The position numbers and the translations under genes are program-made. A DNA stretch of 64,000 nucleotides from Arenicola marina (taxonomy: Eukaryota; Annelida; Polychaeta; Arenicolidae), in contig OZ025252.1 of assembly GCA_964019135.1 (NCBI GenBank), positions 8,944,823 to 9,008,822 of the forward strand. The letters are read 5' to 3'. The notes below the pieces were generated by a model. It saw only the letters and a list, made by a program, of their open reading frames with translations, did no database searches and was not told the DNA's origin. Within the stretch, counting starts at the first letter, position 1. Every line of letters begins with the position of its first letter. Shown in pieces: positions 1 through 64,000 of this stretch.

Positions 1-3000
1 GGTGTTCGACCCTCTCACGCGAGACTTGGTGCCGCTGACACCTTACCCCCCCGAGATCACCCCTGAAGACTTACATTACGCCGGGCCGTATCCTTTCACA
101 TCGAAACAACATCAATATTTTCCTTGAGAAACTTTGAAAGCGTTTTGAATGGAAATTATATATATTGGACCTTTCTGTGCAAGAACACGTGTTGTACGCA
201 GTACATAACAGGTCATGTTAAGTGATTTCTATTTTCCAAACTGGTGCATTTCGCATAGGAAAAGTGTGGCTTTCCTGACTATATTATATCATCCAACATC
301 ACTGCCGTCTGTTGCCATTTTTATGATAACGCATCTATGTCATACAGATATAGTCCGGTCATTCTAGCGCCACATCGGGTGGACCAGGAACAAATTGCCA
401 CAGAATTTCTTTTTATGGGGATAGTATCAACCCATGACCTGGTACAACAGAAAAAAAAATCTAAAGAAATCTAGGTGGGGGAACATTTGTTAACTTTTAT
501 TTTCAAATTTGGTATATCTTTACAATGTTAACCATCGATTTCGTAAGGATTTTGTACGTGTGCAGTAAGTTTTAGTGCACGTACGTCTCCGTTCGCATTC
601 GCTATTCTAGCCCTGTCAGTCCGGCTTCTCACACATGAGTCGGATAATAATTACCCTAAAAATAGTTATTATCGGGTTCCATTTTATTGCTGATGGGGGG
701 GAGGGGGGGGGGGGCGAGTGGGCGACTTTGAAAATAGTCTTCATAGAGCGGGTTTGCCGGAAAAAAGAATCAACGCAGTCGGTCTGCCGGGAGCAGCGAC
801 ATAGGACGGGGCAATGGAACAACGATATCCCTCCCGCAGCCGGTCTGCCGGGAGCAGCGACATAGGACGGGGCAATGGAACAACGATATCCCTCCCGCAG
901 CCGGTCTGCCGGGAGCAGCGACATAGGACGGGGCAATGGAACAACGATATCCCTCCCGCAGCCGGTCTGCCGGGAGCAGCGACATAGGACGGGGCAATGG
1001 AACAACGATATCCCTCCCGCAGCCGGTCTGCCGGGAGCAGCGACATAGGACGGGGCAATGGAACAACGATATCCCTCCCGCAGCCGGTCTGCAGGGAGCA
1101 GCGACATAGGACGGGGCAATGGAACAACGATATCCCTCCCGCAGTCGGTCTGCAGGGAGCAGCGACATAGGACGGGGCAATGGAACAACGATATCCCTCC
1201 CGCAGCCGGTCTGCCGGGAGCAGCGACATAGGACGGGGCAATGGAACAACGATATCCCTCCCGCAGCCGGTCTGCCGGGAGCAGCGACATAGGACGGGGC
1301 AATGGAACAACGATATCCCTCCCGCAGCCGGTCTGCAGGGAGCAGCGACATAGGACGGGGCAATGGAACAACGATATCCCTCCCGCAGCCGGTCTGCCGG
1401 GAGCAGCGACATAGGACGGGGCAATGGAACAACGATATCCCTCCCGCAGCCGGTCTGCAGGGAGCAGCGACATAGGACGGGGCAATGGAACAACGATATC
1501 CCTCCCGCAGCCGGTCTGCCGGGAGCAGCGACATAGGACGGGGCAATGGAAGAACGATATCCCTCCCGCAGCCGGTCTGCAGGGAGCAGCGACATAGGAC
1601 GGGGCAATGGAACAACGATATCCCTCCCGCAGCCGGTCTGCAGGGAGCAGCGACATAGGACGGGGCGATGGAACAACGATATCCCTCCCGCAGCCGGTCT
1701 GCAGGGAGCAGCGACATAGGACGGGGCAATGGAACAACGATATCCCTCCCGCAGCCGGTCTGCCGGGAGCAGCGACATAGGACGGGGCAATGGAACAACG
1801 ATATCCCTCCCGCAGCCGGTCTGCAGGGAGCAGCGACATAGGACGGGGCAATGGAACAACGATATCCCTCCCGCAGCCGGTCTGCCGGGAGCAGCGACAT
1901 AGGACGGGGCGATGGAACAACGATATCCCTCCCGCAGCCGGTCTGCAGGGAGCAGCGACATAGGACGGGGCAATGGAACAACGATATCCCTCCCGCAGCC
2001 GGTCTGCAGGGAGCAGCGACATAGGACGGGGCAATGGAACAACGATATCCCTCCCGCAGCCGGTCTGCAGGGAGCAGCGACATAGGACGGGGCAATGGAA
2101 CAACGATATCCCTCCCGCAGTCGGTCTGCCGGGAGCAGCGACATAGGACGGGGCAATGGAAGAACGATATCCCTCCCGCAGCCGGTCTGCAGGGAGCAGC
2201 GACATAGGACGGGGCAATGGAACAACGATATCCCTCCCGCAGCCGGTCTGCCGGGAGCAGCGACATAGGACGGGGCAATGGAACAACGATATCCCTCCCG
2301 CAGCCGGTCTGCAGGGAGCAGCGACATAGGACGGGGCAATGGAACAACGATATCCCTCCCGCAGCCGGTCTGCAGGGAGCAGCGACATAGGACGGGGCAA
2401 TGGAACAACGATATCCCTCCCGCAGCCGGTCTGCAGGGAGCAGCGACATAGGACGGGGCAATGGAACAACGATATCCCTCCCGCAGCCGGTCTGCAGGGA
2501 GCAGCGACATAGGACGGGGCAATGGAACAACGATATCCCTCCCGCAGCCGGTCTGCAGGGAGCAGCGACATAGGACGGGGCAATGGAACAACGATATCCC
2601 TCCCGCAGCCGGTCTGCAGGGAGCAGCGACATAGGACGGGGCAATGGAACAACGATATCCCTCCCGCAGCCGGTCTGCAGGGAGCAGCGACATAGGACGG
2701 GGCAATGGAACAACGATATCCCTCCCGCAGCCGGTCTGCCGGGAGCAGCGACATAGGACGGGGCAATGGAACAACGATATCCCTCCCGCAGCCGGTCTGC
2801 AGGGAGCAGCGACATAGGACGGGGCAATGGAACAACGATATCCCTCCCGCAGCCGGTCTTCCGGGAGCAGCGACATAGGACGGGGCAATGGAACAACGAT
2901 ATCCCTCCCGCAGCCGGTCTGCAGGGAGCAGCGACATAGGACGGGGCAATGGAACAACGATATCCCTCCCGCAGCCGGTCTGCAGGGAGCAGCGACATAG

Positions 3001-6000
3001 GACGGGGCAATGGAAGAACGATATCCCTCCCGCAGCCGGTCTGCCGGGAGCAGCGACATAGGACGGGGCAATGGAACAACGATATCCCTCCCGCAGCCGG
3101 TCTGCAGGGAGCAGCGACATAGGACGGGGCAATGGAACAACGATATCCCTCCCGCAGCCGGTCTGCCGGGAGCAGCGACATAGGACGGGGCAATGGAAGA
3201 ACGATATCCCTCCCGCAGCCGGTCTGCAGGGAGCAGCGACATAGGACGGGGCAAGGGAACAACGATATCCCTCCCGCAGCCGGTCTGCAGGGAGCAGCGA
3301 CATAGGACGGGGCAATGGAACAACGATATCCCTCCCGCAGCCGGTCTGCCGGGAGCAGCGACATAGGACGGGGCAATGGAACAACGATATCCCTCCCGCA
3401 GCCGGTCTGCAGGGAGCAGCGACATAGGACGGGGCAATGGAACAACGATATCCCTCCCGCAGCCGGTCTGCAGGGAGCAGCGACATAGGACGGGGCAATG
3501 GAACAACGATATCCCTCCCGCAGCCGGTCTGCAGGGAGCAGCGACATAGGACGGGGCAATGGAACAACGATATCCCTCCCGCAGCCGGTCTGCCGGGAGC
3601 AGCGACATAGGACGGGGCAATGGAACAACGATATCCCTCCCGCAGCCGGTCTGCAGGGAGCAGCGACATAGGACGGGGCAATGGAACAACGATATCCCTC
3701 CCGCAGTCGGTCTGCAGGGAGCAGCGACATAGGACGGGGCAATGGAACAACGATATCTCTCCCGCAGCCGGTCTGCAGGGAGCAGCGACATAGGACGGGG
3801 CAATGGAACAACGATATCCCTCCCGCAGCCGGTCTGCAGGGAGCAGCGACATAGGACGGGGCAATGGAACAACGATATCCCTCCCGCAGCCGGTCTGCAG
3901 GGAGCAGCGACATAGGACGGGGCAATGGAAGAACGATATCCCTCCCGCAGCCGGTCTGCCGGGAGCAGCGACATAGGACGGGGCAATGGAACAACGATAT
4001 CCCTCCCGCAGCCGGTCTGCAGGGAGCAGCGACATAGGACGGGGCAATGGAACAACGATATCCCTCCCGCAGCCGGTCTTCCGGGAGCAGCGACATAGGA
4101 CGGGGCAATGGAACAACGATATCCCTCCCGCAGCCGGTCTGCAGGGAGCAGCGACATAGGACGGGGCAATGGAACAACGATATCCCTCCCGCAGCCGGTC
4201 TGCAGGGAGCAGCGACATAGGACGAGGCAATGGAACAACGATATCCCTCCCGCAGCCGGTCTTCCGGGAGCAGCGACATAGGACGGGGCAATGGAACAAC
4301 GATATCCCTCCCGCAGCCGGTCTGCCGGGAGCAGCGACATAGGACGAGGCAATGGAACAACGATATCCCTCCCGCAGCCGGTCTTCCGGGAGCAGCGACA
4401 TAGGACGGGGCAATGGAACAACGATATCCCTCCCGCAGCCGGTCTGCAGGGAGCAGCGACATAGGACGAGGCAATGGAACAACGATATCCCTCCCGCAGC
4501 CGGTCTGCAGGGAGCAGCGACATAGGACGGGGCAATGGAACAACGATATCCCTCCCGCAGCCGGTCTGCCGGGAGCAGCGACATAGGACGGGGCAATGGA
4601 ACAACGATATCCCTCCCGCAGCCGGTCTGCAGGGAGCAGCGACATAGGACGGGGCAATGGAACAACGATATCCCTCCCGCAGCCGGTCTGCCGGGAGCAG
4701 CGACATAGGACGAGGCAATGGAACAACGATATCCCTCCCGCAGCCGGTCTGCCGGGAGCAGCGACATAGGACGGGGCAATGGAACAACGATATCCCTCCC
4801 GCAGCCGGTCTGCCGGGAGCAGCGACATAGGACGGGGCAATGGAACAACGATATCCCTCCCGCAGCCGGTCTGCCGGGAGCAGCGACATAGGACGGGGCA
4901 ATGGAAGAACGATATCCCTCCCGCAGCCGGTCTGCCGGGAGCAGCGACATAGGACGAGGCAATGGAACAACGATATCCCTCCCGCAGCCGGTCTGCAGGG
5001 AGCAGCGACATAGGACGGGGCAATGGAACAACGATATCCCTCCCGCAGCCGGTCTGCAGGGAGCAGCGACATAGGACGGGGCAATGGAACAACGATATCC
5101 CTCCCGCAGCCGGTCTGCCGGGAGCAGCGACATAGGACGAGGCAATGGAACAACGATATCCCTCCCGCAGCCGGTCTGCCGGGAGCAGCGACATAGGACG
5201 GGGCAATGGAACAACGATATCCCTCCCGCAGCCGGTCTGCCGGGAGCAGCGACATAGGACGGGGCAATGGAACAACGATATCCCTCCCGCAGCCGGTCTG
5301 CAGGGAGCAGCGACATAGGACGGGGCAATGGAACAACGATATCCCTCCCGCAGCCGGTCTGCCGGGAGCAGCGACATAGGACGGGGCAATGGAACAACGA
5401 TATCCCTCCCGCAGCCGGTCTGCAGGGAGCAGCGACATAGGACGGGGCAATGGAACAACGATATCCCTCCCGCAGCCGGTCTGCAGGGAGCAGCGACATA
5501 GGACGGGGCAATGGAACAACGATATCCCTCCCGCAGCCGGTCTGCCGGGAGCAGCGACATAGGACGGGGCAATGGAACAACGATATCCCTCCCGCAGCCG
5601 GTCTGCAGGGAGCAGCGACATAGGACGGGGCAATGGAACAACGATATCCCTCCCGCAGCCGGTCTGCAGGGAGCAGCGACATAGGACGGGGCAATGGAAC
5701 AACGATATCCCTCCCGCAGCCGGTCTGCCGGGAGCAGCGACATAGGACGAGGCAATGGAACAACGATATCCCTCCCGCAGCCGGTCTGCAGGGAGCAGCG
5801 ACATAGGACGGGGCAATGGAACAACGATATCCCTCCCGCAGCCGGTCTGCCGGGAGCAGCGACATAGGACGGGGCAATGGAACAACGATATCCCTCCCGC
5901 AGCCGGTCTTCCGGGAGCAGCGACATAGGACGGGGCAATGGAACAACGATATCCCTCCCGCAGCCGGTCTGCCGGGAGCAGCGACATAGGACGGGGCGAT

Positions 6001-9000
6001 GGAACAACGATATCCCTCCCGCAGCCGGTCTGCCGGGAGCAGCGACATAGGACGGGGCAATGGAACAACGATATCCCTCCCGCAGCCGGTCTGCCGGGAG
6101 CAGCGACATAGGACGGGGCAATGGAACAACGATATCCCTCCCGCAGCCGGTCTGCAGGGAGCAGCGACATAGGACGGGGCAATGGAACAACGATATCCCT
6201 CCCGCAGCCGGTCTGCAGGGAGCAGCGACATAGGACGGGGCAATGGAACAACGATATCCCTCCCGCAGCCGGTCTGCCGGGAGCAGCGACATAGGACGGG
6301 GCAATGGAACAACGATATCCCTCCCGCAGCCGGTCTGCCGGGAGCAGCGACATAGGACGGGGCAATGGAAGAACGATATCCCTCCCGCAGCCGGTCTGCC
6401 GGGAGCAGCGACATAGGACGGGGCAATGGAACAACGATATCCCTCCCGCAGCCGGTCTGCCGGGAGCAGCGACATAGGACGGGGCAATGGAACAACGATA
6501 TCCCTCCCGCAGCCGGTCTGCCGGGAGCAGCGACATAGGACGGGGCAATGGAACAACGATATCCCTCCCGCAGCCGGTCTGCCGGGAGCAGCGACATAGG
6601 ACGGGGCAATGGAACAACGATATCCCTCCCGCAGCCGGTCTGCCGGGAGCAGCGACATAGGACGGGGCAATGGAACAACGATATCCCTCCCGCAGCCGGT
6701 CTGCCGGGAGCAGCGACATAGGACGGGGCAATGGAACAACGATATCCCTCCCGCAGCCGGTCTGCCGGGAGCAGCGACATAGGACGGGGCAATGGAACAA
6801 CGATATCCCTCCCGCAGCCGGTCTGCCGGGAGCAGCGACATAGGACGGGGCAATGGAACAACGATATCCCTCCCGCAGCCGGTCTGCCGGGAGCAGCGAC
6901 ATAGGACGGGGCAATGGAACAACGATATCCCTCCCGCAGCCGGTCTGCCGGGAGCAGCGACATAGGACGGGGCAATGGAACAACGATATCCCTCCCGCAG
7001 CCGGTCTGCCGGGAGCAGCGACATAGGACGGGGCAATGGAACAACGATATCCCTCCCGCAGCCGGTCTGCAGGGAGCAGCGACATAGGACGGGGCAATGG
7101 AACAACGATATCCCTCCCGCAGCCGGTCTGCCGGGAGCAGCGACATAGGACGGGGCAATGGAACAACGATATCCCTCCCGCAGCCGGTCTGCCGGGAGCA
7201 GCGACATAGGACGGGGCAATGGAACAACGATATCCCTCCCGCAGCCGGTCTGCAGGGAGCAGCGACATAGGACGGGGCAATGGAACAACGATATCCCTCC
7301 CGCAGTCGGTCTGCAGGGAGCAGCGACATAGGACGGGGCAATGGAACAACGATATCCCTCCCGCAGCCGGTCTGCAGGGAGCAGCGACATAGGACGGGGC
7401 AATGGAACAACGATATCCCTCCCGCAGCCGGTCTGCCGGGAGCAGCGACATAGGACGGGGCAATGGAACAACGATATCCCTCCCGCAGCCGGTCTGCAGG
7501 GAGCAGCGACATAGGACGGGGCAATGGAACAACGATATCCCTCCCGCAGCCGGTCTGCAGGGAGCAGCGACATAGGACGGGGCAATGGAACAACGATATC
7601 CCTCCCGCAGCCGGTCTGCAGGGAGCAGCGACATAGGACGGGACAATGGAACAACGATATCCCTCCCGAGCGGATTTTGGCGGTAAAAAACGGGGGCGGG
7701 GGAGCTTTTCCGCGGAATCCAAACCTCGTATTGTACCCATTATTTCCCGGGGCGTTGGTGCGGCTGCTCCTCGGCACTCTCCGCACGCTCCAACCCAAGC
7801 GTACTGCATGGGCATCTTTTTGAAGTGCAGTCACTTTATTACCCTCAGAAGGGCGTCTGGAGAACCGGCAAGGTCAGGTTCCAGCTGACCCTCTCAATAA
7901 ACCCACCCTCAATGTTCTGGATCCAAGCAGCTCTGCTGGCCCATTCACTCATGTACTTGGTAGTACGTTCACTCTAGCGCTGGGACGGGGGGCAGCTGCT
8001 GATGTGGGTGGGAGTGTATGCATTGAACTGCTTGTGGACACCTCATCACAGAATCTTCGGTGACGAAATGTGTACAAGCCCTCACTGTGTTTACCATTAG
8101 AGATCGTATACAGTACCTCACATAATCTCTATTGCCACCATATATTCGAGGGCTTCCTCACCACCAGCCTGAAGTATGCTCTCTTTCACTGCCATTCTGT
8201 TGCACAGTTGGGCTTGCGAGATGTAATGTCACATCCAGCAACTGCATGTGCAAACAGCATAACCCCCCCCCCCCACACCCCCTCCAGTGATCTCTGGCCA
8301 ATGGATGTCCCATATCATCAGCTTCTTGCTGCGCTGCTTATTGTCAAACTGCAGATGCAATGTAAATGGCCTTTATGGAAGCATAGCAGAACCAGTAGGT
8401 CAGTGTCTTCTGAAATCAACGTGCTTGGATCTTCAGTCGCACACGCTACGGCTGTCTGGATGAGAATATTGGCGTCACCTTCTGCGTATGCCGTTTTACA
8501 TCTCGTTCGCAGCTTCTGAGACAACATGGCGACAAACCTCTGTTTTTTTTGCTTTCGTTAGTCAGGAAATGCTCGTCCTTGGACATGATAAGCCATTAAA
8601 TTTGACTTGAGCTCGCAGGTCGACGGCCTGTTTATATCCATCAAACACAATGGCATGTTGATAGAAATGCCTCCTGGAGGTAATTTTGGGGCAGGCATGT
8701 CACCCCCTCTGCCTACAGACCAGATAGCATTGATCAGCCTATGCTTGCTTCTCGTGTGAAGTAGGCTGTCCATTCCACGATCGCGGGTCAGTCCTCCTGT
8801 TGTTTTGGTAGTTCTCATGATCTCATGATCTGTGCTATCATCAGGTCTGATGATAGACTTGCCCAGTAGCGATCATTCACGCGAACAACATGGTGCAGTG
8901 TCATGAAGAATCTAAGCACATCAGGATGTTTCAAACATCCTGATGTGCTTCGGCTCACAGACAAACATGATGTTTGTCTGTGAGCCGAGGCATCAGCTGT

Positions 9001-12000
9001 ACGTAGATGCATGCTGACTTGGCATACAGGCTGTTCCCAGATGGATCAAAATGGCAGCGTGTCCTGGAGGATTTGAGACAAAATTTCCAGTTGCCTATTT
9101 TTTTGGCTTTGATGAAGAGACAGGGAATATCGACCATCTCCGTATAGGTTTACTGTAGCTAAAGGTTTCTGGTCTGGCTTGTAGTCAGTTCTGCTCTCCG
9201 TCTCTTCAGTATATCTTGGACTTTGTCCAGACAATTGGAAGAACCCACCTGTCATCTGCCATACAAAAGGAGAGCTTTATCCAATTCGCTTCCTTCAGAA
9301 CTTGCTTCATGAGATGCTTCTTCAAAAGGGTTTACTTTCATCTTCTCAGATCCAGATGAGTTTGGGAAGGTCAAGGCGGACTCCCCAGATATGTTTCACC
9401 TATTACCTGTCCGGCATGAGGCGCCGTGTGAATCTCAGCTAATTGTGTGTTGAACGCATTTGCTGCAATCATTGCATTCAGGGCAGAATCCAGGGCGGCA
9501 GTAGGTGAATTCGTATATCATCGGCAAGCAAGTGATTTAGGTATTGCCCTGGATATATTCCTTGACAGACAGCCAGCATCATGTCTGACCACCCGGACCT
9601 CGGTGAGCGTAGTGGGCAGGCTACCTTTCAGAGAAGGACTAGCTTCTGGGCTTGGTCGGCGCAGTCAATTGGACCATGCTCCTCGTAGGCGAGGGGCAAC
9701 ATTCTGCTCATTGAACAGCTTCCAGAGAACCAGTCTGAGCCTGCTTCCATGTACATAAGTGCATGAACATAGTATATATCGACTAGGCACTACCGACACA
9801 CTCACACAAGGGTCACCCCATGGCCTGCTACAACAGGAGTAATACGGCCTAAGATATACGAAAACCATGTTAACTCCGAAAAACTGGAAAAATTAGAAAC
9901 AAAATCAATTTCATTTTTTTCTATTGTACTAGGACATGGGTAGATACTATCCCCACAAAATATATTATGTTGCAATTAGTTCCAGGTCCACCCCATGTGG
10001 CGGTAGAACGACCGGACTATACGTGCACTAAAACTTACAGTACACATACGAAATCCTCACGAAATCGGTGGTTAGCATTGTGAAGATATGCCCAATTTTT
10101 AAATCAAAATTAAAAAATGTTCCCCCGCCTAGATTTCTTTAGATTTGTTTTCTGTTGTACTAGGTCATGGGTAGATACTATCCCACAAAAAGAAGTTCTG
10201 TTGCAATTTGTTCCTGGTTCATGCACAGAATGACGAGACTAATAATGTGTGTAGAACATATGTAAAGTATATGTCAACTTCCAAAAGTACATCTAAAATC
10301 CACAATGACAATAGGCATTACCCAGACCATGGCTAGTAACTGTCTGACTCTTCTAATTAGGCATAAGTTGGAGTAACACAGCCTTCATAATCCCAGGTTG
10401 CATCTAACATGGTACATTAATGGAATCATTATTTGTTTAAAGTCGTGGTGGATTATTCTGTGGTATTCCGAAAATATCGTTCTGTCTGCATCTTGCCTGT
10501 CATTGTTGAACTATGATGTCGCACACTAAAGTGACCTTGACGCCCAGCCAGACAAATACCCAGACAGAAAGCCTATATGATTGCACTCGGCAACATTGAT
10601 CTCTATTCAGGGAAGAAAATAGCTGACTTCAATCCTGAAACCTTTAAGGTATGTATAAATGAGTTATAACAGAGGTGTGTTTGTGGTACGAAGGTTCTTT
10701 GTATAAACCGTACATGGTGCCAATGACGAAGTCGCATGCTAACGGTCACTTCGGGAAGCACCGCGAAACCGGCTCAAATGACGGATGCCAGGCTTCGTAA
10801 GGCGACTTCATATATATAGCATTACATTGTGTTTATATATATAGCATTACATTGTGTTTATATATATAGCATTACATTGTGTTTATATATATAGCATTAC
10901 ATTGTGTTTTTCTTAATTGTTGACCATCCCCGACATAGTGGTTAGCGCACTAGACCGCAGATGAATAGGTTCCTGGGGGCCTTCCTGCTGCAGTGGTTAG
11001 CCCACTAGACCGCAGATCAATGGGTCCTGAGGGCCTCCATGGTGCAGTGGTTAGCCCACTAGACCGCAGATCAATGGGTCCTGGGGGCCTTCCTGCTGCA
11101 GTGGTTGGCGCAATAGACCGCAGATCAATAGGTCCTGAAGGCCTTCCTGGTGTAGTGGTTACAGCACTAGACCGCAGATCAATGGGTCCTGGGGGCCTCC
11201 CTGGTGTAGTGGTTGGCGCACTAGATCGCAAATCAATAGATTCCTGGGGGCCTTCCTGCTGCAGTGGTTGGCGAAATAGACCGCAGATCAATGGGTCCTG
11301 GGGACCTCCCTGGTGTAGTGGCTACAGCACTAGACCGCAGATTAATAGGTTCCTGGGGGCCTTCCTGGTGCAGTGGTTAGCCCACTAGACCGCAGATCAG
11401 TGGGTCCTGGGGGCCTCCATGGTGCAGTGGTTAGCCCACTAGACCGCAGATCAATGGGTCCTGGTGTAGGGGTTACAGCACTAGACCACAGATCAATGGG
11501 TCCTGGGGGCCTTCCTGCTGCAGTGGTTGGCGCAATAGACCGCAGATCAATACGTCCTGGGGGCCTCCATGGTGTAGTGGTTACAGCACTAGACCACAGA
11601 TCAATGGGTCCTGGGGGCCTTCCTGCTGCAGTGGTTGGCGCAATAGACCGCAGATCAATAGGCCCTGGGGGCTTCCCTGGTGTAGTGGTTAGCGCACTAG
11701 ACCGCAGATCAATATGTCCTGGGGGCCTCCCTGGTGTTGTGGTTACAGCGCTAGACCGCAGATCAATGGGTCCTGGGGACCTCCCTGGTGTAGTGGTTAC
11801 AGCACTAGACCACAGATCAATGGGTCCTGGGGGCCTCCCTGGTGTAGTGGCTACAGCACAAGGCCATAGATCAATGGGTCCTGGGGGCCTCCCTGGTGCA
11901 GTGATTAGCCCACCAGACCGTAGATCAATGGGTCCTGGGGGCCTCCCTGGTGCAGTGGTTACAGCAAGAGACCGCAGATCCAACCCTGGCCCGGACACCT

Positions 12001-15000
12001 AATCTGGGGCATGTTTCATCCATTCATCCGTCATCGTCCCGGGAGGTTCCTTAGCCCAGTTTAGCCCTTGAGTGCACACAAATGGCCTAAACCACGTTTA
12101 AAAAAAGTAAACATGTCTCTGCTTCAGCCCAAATCCCAAAGTTGGCAAGATTCAAATCCCCCATCCCAGAACAAACCTTACATGTTGAGTATCTGGGACA
12201 AGAGGTACCGACCGATGGGCGCTGTGCGGGAGCAGGCCCCAGTCGCCGTAGCCCGGCCGGCGACACGTGGCAAGGAGACGACAGTGGCCGCCCCGACCAG
12301 ACCACCCAAGATACGGTCTCCACTGAAGCGGCGAAGAGAAGGTATACTGTAAACGCTAAAAAAAAATATTATTAAATATTAGCTATGACTTTCACGGCTA
12401 TATAGGGGTCTGGTTTTAATTCGATTTAGTGGTTAGCACACTGGACCGCAGATCAAGAGTTCCTGGGTTCCAATCTGAGCCCGGGCACTTAATCTGGGAA
12501 ATGTCTCATCAATTCCTTCTTCATCGTTGCGGGAGGTTCCTTGGTCTAGTTCAGACCCTGTGTGCAGAAAAGCGGCATAAAACGCCAATTCAGTTTGTCC
12601 GCTGCTTACAGAGGCAGAAGAGGACCTGAAGCCGAGTGACCTGCTCGCCATGTACGGCGGCCAGGACGCAGATACTGGTCACCATGGCAACCCGCCCGAC
12701 AAGAAGTCCCGGACGTCGATGGAGAACCCGTTAACAGCTCACCCTGAAAAGGGTGATACCAAACTAGGGCTTCTGGATTGCCGGCGATCCGAACCTGTGA
12801 CGGCTACCGACCCGGGCAACGCTGTGGGCGATGCGGATCCAAGGACTGAAAACCCTGGATTGGAGGACTCCTCGCCTTCCAGAGAAAGAAATAGGTTCGC
12901 CGTGAGGAGCTATTCAGGCAAAAAGGACCGGTTCACTCTTCATGCCAAGAAAGTGGAGGCGGAAAAGACACAACAGGAAGTACGAAGCAGGTGAGGTAAC
13001 CTAAGTCTGCCCATTACGGTGACGTTATCCAATAAAGAGAGTGTTATACTTGTGTTCAGATGGACACTCGTCACAGCGGTTATCTAGATCTTTCGTGTTT
13101 ATGTTGGACATCGCTAACATAGTTACTGTCATCTATACCACGCATTTGCTATTTGCGATTTTTTGTTTGTCTTGCGTTAAGGGTTCTTCAGTCCAAAAAG
13201 CTGTTAAAATGTTGTTTGTTTTCTTGTTTTAAGGTTTTTTCAGTCAAAAAAGCCGTTGAAGCCTACCAATTTCTTCCATCAACTCACCACTGTGAAAAAG
13301 GAAGAGCTCGAAGACGATGGAGACAAAGAGGATGCGGAGGAAAGTGAAGAGGCTGCGGACGGCGATGGAGATGCCGAGGATACCGTCAATGGCTCAGCCA
13401 TTTCCCACAACGCTGGGGAACTATTACCATTGAATCAGAGTCTGATATCCAGTCCGGGCATTCGCGGGGAGGGCATCCTCAAAGACATCCCACTATCGCC
13501 CAGCCAAGCACGTGTGTCCAGCCAAGCGAGCTCAGGCAGAGAGTCTCCATACGGTAGCTTCGGCTTCAGAAAACTCAACAAGTTCAAAAGTCGATTGGAC
13601 AGTAAGGGTGCTGAGTCCTCCGTTAAGCGGAAATCAGCAGTAAGCGAAGCCTTTAAAACAGTGCTCCCGACGGCCGGCACCGTCGGTTACTTGAAAGTGA
13701 ACGGCGAACCTCTGATGACGTCCACTCAGCTCCCTGGTACTGACGCCGCCGCCGCCGCGTGGTGTGAGGGAGACTCCCTGTCTGGACAGGGCACTCCGGT
13801 GTCGTCGCAGCAGAGCGGCCCGCTCTACAGCCTGGACTCTTACTGCCTAAATGTCAGCGACGACGCCGATGTGGATTCACCATTAACTACTTGCCTATCG
13901 ATAACCACTAGAGAGGAGCAGCCGGCGGCGCTTTCCCGACTAGGCGACCAACACTCTACCTCGGCTCCTGCATTGACCAATACGTCGTCATCGAGCGCCA
14001 AGCTTGTAGACAACTCCAGCCAACCTCTCCTCAACAAGAGAGACTCTCTCTCCGCGATCTTTGGTCGAGATCAGAAGCCGGCCAAGCCAAAGTTTTACTT
14101 GTCCTCTCAGGATCTCTCCGATGTTAGTGGTGCTGATGAGAGCGTCATCCAGAATGACTCCGATGTTATATCTCTGGATATGACGGAGGACGGAAGTTTC
14201 TCAGCTGGAAACCCAAACAGGAAGGCACAGAGTTTCAACGGTATGGTTGCTATGGCTACAGGATAACTACGCGATCTTGGTGACTTTTCATGAAGTCTTT
14301 ATGATAAACGAAGCGTAAGCGTTCAAGTATATTTAGCCAAGGGATTTTCGTTCTCGGTAGTATGACTACGAACGAATGCAAATAGAGTTTTTCTGCAGAA
14401 AACAATATCTGGTGATCTATAAGTATATCTGTAGTGAAAACTTTCTCCAACTAACACATGCTTTGAGAATGTTTAAACGTACCTCTCTTGTTAGTGCAAC
14501 ACGTTATTCTCATACAAATCTGCCCGTTTCTAAATATGCGGGTTTAATGTCATCGCAGCGACCGGAAGTGGCAGCGGCTGCCGGACTTCCGGTCTGCCGC
14601 GGTCTGCCAGTCGCGGCCGCGGCCACGTGACGAGAGGCAAAAGACGCAGCGACGAGAACCAACCCACGCTCAGCAGCTACTTCTCAAGCTTCTCGTACGC
14701 CAAGCGGTAAGTAAACATAGCGTGCAGTATATTTCCCTTGTGCTCTAAGTAGTTATGTGTATTCTCAACTGCACAATGTAATGTATATTTCATTACTGAA
14801 ATTCCTATTTCGTGCAAAAGTCTGCGACCTTTCCCTTTGTAAATGAAAGTTTAGTAAGTAGGACTCACCGTGAGTTTTTTGTGGGGTGTTTTCCAGCTCT
14901 GCGGAGAAGCCAGCGCTCCCCAGACAGCCACTGTCCCTCTCCCCGGACAAGACCAACACCCTGAAGGATCGAGACGCGCGGGACTCTGCAGGGGCGCACC

Positions 15001-15020
15001 GCAAACTGGCCTTGAACTGA
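1..15020 (+). CDS. EXO1: Exonuclease 1, 3' portion (7 exons, 5' end outside the window)
   Basis: EXO1 is the nuclear 5'-3' exonuclease/flap nuclease of mismatch repair and double-strand-break resection. Exons that join in phase: 1-87, 10552-10648, 12128-12341, 12612-12990, 13234-14240, 14559-14706 and 14897-15020 (TGA). They encode about 684 residues. The first exon (VFDPLTRDLVPL) matches the end of the nuclease core (VFDPIKRKLIPL in human EXO1, from memory). The second gives IALGNIDLYSGKKIADFNP (human IALGNKDINTFEQIDDYNP) and the third SQSWQDSN then SIWDKRYRP (human SHSWDDK, SIWHRNYSP). RSRFF, built across the exon 4/5 junction, is the MLH1-interacting MIP box. QPTLSSYF in exon 6 is a canonical PCNA-binding PIP box, in the place of human QIKLNELW. 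The long acidic, Ser-rich exon 5 is fast-evolving tail. The N-terminal nuclease exons lie upstream of the window. Identification is secure; the donor after base 87 (GTATCC) is weak and was chosen because phase and length then match human EXO1. Confidence 0.92.
345..600 (-). repeat. Dispersed repeat, copy 1 (inverted relative to the copy near 10.1 kb)
   Basis: Read on the minus strand, this stretch matches 10018-10250 on the plus strand over about 240 bp with few mismatches. Shared landmarks include CGTGCACTAAAACTTAC, ATTTCTTTAGATTT and GGTCATGGGT. No terminal inverted repeats or coding capacity were seen, so the class is unknown. It lies in the 10.5-kb EXO1 intron. The rest of 88-740 shows nothing except a poly-G run near 696-714. 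Confidence 0.65.
779..7671. repeat. 61-bp minisatellite, about 113 units, in an EXO1 intron
   Basis: Head-to-tail units of 61 bp drift by one base per 60-base line. The core includes GGAGCAGCGACATAGGACGG and CAACGATATCCCTCCCGCA. Variation is confined to a few sites: CTGCCGGG/CTGCAGGG/CTTCCGGG, GGAACAACG/GGAAGAACG, GACGGGG/GACGAGG and CAGCCGG/CAGTCGG. Because 61 is not a multiple of three and the unit has no stop on the minus strand in any frame, all three minus frames stay open for about 7 kb. These are not genes. Units between about 6380 and 7060 look identical, whereas earlier units are mixed. Confidence 0.97.
7672..8300. other. EXO1 intron sequence without recognised features
   Basis: This is ordinary sequence between the 61-bp array and the degenerate element at 8300-9260. 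I see a C-run near 8266-8275 and no exon-like phase-compatible open frame with splice sites. The stretch 9261-9894 is likewise unremarkable. Confidence 0.5.
8300..9260 (-). mobile_element. Broken copy of a multicopy protein-coding element (class uncertain)
   Basis: Minus-strand fragments carry motifs I associate with abundant repeated genes of unknown class in invertebrate genomes: TGGLTRDRGM near 8780 and EGDANILIQTAV followed by SEDTDLLVLL near 8400-8470. The latter resembles the acidic core of PIN/FEN-like nuclease folds. The copy is broken and no complete frame remains. It sits in an EXO1 intron, antisense to the gene. Family assignment rests on motif memory only; a search against repeat libraries would settle it. 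Confidence 0.5.
8914..8988. repeat. Two abutting perfect palindromes
   Basis: 8914-8931 pairs perfectly with 8933-8950 (18-bp arms, 1-base spacer). 8950-8968 pairs perfectly with 8970-8988 (19-bp arms, 1-base spacer). The two hairpins touch. The middle block 8933-8968 is the reverse complement of the two outer arms in swapped order, and the outer arms share ATGTTT. Confidence 0.9.
9895..10250 (+). repeat. Dispersed repeat, copies 2 (partial) and 3 (full)
   Basis: 10018-10250 is the plus-strand counterpart of the minus-strand copy at 345-600. Immediately before it, 9895-10017 repeats the last 120 bases or so of the same element (GGGTAGATACTATCCCCACA and GACCGGACTATACGTGCAC are recognisable). 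The arrangement is therefore partial copy, full copy, head to tail. It lies in the EXO1 intron about 300 bases before the next exon. Confidence 0.65.
10807..10910. repeat. 25-bp tandem repeat, 4 units
   Basis: Four near-identical units of GCATTACATTGTGTTT plus TATATATA, in the EXO1 intron after the exon ending at 10648. It is adjacent to the SINE-derived array that follows. Confidence 0.9.
10916..11985 (+). repeat. 54-bp minisatellite amplified from the head of a tRNA-derived SINE
   Basis: About 20 units built around AGTGGTTAGCCCACTAGACC, GCAGATCAATGGGTCCTG and GGGGCCTCCCTGGTG. The first part equals the tRNA-like 5' end (box A region) of the complete SINE at 12412-12592, which begins AGTGGTTAGCACACTGGACC. 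The last unit runs directly into that SINE's 3' part. The array fills most of the EXO1 intron 10649-12127. Confidence 0.9.
11985..12105 (+). mobile_element. SINE 3' part attached to the SINE-head array
   Basis: CCCTGGCCCGGACACCTAAT, GGGAGGTTCCTTAGCCCAG and the A-rich end near 12100 align with the 3' half of the SINE at 12412-12592. The copy ends about 25 bases before the EXO1 acceptor at 12127. Its tRNA-like head was replaced or expanded by the tandem array. Confidence 0.85.
12412..12592 (+). mobile_element. tRNA-derived SINE, near-complete copy
   Basis: Box A-like TAGTGGTTAGCACACTGG and box B-like GGGTTCCAATCTGAGCCC are correctly spaced for an RNA polymerase III promoter. A body containing GCGGGAGGTTCCTTGG follows. 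The same family occurs at 10916-12105 and 49905-50015. The element ends about 20 bases before the EXO1 acceptor at 12611, so it contributes sequence next to a 3' splice site. Confidence 0.85.
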
Positions 15021-15163
15021 TTTGATGGCCGTTTATCGGACATTGTGGCGGTTGCAACAGTCTTCTCGGCTTAATGCTACGACTGATTTGTACCTCTTGA
15101 AGTAACTCTTGATTTAAGCCAAAGGAGTCAACAAAATTGTTTTATTTGTATATATAAATCGAC

Positions 15164-15169
15164 ATTAAA
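15164..15169 (+). promoter_or_regulatory. Likely EXO1 poly(A) signal (ATTAAA)
   Basis: ATTAAA lies 144 bases past the EXO1 stop codon in AT-rich sequence, about 80 bases before the 26-bp array begins. It is the only good poly(A) signal between the stop and the array. Use is inferred from position. Confidence 0.5.
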
Positions 15170-15246
15170 TACAGATGTAGATCATCTAGGCGTTCATGTG
15201 GACGTCCCTTCATTACCCAGTCTTGTGTGCGGAGGCAATAACGCCT

Positions 15247-18200
15247 CGAATCTTTATGCCAGTCTTATGTCAGAGCATTCTGTCACAGTCTTATGTCAGA
15301 GCATTCTGTCAGTCTTATGTCAGAGCATTCTGTCACAGTCTTATGTCACTGCATTCTGTCCCAGTCTTATGTCACTGCATTCTGTCACAGTCTTATGTCA
15401 GAGCATTCTGTCACACTCTCGTGTCAGTCTTATGTTAGAGCATTCTGTCACAGTCTTATGTTAGAGCATTCTATCACAGTCTTATGTCACTGCATTCTGT
15501 CAGTTTCATGTCAGTCTTATGTCTCAGCATTCTATCAGTTTTATGTCACTGCATTCTGTCACAGTCTTATGTCACTGCATTCTGTCACAGTCTTATGTCA
15601 GAGCATTTTGTCACAGCCTTTATGTCAGAGCATTCTATCACAGTCTTATGTCAGAGCATTCTGTCAGTCTTATGTCAGAGCATTCTATCACAGTCTTATG
15701 TCAGAGCATTCTGTCACAGTCTTATGTCAGAGCATTATGTCAGTCTTATGTCAGAACATTCTGTCACAGTCTCATGTCAGTCTTATGTCAGAGCATTCTG
15801 TCACAGTCTCATGTCAGAGCATTCTGTCACACTCTCATGTCAGCATTCTGTCAGTCTCATGTCAGAGCATTATGTCACAGTCTTATGTCAGAACATTCTG
15901 TCACAGTCTCGTGTCAGTCTTATGTTAGAGCATTCTGTCACAGTCTTATGTCAGAGCATTCTATCACAGTCTTATGTCACTGCATTCTGTCAGTTTCATG
16001 TCAGTCTTATGTCTCAGCATTCTATCACAGTCTTATGTCAGTCTTATGTCACTGCATTCTGTCACAGTCTTATGTCAGAGCATTTTGTCACAGCCTTATG
16101 TCAGAGCATTCTATCACAGTCTGATGTCAGAGCATTCTGTCACAGTCTTATGTCAGAGCATTCTATCAGTCTTATGTCAGAGCATTCTGTCACAGTCTTA
16201 TGTCAGAGCATTATGTCAGTCTTATGTCAGAACATTCTGTCACAGTCTCATGTCAGTCTTCTGTCAGAGCATTCTGTCACAGTCTCATGTCAGAGCATTC
16301 TGTCACAGTCTCATGTCAGAGCATTCTGTCACAGTCTCATGTCAGAGCATTCTGTCACAGTCTCATGTCAGAGCATTATGTCAGTCTTATGTCAGAACAT
16401 TCTGTCACAGTCTTATGTCAGAGCATTCTGTCACAGTCTCATGTCAGAGCATTCTGTCACAGTCTCATGTCAGAGCATTATGTCAGTCTTATGTCAGAAC
16501 ATTCTGTCACAGTCTTATGTCAGAACATTCTGTCACAGTCTTATGTCAGAGCAGTCTGTTACAGTCTTATGTCAGAGCATTATGTCACAGTCTTATGTCA
16601 GAACATTCTGTCACAGTCTTATGTCAGAACATTCTGTCACAGTCTCATGTCAGTCTTATGTCAGAGCATTCTGTCACAGTCTTATGTCAGAACATTCTGT
16701 CAGTCTTATGTCAGCATTCTGTCACAGTCTTATGTCAGAACATTCTGTCACAGTCTCATGTCAGTCTTATGTCAGAGCATTCTGTCACAGTCTTATGTCA
16801 GAACATTCTGTCAGTCTTATGTCAGCATTCTGTCACAGTCTTATGTCAGAACATTCTGTCACAGTCTCATGTCAGTCTTATGTCAGAGCATTCTGTCACA
16901 GTCTTATGTCAGTCTTATGTCAGAACATTCTGTCACAGTCTCATGTCAGTCTTATGTCAGAACATTCTGTCACAGTCTCATGTCAGTCTTATGTCTCAGC
17001 ATTCTGTCACTGTCATGTCAGTCCTATGTCTCAGCATTCTGTCACATTGTTATGTCAGAACATTCTGTCACAGTCTCATGTCAGTCTTATGTCAGAGCGT
17101 TGTCACTGTCTCATGTCAGTCTTATGTCTCAGCATTCTGTCACAGTCTTATGTTTCAGCATTGTCACAGTTTTATGTCTCAGCATTCTGTCACAGTTTTA
17201 TGTCTCAGCATTCTGTCACAGTCTCATGTCAGTCTCATGTCAGCGTTGTCAGTCTCATGTCAGTCTTTATGTCTCACCATTCTGTCGCAGACTTATGTCT
17301 CAGCATTCTGTCACAGACTTATGTCTCAGCATTCTGTCACAGTCTTATGTCAGAGCGTTGTCACTGTCTCATGTCAGTCTTATGTCTCACCATTCTGTCA
17401 AAGCCGTATGTCTCACCATTCTGTCGCAGACTTATGTCTCAGCATTCTGTCACAGTCTTATGTCAGAGCGTTGTCACTGTCTCATGTCAGTCTTATGTCT
17501 CACCATTCTGTCAAAGCCGTATGTCTCACCATTCTGTCGCAGACTTATGTCTCAGCATTCTGTCACAGTCTTATGTCAGAGCGTTGTCACTGTCTCATGT
17601 CAGTCTTATGTCTCACCATTCTGTCAAAGCCGTATGTCTCACCATTCTGTCGCAGACTTATGTCTCAGCATTCTGTCACAGTCTTATGTCTCAGCATTCT
17701 GTCAGTCTTATGTCTCAGCATTCTGTCACAGCCTTATGTCTCAGCATTCTGTCAGTCTTATGTCTCAGCATTCTGTCGCAGACTTATGTCTCAGCATTCT
17801 GTCACAGTCTTATGTCTCAGCATTCTGTCAGTCTTATGTCTCAGCATTCTGTCACAGCCTTATGTCTCAGCATTCTGTCAGTCTTATGTCTCAGCATTCT
17901 GTCACAGTCTTATGTCTCAGCATTCTGTCACAGCCTTATGTCTCAGCATTCTGTCAGTCTTATGTCTCAGCATTCTGTCAGTCTTATGTCTCAGCATTCT
18001 GTCACAGTCTTATGTCTCAGCATTCTGTCACAGTCTTATGTCTCAGCCTTATGTCTCAGCATTCTGTCAGTCTTATGTCTCACCATTCTGTCACAGTCTT
18101 TATGTCTCACCATTCTGTCACAGCCTTATGTCTCAGCATTCTGTCAAAGCCGTATGTCTCACCATTCTGTCGCAGACTTATGTCTCAGCATTCTGTCACA

Positions 18201-18360
18201 GTCTTATGTCTCAGCATTCTGTCACAGTCTTATGTCTCAGCATTCTGTCACAGCCTTATGTCTCAGCATTCTGTCAGTCTTATGTCTCAGCATTCTGTCA
18301 CAGTCTTATGTCTCAGCATTCTGTCACAGTCCTATGTCTCAGCATTTTGTCACCGAGCCT
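15247..18360. repeat. 24/26-bp minisatellite, about 120 units, downstream of EXO1
   Basis: Units read GTCTTATGTCAGAGCATTCT followed by GTCACA or GTCA. Two subfamilies are spatially separated: GTCAGAGCATT dominates up to about 16980 and GTCTCAGCATT or GTCTCACCATT dominates afterwards. A block of about 120 bp containing GAGCGTTGTCACTGTCTCAT is repeated three times at about 17340-17680. Open frames of up to 967 codons here are repeat artefacts. Confidence 0.96.
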
Positions 18361-18945
18361 CGCTGTCAATTCATTAAACTGTGTTGACGTGACGTAGATG
18401 CAGCTTCGGGTTTAACAGTTGATCATGCTAATCGCAGGCACGTTCAAGGTTTATCTAAATAGGCAGATAGATTGGTATTTTTAAGAAAGGAACCAGTTCG
18501 ATGTGTCGAATTAACAATATCTGAAGTAGTATTTTACCCTGTGCATTTTTGAAAGGTAATTTTCCTAAAATGAATAGTATGACTGCATATGCCCGTCTCC
18601 GCGAACTAGTTCTTCAAACATTACGTCATGAATCGTCGAATGATCGCCGCTGACTTTTTTTTATGCTTTAACGCGTCAAATGGAATAATGGCAAATATTG
18701 CTTATGCAACCAAATAAAATTAATCGGGTATTTTATATTATTGGCACTTAAAAGTCCCTTTGGGTCCAGAAGCTGGACTGTATTCTTTTGTTGAACACTT
18801 CTATCCCTTTCACATGACACTGCTGTGAAGGGGCGACACTGCCCCAATGTATGTCCTGCAGAGAGAGCTCTACCTCCACACCAGGGTTCTTCCATTGTGA
18901 TATTTATGTCTGTTTATGTGACGCACTTTAGGTCGCCACCAGCCC
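18361..18945. other. Intergenic, nothing recognised
   Basis: AT-rich single-copy-looking sequence with no exon, RNA gene or repeat that I can support. Confidence 0.5.
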
Positions 18946-18946
18946 C

Positions 18947-19100
18947 CACCCCCTTCTCCCCCTGCTAGTGGCAGGCCAGGCGGAGCCGCTCCCCCAGCGC
19001 CTTCTCCCCCTGCTAGTGGCAGGCCAGGCGGAGCCGCTCCCCCAGCGCCTTCTCCCCCTGCTAGTGGCAGGCCAGGCGGAGCCGCTCCCCCAGCGCCTTT
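18947..19100. repeat. 48-bp tandem repeat, 3 units
   Basis: Three identical-looking GC-rich units (CTGCTAGTGGCAGGCCAGG, GGAGCCGCTCCCCCAGCG). The stretch after it, to 19285, is single copy. Confidence 0.93.
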
Positions 19101-19285
19101 CGACTCACGGTGAAAGTCCTTTTGGTATAATAAATATCAATATGTAGTAAGCCATTTTCATATTTCTTCATTATATATTATATTATATAGAATCGTTGGG
19201 TTTGTTGTCTTTTGTCTGACAAGCCTGCGACTTGCTTGCGGGTTCACACCGCACACATGTGGTCCCAAAGGTGGCCTAAAACCAC

Positions 19286-20955
19286 CTATCCCGCTTGGCG
19301 TAATCCCTGCGTAATCGTTGTTCTAAGGCCTCGTTTATCGGCCTTAGCGTAATCCCTGCGTAATCGTTGTTCTAAGGCCTCGTTTATCGGCCTTGGCGTA
19401 ATCCCTGCGTAATCGTTGTTCTAAGTCCTCGTTTATCTGCCTTGGCGTAATCCCTGCGTAGTCGTTGTTCTAGGTCCTCGTTTATGTGCCTTGGCGTAAT
19501 CCCTGCGTAATCGTTGTTCTAAGTCCTCGTTTATGTGCCTTGGCGTAATCCCTGCGTAATCGTTGTTCTAAGTCCTCGTTTATCGGCCTTGGCGTAATCC
19601 CTGCGTAATCGTTGTTCTAAGTCCTCGTTTATCTGCCTTGGCGTAATCCCTGCGTAGTCGTTGTTCTAGGTCCTCGTTTATGTGCCTTGGCGTAATCCCT
19701 GCGTAATCGTTGTTCTAAGTCCTCGTTTATGTGCCTTGGCGTAATCCCTGCGTAATCGTTGTTCTAAGTCCTCGTTTATGTGCCTTGGCGTAATCCCTGC
19801 GTAATCGTTGTTCTAGGTCCTCGTTTATCGGCCTTGGCGTAATCCCTGCGTAATCGTTGTTCTAACGCCTCGTTTATCGGCCTTGGCGTAATCCCTGCGT
19901 AATCGTTGTTCTAAGTCCTTGTTTATCGGCCTTGGCGTAATCCCTGCGTAATCGTTGTTCTAAGTCCTCGTTTATCTGCCTTGGCGTAATCCCTGCGTAA
20001 TCGTTGTTCTAAGTCCTCGTTTATCTGCCTTGGCGTAATCCCTGCGTAGTCGTTGTTCTAGGTCCTCGTTTATCGGCATTGGCGTAATCCCTGCGTAATC
20101 GTTGTTCTAAGGCCTCGTTTATTGGCGTAATCCCTGCGTAATCGTTGTTCTAAGTCCTTGTTTATCGGCCTTGGCGTAATCCCTGCGTAATCGTTGTTCT
20201 AAGTCCTCGTTTATCGGCCTTGGCGTAATCCCTGCGTAATCGTTGTTCTAACGCCTCGTTTATTGGCGTAATCCCTGCGTAATCGTTGTTCTGAGTCCTT
20301 GTTTATCGGCCTTGGCGTAATCCCTGCGTAATCGTTTTTCTAAGTCCTCGTTTATGTGCCTTGGCGTAATCCCTGCGTAATCGTTGTTCAAAGTCCTCGT
20401 TTATCGGCCTTGGCGTAATCCCTGCGTAATCGTTGTTCTAGGTCCTCGTTTATCGGCCTTGGCGTAATCCCTGCGTAATCGTTGTTCTAAGGCCTCGTTT
20501 ATCGGCCTTGGCGTAATCCCTGCGTAATCGTTGTTCTAGGTCCTCGTTTATCGGCCTTGGCGTAATCCCTGCGTAATCGTTGTTCTAAGGCCTCGTTTAT
20601 CGGCCTTGGCGTAATCCCTGCGTAATCGTTGTTCTAGGTCCTCGTTTATCGGCCTTGGCGTAATCCCTGCGTAATCGTTGTTCTAAGGCCTCGTTTATCG
20701 GCCTTGGCGTAATCCCTGCGTAATCGTTGTTCTAGGTCCACGTTTATCGGCCTTGGCGTAATCCCTGCCTAATCGTTGTTCTAAGTCCTCGTTTATCGGC
20801 CTTGGCGTAATCCCTGCGTAATCGTTCTAAGCCCTCGTTTATCGGCCTTGGCGTAATCCCTGCGTAATCGTTGTTCTAAGTCCTCGTTTATCAGCCTTGG
20901 CGTAATCCCTGCGTAATCGTTCTACGTCCTCGTTTATCGGCCTTGGCGTAATCTC
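19286..20955. repeat. 49-bp minisatellite, about 34 units
   Basis: Core GGCGTAATCCCTGCGTAATC, then GTTGTTCTAAGTCCTCGTTT and TATCGGCCTT. Variation is concentrated at AAGGCC/AAGTCC/AGGTCC and at TATCGGC/TATGTGC/TATCTGC. A few units are shortened by about 7-10 bp. Confidence 0.96.
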
Positions 20956-21225
20956 TTGGTGACACCTGCTGGAGAGCGCGCCCACCTTGGAGTGATGACA
21001 TCACCTTAGTGTCATTACCTTGGTACGATGACAGCCACCCTGGTGTGATGACACTCACCTTGGTGTGATGACACGCCCCTTGGTGTGATGACACTCACCT
21101 TGGTGTCATTACCTTGGTACGAGGACACCCACCTTGATGTGTTGACACTCACCTTGGTGTGATGACACCCCCCTTTGTGTCATTACCTTGGTGTAATGAC
21201 ACCCACCTCCGTCATTACCTTGGTG
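20956..21225. repeat. Irregular tandem repeat of about 20 bp
   Basis: Degenerate copies of CACCTTGGTGTGATGACAC, interspersed with GTCATTACCTTGGTACGATG variants. It follows directly on the 49-bp array. Confidence 0.85.
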
Positions 21226-22024
21226 TGATTTTTTTTTGGCCTTTTTTAAAAAGATGTGTTTCTCATATGTACCCAAACTGAAAGTTATCAACTGAAAACT
21301 AATGTAAACCTAATATAAGACCCGGTCCCAATTAATCGGTTTGTTGAGACTTTACTGTATTTACATAATATATGGACGAGCTCCGGTGTATATTTCCCTC
21401 TATTGTGAGGGAACGTGACGGTTGCGCCCTGTGTGCGCTCCAGATCTGTCATGATGCAGAAGAACAAAACTTGCAGTTCAGATAACTTGGGTGAGTCTCG
21501 TCATGCAACTTTATTAGATAATGTATTCCTAGATAGTTAGAAGTGGAATTTATTGATGCATCGATCTGAGAGAAAACACGAATGTAAGGTGTTAACAAGT
21601 AGGCCTAATAAAGTGATAATTATCAAATTTCATGCCGCTCCCAGCAGCCAATGGTTCATGCCAAATGGGCCACTTTGCAAGCCACTTCTTGAGGCATTTT
21701 CACACTCAGCTTGTCATGAAATAATACGGTAGGCGTGTTAACGTCGTAGGGAATAGCAGGTAAGCAACATGGTGTCATAAATATGAGGTGCTCACAGACT
21801 GAGGAATATTTTGTTCTGTAGTCGGCGCGTTTAATATCTGCCGCCCCGCTTTCGTAAATGATTTTTTCCTTGCACCATCTTGTTTAATAACAGCACAACA
21901 CGATAGTCTCCAGCATAAAATAGGGGACGAAGGTGTGTTGACAGCCGCGTTTTTATGACGTCGTAAGGTGAAGGTCCTATTACTGGGTTTTTATTGGTTA
22001 AATGACGTAGGCCCATGGAAGAGT
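21226..22024. other. Intergenic; one weak candidate small exon
   Basis: Mostly AT-rich. At about 21451-21491 a short frame (MMQKNKTCSSDNLG) ends at a good donor, TTGG|GTGAGT, but I found no partner exon. I do not call a gene. No other feature is supported. Confidence 0.3.
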
Positions 22025-22495
22025 CCAATCTCAGGAACATATAGGCCCTATAATCAGCTTCTTGCGACAGATCGTCCAATGTCAGGAACATATAGACTCC
22101 ATTATCAGCTTATTGCGACAGATCGTCCAATGTCAGTAACATATAGGCCTCATTATCAGCTTATTGCGACAGATCGTCCAATGTCAGGAACATATAGGCC
22201 CCATAATCAGCTTATTGCGACAGATCGTCCAATGTGAGGAACATATAGGCCCCATTATCAGCTTATTGCGACAGATCGTCCAATGTGAGGAACATATAGG
22301 CCCCATAATCAGCTTATTGCGACAGATCGTCCAATGTGAGGAACATATAGGCCCCATTATCAGCTTATTGCGACAGATCGTCCAATGTGAGGAACATATA
22401 GGCCCCATAATCAGCTTATTGCGACAGATCGTCCAATGTGAGGAACATATAGGCCCCATTATCAGCTTATTGCGACAGATCGTCCAATGTCAGTA
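22025..22495. repeat. 51-bp minisatellite, about 9 units
   Basis: Units contain TTGCGACAGATCGTCCAATG, then AGGAACATATAGGCCCCAT. Alternate units differ at CATTATC/CATAATC, which suggests expansion by two-unit steps. 51 is divisible by three, so frames stay open; no gene is inferred. Confidence 0.95.
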
Positions 22496-24550
22496 CAGAT
22501 TTGGCATTACGTCAAACCTGGAGCGCACACCCGTGTCATCCACACCCTGGAATTCCAGAGGCCTGACGTCGAATCTCCAGTCTTATGACCACCATGTAAC
22601 GGCCGGATGACAGCAGCGGAAAAAGCGGAGCTTGCGTGCCGCCACCGTGCGGGGAGCTTGAATCCACTCATGCAGCCCCCCTCGCCCGCCCCTGACCTCT
22701 GTCGTTGGGGTTCTGGTAGTGAGGGTGCAGGTGCACTGGTTAAAAAAAGTGGAACGGTGAGTCACTTGGCCACAACAAGCCGAGTCTGCCCGGGCGGGGT
22801 TTTTTTCTGGACAGACGACTTCATTGTTGGTTCCCAGCCATGCTTATCGAGGTCACAAACACGAACGGGCGCCTATCGTGTTTGATCAGTAACGTCGTGC
22901 AAGGCGCCTTCTGTCCCACGCTGCGGACGTGGTTATTGATCCACTTGAGGGGGCCCGGGAATTCCCCCGGATGTTGCCCGTTGTGCACCGAACCTGTCAG
23001 TCGTACTTGACTTCTGTAAGTCCATCTTCGACGTATATTTTAGTCATAAGTTTCGCGTTATATTACTACGCCGAGTGTTGGTGGGCGGGTGGGGGGGGGG
23101 GGGACGAATCATGAGCCCTTCTGCCCTTCCCCGTTTTGAGTGCATTGACGCGGAGCTAGGTCAGGCCCCGCCCCCCTCTTTTAGGGCCGAAATTTATACC
23201 ATTTAACATATGAAAACCGAAACCGGCCCCCCTATCCAGCATATCTGGATCCGCCCCTGTCACCTCTAAACCCGCTCGAAAGGGGTATTTTTTCCATTGA
23301 CGCATTCTGTGTCGCAGTTCTATGCAGACCCGTTCGGTTTATCCTTGTTTCTCGGCAAGCCCGCTCGGTTTATTCCTTATTCCTGGCAAATTTACCGCTC
23401 TATGAACGCAATTTGCAGGGGCGTTTACAGGAATTATTGAAATGGAGGTGTGGGCGGGGGGGTGGGGGGCACACTAAATTCTTCCACATGTGCATGCTTC
23501 CTCCACCCATCCCCATGCTGTGATCAATCGACGCCTTACAAGGCGCCTGGGCGGGCTTCGCGCAGGTTGTTTTCTTTCCACATACACGGGAAGCTAAAGC
23601 TGAATCAAATTTCCTTGTAAAGTTTTCCGTTGGACAGGCGGGGATTTGGGGATTGTCCAGGCGCCCTACGTCAGTGCGATGTGTACTGTCAGGTCGGCTG
23701 TCAGGCGCGACAGGAGGGGGTGTCATGTACGTATCTTACACCATACGGTCTTTGTTATCGACGGCGTGCGTTGTACCTATTACGGCTGAGAACTTGTCAG
23801 GCCAATGGAATGTTATAGCAAGGGAGTGGCGCCGCCACAAAACAAAGCCCCCCCCCCCCCCACTCCCACATGCACACCTTACTGCATCATGGCATCATTC
23901 CATTGTCGCTCCAACAACCAATCTTGAAATGGCTGCGAACATGCACTTGCGCCATCCACGAGTGATTCGACAAGACGCGAAGATACTGTTTAAAGTTATA
24001 CTTAAGCGCATCCGTTTTTTTGTATTAATTAAGTGGGCATTACCATGATGTATACCTTTACTGACATCAAAATCACCACCAAGGTGAAGGCTTCGAATAG
24101 CACAATACTTGTCAATGTAGATTCCCTTTCGAAAGCTCCTGGCGTAAACTGTCTTAACTAATGTTTAAAATCTTTGCTTTTCTGCAACCTACATTCTGCA
24201 TTTTTTACTCCCAGCGCCATTTTTGAAGCATAACACTGGCAAAATATACACTAACATGTGAAACATAAGCCATTGACGAGTTCAGTTTGCGTACGCCGCC
24301 ATGCTTGTTTACTACATGGAAAAGAGGTGTGCCATTCAAAACTTCACCTCGGTGGTGGTTTTGGCGTCAGCTGGATAGATCTATACCTGTTTTGCCCATG
24401 CCAATGACACTATGAGATCATAAGGTGTGTCATCATGATAGGAGCTGTAAGTGATTGCTGATTTCAAGGGCTTTCATCCAGCTTGCATTCATTAGAGATT
24501 GTATTCGGCGTCGTCTGTGTGTGTTTTTGTGCAGGCGCACATGTTGCATT
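22496..24550. other. Intergenic, nothing recognised apart from homopolymer runs
   Basis: Contains G-runs near 23090-23103 and C-runs near 23850-23861. A fragment reading ATATCTGGATCCGCC near 23240 resembles one end of the short inverted-repeat element seen complete at 50547-50770. No exon pairs were found. Confidence 0.45.
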
Positions 24551-24888
24551 TTGCCCTATCCCATCGGATTGTAGAGATGTGCTCTGCCCCAACCCACTCT
24601 GCAATGATGTGTCCTATCCCCTCCCATTAGAACGATGTGCTCTGCCCCCTCCCATTGAAACGATGTGCCCTACCCTCTCCCATTGGAACGATGTGCCCTG
24701 CACCCTCCCATTGGAACGGTGTACCCTACCCCATCCTATTGGAACGATATGCCCTACCTCCTCCCATTAGAACGATGTGCCCTACCCCCTCCCATTGGAA
24801 CGATGTGCCCTAATCCCTCCCATATGAACGATGTGCCCTACCCCCGCCCCTTGGAACGATGTGCCCTGCCCCTTTTCATTGGCATATG
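24551..24888. repeat. 28-bp minisatellite, array 1, about 12 units
   Basis: Units contain CCCTACCCCCTCCCATTGGA followed by ACGATGTG. The same repeat forms a second array at 33797-34425. The left edge is degenerate. Confidence 0.93.
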
Positions 24889-24889
24889 G

Positions 24890-27800
24890 CATACCTGAAT
24901 AACATGATATCCCATCGCCCTGGCATACCTGTATAACATGATATCCCTTCGCCCTAGGATACCTGTAAAACATGATATCCCTTTTCGCCCTGGCATACCT
25001 GTATAACATGATATCCCTTCGCCCTAGCATACATGTATAACATGATATCCCTTCGCCCTGGCATACCTGTATAACATGATATCCCTTTGTCCTGGCATAC
25101 CTGTATAACATATCCCTTCGCCCTGGCATACATGTATACCATGATACCCCTTCGCCCTAGCATACATGTGTAACATGATATCCCTTCGCCCTGGCATACA
25201 TGTATAACATGATATCCCTTCGCCCTAGCATACCTGTATAACATGATATCCTTTCGCCCTGGCATACCTGTATAACATGATATCCCTTCGCTCTGGCATA
25301 CATGTATAACATGATATCCCTTCGCCCTGGCATACATGTATAACATAATATCCCTTCGCCCTGGCATACCTGTATAACATATCCCTTCGCCCTGGCATAC
25401 CTGAATAACATGATATCCCTTCGCCCTGACATACCTGTATAACATGATATTCCTTCGCCCTAGCATACCTGTATAACATGATATCCATTCGCCTTGACAT
25501 ACATGTATAACATATCCCTTCGCCCTGGCATACCTGTATAACATGATATCCCTTCGCCCGGACATACATGTATAACATATCCCTTCGCCCTGGCATACCT
25601 GTATAACATGATATTTCTTCGCCCTGACATACTTGTATACCATGATATCCCTTCGCCCTGACATACATGTATAACATATCCCTTCCCCCTGGCATACCTG
25701 TATAACATGATATCCCTTCGCCCTGACATACCTGTATAACATGATATCCCTTCGCCCGGACATACATGTATAACATATCCCTTCGCCCTGGCATACCTGA
25801 ATAACATGATATCCCTTCGCCCTGGCATACCTGTATAACATGATATCCCTTCGCCCTAGCATACCTGTATAACATATCCCTTCGCCCTGGCATACATGTA
25901 AAACATTAGATCTCTTCGCCCTGGCATACCTGTATAACATGATATTCCTTCGCCCTGACATACCTGTATAACATGATATTTCCCTCGCCCTGACATACCT
26001 ATATAACATTATATCCCTTCGCCCTAGCATACCTGTATAACATATCCCTTCGCCCTGGTATACATGTAAAACATTAGATCTCTTCGCCCTGGCATACCTG
26101 TATAACATGATATCCCTTCGCCCTGGCATATCTGTATAACATGATATCCCTTCGCCCTGACATACATGTATAACATGATATCCCTTTGCCCTGGCATACC
26201 TGTATAACATAATATCCCTTTGCCCTGGCATACCTGTATAACATATCCCTTCGCCCTGGCATACATGTATACCATGATACCCCTTCGCCCTAGCATACAT
26301 GTGTAACATGATATCCCTTCGCCCTGACATACATGTATAACATGATATCCCTTCGCACTAGCATACATGTATAACATGATATCCTTTCCCCCTGGCATAC
26401 CTGTATAACATGATATCCCTTCGCTCTGGCATACATGTATAACATGATATCCCTTCGCCCTGGCATACATGTATAACATAATATCCCTTCCCCCTGGCAT
26501 ACCTGTATAACATGATATCCCTTCGCCCTGGCATACCTGTATAACATGATATCCCTTCGCCCTGACATACCTGTATACCGTGATATCCCTTCGCCCTGAC
26601 ATACATGCATAACATATCCCTTCGCCCTGGCATACCTGTATAACATGATATCCCTTCGCCCTGACATACCTGTATAACATGATATCCCTTCGCCCTGACA
26701 TACATGTATAAGATATCCCTTCGCCCTGGCATACCTGTATAACATGATATCCCTTCGCCCGGACATACATGTATAACATATCCCTTCGCCCTGGCATACC
26801 TGAATAACATGATATCCCTTCGCCCTGGCATACCTGTATAACATGATATCCCTTCGCCCTAGCATACCTGTATAACATATCCCTTCGCCCTGGCATACCT
26901 GTATAACATTAGATCTCTTCGCCCTGGCATACCTGTATAACATGATATACCTTCGCCCTGACATACCTGTATAACATGATATCCCTTCGCCCTGACATAC
27001 CTGTATAACATGATATCCCTTCACCCTGACATACATGTATAACATATCCCTTCGCCCTGGCATACCTGTATAACATGATATCCCTTCGCCCTGACATACA
27101 TGTATAACATTATATATCTTCGCCCTGGCATACCTGTATAACATGATATCTCTTCGCCCTGACATACCTGTATACCATGATATCCCTTCGCCCTGGCATA
27201 CCTGTATAACATGATATCCCTTCGCACTGACATACCTGTATAACATGATATCCCTTCGCCCTGACATACATGTATAACATGATATCCCTTCGCCCTGACA
27301 TACATGTATAACATTATATCTCTTCGCCCTGACATACCTGTATAACATGATATCCCTTCGCCCTGACATACATGTATAACATTATATCTCTTCGCCCTGG
27401 CATACCTGTATATCATGATATCCCTTCGCTCAGACATACCTGTATAACATTATATCTCTTCGCCCTGACATACCTGTATAACATCATATCCCTTCGCCCT
27501 GGCATACCTGTATAACATGATATCCCTTCGCCCTGACATACACGTATAACATTATATCTCTTCGCCCTGGCATACCTGTATAACATGATATCCCTTCGCC
27601 CTGACATACATGTATAGTATTATATCTCTTCGCCCTGGCATACATTTATAACATGATATCCCTTCGCCCTGACATACCTGTATAACATGATATCCCTTCG
27701 CCCTGACATACATGTATAACATATCCCTTCGCCCTGACATACCTGTATACCATGATATCCCTTCGCCCTGACATACATGTATAACATATCCCTTCGCCGT

Positions 27801-30800
27801 GACATACATTTATAACATGATATGCCTTCGCCCTGACATAACTGTATAACATGATATCCCTTCGCCCTGACATACATGTATAACATATCCCTTCGCCCTG
27901 ACATACCTGTATACCATGATATCCCTTCGCCCTGACATACATGTATAACATGATATCCCTTCGCCCTGACATACATGTATAACATTATATCTCTTCGCTC
28001 TGGCATACCTGTATAACATGATATCCCTTCGCCCTGGCATACCTGTATAACATGATATCCCTTCGCCCTGACATACATGTATAACATTATATCTCTTCGC
28101 CCTGGCATACCTGTATAACATGATATCCCTTCGCTCAGACATACCTGTATAACATTATATCTCTTCGCCCTGACATACCTGTATAACATCATATCCCTTC
28201 GCCCTGGCATACCTGTATAACATGATATCCCTTCGCCCTGACATACCTGTATAATATTATATCTCTTCGCCCTGGCATACCTGTATAACATGATATCCCT
28301 TCGCCCTGACATACCTGTATACCATGATATCCCTTCGCCCTGGCATACCTGTATAACATGATATCCCTTCGCCCTGACATACCTGTATAACATGATATCC
28401 CTTCGCCCTGACATACATGTATAACATGATATGCCTTCGCCCTGACATACCTGTATAACATGATACCCCTTCGCCCTAGCATACCTGTATAACATTATAT
28501 CTCTTCGCCCTGACATACCTATATAACATGATACCCCTTCGCCCTGGCATACCTGTATAACATGATATCCCTTCGCCCTGACATACATGTATAACATTAT
28601 ATCTCTTCGCCCTGACATACCTGTATAACATGATATCCCTTCGCCCTGACATACATGTATAACATTATATCTCTTCGCCCTGGCATACCTGTATAACATG
28701 ATATCCCTTCGCTCAGACATACCTGTTAAACATTATATCTCTTCGCCCTGACATACCTGTATAACATCATATCCCTTCGCCCTGGCATACCTGTATAACA
28801 TGATATCCCTTCGCCCTGACATACATGTATAACATTATATCTCTTCGCCCTGGCATACCTGTATAACATGATATCCCTTCGCCCTGACATACATGTATAA
28901 TATTATATCTCTTCGCCCTGGCATACCTGTATAACATGATATCCCTTCGCCCTGATATACATGTATAACATATCCCTTCGCCCTGACATACATTTATAAC
29001 ATGATATCCCTTCGCCCTGACATACCTGTATAACATGATATCCCTTCGCCCTGACATACATGTATAACATATCCCTTCGCCCTGACATACCTGTATAACA
29101 TGATATCCCTTCGCCCTAACATACATGTATAACATTATATCTCTTCGCCCTGACATACCTGTATAACATGATACCCCTTCGCCCTAGCATACCTGTATAA
29201 CATTATATCTCTTCGCCCTGACATACATGTATAACATATCCCTTCGCCCTGACATACATTTATAACATGATATCCCTTCGCCCTGACATACCTGTATAAC
29301 ATGATATCTCTTCGCCCTGACATACCTGTATAACATCATATCCCTTCGCCCTGGCATACCTGTATAACATGATATCCCTTCGCCCTGACATACATGTATA
29401 ACTTTATATCTCTTCGCCCTGGCATACCTGTATAACATGATATCCCTTCGCCCTGACATACATGTATAATATTATATCTCTCCGCCCTGGCATACCTGTA
29501 TAACATGATATCCCTTCGCCCTGACATACATGTATAACATATCCCTTCGCCGTGACATACATTTATAACATGATATGCCTTCGCCCTGACATACCTGTAT
29601 AACATGATATCCCTTCGCCCTGACATACATGTATAACATATCCCTTCGCCCTGACATACCTGTATACCATGATATCCCTTCGCCCTGACATACATGTATA
29701 ACATGATATCCCTTCGCCCTGACATACATGTATAACATTATATCTCTTCGCTCTGGCATACCTGTATAACATGATATCCCTTCGCCCTGGCATACCTGTA
29801 TAACATGATATCCCTTCGCCCTGACATACATGTATAACATTATATCTCTTCGCCCTGGCATACCTGTATAACATGATATCCCTTCGCTCAGACATACCTG
29901 TATAACATTATATCTCTTCGCCCTGACATACCTGTATAACATCATATCCCTTCGCCCTGGCATACCTGTATAACATGATATCCCTTCGCCCTGACATACC
30001 TGTATAACATTATATCTCTTCGCCCTGGCATACCTGTATAACATGATATCCCTTCGCCCTGACATACCTGTATACCATGATATCCCTTCGCCCTGGCATA
30101 CCTGTATAACATGATATCCCTTCGCCCTGACATACCTGTATAACATGATATCCCTTCGCCCTGACATACATGTATAACATGATATGCCTTCGCCCTGACA
30201 TACCTGTATAACATGATACCCCTTCGCCCTAGCATACCTGTATAACATTATATCTCTTCGCCCTGACATACCTATATAACATGATACCCCTTCGCCCTGG
30301 CATACCTGTATAACATGATATCCCTTCGCCCTGACATACATGTATAACATTATATCTCTTCGCCCTGACATACCTGTATAACATGATATCCCTTCGCCCT
30401 GACATACATGTATAACATTATATCTCTTCGCCCTGGCATACCTGTATAACATGATATCCCTTCGCTCAGACATACCTGTTAAACATTATATCTCTTCGCC
30501 CTGACATACCTGTATAACATCATATCCCTTCGCCCTGGCATACCTGTATAACATGATATCCCTTCGCCCTGACATACATGTATAACATTATATCTCTTCG
30601 CCCTGGCATACCTGTATAACATGATATCCCTTCGCCCTGACATACATGTATAATATTATATCTCTTCGCCCTGGCATACCTGTATAACATGATATCCCTT
30701 CGCCCTGATATACATGTATAACATATCCCTTCGCCCTGACATACATTTATAACATGATATCCCTTCGCCCTGACATACCTGTATAACATGATATCCCTTC

Positions 30801-32876
30801 GCCCTGACATACATGTATAACATATCCCTTCGCCCTGACATACCTGTATACCATGATATCCCTTCGCCCTGACATACATGTATAACATATCCCTTCGCCC
30901 TGGCATACCTGTATAACATGATATCCCTTCGCCCTGACATACCTGTATAACATGATATCCCTTCGCCCTGACATACATGTATAACATGATATCCCTTCGC
31001 CCTGACATACATGTATAACATATCCCTTCGCCCTGGCATACCTGTATAACATGATATCCATTCGCCCTGACATACATGTATAACATATCCCTTCGCCCTG
31101 GCATACCTGTATAACATGATATCCCTTCGCCCTGACATACATGTATAACATATCCCTTCGCCCTGGCATACCTGTATAACATGATATCCATTCGCCCTGA
31201 CATACATGTATAACATATCCCTTCGCCCTGGCATACCTGTATAAAATGATATCCCTTCGCCCTGATATACCTGTATGACATGATATCCCTTCGCCCTGAC
31301 ATACATGTATAACATGATATCCCTTCGCCCTGACATACATGTATAACATATCCCTTCGCCCTGGCATACCTGTATAACATGATATCCCTTCGCTCAGACA
31401 TACCTGTATAACATTATATCTCTTCGCCCTGACATACCTGTATAACATCATATCCCTTCGCCCTGGCATACCTGTATAACATGATATCCCTTCGCCCTGA
31501 CATACATGTATAACATATCCCTTCGCCCTGACATACCTGTATAACATGATATCCCTTCGCCCTAACATACATGTATAACATTATATCTCTTCGCCCTGAC
31601 ATACCTGTATAACATGATACCCCTTCGCCCTAGCATACCTGTATAACATAATGTCTCTTCGCCCTGACATACATGTATAACATTATATCTCTTCGCCCTG
31701 ACATACCTGTATAACATGATATCCCTTCGCCCTGACATACATGTATAACATTATATCGCTTCGCCCTGACATAACTGTATAACATGATATCCCTTCGCCC
31801 CGACATACCTGTACAACATGATATCCCTTCGCCCCGACATACCTGTATAACATGATATCCCTTCGCCCTGACATACCTGTATAACATGATATCCCTTCGC
31901 CCTGACATACCTGTATAACATATCCCTTCGCCCTGGCATACCTGTATAACATGATATCCCTTCGCCCTGACATACATGTATAACATATCCCTTCGCCCTG
32001 GCATACCTGTTTAACATGATATCCATTCGCCCTGACATACATGTATAACATATCCCTTCGCCCTGGCATACCTGTATAACATGATATCCCTTCGCCCTGA
32101 CATACATGTATAACATATCCCTTCGCCCTGGCATACATGTATAAGATATCCCTTCGCGCTGGCATACATGTATAACATGATATCCCTTCGCCCTGACATA
32201 CATGTATAACATGATATCCCTTCGCCCTGACATACATGTATAACATGATATCCCTTCGCCCTGACATTCCTGTATAACATGATATCCCTTCGCCCTGACA
32301 TACCTGTATAACAGGATATCCCTTCGCCCTGACATACATGTATAACATGATATCCCTTCGCCCTGACATACATGTATAACATATCCCTTCGCCCTGACAT
32401 ACATGTATACCATGATATCCCTTCGCCCTGACATAACTGTATACCATGATATCCCTTCGCCCTGACATACATGTATAACATATCCCTTCGCCCTGGCATA
32501 CCTGTATAACATGATATCCCTTCGCCCTGACATACCTGTATAACATGATATCCCTTCGCCCGGACATACATGTATAACATGATATCCCTTCGCCCTGACA
32601 TACATGTATAACATATCCCTTCGCCCTGACATACATGTATAACATGATATCCCTTCGCCCTGACATACCTGTATAACATGATATCCCTTCGCCCTGACAT
32701 ACATGTATAACATATCCCTTCGCCCTGACATACCTGTATAACATGATATCCCTTCGCCCTGACATACATGTATAACATATCCCTTCGCCCTGGCATACCT
32801 GTATAACATGATATCCCTTCGCCCTGACATACATGTATAACATGATATCCCTTCGCCCTGACATACATGTATAACC
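24890..32876. repeat. 34-bp minisatellite, about 240 units (nearly 8 kb)
   Basis: Units read CCCTGACATACATGTATAAC followed by ATGATATCCCTTCG. A 29-bp form lacks TGATA; others have CATACCTGTAT or ATTATATCTCTTCG. A block 27752-29097 recurs, nearly identical, at 29505-30850 (offset 1753 bp), so parts have been copied as larger segments. The array ends about 65 bp past the MED6 poly(A) signal. All open frames here are repeat artefacts. Confidence 0.97.
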
Positions 32877-32941
32877 GTATCAACAATACTTATATTCGAT
32901 AAAGCAAAAAAACCCACGCACGTTATAATGTAAATAAATAT

Positions 32942-32947
32942 TTTATT
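32942..32947 (-). promoter_or_regulatory. Likely MED6 poly(A) signal (AATAAA on the minus strand)
   Basis: TTTATT on the plus strand gives AATAAA on the MED6 sense strand, about 240 bases past the stop codon and about 65 bases before the 34-bp array. The 3' UTR (33183 down to about 32920) holds nothing else notable. Confidence 0.6.
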
Positions 32948-33183
32948 CTCTTTTTATAATCCTAAATTCAGGTATGACTGATCTAGATTTGGCCTGAATA
33001 ACCAAGATCGGACTATGTACAAATGGCAGAAGAGCCATGATATAGTTTACATGGCCTTCTTCACTTTCTACAAATAAACATGACTTTCTACACATAATTG
33101 AAACTTCTACACGTGAAAGTGATGAACAACTTGTGAAATGATTGTTGTTTCTTTTCTTTTTGTTGATGATGGTTGATTTCCTA

Positions 33184-36100
33184 TCATCGCGTGACTTTGG
33201 GTTTCTTCTCCGGAGGCGGCTTGACGCTGGAGTTCACTTGTGACGTCACTGATGATGCCCGGTCGTCTGGTTTCTCCGTCTTTACTTCCTGTTTCACGAC
33301 TGCTTCTGGTTTCTCTACTTTGACGACTTCTTCCGCTGAAACACAGCAATGTTGCCATCATGGTAAGTACAAAGACATCTGAAGCCGTCCTTATTGCGTC
33401 TCCTGGCATTTGTTTTCCTTTAAATACATTCTTAACAAGAGGAAACTTTCGTCGCAATAGTTTATATATATCTTTTCCTCTCTAGCAAATAAATGTAACA
33501 ACTATTTTCACTTGCTCATCAAACTGTCGTGACTTGCATTTCCGCAGACGACACGTTTGCTCACCGGGTTTCTCCGGGGGGACGCCGGCTTGGTATTTTG
33601 GCGGGAATTTCTTGGCCAGCTCGGCAAGGAGGATGTCGACCCTCTGCCTCTGGAACAGCGAACTGGGCTCCTCCTTCTGCTTCTTCTTGTCTTCGCCGGC
33701 TGCTTTCTCTGCAAAATCATGTTCATCGAAGTTAGAAGGTTGATGTAAAAGTAGTACCGCCTCATCTTCGTTGAGGCGGCTTAATTACTGTTTGCTACCG
33801 CCTCCCATTGAAACGATGTCCCCTACCCCCTCCCATTAGCACGATATGCCCTACCCCCTCCCATTAGCACGATGTGCCCTACCCCCTCCCATTGGAACGA
33901 TGTGCCCTACCCCCTAACATTAGCACGATGTGCCCTACCCCCTCCCATTGGAACGATGTCCCCTACCCCCTGCCATTAGAACGATGTGCCCTACCCCCTC
34001 CCATTGGAACGATGTGCCCTACCCCCTAACATTAGCACGATGTGCCCTACCCCCTCCCATTGGAACGATGTCCCCTACCCCCTCCCATTGGAACGATGTG
34101 TCCTACCCTCTCCCATTGGAACGATGTCCCCTACCCCCTCCCATTGGAACGATGTGCCCTACCCACTCCCATTGGAACGATGTCCCCTGCCCCCTCCCAT
34201 TGGAACGATATCCCCTACATCCTCCCATTAGAACGATATGCCCTACCCCCTCCCATTGGAACAATGTCCCCTACCCCCTCCCATTGGAATGATGTCCCCT
34301 ACCCCTCCCATTGGAACGATGTGCCCTACCGCCTCCCATTGGAACGATGTCCCCTACCCTCTCCCATTGAAACGATGTCCCCTATCCCCTCCCATTAGCA
34401 CGATGTCCCCTACCCCCTCCCATTGGTGACACCCCCCCCCACCCCCGGGGAAACAATGACACCCATCTCACGGTCATAACGGTCATCGGGACGAGTCAGC
34501 CCACCATTAGCAGCGCCGGTAAGCTACGGCACACACAACAACACTCCAGTCCAGTGTCCGCGTCATGACCGGGCTCTGATGGATACCACTATCCTTCGCC
34601 TGCCATGCATCATTGGACCTTGATCTTGTGACGCCTGCCATCCTTTGCCTCCAGCCACCCTGTCGTTAACTGTCGCGACGGCCACGGGTTTAGGCAAACA
34701 GCGAATTTCAGTACATCATATGGACCGCCATTAACATACCCACGTTATGGTAAGGAAAGCAGCAAATACGCTTTACCTGTTTTGTCCTTGCCCTTGAAAT
34801 CCCAGTAGTAACCCTTAGACGGGTGGTATTGAGAGAAACTTCGAGCTGAAAAGAAAATGAGATCTTAAATTTACACTGTGCCAAGAGGTATATATTATAT
34901 TGGTTTGCATTGGTTAAAGCTACACAAATAGTTCTTTTTGCCAAAATCCTATCAGGGTCTAAAAATGCTACATTATATGGTCTGATCATTGTAAGGTTCA
35001 TCTCTTGTCGTCACTTAAAGTCACTACATGTAGTCTGCACAGCATCCCTAACACTGTGCAATATAACAGTAATCACACCTTTCTGTTAAATGTGACTCTT
35101 AATCTTTCATTGTAGCATATATGCAGAAATATTGATAATTGGCGGGAAATAGCTGCACATAACTTTAAGAAATGACGAACTGGAACCTACAGACTCGAGC
35201 GTCTTACACACATAATATATTCTGTCTGTAATACGGTACCTTCTTCGAATGCCGTCTGTAACGCGGTGACGGTATTCAGCTGAAAGGGTAGAGAAGAACG
35301 TTGGCCGTTAGCCTTTCTTCTAAGCACATTGACTATATATGCCCCGAAATATTTGGCCCTTTAGGAACTTAGGGGTCATACTCCAAAAAGACTCACACTT
35401 GAGGACGGAGCAGAGGTCAGGGGCTTGGTACACCACCCTTAATGCCATCATACAGTGACTCACCAGTCTAGAGTTGAGGACGGAGCAGAGGTCAAGGGCT
35501 TGGTACACCACCCTTAATGCCATCATACAGTGACTCACCAGTCTAGAGTTGAGGACGGAGCAGAGGTCAAGGGCTTGGTACACCACCCTTAATGCCATCA
35601 TACAGTGACTCACCAGTCTAGAGCTGAGGACGGAGCAGAGGTCAAGGGCTTGGTACACCACCCTTAATGCCATCATACAGTGACTCACCAGTCTAGAGTT
35701 GAGGACGGAGCAGAGGTCAAGGGCTTGGTACACCACCCTTAATGCCATCATACAGTGACTCACCAGTCTAGAGTTGAGGACGGAGCAGAGGTCAAGGGCT
35801 TGGTACACCACCCTTAATGCCATCATACAGTGACTCACCAGTCTAGAGCTGAGGACGGAGCAGAGGTCAAGGGCTTGGTACACCACCCTTACTGCCATCA
35901 TACAGTGACTCACCAGTCTAGAGTTGAGGACGGAGCAGAGGTCAAGGGCTTGGTACACCACCCTTACTGCCATCATACAGTGACTCACCAGTCTAGAGCT
36001 GAGGACGGAGCAGAGGTCAAGGGCTTGGTACACCACCCTTACTGCCATCATACAGTGATTCACCAGTCTAGAGTTGAGGACGGAGCAGAGGTCAAGGGCT

Positions 36101-37888
36101 TGGTACACCACCCTTAATGCCATCATACAGTGACTCACCAGTCTAGAGCTGAGGACGGAGCAGAGGTCAGGGGCTTGGTACACCACCCTTAATGCCATCA
36201 TACAGTGACTCACCAGTCTAGAGCTGAGGACGGAGCAGAGGTCAAGGGCTTGGTACACCACCCTTAATGCCATCATACAGTGACTCACCAGTCTAGAGCT
36301 GAGGACGGAGCAGAGGTCAGGGGCTTGGTACACCACCCTTAATGCCATCATACAGTGACTCACCAGTCTAGAGCTGAGGACGGAGCAGAGGTCAAGGGCT
36401 CGGTACACCACCCTTACTGCCATCATACAGTGACTCACCAGTCTAGAGCTGAGGACGGAGCAGAGGTCAGGGGCTTGGTACACCACCCTTAATGCCATCA
36501 TACAGTGACTCACCAGTCTAGAGTTGAGGACGGAGCAGAGGTCAGGGGCTCGGTACACCTCCCCTTACTGCCATCATACAGTGACTCACCAGTCTAGAGC
36601 TGAGGACGGAGCAGAGGTCAGGGGCTTGGTACACCACCCTTACTGCCATCATACAGTGACTCACCAGTCTGGAGTTGAGGACGGAGCAGAGGTCAGGGGC
36701 TTGGTACACCACCCCTGCTATGATGTAGAAATCGGTCTGTGGAGTTGCTGTAAAGTATAACGCACATAATTGTACAAATGTTTAAATGGTATTCTATTAA
36801 ACAAAGTACAGAAGAGCCAAATACAACAAGTATCACCATAAAGCAGGAAGTGACTGTCTCAATAATGTGCCACCAACCTCTGCCTCAGTGGTATCTTACC
36901 AGAATGACTCATCGTGGTACCAGTTACGTTACAAGTCAACTTGGGTGACAAAAGCAGTGAATCGAGTTAAAATATATATCTCTACCTTGAGATGGAGAAT
37001 GTCTATATTGTTTCCTGATCACATATAATATAGGTTCCTGCACGTGAAGAAGTATATATTCAAGGCCAGTCATGTTCCTGAAAGTTGAAAAAAAAACAAG
37101 TGCCACAATTTAGACAGACATTCTGGTAAAAATACAGTGCCAACTTGTGTTTCAAACTGCTATCAACCAAGACAAGTCAAACAGAAACATATCTATTCAG
37201 CAATAAAGACGTTAACACAACAGTCGATAGTAACATCTTGTCTTGCGGATTCGCATTCCAGATTCACGTCATAGGTTATGAGCCCGCAGTTTACATTTAC
37301 ATCATATGTTGTGAGCTCGCATTCTACATTTACGTCATAAGTGGAGCTCGCATTCCATATTTACATCATATGTTGAGCTCGCATTCCATATTTACATCAT
37401 ATGTTGTGAGCTAGCATTCTATACTTACATCATATGTTGTGAGCTCTCATTCCATATTTACAACATATGTTGTGAGCTCGCATTCCATATTTACATCATA
37501 TGTTGTGAGCTCGCATTCCATATTTACATCATATGTTGTGAGCTCGCATTCCATATTTACGTCATATGTTGTGAGGTCGCATTCCATATTTACATCATAT
37601 GTTGTGAGCTCGCATTCTATACTTACGTCATATGTTGTGAGCTCGCATTCCATATTTACATCATATGTTGTGAGCTCGCATTCTATACTTACGTCATATG
37701 TTGTGAGCTCGCATTCTATACTTACGTCATTTGTTCAGGATTCACTCGTTGCATTTTGACGATTTCATTATTACAACTTCTGTCATAAAAGATGTTGCTC
37801 TGGGAGAAGTAGTCCATGATGTTACTTGGGTTGAGGATGGGAATCCAACTGCTGTCATGCCACGATATGGACAAGGCATTGCTAATTC
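33184..37888 (-). CDS. MED6: Mediator complex subunit 6 (7 exons; initiator exon not located)
   Basis: MED6 is a head-module subunit of Mediator that helps connect activators to RNA polymerase II. Exons in transcript order: 37888-37726, 37077-36986, 36747-36665, 35279-35240, 34845-34777, 33708-33565 and 33335-33184 (TGA). All junctions keep phase. Diagnostic matches to human MED6 (from memory): [93 protein letters not shown] and [20 protein letters not shown], followed by a Lys/Glu-rich tail ending KPKVTR. The first exon here opens with two bases of a split codon, so a tiny upstream exon encoding only a few residues must exist; I could not place it. Introns carry 33-bp (37.3-37.7 kb), 75-bp (35.4-36.7 kb) and 28-bp (33.8-34.4 kb) minisatellites; the first two include the 5' splice site. 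Confidence 0.95.
33797..34425. repeat. 28-bp minisatellite, array 2, inside a MED6 intron, about 22 units
   Basis: Same unit as the array at 24551-24888. Each unit carries CCCATTGGAACG (an inverted CCAAT box) and C-runs that become GGGAGGGGGTAGGG in the MED6 transcript. It lies in the intron between exons 34845-34777 and 33708-33565. The rest of that intron (34430-34776) has only a C-run near 34431-34446. Confidence 0.95.
35390..36715 (-). repeat. 75-bp minisatellite copying the 3' end and 5' splice site of a MED6 exon, about 18 units
   Basis: On the MED6 sense strand each unit contains exon sequence GTGTACCAAGCCC, then TGACCTCTGCTCCGTCCTCA, ending AGACTG, followed by GTGAGTCACTGTATGATGGC. 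The genuine exon (36747-36665) is the first unit, complete with its own acceptor; about 17 further copies follow in the intron, each with the same AGACTG|GTGAGT junction. The unit is 25 codons long and stop-free in the exon's frame. Most internal copies read QALDL where the genuine exon has QAPDL. Confidence 0.95.
37300..37735 (-). repeat. 33-bp minisatellite starting at a MED6 5' splice site, about 13 units
   Basis: On the sense strand the exon ends GAACAAATGAC|GTAAGTATAG. The following units repeat AACATATGACGTAAGTATAG plus AATGCGAGCTCAC, or a TGTAAATATGG variant. The repeat therefore begins with the last bases of the exon and contains the donor. The unit is 11 codons long. Confidence 0.93.
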
Positions 37889-38059
37889 CTAGAACAAGAA
37901 AATGAACATAGTTCGAAGACTGATATAGTAGCACATCTTTCGTACAGCCATAAGCCGGGCAACTGAGAAGTGACTTGGGGGCAGCCATGATATACGCTAC
38001 CGATTTCAATGTAAAGATTCGCACACGAACAAAGAATAATTATTTCTTATTACCTAATT

Positions 38060-39040
38060 ACGCCGAGTGTACAGGGTGGCTCGAGGTACGGTGCACGCGG
38101 AGTGTACAGGGTGGCTCGAGGTACGGTGCACGCCGAGTGTACAGAGTGGCTCGAGGTAAGGTGCACGCCGAGTGTACAGGATGGCTCGAGGTACGGTGCA
38201 CGCCGAGTGTACAGGGTGGCTCGAGGTAAGGTGCACGCCGAGTGTACAGGGTGGCTCGAGGTACGGTGCACGCCGAGTGTACAGGTGGCTCGAGGTACGG
38301 TGCACGCCGAGTGTACATGGTGGCTCGAGGTACAGTGCACGCCGAGTGTACAGGGTGGCTCTAGGTACGGTGCACGCCAAGTGTACAGGTGGCTCGAGGT
38401 ACGGTGCACGCGGAGTGTACAGGGTGGCTCGAGGTACGGTGCACGCCGAGTGTACAGAGTGGCTCGAGGTAAGGTGCACGCCGAGTGTACAGGATGGCTC
38501 GAGGTACGGTGCACGCCGAGTGTACAGGGTGGCTCGAGGTAAGGTGCACGCCGAGTGTACAGGGTGGCTCGAGGTACGGTGCACGCGGAGTGTACAGGGT
38601 GGCTCGAGGTACGGTGCACGCCGAGTGTACAGGGTGGCTCGAGGTACGGTGCACGCCGAGTGTACAGGTGGCTCGAGGTACAGTGCACGCCGAGTGTACA
38701 TGGTGGCTCGAGGTACGGTGCACGCCGAGTGTACAGGGTGGCTCGAGGTACAGTGCACGCCGAGTGTACATGGTGGCTCGAGGTACAGTGCACGCCGCGT
38801 GTACAGGGTGGCTCGAGGTACGGTGCACGCCGGGTGTACAGGGTGGCTCGAGGTACGGTGCACGCCGCGTGTACAGGGTGGCTCTAGGTACGGTGCACGC
38901 CGAGTGTACAGGGTGGCTCGAGGTACGGTGCACGCCGAGTGTACAGGGTGGCTCGAGGTACGGTGCACGCCGAGTGTACAGGGTGGCTCGAGGTACGGTG
39001 CACGCCGAGTGTACAGGGTGGCTCGAGGTCCGGTGCACGC
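38060..39040. repeat. 35-bp minisatellite, about 28 units
   Basis: Units read AGTGTACAGGGTGGCTCGAG then GTACGGTGCACGCCG. Some units have GAGGTAAGG. The array lies upstream (in MED6 sense) of the first recognised MED6 exon, presumably in intron 1, and runs directly into the LINE ORF1 fragment on the plus strand. Confidence 0.95.
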
Positions 39041-39605
39041 GGACGAGGACGCCGAAAGTGAAGACCCTGAACTGGAGTTGAAAGGCTCGGACACCAGAGA
39101 CATTTCGAAGGCACTAATGGGTCTCGTGAAGGATATCCGGCGGGACGTGAAACACATTCGACAAACACAGGCAACTCTTCGGGCGCAAATTTGTAATATT
39201 GAAGAACATTTAGAAACCTTGGTGAGAAGGTGGACACTTGTGTTACGGCCATGGAGGTTTTAAATGACGGCAATCGCGATCTGAATGAGACCGCGAATGC
39301 TTTGGAGGGAAAACTGAATTGTGTATAAGAAGCCCTCAGCCTTTGAAGACCAACGACGGAGAAACAATCTTCTTTTCGTCGGGCTAGCAGAAGAAAATGT
39401 AACTCGGGATGACACAGAGGGCAAGGTACCGCAGTTCATGGCTGACACGTTGGGCATCTCAGACACACAGAAGGATACACGAACATGGGAAATAGAACGG
39501 TGTCATCGCCTAGGGAAGCAACAGAACAGCCGTCCAGGTCTCATCATCGTACGAGCTGTCAGGTGGAAGCAGCCGACTGGGCCAAGAGTATTCAGCAGGG
39601 CTCGA
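39040..39605 (+). mobile_element. LINE (non-LTR retrotransposon) ORF1 fragment
   Basis: The translated fragments show a coiled-coil-like stretch (RRDVKHIRQTQATLRAQI) followed by RRNNLLFVGLAEE and IERCHRLGK with RPGLIIVRAV. This is the RRM-type core of LINE ORF1 proteins (L1/Tx1 or CR1/L2 style). The frame shifts by one base near 39225 and meets a stop near 39325, so the copy is dead. No ORF2 follows. The exact clade cannot be fixed from this fragment. Confidence 0.8.
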
Positions 39606-39716
39606 CATTAATGCTTGTCCGCTTGCCCGGGACAAGTGATATTACCTGTCGGACAAGTGAAAACTTCCCTGTACTTGTCCGACAGGACAAGTGATTGCCG
39701 GACAAGTACAAAGTGA
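39606..39716. repeat. Cluster of ACTTGTCC / GGACAAGT inverted motifs
   Basis: Six copies of CTTGTCC or GGACAAG occur within about 110 bases in both orientations. One pair, ACTTGTCC-GACA-GGACAAGT, can form a tight hairpin. The identity is unknown. It directly follows the LINE fragment. Confidence 0.7.
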
Positions 39717-41855
39717 GTTTTTTTGTTGCCGGCTTTAGCTGGTTCATTATCAATTAATACTCATTTGTCTCATTTGTTGGTCTGTAAGTGTAATAGTCGC
39801 AAACGAATTCTTATAACGCGACAATTGCGCATTATTGATTTCCGCGTAGACAGACGATAAAAACCAATGTATTCCCCCCCATAGCATGGATCCACCTCCA
39901 GTCCCGCATCACACACATCCACGACAGACGCCCTCTCCCTCACGCACACTCACCGAGGAAAGGACCCCTCAGCCCCCCACACGGGACTGAGCTCCCCCAT
40001 CACACACACCTAGGAGGGACCCCACACCTCACCCACCCAGGACGGACCCCCCACCCCCCTCATACACACCCGTTAAGACCTGTCTCCCCTATCCGTATCA
40101 ATTTAGGATCTTTTGAAAAGCATGCCTGTGATTGACCCCTCACAACAAAATTGGGATAAAATAGGGCCACTGGTGCCAGAAAAGTAAGAGAAAAAGTAGG
40201 GAAAGCTAGGGACTCCAGGAACAAATGTAGGGAATTCTGATGAAAACATCTACGCCTTTTCTGCATATTTACTTACCGAGATGACTTTTACCCTTACCAT
40301 ATCACTTATGACTTTGAGCCCAGGCCAGATGACATGCATTCCAATACCACATAGTACGTATTATACAGCATAATTCCTACTATAGAACCTACTCTGTGAC
40401 AGTACCCAATATCATTGTCAAGGTCATTGAGCATCTATTGGCGTGATCCGGATGTACCCGAATTCCTGCAAACCATGGGTGCTTTACATGTCATCTGGTC
40501 AAATCTTAGAAATTTCAAAACTAAGCAGTGACAAAGTAGGAATGTAAGGATAGCGTCGAGTGGTTTATGTGGGGAATGTACGACGGCAAAAACTTTAACG
40601 TACTTAAAATTGTTATAACAAGGCATTAAATTAGCTCATGATTTGGGCGGTTAAATTTCCCTGTTTGGACACAGGAAATTGACTATTGTATCAATTGCAC
40701 TGCCCGACTAATACGTGAGTGAGCATTATGGAAACAACGGTCCGTCATTGTGAAGCCCCTGGGGGGACGGTGGGGGTGGGAAGGCGTGGAGGAAATGGAC
40801 CTTTCGGAAGTCTTGTTTTCTAAATCACCACAAAAGGGTCAAGTCAATAATCTAACTTTCCGGAAAACATCGCCCCCTGAAAAGCGATATGAGGGATCTA
40901 ACACTTCTGCTTTAAAATAAATCATCCATATCTGCACCGTCACACAGATGTGACAGCTGCTGTAGCAATGACATGACCATGTCAGACGGCCCCCCATTAG
41001 GCCTGTTTTCCGATACCTTCTTCCAGATAATGAACACTTAAGACAAAGGCGTGACGTCACACAATTTTTTAAACTACTTTACCATACTCCACTTAATTCT
41101 TTAACCATGATCACCATAGATTGAACTACGGCAGGTCATTGATCATGTCACGTGTATTCAATCGCGTGACTATGCAATGCTTTGCACCGTTAAGGCCTAT
41201 TTCAATCGACCACATGATGTCATGATAGCAAGTGTATATATTCCAGGTAAAAGTTCAACATTCTAAGAAAACAGGGTGGTAAGAGATGATATAACAGTTT
41301 GAAGAGATGTTAGGAGGTGTGATTAGCCAATACAAAGATTCAGATTTAACTGAGGCAGGTGACGATAATAAGGACTTTTCTTTCCAACACATATATATTT
41401 ATTCCTATACATATACATAACTGATCTAATTTTACTGCAGCATGCGAGAGATAGCCAAAAAAATATCTTTGGTTTGTCACTCCTGAATGTTTATAAAAAA
41501 ATACACTATCCATATATTAAATTTTACTTATTGCTCACAAACGGGTCAGAGTGCTGTTGACTGTGTACTTGTCTCTACCTTGCTAATCAATGACTGATGA
41601 TTTTAGAGTTGACAATCATGACCAGGGCAAAACTAGTGAGGTCGATAATAAGATACATTTGTGAATAATCCAAACTAATTTGGCTGCCTTTGTGTATTCT
41701 GCATTTAAATCGAACAGAGTTTTTGAACAGTAAGGTATGACCGATTGTATACATGTTTTCATGTTGTACTGTGGGCTTGAGGTACAATAAAGTATATTAC
41801 ATAATTATATCATATTTTACACACACAAAACAATGTTTTGCCAGTGGGCAATATT
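39717..41855. other. No feature recognised
   Basis: AT-rich sequence with C-rich low-complexity stretches near 39890-40060. A CRE-like TGACGTCA occurs near 41051. The MED6 initiator exon should lie somewhere above 37.9 kb, but I found no convincing candidate here. Confidence 0.4.
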
Positions 41856-41859
41856 ACCG

Positions 41860-42080
41860 CTTTCTCCCAATGGGCAATACTGGTAACACCCCTTTCTCCC
41901 AATGGGCAATAACACCCCTTTCTCCCAGTGGGCAATAACAATTCTTTCTCCCAATGGGCAATACCACTTTCTCCCAGTGAGCAATAACTCCCCTTTCTCC
42001 CAGTGGGCAATAACACTCCTTTCTCCCAATGGGCAATAACACCCCTTTCTCCCAGTGAGCAATAACTCCCCTTTCTGCCA
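41860..42080. repeat. 26-bp tandem repeat, about 8-9 units
   Basis: Units contain TTTCTCCCAATGGGCAATAA then CACCCC. Unit length varies between about 19 and 29 bp. Confidence 0.92.
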
Positions 42081-42084
42081 GATT

Positions 42085-45000
42085 TTTTTTTTGTGTGGCT
42101 GCGTTGTTTTCACAGTAACAAGCTTTTTTTCAAAGTTGCGTGATAATAACCATATCCACCCCTAATCCACCATGTTGATCAAATGGTTTGTTCCTCAGTT
42201 GGTGGTAGGGTATCCCTAATGTATGGCAGATGATATATTCCGTAATTTCCGATGCATAAGTCATGTCTGAGAGGTGCAACTTAAATATGAAAGTCCAAGC
42301 TTTTCGCTCCAAACCCCCCTACCAACTTCGTCCCTGGTTATCGTAATCCCATCTGGCGAATGAAGCCAATTACTCATGCACCAATTGTATAACCACTGTC
42401 ACATCAGGCCAACCCAGTGTCAACTTTTTTTTATGGCCCACAGTCTAAGACATCAGCTGTATCAGGTTACACCATCGACTGCTACTTCCCAAACCATGCC
42501 CTGCCACTCTGAAAGTCAAATCAAAATTGGCACCCTGACAAGAATGATGATGGACCTCTCACTCCACTCCCTCCTAACAAATGCGACACAACTTAACTGA
42601 CCATGCAATGCGTCAACCACCTATATAGACAATGCCTGATTAACATGTCCGCTCTATTGGTTGACTGTAAGCAGTGGGGTGTTAAGCTGGTGCCGCTGAA
42701 ACTGCAACAAAATTCGAGGGGTTTGGCTCAGACTCGGAGACTGAGCGAGGAGGTCAGTGAGTTTGTAAGATATACACATGAAATATAACTAATCACAAGA
42801 ATAAACATAAATTACAAAGCTTTATATGTTATCTGCAACTGGTATAGCAATATGGTTCAAGTCTAAATATTTCTCAGAATCAGCCTGTGTGACTTATACA
42901 TTGGTGCGACTTATACCCCCGGAAAGTACAGTATACTAATAAAATGAAGCTGCCTGGTTGGGTGCCAACACTAATAACATTAGTCCCAACACCTACCTGG
43001 AGTGTTCAACTTCACAGTTTAGCAGACAACATGAGAAAACAGCGCTAGACATCCATTACTGCTGTGTCCAACTTTACAATGAATCAGACTACATGCAGAA
43101 ACAGCTCTAAACAACGCAAGCTGGGTGGCTAGTAGACTAGACATGTAGAGTCAGATTTTACATGGTTGCCTCACAGATCCGCTTTAGGAGGCAGCAGGGA
43201 AACTCCTCATTGGTCAGTCAGTCAGACCCATTAGTCCTGCCATAAAATCTCTTCTGATATTTAGTACCCCTAAACCGAAACAAACGTGACCACGTCTCCA
43301 GCCCATGCCACACTAGGGGGGCATAGGGAGAAAGTTTGGTGTCATTCCAAGACCTGGAAAGAGGGAAGTTGTTCTCGAAAGTTACTACTGAAGACCTGGG
43401 GAAATACATCTGTCACAATATTTTGGTCCAACATTGTTAGACAGGGGCTCATTGAGGTCAAAGGAGGGTGGGAGGCATCCAAAGGGGTGGGGGTTGTTAC
43501 ATAGCCACAAAAGCCTCACTGCCTCTTCTCCCTAAATCTTCTGGCGAAGAAACAGCTACGAGTGATACTTATTCTAATGCTGTATCTCCCCCTGCGAACA
43601 TGTTTACTACATGTTGACTGATGCTGGTACATGAGGTGGCAGTGCAATAAATGGAACAGTATGCAATATAACTTGTAAATGAGAAGTATGACATCACATG
43701 AATGATATAGTTTATAGTTCTTATATCAGGATTCATATCCAGCAACAGGTCAGAAACACAATGTCATGGTTTGGGAGATGGTATTTACCATATTGATAGA
43801 ATTTACCATATTTACTGCCTTATATCTGTAAATAAATATAATATTACTTAAGGGCAGATACAATAACAAAGTTGGAAGGTTAAGCCCAAAGCATGAGTAT
43901 TAGACTGTATACTTGGCAATTAATATTTTAGAACTTTATCCACGCTGCCTTGACATTGATGTAGCGTTATTGTAATGACCGAGTAGGCAGTGGCCAAGCA
44001 AATTTGATAGGGCTACATGATAAAAAGGTAGCAGAATATTACTGATATCAGATTTTGCATTCAATTTATGCTGAAACAAAATCTAAGATACCATTCTACC
44101 GGTATATATATTTAATGCATTTATTTAGAGGCTTGAATAAATGTAAGCGACCCATTTATATTGAGACCTCTGTGCTAATGGAAAAGATTAGCGATGATAT
44201 TAAGTATAAGTATGCAACATATCCAAGTTGGAAGCTTACAGCATTTAATTTGTTGAACTACTCAAAAGCTTGAGTGAAATCAGGTGAAATCAGGTCTAAA
44301 TGGCCTTTTCTCCCCATCTCTTAATTGCTTAACACATTGATCAACATTTTACCTGTTTACTTACCACAAACACCTATTAAACCATTTCATTACCAAAATT
44401 TATTTTGGTGCACCCGTTGCAACGATCACCTCGGAGTGTATAGGGCTGTACAGTTCTCGCTGGTTCTATTTCCGGTTTAGGTCTTTTGGGGACCCACAAA
44501 AAAACATGTGCTCTTGCTATAGCTGCGTGACCCGTACTCATTGTAGTCAACGTTTGAGTTTTGGGAACTGACTGGCTGCGCTGTTTGTACGTGAAGAATC
44601 GAGTGGGTGTGAAACTATTTTTTGTTTGCTTTGGTCCACGCATTGCTAAATATAAAATCATAATATAGTTAAAGATTAGACATTTATCCCTCCATAATGC
44701 ATGTGGTCCGTGCGATGAGACTGCTGAAAGCGTTGTATTTTGAGGCAAATCTTTAATGTTTACATTTCTGTGACAAACAGAACACTATTGTCCTCACCTG
44801 CTCAGTCCATATAAGGAGCATTGTCACGTAACCATGGATACTGCGCGCAGACACGTGAGTCATGATGATTATTATGTCATACGACATGGAAAACCCTGCG
44901 TAACACATTAGATCGCCTGACACTGAGTCACTCATTAGACAACCGCATTATGGTTTATCGGCTGTATAACCACTCATTTATTACATAAATCTACTCAAAT

Positions 45001-46065
45001 GGTTATAATTCTGATATGCACAGAACTTTAGTGGTTAGTTGTGCATCCAAGGACAGCTTTAGCCGATCTTGTGTGTGAGGCGAGTGAAGGCAAACAACCG
45101 GAAGGTAGGCAGCAGCAGCATGTACTGGCCGTTGATGCTACGCATTGACGTAGAGCATAAATATTCCTGTCTCATGTGGTCTCGATAAGATCCCGAAGTG
45201 ACTGTAAGCCTAATCTTTAAGTAATTTGAGGTCTACCCACCTCTTTGAATTTCAGAATTCAGTGTCAGAAATTTGAGTCAAGTAACGGACCCAATATTGG
45301 CAATAACGTATTATCGCCCACTAACTAAGTTACCTCTCCCATTTTTTGCAACAATACAAAATGAAAGCATGAGAGCATACTATGTTTTACACATATAATT
45401 TACATAAACAGTGAACAAAAATGTCATGTTTTCGTTCAACAACGTTATAGAATTACTTTGTTTAATACGGGCGAAAAAATACCTGTGTTAGAGTTCGACA
45501 TCTTATTTGTAGATTTGACGTTGCATGACTTTCCATGGGAATAGTTTCTGTCCCACCGAGCAACATTGGGATTTCTCGTGTGGGCCCTACAAGGAACTAT
45601 ATATATAGGCGTAACATACTTCCTGGGAAGGCCCGAATAGTTTCTAAACCCTGGTTTATACCAATTGGTCAGTTGTAGTTCTACATAGCGAATTAAAGCT
45701 CAGGAAAAGCTAAAACCTTATGTTGATTAGGAAAAACATTGCAATTCTCTCACACGTACGTACTGCAGACAATTACCATCGGTTTATTTTTGATTCTGCG
45801 TCGCGTAAGGGCATTTACCACGAATTACTTGTCTAATTCACTTAACGCTAGTCTATAGGAATAGATGAATGCATCTATGATCGAGCAGGGTTGTCCCAGT
45901 TGAAGCGCCGCCATAAAACTTTACCGTCCCTGCCCCTGACCCTGCCTCCCCCCACCCACACCCAAATCCTCTATCGGCTGTATAACCCCACTTGCACCAT
46001 TTCCAAACATTTATTTCTGGAGGTGGCACGTCATCGCACCACCGTAACGCGTGAATGAACGGATT
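42085..46065. other. No gene or repeat recognised
   Basis: Long AT-rich stretch. Short open frames lack splice-site support or recognisable motifs. This is either MED6 upstream sequence or intergenic space between MED6 and the galaxin-like gene, which are divergently oriented. Confidence 0.4.
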
Positions 46066-46306
46066 ATAGTTTACGTTTATTTTATTATGTTTAGAGGACA
46101 GAGAAAAAGTCGATCGCTTTGTATGGAAAACCACAAACTGCACAAACCACCATTTCTTGGCATCACGAGTAAGTGGTTCGTGGAGCCACCTGTGTATTTT
46201 ATTATGTTTAGATGACAAAGAAAAAGATCGCTTTTTATGGAAAACCACAAACTGCACAACCACCATTTCTTGGCATCACGAGTAAGTGGTTCGTGGAACC
46301 ACCCAT
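46066..46306. repeat. Tandem duplication of about 115 bp
   Basis: Two copies, starting near 46078 and 46197, share TTTTATTATGTTTAGA, GGAAAACCACAAACTGCACA and CATCACGAGTAAGTGGTTCG with a few mismatches. The sequence from 46307 to 47194 holds G-runs and the presumed promoter of the next gene; no TATA box stands out. Confidence 0.85.
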
Positions 46307-47194
46307 GATGGTTGACAGTCTCTGACTTGTCCACGTAGGTCACTGTATGGGCCGCGTGAGGGGGGTGGGGGTGGGGGGCACTCTTTGTTTCTATAGAGGT
46401 CTGGAAGGGGGGTCCACTGTCGTGTCGCCGTGGCTTATTCAGATCCTCAGCGTCGAAATTTGGGGGTCAATGTCGAGCGTCGATTTTTCAAATATGCCTG
46501 TGTCGCTTGTCGCCATTTGCCCCCTCCAGACCCCTTTCTATCCCCGCGTTATGTCTGCGCAGTAGCCGGACTGCCATCGCAACAAGGAGGTATGAGTGTG
46601 TGTGTGCGGCGGGGTGGGGGCGACTGAAAGCCAATCACTGTGTTTATCAGTCTTTACCAAAGAAACCCGCACAAGGGAGCTTACAGATAGTCATATATAT
46701 TAATAAGATAGTGTAAGAGCTGTGAGTAGGCTGTGAGGAGTAAATAAGGCCACACCTTCGTCTTACGGCTCAGGAGGAGCTAAAGGAGTGGGGGGACCAA
46801 CGAAGGGGTCAAACCCCCAGAGACCGCCACACGACGAACGACGTTCAGTGATAGCGGAAAGCTAATTCCTGGCTTTTGATTGGTCGACTGAGAGGGTGTG
46901 GATGTACCTTCCCAGAGAGCGTGAACCAATGAAGTAAAATCGCGGGGGAAAAAAAGACAGGCACAACAGCAAATTATCATGAATTTGGACGGTATTTTCT
47001 ATGGAGCACAGATTCACGAGAGGAAGATCCATGGACCATCGATTGTAGTGTCTATTTATACACCAACCGCAAGGAAATAATATTTCTATGCGGGAACTCT
47101 CTTGAGTTTTAGCCATAAAAGGCGAAGCAGGAGAAGTGATTTCGACACAACGACAGAGGCAACAAACTGAACAACGGGAGGACCTCTGCACTGG

Positions 47195-50100
47195 ATGCGA
47201 CGAAACAAAATGAAATTACTTCTGCTGATTTCGAAGATTATTTTGATTGGTAAGTGTACATTTTTCTCTATTTTGAACAATGTTCTTGCCTGATCGCAAT
47301 GGACCGTGTGAAACCTATAACACAGAAACCATTGTGGGATGGGTGGGGGGGGGGGGGGTGGAGGGGGCAAAGCTGAACAATAATTCGCCCTAAAAGCCCC
47401 TAAAACGGACCTAAAAGAACGACCGTCCGGACCGCTCCTACATTTTAAACGTCACTCCCTCCCCAGTGGCGGATATATAGTTGGGGTTGGGTTGATTGGG
47501 GGTGTATGGTGGGTGCGTGGCCAGGGAGCATGTGGCTTCTGTATCCCCGTCCCGGCAACGCCCCCCCACCCCCCACCGCACCCCAGGGTAGCAGGCTGTT
47601 TTAACGTAATTTGTTTTAATCGCCTTTTGTAACCTGCTTTCTCCTTTTGAGGTTACGCGCACATATAGCTGTGCGGTACTCCAATAATCCTGATAGACCT
47701 ACACACTAGGTACGTTATTTTTGATTTAGGGTTTAGCCAAGACTACATTCGTGCACGAAATGAGAATCCTATACACATTTCCACAATAATTTGGTTTATT
47801 TCAGGGTTTTTGATATTATGTGTTATAAGCTACCTTATAAAACATATAGCCATTTCGTATAAGCATTTCCACCCTCGGACAAAGTTTGAAATACTTTAGC
47901 ATTATTTCCGCGAGGGAGTGATTTTCCCGCTCATCCCTCCTATTCAATGTCCCCCCGTGTTCCTCCGTGCGTCAAGCACTATTACTACTATTTAATGAGA
48001 AATGCTAAGACTTAAAATTCAATGAACCAATCACTTCATTGTAGGCGTCCAAGCCGGATATAGACCTATATATTTGCCATGTGTGGCAAAATATTGGTTA
48101 GACAAATATCGGGCGCGGAAGGAACTTAGTTCGCTGTGCCGCCGCCTCGTGTCGCACTGGTGTTACCGCAGCAGCGCGGAGTGACGTACGCGCAGGCAGA
48201 CGGCGCCCTATTACAGTTGACTGAACCCGGAACCTACGGGCGGAGCAGCATGTTGGGGATTTTATTCGCCGGTGGTTATATATCCCCGGCGCTCGATCAG
48301 TAATTGACATTAATAATGGGTTTTCCAAGGTAAACCTACGTTTATCTAAAAGCATTGAAGAGGTTTACGACTTCTTGAGCAGATTGAATATTGACTTGCC
48401 TGTAGTGAGGCCTATTGGAGTGTGATGGGGTTTTACCAACAATTGATAGTTAAGGCTATTCGAACATTTGTTTTTCCGCCAACATCATGCCACTTTGTGA
48501 CACTTTAAGGCCTGATTGATGCAAACACTTTTATCGCCTAGTTATCACTAAAATGTATAGCCTGCATAAAGCGTGCTTGAGCAGCATTCCTAAAATGGTG
48601 CAAGAAATCAATGAACTACACTACTACTTAAATCTGTGACGTAGTTCACATAACTTGAACTTTACGGTCAGCTGTAAGGTGATCAATACTTTTTCTGGTC
48701 TGCAAGGCAATTGTGCAGTTCGTTAAATGTGGTTGGTTGGTTATTCAGGACGCTTTAACCACTTTTGGTCGTATCGCGTCAATGGGAGACGGAAGGGAGA
48801 GTGGAGCCATGTCCCCGGGGGTAACCCTCTACTCTTTACGAAGAAAGGCATGGGATCTTTATCCTGCGAACACACAGAAATGGCCACAGCAGGGCTCGAA
48901 CCACTGACCCACGTGCCGTTAGGCTCTCAGGTGACCAGAGCACTCAATGCGAGCGCTCTAGCCCACTGAGCTGTCGCGCCGGCCCCTTTGTTAAATGTGA
49001 ATACATGTACGAATATTCATTTTAGTGTATTATTCAGATGTTTTTGAATTGGCGGGAGACAATTTCGGTGAACGTAAGCTATATATTGCGAAAGACGATG
49101 GATTTGCAAAAATTGGATTTCCTTCGCGGTATTTGCGCTTATGACTGAATAACACTATATATAAGACCTACAGAGCTTACCGCAGTCGTCGCATCGATAA
49201 CCTGTCGTTTGGTCTTGTTATGGCACACAGTTTTCCGTTTCGTGTCTGTGTCCCCGATAACTCTCGAAGACCTACACTACCATTGTCAAACTACGCAAAA
49301 CGATTTCCAAGGATAAAACAGGCAACATCCGTCAACGGTCAGCGTAACGATCACGTCATACGTCAAAGACAAATTTTCCGTCATAGCGCCTTCAATATTT
49401 GAGCTATAGACACGGAATTAGTGCCAAGATAATCAATTCCTCAAATTCTTTCAATTTGTTCTTGTGCACTGACGTACAGCAACCACCCCGGCCTTCTCCT
49501 TCCCCGCCAGCAGTATACACGAATGGTATGCGCTGCGCTACGCCGAATATTAGAAAGGTCAGACAGAACTCAAGCCATATTCCACGACGCATAGCCGTAG
49601 CCACCAACCATTTTGCCCCCTCGTGCGTGTTACATACTTATAAGCTGTCTTGCCATCCGCCGGAGGTGAGCAGTAATAATGGGAAACATAACCCTGAAAA
49701 CATGTCGGCTGCAGATGTTCCCTCCATTTTGAGCGAAGACCCCTGCTTACAGAAAAAATTCTACTGTAACTTAGATGTGACCCCCCTCCCCCACCCCCCC
49801 CCCCCCCCCCCCACCTGCACCTCCCTCCGGTCGTCCGTTTTTCGAAGGACTCACTCACCGTCCGACTTCTACCTCCCCGAAACGAACAATGCTTTCTAAA
49901 TCAAAGAGGTTGGAACCCTGGCACCTGCACCATATTGGGCATGTTTCGTCGTCGCGGGAGGTTCCTTGGCCCATGCAGTTTAGTCTTAATGCGGATAAAA
50001 GTGGCATACAACTCAACTGTCATTTCCAAATCCGATATCCACCCTGATCGCCTCCGCCCCTATCCCAGGTGTAACTCAGAAAGTACCGTTGACAGACAAA

Positions 50101-53100
50101 TAGAAGAACACCACCCCACCCCCGCACACACGAAATGTACACTGACAAGTACGAGGTGTTGGCAGATTAAAATAAATGGATTTTAATTTCAGCCTCTCAT
50201 CTGGTGGCAGGATGCTCCGGGCAAATGACACAGCCCTGCTCAGCGATCAATCACATACCGTGCTACCAAAGCAAAGAAAACGACATCTACACCTGTTTTG
50301 ACCGCCAGGCCCATTTCTGCTGCAATGGCACGATTCACCCGCATGACGGCATCGCGGGATGCTGCTCAGGTAACCAGTCTCAAAGAGATATCTATTCAAA
50401 CTCCAGAAGTACAGTGACAAGAATGTCACCGGCGGCGGATATAACATTGTCAGGAAGTCAAATAGATGTTAACGGTATGCGTAGTTCTTCCGGTGAGTTA
50501 TTCGGAGGAATTGCACCCCCCTCCCCCCACCCAACCCTTGACTTTACAGTGGCGGATCCAGAAATTTACGACGGGGGTGGGAGGGGCTCAATTTATTAAA
50601 GTACTATCCAGTGAGTGACTTGCGACCGGGGGGAGGGAGAGGGGGGGCTAGTGAGGTTGTGCACAATGAATATTGACTGTGCGCACATGCATTTTTTTGC
50701 CTATGTTTGACCCAAAGCGGGGGGGGGGGTGGCGGCACGTGCCCCATGTGCTACCCCGGATCCGCCACTGCTTTACCTAATGAATCACTAATAGTGTGAT
50801 CTCTACTTCCCGAACCACTAATAGCGTGACCTCTACCTACCGAACCGCCAATCGTGTGACCTCTACCTGCCGACCCCCAATCGTGCGCCCTCTACCTGCC
50901 AAACCACCCATCGTGTGACCTCTACCTGCCGAACCGCCAATCGTGTGACCTCTACCTGCCGAACCACCAATCGTGTGACCTCTACCTGCCGAACCGCCAA
51001 TCGTGTGACCTCTACCTGCCAAACCACCCATCGTGTGACCTCTACATGCCGAACCGCCAATCGTGTGACCTCTACATGCCGAACCGCCAATCGTGTGACC
51101 TCTATCTGCCGAACCACTAATCGTGTGACCTTTACCTGCCGAACCACCAATCGTGTGACCTCTACCTGCCGAACCGCCAATCGCGTGAACTCTACCTACC
51201 GAACCACCCATCGTGTGACCTCTACATCCCGAACCACCAATCGTGTGACCTCTACATGCCGAACCGCCAATCGTGTGACCTCTATCTCCCGAACCACCAA
51301 TCGTGTGACCTCTACCTGCCGAACCACCCACCGTGTGACCTCTATCTCCTGAACCACCCATCGTGTGACCTCGCGTCAAACGAAGCTGCTAACTGGGCTG
51401 GTACCGCTCATGGCGATCCACTGCTTTCAGGTGCGCGACAGGTGTACAACACCCTGAGTGAGATCTGCTGTGGCAGGGCTATCCGTGGCAAGGAGAGTGT
51501 GACGACTGAATGCTGTAACGACACGGTGTACAACAGCCGTTACAAGAAGTGTTGTAGGGGAAGGCTTCATGAAAAACCTGGTACGCTCAGTTCAAACTTA
51601 TTTAAAGAGTTGTTTCCCGCCAAAATCATGCCGGGATAAACCTTTCCTATATCTATAGCCTGATGCTATATCTATAGCCTAATTAGTGCCAAAATTATCT
51701 ATTGTCAATACAATTCATTGCCTAGTAGTGTCGGCATAGTATCCCTAAAGCTGTGCCATAAAACAGCGGGCTGCACATAAATCTGTGACGTAGTACACGC
51801 CACTTTCAACTAACAATCAGCTGTCAGGCAAAACGTTTTCTGTCATATATCATGTTTTTAATTGTGCGAGAAATATTTGTATGCATAAGTTTAAATTGCA
51901 ATGGCCGATTTGTAATGTTTTTAATAACCGAAAAACTATGTGATTCATATACTTCTTGATATATTTGTGTTCTGTGTTATTTCTGCCAATTCTGAATCTT
52001 TACCGGTAATTTCAGCCCGTCAGGCCCTAACGTAGAATGTATATACATATGACTGTATATATCGACGTTCTAAATGTTCTAAATGTACTAAATGTTCTCT
52101 CCTCTATTTGTCTTAGCCGCTGTGGCCATTATGAATGCCAGGTGTTGCGGAGACGAAGTCTATGACAGGACGGCCAGTCAGTGCTGTAGGGTGAAGGCTG
52201 GTGGACGGGAGGTCCAGGCCAAGGGGTCGTGTGCCCGCTTCCGCAGGACCTACCAACCCCAACACGTACAGTGTGGCGCAGAAACCTTCAACCCCACCAG
52301 ACAGGTCTGCTGCACCAGCGGCGCCAACAAGTACACCATCGACAACGACGGCCACGTGGCCTGCTGCTCGGGTCACCCCCAAGGTATCACAGGCACAGTC
52401 CACTCCATGGGATGTAGATATGCATACAGTATATATTTTATATACAATACACAATATGGTCACACATAGTGGAGGGATATAGTACAGTACCTGTAAAAGG
52501 AACTGTTTCTTATCAATCTCCTGGAGATATTTATCAGAAGAAATGTTTGCGTTATGCGCAATAATAACATTTATCCTTCTAATTCCATCTAATCCAATAA
52601 TTAGTTTGGCGTAAAATTTGCTGCATAAGCAGCCTAACTTGATTTATTTACAGGGAATGAAATGGTCCGCAAGAGATTGGCCATAGCAGTGGTTCTACGG
52701 TGGCGTATTTAAAGAAACGCAGTTTAGCCGACTACGGGGCTTAGTCGGCTAAAGTTACCATGTAAATGATGGGCGATTTTAGCCGGCTAAAGCCCGTAGC
52801 CTGCTAAACTATGTGCGTGAAATATGCCAATGTATGTTTGCGCCCCATGCAATAAACGAGGCACATATATACTTATAGTTGATGTTAAGCGACTCACGTA
52901 TATGAAGGGTCGACGCTTACAAGTGATCTAATGAGGTGCGCCCCCCTTGATGTTATCGGCTGATGCCCATCTTACTATGTTCAAAATAGGTGGTTATAAT
53001 ACAATATCACAAGGACGCTCGTGCAGTGCTCATGGAGGTTTAATTATATAGGAATATGATTATACACCTATATCTCTTACAGGAGAAAAAAGTAATTGGG

Positions 53101-56100
53101 AAGGACAATTTGTGGATATATCGGGCAGATTTATGAAAAAGAATATTATATTAGATAATATTTACAGACCTCCACGAGAATTGAACGAAAAGTACAGAAT
53201 ATTCACTGAACAGTTCAGCCAGTATATAAGGTCGATTGATAAACTGAGCAAGGAGGTGGTCATTGCTGGGGATTTCAATATTGATCTCTTAAACATTAAT
53301 GACAAAGCTGTCATAAGTGAATTCTTCGAGACCATCATCACGCTTAGTTTTTTTCCCAACATAACACTTCCAACTCGGTTATCAAAAAGAAAAGAGCCTC
53401 TTTGATAGATAACTTTTACTGCAAACTTTCGTATAATACATTGCAAACCACTGCTGGAGTAATTGTAAGATTGATCTCTGACCATTTACCTATTTTTGTT
53501 TGTATATGCACCTTACAAAGTTGCGCCAAAATGCCTAAATTTGTTAAGATTAAGAAGTCTCACCCAGATGGTATGATAAACCTGAGAAATGAGCTGTCAT
53601 CGATTGACATTCTCGATAAATTGTTTAAGCGCCTAAATTTACTCAAATTAGAAGACATACATCATTTACATATATTGAAATTTTATCACAAATTAACCAA
53701 TGATAGCTTACCTTGCTATTTTAATAAACTGTCCATGGTCCAAAATGACGAAGTGCATTCTCATTATACTCGCAACCGTAACCATGTTCACTCCGTTAGA
53801 GCCCGGCATGAATTTGTTACTAAATGTATACAATACAGTCTGGTTGAAATCATCAATACTGAACCAAGCCAAATCAAATCAAATTGTGATACTATGTTAC
53901 CGGTACGAGTTGTTTGTTTCAAGGGTACATCAACAAGACGGGTGGGCTGTGCTGTAATGGGGAGCCACATGTGGGGGTGAGTCCCTCCCAGGAGTGCTGT
54001 GGCACCTCCGTCATCGACTCGGAGACGCAGCGCTGTTGCTGGAGTCCCACCGACCCGCTGGGTCCCCAGCCCTACGACAGCCAACAGCACCAGTGCTGTG
54101 CAGGTTAGTTCGCCTATTTTGTTACTACTTTTAGTTATTCTTCAAGGTTAATTTTTCTGATGAAAAACTTGTTATATCTTTCAGGTGTAAATCAATACAT
54201 TTCAGCTCCGTTATATTGTACAAACACTCTGGCGTGCTGCGTCATCCATACATCGGGCTGACTAAGACGGTAAGCCTATCTGAAAACTGGCTGATATGCA
54301 GTGAAATAAGTCTTTAATGACTTAGATCCAGTGGAATCATTTGCGACCAGTAATGCAGTGCAGTTGCTGACGCTTCCTGTTCTAACAGGTCGCGTGGTGG
54401 ACCGTGGTCTCCCATGCTGCTTCAACGAGACCTTCAACCCGGCAAAGAAGCTGTGCTGCAACAATAGCGTCTACGCACTGTCCCGTTACAGGTAGGAGTG
54501 TACATACCGGTACATTGCACGCGCGGGGCGGGCGCGGGCAGAGAATTTGTGCCCGCAGGTCTGTAACACTAGTAGGGCCTATGTCCGGCCGTATGGTATG
54601 TGCCAGAATGTCCTAGTGTGCGGTAGACCTATATATTTGTTGTATTTTGTGGCGTGTAGCCTAACGATATGTAGTACTTGTTGATATATACCACATATAG
54701 TGATGTTTGATAAATGGAGTGGCCCTCACGACAGTAAACCGTAGATTAGCCGCCCAATCACCCGCCATACACCTGTCCCTTTAACTCGAGCTACGTACCG
54801 TACCCACCCACTCACCGGCCATACACCTGTCCCTTTAACTCGAGCTACGTACCCTACCCACCAACTCACCGGCCATCCACCTGTCCCTAAAACTCGAGCT
54901 ACGTGTCCTACCCACCCACTCACCGGCCATGCACCTGTCCTTTTAACTCGAGCTACGTACCCTACCCACCAACTCACCGGCCATGCACCTGTCCCTAAAA
55001 CTCGAGCTACGTATCCTACCCACCCACTCACCGGCCATGCACCTGTCCTTTTAACTCGAGCTACGTACCCTACCCACCCACTCACCGGCCATGCACCTGT
55101 CCTTTTAACTCGAGCTACGAACCCTACCCACCCACTCCCCGGCCATTCACCTGTCCTTTTAACTCGAGCTACGAACCCAACCCACCCACTCACCGGCCAT
55201 ACACCTGTCCTTATAACTCGAGCTGCGTACCCTACCCACCCACCCACCGGCCATACACCTGTCCTTTTAACTCGAGCTACGTACCCTACCCACCCACTCA
55301 CCGGCCATACACCTGTCCTTTTAACTCGAGCTACGTACCCTACCCACCCACTCACCGGCCATACACCTGTCCTTTTAACTCGAGCTGCGTACCCTACCCA
55401 CCCACTCACCGGCCATACACCTGTCCTTATAACTCGAGCTGCGTACCCTACCCACCCACTCACCGGCCATACACCTGTCCTTTTAACTCGAGCTACGTAC
55501 CCTACCCACCCACTCACCGGCCATACACCTGTCCTTTTAACTCGAGCTACGTACCCTACCCACCCACTCACCCGCCATACACCTGTCCTTTGAACTCGAG
55601 CTGCGTACCCTACCCACCCACTCACCGGCCATACACTTGTTCTTTTTGCGGCACTTTTGACAGCGGATGTAAGTACGGCATACCGATTGAGCGCACGCGC
55701 CGCGAGAACCGCCCTCGCTCTCGTGGCTGTCTCACCCCCGACACCAGTCACCTTGGCAACAGCTGCTGCGACGGACGCCCCTTCTTTACCTCCCGGCAGA
55801 CGTGTTGCAACGGGACGCTGTTTAACCAGTCGGGCTTGAGCTGCTGCTGCGATCAAGCCTACCGCCCTTGGTATAGCGTTTGTCGTAAGGCCGACTGCAC
55901 CCTGGTAAGCTCGCCGCTGAAAAGACCCACCAAAAACATGGGCTGCCCGCTTTGTGGACTAACAACAGGTAGATCCTCGAAATCTAACAACGGGAACTGG
56001 ACTCAAGTACTGGCCAGCGGTGACGTCATAGGTAGGCGGCTGATTTTTACGTATTTTAATGTTAGTGTACAAGACGTATGACCCCCCCCCCTCCCACCCA

Positions 56101-59100
56101 TCCTCCCCACCGGACCCACGGAGGCGGGGACGGGAAGAGGGGGGGGGGGGGGTAGGTCCCGTGGTCCCCTACGATATTCCTTTTCAATGATAACTGTATG
56201 CCCTGCAAGATATGTACACCCTGTCTGATTCAAAGTACGCCCCCAACCAGGTCGTGGTTGGAAAGGGGACTCCCGCCCCCCCCCCTCCCTGTTTTCAAAA
56301 TCCTCCCTTCCCCGCCTGCACGATACGCAACGCCCCCCCTCCCACCCCTCGCTATGCTAACCTCTGTCTTCGACTAATTAGTGGTGCAATTCTGCATGGT
56401 ATTAAGGCCTAACGCTTACCAACTGTTCTAACAAGATGGTCTTAAAACTATCCTATTAGCTACTTTTTCTTATAAGGTTTAACATGTTGTTATCATTGTT
56501 CCTCTGGTGGTTTTGGAGTTATAATAACAGCACAGGTCGGGCCCGGGGAACCAAACAGAGACGAAGCAGGGATATTCAAACGATCTGTGCCAAAATGTCA
56601 TGGGTTGACAAGCTGTCAATTCCGTATATGTAATGCAAGTGTTAATTTGCCTGGCTTATGGCTTGGATTTGCGACCGCCCGCCTACCCCGCCTGGTGTGA
56701 ACTCAGTGTCCTTCTATATAAGCACCGCCCGCCTACTTCGCCTGGTGTGAACTCAGTGTCCCTCTATATAAGCACCGCCCGCCTACCTCGCCTGGTGTGA
56801 ACTCAGTGTCCCTCTATATACGCACCGCCCTCCTACCCCGCCTGGTGTGAACTCAGTGTCCCTCTATATAAGCACCGCCCGCCTACCTCGCCTGGTGTGA
56901 ACTCAGTGTCCCTCTATATAAGCACCGCCCGCCTACCCCGCCTGGTGTGAACTCAGTGTCCTTCTATATAAGCACCGCCCGCCTACCCCGCCTGGTGTGA
57001 ACTCAGTGTCCTTCTATATAAGCACCGCCCGCCTACCTCGCCTGGTGTGAACTCAGTGTCCCTCTATATAAGCACCGCCCGCCTACCGCGCCTGGTGTGA
57101 ACTCAGTGTCCCTCTATATAAGCACCGCCCGCCTACCGCGCCTGGTGTGAACTCAGTGTCCCTCTATATAAGCACCGCCCGCCTACCCCGCCTGGTGTGA
57201 ACTCAGTGTCCCTCTATATAAGCACCGCCCGCCTACCGCGCCTGGTGTGAACTCAGTGTCTCTCTATATAAGCACCGCCCGCCTACCCCGCCTGGTGTGA
57301 ACTCAGTGTCCCTCTATATAAGCACCGCCCGCCTACCGCGCCTGGTGTGAACTCAGTGTCCCTCTATATAAGCACCGCCCGCCTACCGCGCCTGGTGTGA
57401 ACTCAGTGTCCCTCTATATAAGCACCGCCCGCCTACCGCGCCTGGTGTGAACTCAGTGTCCCTCTATATAAGCACCGCCCGCCTACCGCGCCTGGTGTGA
57501 ACTCATGCAGTGTCCCTCTATATAAGCACCGCCCGCCTACCCCGCCTGGTGTGAACTCAGTGTCCCTCTATATAAGCACCGCCCGCCTACCTCGCCTGGT
57601 GTGAACTCAGTGTCCCTCTATATAAGCACCGCCCGCCTACCGCGCCTGGTGTGAACTCAGTGTCCCTCTATATAAGCACCGCCCGCCTACCGCGCCTGGT
57701 GTGAACTCAGTGTCCCTCTATATAAGCACCGCCCGCCTACCGCGCCTGGTGTGAACTCAGTGTCCCTCTATATAAGCACCGCCCGCCTACCTCGCCTGGT
57801 GTGAACTCAGTGTCCCTCTATATAAGCACCGCCCGCCTACCGCGCCTGGTGTGAACTCAGTGTCCCTCTATATAAGCACCGCCCGCCTACCGCGCCTGGT
57901 GTGAACTCAGTGTCCCTCTATATAAGCACCGCCCGCCTACCTCGCCTGGTGTGAACTCAGTGTCCTTCTATATAAGCACCGCCCGCCTACCTCGCCTGGT
58001 GTGAACTCAGTGTCCCTCTATATAAGCACCGCCCGCCTACCGCGCCTGGTGTGAACTCAGTGTCCCTCTATATAAGCACCGCCCGCCTACCCCGCCTGGT
58101 GTGAACTCAGTGTCCCTCTATATAAGCACCGCCCGCCTACCCCGCCTGGTGTGAACTGAGTGTCCCTCTATATAAGCACCGCCCGCCTACCGCGCCTGGT
58201 GTGAACTCAGTGTCCCTCTATATAAGCACCGCCCGCCTACCGCGCCTGGTGTGAACTCAGTGTCCCTCTATATAAGCACCGCCCGCCTACCCCGCCTGGT
58301 GTGAACTCAGTGTCCTTCTATATAAGCACCGCCCGCCTACCGCGCCTGGTGTGAACTCAGTGTCCCTCTATATAAGCACCGCCCGCCTACCCCGCCTGGT
58401 GTGAACTCAGTGTCCCTCTATATAAGCACCGCCCGCCTACCTCGCCTGGTGTGAACTCAGTGTCCTTCTATATAAGCACCGCCCGCCTACCTCGCCTGGT
58501 GTGAACTCAGTGTCCCTCTATATAAGCACCGCCCGCCTACCGCGCCTGGTGTGAACTCAGTGTCCCTCTATATAAGCACCGCCCGCCTACCGCGCCTGGT
58601 GTGAACTCAGTGTCCCTCTATATAAGCACCGCCCGCCTACCCCGCCTGGTGTGAACTCAGTGTCCCTCTATATAAGCACCGCCCGCCTACCTCGCCTGGT
58701 GTGAACTCAGTGTCCCTCTATATAAGCACCGCCCGCCTACCGCGCCTGGTGTGAACTCAGTGTCCCTCTATATAAGCACCGCCCGCCTACCGCGCCTGGT
58801 GTGAACTCAGTGTCCCTCTATATAAGCACCGCCCGCCTACCGCGCCTGGTGTGAACTCAGTGTCCCTCTATATAAGCACCGCCCGCCTACCCCGCCTGGT
58901 GTGAACTCAGTGTCCCTCTATATAAGCACCGCCCGCCTACCTCGCCTGGTGTGAACTCAGTGTCCCTCTATATAAGCACCGCCCGCCTACCCCGCCTGGT
59001 GTGAACTCAGTGTCCCTCTATATAAGCACCGCCCGCCTACCCCGCCTGGTGTGAACTCAGTGTCCCTCTATATAAGCACCGCCCGCCTACCCCGCCTGGT

Positions 59101-60575
59101 GTGAACTCAGTGTCCCTCTATATAAGCACCGCCCGCCTACCGCGCCTGGTGTGAACTCAGTGTCCCTCTATATAAGCACCGCCCGCCTACCTCGCCTGGT
59201 GTGAACTCAGTGTCCCTCTGTATAAGCACCGCCCGCCTACCGCGCCTGGTGTGAACTCATGCAGTGTCCCTCTATATAAGCACCGCCCGCCTACCCCGCC
59301 TGGTGTGAACTCAGTGTCCCTCTATATAAGCACCGCCCGCCTACCCCGCCTGGTGTGAACTCAGTGTCTCTGAATATCAGCACCACCCGCCTACCCCGCC
59401 TGGTGTGAACTCAGTGTCTCTCAATATCAGCACCGCCCGCCTACCCCGCCTGGAGTGAACTCAGTGTCCCTCTATATAAGCACCGCCCGCCTACCGCGCC
59501 TGGTGTGAACTCAGTGTCTCTCTATATAAGCACCGCCCGCCTACCCCGCCTGGTGTGAACTCAGTGTCCCTCTATATAAGCACCGCCCGCCTACCGCGCC
59601 TGGTGTGAACTCAGTGTCTCTCTATATAAGCACCGCCCGCCTACCCCGCCTGGTGTGAACTCAGTGTCTCTCTATATAAGCACCGCCCGCCTACCCCCCC
59701 TGGTGTGAACTCAGTGTCCCTCTATATAAGCACCGCCCGCCTACCCCGCCTGGTGTGAACTCAGTGTCCCTCTATATAAGCACCGCCCGCCTACCGCGCC
59801 TGGTGTGAACTCAGTGTCCCTCTATATAAGCACCGCCCGCCTACCGCGCCTGGTGTGAACTCAGTGTCCCTCTATATAAGAACCGCCCACCTACCCAGTG
59901 TGAAACTTTACATTTGCTTCCAGAAGACGAAGGCCTTGCAAAGTGGACTATTTGGCATGAATCATACTGGGAGCGGCATGCAAATTGATAATGATCACTT
60001 ACTTGTTAACACCGTACATTCATGTTTTCTGTCAGATTAATGCCTATTATAAACTTCCACTGAAGTTGCATCACATGACTCACATACTCAATTCGTATGC
60101 ACTGGGAATTTGTTTCTTATGCATTACGACAGATCTGTCTACAAACATAGCAACAATCTCTCACCGTGCTTCAGGTTAGATAGGGGATAGTCAACATGTA
60201 GCCCGGGACCAAAATCCCCCTGATCAACCGATTCATTTACCTTTTTCCTGAACAGTATGCAGCGCGACGGTGAAAAGAAAGTTGGGAAAACGAGACATCA
60301 TGTTACTCCAGCTGCGGCATGTATCCAGTGTCACGGGCCCCACCCCCCGCCACCACGCCTGCCCCAAACAGCTGCGCATATGGACGCGTGCGGACTGCGA
60401 CTGCAACGTCAAGCGTGTGTCCACCAAGTACATATTCATCCTGGGACGACCGCGGCAACTGAAGGCCTCGTGGTACAGGAGCACGTGGGAGTACGCTGTC
60501 AAGGGCCCGCACGACGCCATCTTGAAATACGACCGGAAAACCAAGCGGCAAATTAGGCAATATTTGGCAAACTAG
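47195..60575 (+). CDS. Secreted galaxin-like Cys-Cys repeat protein with C-terminal netrin-like (NTR) module, 518 aa
   Basis: Eight exons join in phase: 47195-47249, 50193-50369, 51431-51580, 52117-52383, 53924-54103, 54389-54491, 55664-55968 and 60256-60575 (TAG). Exon 1 plus the start of exon 2 gives a signal peptide (MKLLLLISKIILIASHLVAG). Exons 2-7 (about residues 25-410) are Cys-rich with paired cysteines in the galaxin pattern, for example CCGDEVYDRTASQCC, CCNDTVYNSRYKKCC and CCDGRPFFTSRQTCCNGTLF. Galaxins are secreted matrix proteins first known from coral skeletons. The last exon (about residues 413-518) reads LRIWTRADCDCNVKRVSTKY followed by IFILGRP and WYRSTWEY. These align with the C345C/NTR module of netrin (LWIRSRDIACKCPK, YLLLGN). 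A second donor at 56031 could extend exon 7 by 21 codons in phase, and a later donor near 50475 could extend exon 2. A second in-frame Met is at codon 6. Introns hold SINEs, a LINE piece and three minisatellites. Confidence 0.85.
48580..48705. repeat. Dispersed repeat, copy A (intron 1 of the galaxin-like gene)
   Basis: Shares AAATCTGTGACGTAGT, then a CAC-AACTT-AAC spacing and GTCAGCTGT, with 51728-51850 in intron 3 of the same gene. It is a low-copy dispersed family of unknown class. The remainder of intron 1 (47250-50192) includes poly-G/C runs and two SINE copies and no other gene. Confidence 0.5.
48728..48992 (-). mobile_element. tRNA-derived SINE, second family
   Basis: Read on the minus strand it begins GGCCGGCGCGACAGCTCAGT then GGGCTAGAGCGC (box A-like). 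A perfect box B, GGTTCGAGCCC, follows about 75 bases later, then a long tail ending in AACC repeats. The distance between boxes and the long 3' body rule out a functional tRNA gene. It differs in body sequence from the SINE family near EXO1. Confidence 0.8.
49905..50015 (+). mobile_element. 5'-truncated SINE of the family seen in EXO1
   Basis: GTCGCGGGAGGTTCCTTGGC, CAGTTTAGTC and AAAAGTGGCAT match the 3' half of the SINE at 12412-12592. Only a remnant of box B (TTGGAACCCTGG) precedes it. It lies in intron 1, about 180 bases before the exon 2 acceptor. Confidence 0.75.
50547..50770. mobile_element. Short non-autonomous DNA transposon (hAT-like MITE)
   Basis: Perfect 13-bp terminal inverted repeats CAGTGGCGGATCC / GGATCCGCCACTG bound about 224 bp with no coding capacity. 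CTTTA(C) flanks both ends as a possible target duplication. This terminal sequence is typical of hAT-derived MITEs in many animals (from memory). A similar end occurs near 47464. It lies in intron 2 and abuts the 30-bp array. Confidence 0.7.
50772..51372. repeat. 30-bp minisatellite in intron 2, about 20 units
   Basis: Units read TCGTGTGACCTCTACCTGCC then GAACCGCCAA or GAACCACCAA. The array ends about 60 bases before the exon 3 acceptor. Confidence 0.95.
51728..51850. repeat. Dispersed repeat, copy B (intron 3)
   Basis: Counterpart of 48580-48705 in the same orientation. The rest of intron 3 (51581-52116) is AT-rich and has a small duplicated CTATATCTATAGCCT near 51648-51682. Confidence 0.5.
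52722..52809. repeat. Nested imperfect hairpin in intron 4
   Basis: 52723-52734 (TTTAGCCGACTA) pairs perfectly with 52742-52753. The whole left arm also pairs imperfectly with 52785-52809, and TTTAGCCGGCTAAA at 52778-52791 is itself a palindrome. It resembles a small fold-back element. Apart from it and the LINE fragment, intron 4 shows nothing. Confidence 0.65.
53090..53910 (+). mobile_element. LINE fragment: endonuclease part joined to ORF2 C-terminal tail
   Basis: AGDFNIDLL and, further on, SDHLPIF are hallmarks of the apurinic-type endonuclease of LINE ORF2. After about 40 residues the reading moves into LHILKFYHKLTNDSLPCYF, typical of the extreme C-terminus of such proteins. The reverse transcriptase is missing, so most of ORF2 has been deleted. 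There is a frame change near 53402. The fragment ends almost at the acceptor of exon 5 (53923). Confidence 0.85.
54738..55645. repeat. 54-bp minisatellite in intron 6, about 17 units, open into exon 7
   Basis: Units contain CACCTGTCCTTTTAACTCGA, GCTACGTACCCTACCCACC and CACTCACCGGCCATA. In the frame of exon 7 the unit translates as 18 residues (CPFNSSYVPYPPTHRPYT). The frame is open from about 55000 through the exon; two earlier units carry a TAA. The last unit merges into the pyrimidine tract of the exon 7 acceptor at 55663. Confidence 0.94.
56672..59895. repeat. 50-bp minisatellite in intron 7, about 64 units, each with a TATA-like box
   Basis: Units read CACCGCCCGCCTACCCCGCC, TGGTGTGAACTCAGTGTCC and CTCTATATAAG. 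The main variation is CTACCCCG/CTACCGCG/CTACCTCG. A rare form has CTCATGCAGTGTC. Almost every unit keeps TATATAAG followed by the GC-box-like CACCGCCCGCC. The rest of intron 7 (55969-56671 and 59896-60255) contains poly-C/G runs near 56081-56155 and nothing else. Confidence 0.97.
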
Positions 60576-60642
60576 CTGATATTTTAAAGCAGTGACATAA
60601 GGAGATTTCCCGTTTGTTTTGGTCTTCTTTAGTTCTTACCTG

Positions 60643-60648
60643 ATTAAA
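60643..60648 (+). promoter_or_regulatory. Possible poly(A) signal of the galaxin-like gene (ATTAAA)
   Basis: ATTAAA lies 68 bases past the stop codon. The next clear AATAAA is near 62111, so a longer 3' UTR is possible. The stretch 60650-61381 has no other feature. Confidence 0.35.
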
Positions 60649-61381
60649 TTATGAACTAGACCTTTAAGTCATTTCTTGTTTCAAGAAGTCACAGATATAC
60701 CGGTGGTATGTGTTCCGGTTTGTCTCCCAGTGGCATGTCCGTTAGATGGCATTGAAATGACTCTTTCTTTGACTGTAACTATGTAGAAGGTTCACAATAT
60801 CCATCTAGACTCAAAGTATGGGGTCTGCCTTAATGTACGCCCCAAGTGTTCGAAAACTAGGTTCATGGAATTGCCGTTCTTTCAGAGTCAGCTGTTTAAA
60901 TACATTGTTGATCTTGATATTGTTGTCCGGCCGGTAACTGGAAGGTATAATTGAAGGGTCACACTGCCGTATTATCGCATAATTTAGCTCAAGAATATAA
61001 TTGTATGTTTTTTTATCGAATTTCTCTTGTATTGCTCGTCACTGGATGTCTTACAGAATATAATGTTAGTTATTCAATTTAGTTATAAAGTTATTTATTT
61101 GGGTCACGTGGAGACGAAAGACTCATATAGTGTGTATAATTTGATAACCTCTAAGAGGCCAAACTACTTGACAAAATCATATTTCGACGAATTTATATTT
61201 ACTGTGAATGCTGTATAACGTAATGCAGCTTTGTACAGACGGCTTAACTTATTATTTATAATGTGTTATCCAGACTGACTCACTGATACACTGCCTATGC
61301 CTGGACACTGCTATCATGTAAAGTACGTCGAGTATTACTTCACTCGAATATATTCGGTGGATTTGAGATCTCTCTGATAGC

Positions 61382-61552
61382 GACCAGGTGGTTGCTTAAT
61401 GGGAGGGCGGCCCTATATCTCAGAGACAGCGGTCGCTAGGACCAGGTGGTTGCTTAATGGGAGGGCGGCCATATCTCAGAGAGCGGTCGGTAGGACCAGG
61501 TGGTTGCCTAATGGGAGGGCGGCCATATCTCAGAGAGCGGTCGCTAGGACCA
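61382..61552. repeat. 54-bp tandem repeat, about 3 units
   Basis: Units contain GACCAGGTGGTTGCTTAATG, GGAGGGCGGCC and ATATCTCAGAGAGCGGTCG. Confidence 0.93.
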
Positions 61553-62329
61553 GTTGTTTTATCCTGTTCAATTCAATTAAAATCCAATGAATTAACCATG
61601 ACCGTTTGCCCAGTCACGTTCGTTTCCTAGTAACGACATTTGGTAGCCCAAGGCAGTCTGGCGGCGGGGCCGGGGCCCAGCCTTATCTCATAAAAGTACA
61701 TTATCCGTGGGAAGTAGACTAGTTGCGACCAGACTCACTAGAATCTCTTTCGATCTTTTTTGAAGCTGAAATGTTCCATACTTGCCTTTCCTGCCTGTCT
61801 CAATAGCATACATGATAGTGGGATGTTTGCAAGTTAAAAATCCCTTTACAATTGCTTGTGTGTAATTATTTATGGATATATTATTCCAGTGTTTTCCAGG
61901 GGAGCTTCAGAATCCAACTTAGCCAGTATGGAGCGTCTCGTGCGATAAGGGTGCAGCTGGTTTATTGACTGCCAAGAACGTTCATTACAAATTGGTTTAC
62001 ATATCAGCCGTATGGCAAGTGTGATAGTGTGTAGTGGGCCGTTTATATTTATATGTATTCCGCACACAGCGTACCTAATGTGATACATATTTTAAGTTAT
62101 ATCTATTTAAATAAAGATACTAAGCATTTGCATTCAGTCGCTCGTGTTCTTCTTTACGTGATCTTCTGCAGATTGTAGTTAATATAGGCCTAAGCATCAA
62201 GAAAATTATTGAACGATTTTGACGTTGCGCAAAAGTTTATTATTTATTTATGGTGACCCATGCACCCAATCTAGATCCCAGAGTTCCTTGCACGAACTAT
62301 TATACAACTACCTACTCGAAGATTGATAT

Positions 62330-62545
62330 GTGCCACTCGCGATCTCACGAGAATACGCGAGGTCATCGCCCGCGCATTCTCTCGTTCTGGCCCCGCGCAA
62401 GGTCAACGCTGAAGTATGGTGGCATATATGTGCCACTCGCGTTCTCGCCTAGCACAACCTGAGGAGAGATTGCGAGAGTCGAAAACGCGAGACTGCGCGA
62501 GGCGAGAAGGCGCGATGCGAGAACACGAGATTAATCTAAAGCGCG
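62330..62545. repeat. Cluster of GCGAGA / TCTCGC motifs
   Basis: CGCGAG, GCGAGA, TCTCG and CTCGCG recur more than a dozen times in about 215 bases, in both orientations. GTGCCACTCGCG(A/T)TCTC is present twice. It is a low-complexity or regulatory-like cluster. The surrounding 61553-63270 shows nothing else. Confidence 0.55.
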
Positions 62546-63284
62546 AGGCTTCATAGAAGTGTGCATAGCTTTTCCACAACAGATAACAGCATTACAAGAT
62601 CAATAACGCACCTTTTATTAAATCCCAGCAAATGCATATGCATGTAATTCAAACGGATAAAATATGAACCCGGCTTACTTTTGCAACCATGTTAGTGCCC
62701 GTGTTATTTACTAGTTAAATGTTCTGCATCGAGGCAACATGTCTCATATCAGGCAACAAGAGTTGATCACACACACCCCGCCCAAGATCGATCTTCCACG
62801 TTGAGCCCACGGAATGTATTGTAATAATAGGCCCGAGTAATACGTGAGCTGTGCTGAAACAGTGGAACGACCCACTAGATAAAAGTCAATAAGACCACTC
62901 TCTCCACTATCACGTCTTTTCTTAAGTTAGTTACATAGCCATATATCATCACCTTTATCGGTCCATTTATTGCAAAAACTAGATCAACTATAAAATATAA
63001 AAAAACGTCCTCGCACGATCGGGCGATGGGTGTTAAAACGAGATATGACAGACATAAAGATAATCTTCGTTTACGACAAATAAATAACACAACAAAAGCC
63101 AGAGTGCTCGGTGTAGATGGCTACAATCTGTGGATGTGTGTGTCAACTTGCCTGGTAACAATCAGTTAGACGTGTTTTATTTGATTATGTATATAAAGTT
63201 GCTTACGCAGTAATTTTCTACAAACATTACGATGTTCACAATCTTTTGAAAAACAGCCTAGACACAGCCAAAAAAGGCAGCGCG

Positions 63285-63455
63285 GTCCGAATTTGGGTGA
63301 AGTAGTACACAAGAAAGCCACAATGCCCACATGAAATGTACCAATTTGGGTGACGAAGTAACAAGAAAGCCACAATGCCCACAAGAGACGCACCAATTTG
63401 GGTGACGTAGTACACAAGAAAGCCACAATGCCCACATGAGACGCACCAATTTGGT
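63285..63455. repeat. 53-bp tandem repeat, about 3 units
   Basis: Units contain AATTTGGGTGACGTAGTACA, CAAGAAAGCCACAATGCCCA and CATGAGACGCACC. Confidence 0.92.
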
Positions 63456-63632
63456 AAACACAAAGTGGCTTAACACCAAGAACCTAAATACATCATTTCC
63501 ATTCCAAACATGTCAAAAGTTTCGCAAAGGAAAATATTGCTGCATCAGTAAATTTAATAGAAGGTCACTTCCAGTCAGAACCGTACCATGCGGTGAGGTG
63601 TGTGTGTGTGTGTATGGCGGGGGGGGGGGACG

Positions 63633-63710
63633 TCAGCGGGGAGGGCAGCTGTACACGCCAGGGCCGTGCCTGTTCTTCACCACCATCACCTGGTCCAACA
63701 CTCGGCCATT
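63633..63710 (-). CDS. Possible last coding exon of an unidentified minus-strand gene
   Basis: On the minus strand a strong acceptor (TTTGTTTTTTCAG) precedes a frame that opens NGRVLDQVMVVKNRHGPG and ends VYSCPPR plus TGA, 26 codons if read in phase 0. AATAAA on that strand near 63177 could end the transcript. I do not recognise the protein, and the previous exon lies outside the window or within the 63-bp array. It could be a chance match. Confidence 0.35.
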   Translation of the reverse strand, partial: NGRVLDQVMVVKNRHGPGVYSCPPR

Positions 63711-63796
63711 CTGAAAAAACAAACAAAACAATCATAATACAGACGAAAACACAGAAGACAGCTAACGACGGTACTGAACGCCATGGTCGTGAGAGC

Positions 63797-64000
63797 GAAT
63801 ACAGGGCGAGCGGTCCCCTTACTCTAGTGAATGCAAGTAAGTGGTTTACTTCCCTTGGCGAATACAGGGCGAGGGGTCCCCTTACTCTAGTGAATGCAAG
63901 TAAGTGGTTCACTTCCCTTGGCGAATACAGGGCGAGGGGCCCCCTTACTCTAGTGAATGCAAGTAAGTGGTTCACTTCCCTTGGCGAATACAGGGCGAGG
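63797..64000. repeat. 63-bp minisatellite, more than 3 units, running off the window end
   Basis: Units contain GCGAATACAGGGCGAGGGGT, CCCCTTACTCTAGTGAATGC and AAGTAAGTGGTTCACTTCCC. 63 is a multiple of three, so frames stay open. If the terminal exon at 63633-63710 is real, this array lies in its preceding intron, and each unit carries AGAGTAAGG on that strand. Confidence 0.93.

Follow-up and report, generated by a model that had tools for sequence, protein, structure and literature searches.

A MED6 exon end and its 5' splice site form a 75-bp tandem array in Arenicola marina

The end of exon 4 (E4) of the Mediator subunit gene MED6, together with its 5' splice site, is repeated in tandem about 18 times on the minus strand of a 64,000-base stretch of the Arenicola marina genome (contig OZ025252.1), which was analyzed whole and is referred to below as the window. 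It is highly likely that this array is a minisatellite of the kind described in amphioxus as a mirage, with the exon-proximal donor being used and the other copies leaving with an ordinary intron.

Results

A MED6 gene on the minus strand

We built a model from six minus-strand exons (E2-E7, the part of the gene between exon 1 and the last exon or exons), taking the first donor of the array as the end of E4; once joined, they encode 196 residues in a single open frame (Table 1). All six exons have AG and GT borders. The joined translation matched the Pfam Med6 domain with an E-value of 1.7e-43, and its residues 3-196 matched PDB chain 7emf_F, a Mediator subunit 6 that we take to be the human protein, with an E-value of 4.5e-78. 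These matches, together with the open frame across the six exons, bear out the identification of the gene as MED6 in a preliminary description of the sequence, as well as the E4 exon and the junction AGACTG/GTGAGT placed there. E4 ends in phase 0, after L112 of the joined protein and opposite the V119/L120 boundary of 7emf_F, and is flanked by introns of 238 nt upstream and 1385 nt downstream. Seven PDB sequences matched, and none of the three whose alignments were inspected had an insertion at the E4/E5 junction.

Table 1. Features of the MED6 locus, in window coordinates and in the order of transcription
Feature	Position	Strand	Basis
MED6 exon E2	37726-37888	-	exon joining
33-bp array, 15 donor-like sites, the first being the E2 donor	37251-37735	-	TRF, donor scan
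MED6 exon E3	36986-37077	-	exon joining
MED6 exon E4, 83 nt; its 3' end is the first array copy	36665-36747	-	exon joining, PDB alignment
75-bp minisatellite, 17 copies and a truncated 18th	35400-36714	-	TRF, in-register alignment
GT of donor 1, predicted authentic 5' splice site	36663-36664	-	copy alignment, U1 pairing, splice-site matrix
GT of donor 2, sole downstream frame-keeping donor (+25 aa)	36588-36589	-	frame reading
Join of copies 2 and 3, frame-breaking 1-bp insertion, GTAAGGGGAG against GTAAGGGTGG or TTAAGGGTGG elsewhere	36559-36568	-	copy alignment
MED6 exon E5, common acceptor	35240-35279	-	exon joining, acceptor scoring
MED6 exon E6	34777-34845	-	exon joining
28-bp array in intron 34776-33709, touching no exon	33795-34426		TRF and exon map
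MED6 exon E7	33565-33708	-	exon joining

The 75-bp array at the E4 donor

TRF reported an array with a period of 75, 17.5 copies and 97% matches. The unit consists of the E4 exon end, the 5' splice site and ~25-29 intron bases, and copy 1 is the real exon end. The anchor GGTGTACC was found 18 times, from 36710 to 35434, which, together with the TRF result, confirms the ~18 tandem copies of exon end and splice site that had been reported. An identical donor, CTG/GTGAGTC, is present in 16 of the 18 copies, the 9-mer being the same in all 16. Donor 9 instead reads GTGAATC, while donor 18, which follows a shortened unit, reads AGT/GTGAGTC; the earlier count of about 18 equal donors was therefore nearly right, needing amendment for these two copies. 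Use of donors 1, 2, 3 and 4 would give exons of 83, 158, 234 and 309 nt, respectively, with the length increasing onward. Scores based on the splice-site matrices and on the U1 5' end are valid for ranking only; ranked in this way, the E4 donor has both the strongest U1 pairing (-9.2 kcal/mol) and the best matrix score (10.5) of the 6 donors found in MED6.

The heptamer TGAGTCA, which we take to be the AP-1 consensus, lies inside the donor unit GTGAGTCA. It occurs 23 times in the window, compared to 8.3 occurrences expected for the whole window, and 16 of the 23 fall in the array (35456-36663). This enrichment is probably a by-product of the donor.

Reading frame through the copies

Donors are spaced 75 bases apart across the full copies, with the exception of donors 2 and 3, which are 76 apart; the unit preceding copy 3 ends in GGGGA and not in GGGT. 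Reading through from E4, donor 2 would contribute 25 stop-free residues in frame, whereas for every one of donors 3-18 (16 of 16) codon 69, which lies in copy 3, is TGA. The unit had been characterized as a multiple of three that is stop-free in the frame of the exon. This holds as far as copy 2 and fails beyond it, given the 76-bp spacing and the TGA in copy 3. The proposal that distal donors could lengthen MED6 by n x 25 residues fares worse: only n=1 (donor 2) is open, while n=2 to 16 and donor 18 run into the TGA, and the frame break between copies 2 and 3 rules out a ladder of such isoforms in this allele. Because a T-to-A difference accompanies the 1-bp insertion, the latter is not a plain homopolymer miscount. 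A sequencing error at this position is still conceivable.

Variation among the copies

Among the 17 full copies, 6 of the 71 aligned columns were variable; the other 4 unit positions vary only where copy 2 ends. Five of the 6 variable columns change a residue in the frame of the exon and 1, a TCC found only in the exon copy, is silent; 1 of the 6, variable in copy 9, lies within the donor. Every single-base change open to the 75-bp unit, when counted, gives 166 non-synonymous, 51 synonymous and 8 stop changes, and set against this expectation the observed 5:1 ratio offers no hint of constraint on coding. The six variable columns, the only ones available for this judgement, do not support purifying selection acting on the copies as protein. 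The variation looks like neutral drift, with six columns being too few to exclude weak coding constraint.

A Pro-to-Leu change is indeed shared by most internal copies, as had been noted, being present in 11 of the 16 (copies 2-17). The Pro codon is retained in internal copies 2, 3, 4, 6 and 8 and in truncated copy 18. The sole column that separates the exon copy from the others is the silent one, which reads TCC in the exon copy and TCT in 16 of 16 internal copies. The suggestion that the internal copies have homogenized apart from the exon is only partly right, being borne out by that one column, with several internal copies still keeping Pro. Edge copies that escape homogenization are a trait of amphioxus mirages; in the present array, the C and A of copy 1 at columns 14 and 35 recur in copy 18 and likewise in copy 3. 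The 40 bases after the truncated copy did not significantly resemble the missing part of the unit, their score being equalled in 154 of 2000 shuffles and in 141 of 2000 random window pieces.

Further arrays in MED6

A second donor-spanning array, which the preliminary description did not list, begins on the 5' splice site of E2. The E2 donor ATGAC/GTAAGTATAGAATGCGAGCTCACAAC recurs at 33-bp steps, two of which are 31. GTAAGT is kept in 4 of the 15 sites, the rest reading GTAAAT or GTGAAT. On the splice-site matrix the first donor scored 7.24, two later donors scored the same, the donor at 37428 scored 8.05, and the remainder ranged from 2.24 to 4.24. Use of any of the downstream donors would lead to a stop at codon 55 (14 of 14).

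A third array, with a 28-bp unit, lies within an intron. A near-identical 28-bp unit is present at 24576-24872, ~9 kb from the MED6 copy, and the two flank an 8-kb array of 34-bp units. We estimated, for this gene only, the probability that a random seed unit straddles one of the E2-E6 donors as ~0.18 (75-bp), 0.08 (33-bp) and 0.07 (28-bp). By a post hoc hand calculation from this crude placement estimate, the location of 2 of the 3 MED6 arrays on donors is mildly above chance (~0.03), which we regard as a weak hint.

Array-rich surroundings

In the window, 22 arrays, merged from 49 TRF rows (with 23329-23389, 40003-40055, 49780-49828, 52067-52098 and 62466-62523 omitted), cover 31,080 of 64,000 bases, or 48.6%. 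With such coverage, an array on an exon end is no rare accident in a genome of this kind. We infer that selection would tend to remove arrays lying wholly within exons and to tolerate arrays that begin with the authentic exon end as their first copy.

Several other features of the window were recorded. A 61-bp array at 774-7668 (113 copies, 98% matches) is open in all three minus-strand frames over ~7 kb. A 54-bp array (18 codons) at 54753-55646 has no stop codon from 54999 onward in one plus-strand frame, and this frame enters a stretch resembling galaxin (Galaxin_repeat in Pfam, 2.1e-4, below cutoff); the array is possibly a coding repeat or another boundary array. Galaxin-like repeats are also present at 51121-52469, where Pfam gave 2.3e-9 and, below its cutoff, 1.9e-5; a 30-bp array at 50782-51372 lies directly upstream of them. 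A retrotransposon endonuclease-like fragment was observed at 53052-53402 (Exo_endo_phos_2, E 7.4e-4, below the Pfam cutoff). Searches of the viral and prokaryote collections viral_contigs and genome_contigs returned 0 matches to the 75-bp repeat core, and viral_contigs held no relatives of MED6.

Discussion

Choice among identical donors

Since 16 of the donors are equal, context must decide which of them is used. According to extracts of Carranza et al. (PMC9225289), exon-definition minigenes bearing two identical strong donors used the upstream one exclusively, near-equal donors showed a stronger upstream preference when a short upstream intron was combined with a long downstream one, and shorter exons were favored. 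The introns of 238 and 1385 nt around E4, which may correspond to the short and long classes of that work, taken together with the fact that donor 1 yields the shortest exon, lead us to predict use of donor 1. Three observations count against this prediction. The same extracts (PMC9225289) report that the downstream donor wins ~60% of events before strength matching. The intron from donor 17 would measure only 184 nt, and intron definition would favor a late donor. Finally, the 33-bp array does not have its top-scoring donor in first place (7.24 on the splice-site matrix, compared to 8.05 at 37428). RNA structure gave no indication of hiding the distal donors: the folds of 97 of 100 shuffled sequences were as good as or better than that of the 308-nt stretch analyzed (z +1.67).

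We propose that the array arose by tandem duplication of a short segment straddling the boundary between exon 4 and intron 4 of MED6, and that it may have expanded via slippage or unequal exchange. The spliceosome would take donor 1, which combines an 83-nt exon, a strong donor and a long downstream intron; the remaining 17 copies would be removed within the 1385-nt intron, and the gene would still work. Misuse of donors 3-18 would produce a premature stop and misuse of donor 2 a 25-residue insertion, so transcripts of either type are expected to be rare. The 16 identical donors in a core Mediator gene represent a living-genome version of the minigene question posed in the extracts of Carranza et al. 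(PMC9225289): exon definition predicts donor 1, intron definition predicts a late donor, and nearly every wrong choice is marked by a stop. The array was previously called a natural test of splice-site choice, which is a fair description.

Alternative explanations

The downstream donors might be used regularly, lengthening MED6 in frame as in human IFI6. Donor 2, a perfect copy of donor 1 whose use would add 25 stop-free residues, is consistent with this, and two downstream units of IFI6 reportedly serve as donors to give three mRNAs (PMC4526556, in extract). However, donors 3-18 give a stop, and the insertion would sit in a conserved block where none of the three alignments inspected, from seven matching PDB sequences, has one, making such isoforms improbable. 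The stops might themselves have a function, if distal donors were used at a low rate that depends on copy number and the stop-containing mRNA tuned the level of MED6. A premature stop does follow from 16 of the 17 alternative donors of the 75-bp array and from 14 of 14 in the 33-bp array. Nevertheless, stops are the default result of random frame breaks, use of the distal donors is purely hypothetical, and the donor is changed in most 33-bp copies (11 of 15 without GTAAGT); we consider this explanation very unlikely. We likewise doubt strongly that the two donor arrays of MED6 jointly act as a copy-number-dependent splicing rheostat, with the +25-residue protein as a minor form. If they did, the number of competing donors would set the share of stop-containing MED6 transcripts, and a core Mediator subunit would be tuned by a fast-mutating minisatellite, differently from one individual to another or even from cell to cell.

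Another alternative is that the units are nascent introns, each 65 nt long from GT to the next CTCAG, with 10-nt exons between them. A model for intron gain from mirages is proposed in extracts of PMC3087553. In nine copies of the array (36599-35623) the CCTCAA of the exon is replaced by CCTCAG, which on the splice-site matrix scores 7.25 compared to 6.41 for the acceptor of E4 itself, and 8 of the 16 GTGAGTCAC donors are followed at a distance of 65 nt by an AG of this kind, with the next donor 10 nt beyond it. In contrast, the common E5 acceptor at 35279 is stronger (8.73 on the same matrix), a 10-nt exon is very small, and the one after donor 1 would read CTC TAG, a stop. Nascent intron gain is exceedingly improbable on these grounds; the GT-AG units are raw material for intron gain, no more. 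The array could also be an artefact of assembly, given that tandem arrays are difficult to assemble and that PGBD5 repeat numbers differed between two assemblies (PMC3902484, in extract). In the present case, interspersed single-base variants distinguish the copies and the window contains many further arrays; moreover, re-sequencing of lancelet PGBD5 argues strongly against assembly error according to the authors of PMC3902484, as extracted. An artefact is, in our judgement, highly unlikely.

Comparison with known systems

The mirage-type minisatellite that we favor for MED6 has several published relatives. The minisatellite of human IFI6 (6-16; Turri 1995) provides multiple splice donors, as stated in extracts of PMC4526556, and the MED6 units similarly hold donors. 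The two differ in that downstream donors are reported there (PMC4526556, in extract) to be used in IFI6, giving three mRNAs, whereas in MED6 only donor 2 keeps the frame and its use is hypothetical; frame extension of the IFI6 type by downstream donors thus failed in MED6 for all but donor 2. A published intron-exon boundary duplication resembles MED6 in its tandem crossing of the boundary, although there one duplication made a new intron, while MED6 has many copies and no sign of a new intron. Human TERT VNTR6-1 was rejected as a precedent for donor repeats, INS1 being in intron 4 and the VNTR in intron 6 in extracts of PMC11830802, and PMC5389562, in extract, concerns duplicated 3' splice sites, not donors. 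No paper joining MED6 with a minisatellite was found in the literature searched.

Boundary-spanning minisatellites have already been published for amphioxus. Extracts of PMC3087553 describe mirages as minisatellite-like tandem copies across an exon-intron boundary, many of which keep splice signals; their units measure 10-160 bp and are unstable in length, and RT-PCR data for Adh3 and globin suggest no interference with regular splicing. In extracts of PMC3902484, Adh and troponin C are said to carry mirages without aberrant mRNAs, and PGBD5 repeats of 60 and 108 bp overlap exons 3 and 4; one annotation made the PGBD5 repeats an exon (+57 residues), which the authors left out. As in the mirages covered by these extracts (Adh3, troponin C, BflGb6/BflGb9 and PGBD5), the tandem units of both MED6 donor arrays span an exon-intron boundary, splice signals are kept (16 of 18 identical donors in the 75-bp array, 4 of 15 GTAAGT in the 33-bp array), and the unit lengths of 75 and 33 bp fall within the published 10-160 bp. 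Unlike the mirages seen in the same extracts, which have 6 and 3 copies in two BflGb6 haplotypes and 2-7 copies in PGBD5, the array at E4 reaches ~18. MED6 bears a pair of arrays, each on a different 5' splice site, and PGBD5, as extracted, likewise bears two, at exons 3 and 4. The MED6 array is a further case of these boundary-spanning minisatellites, in another gene.
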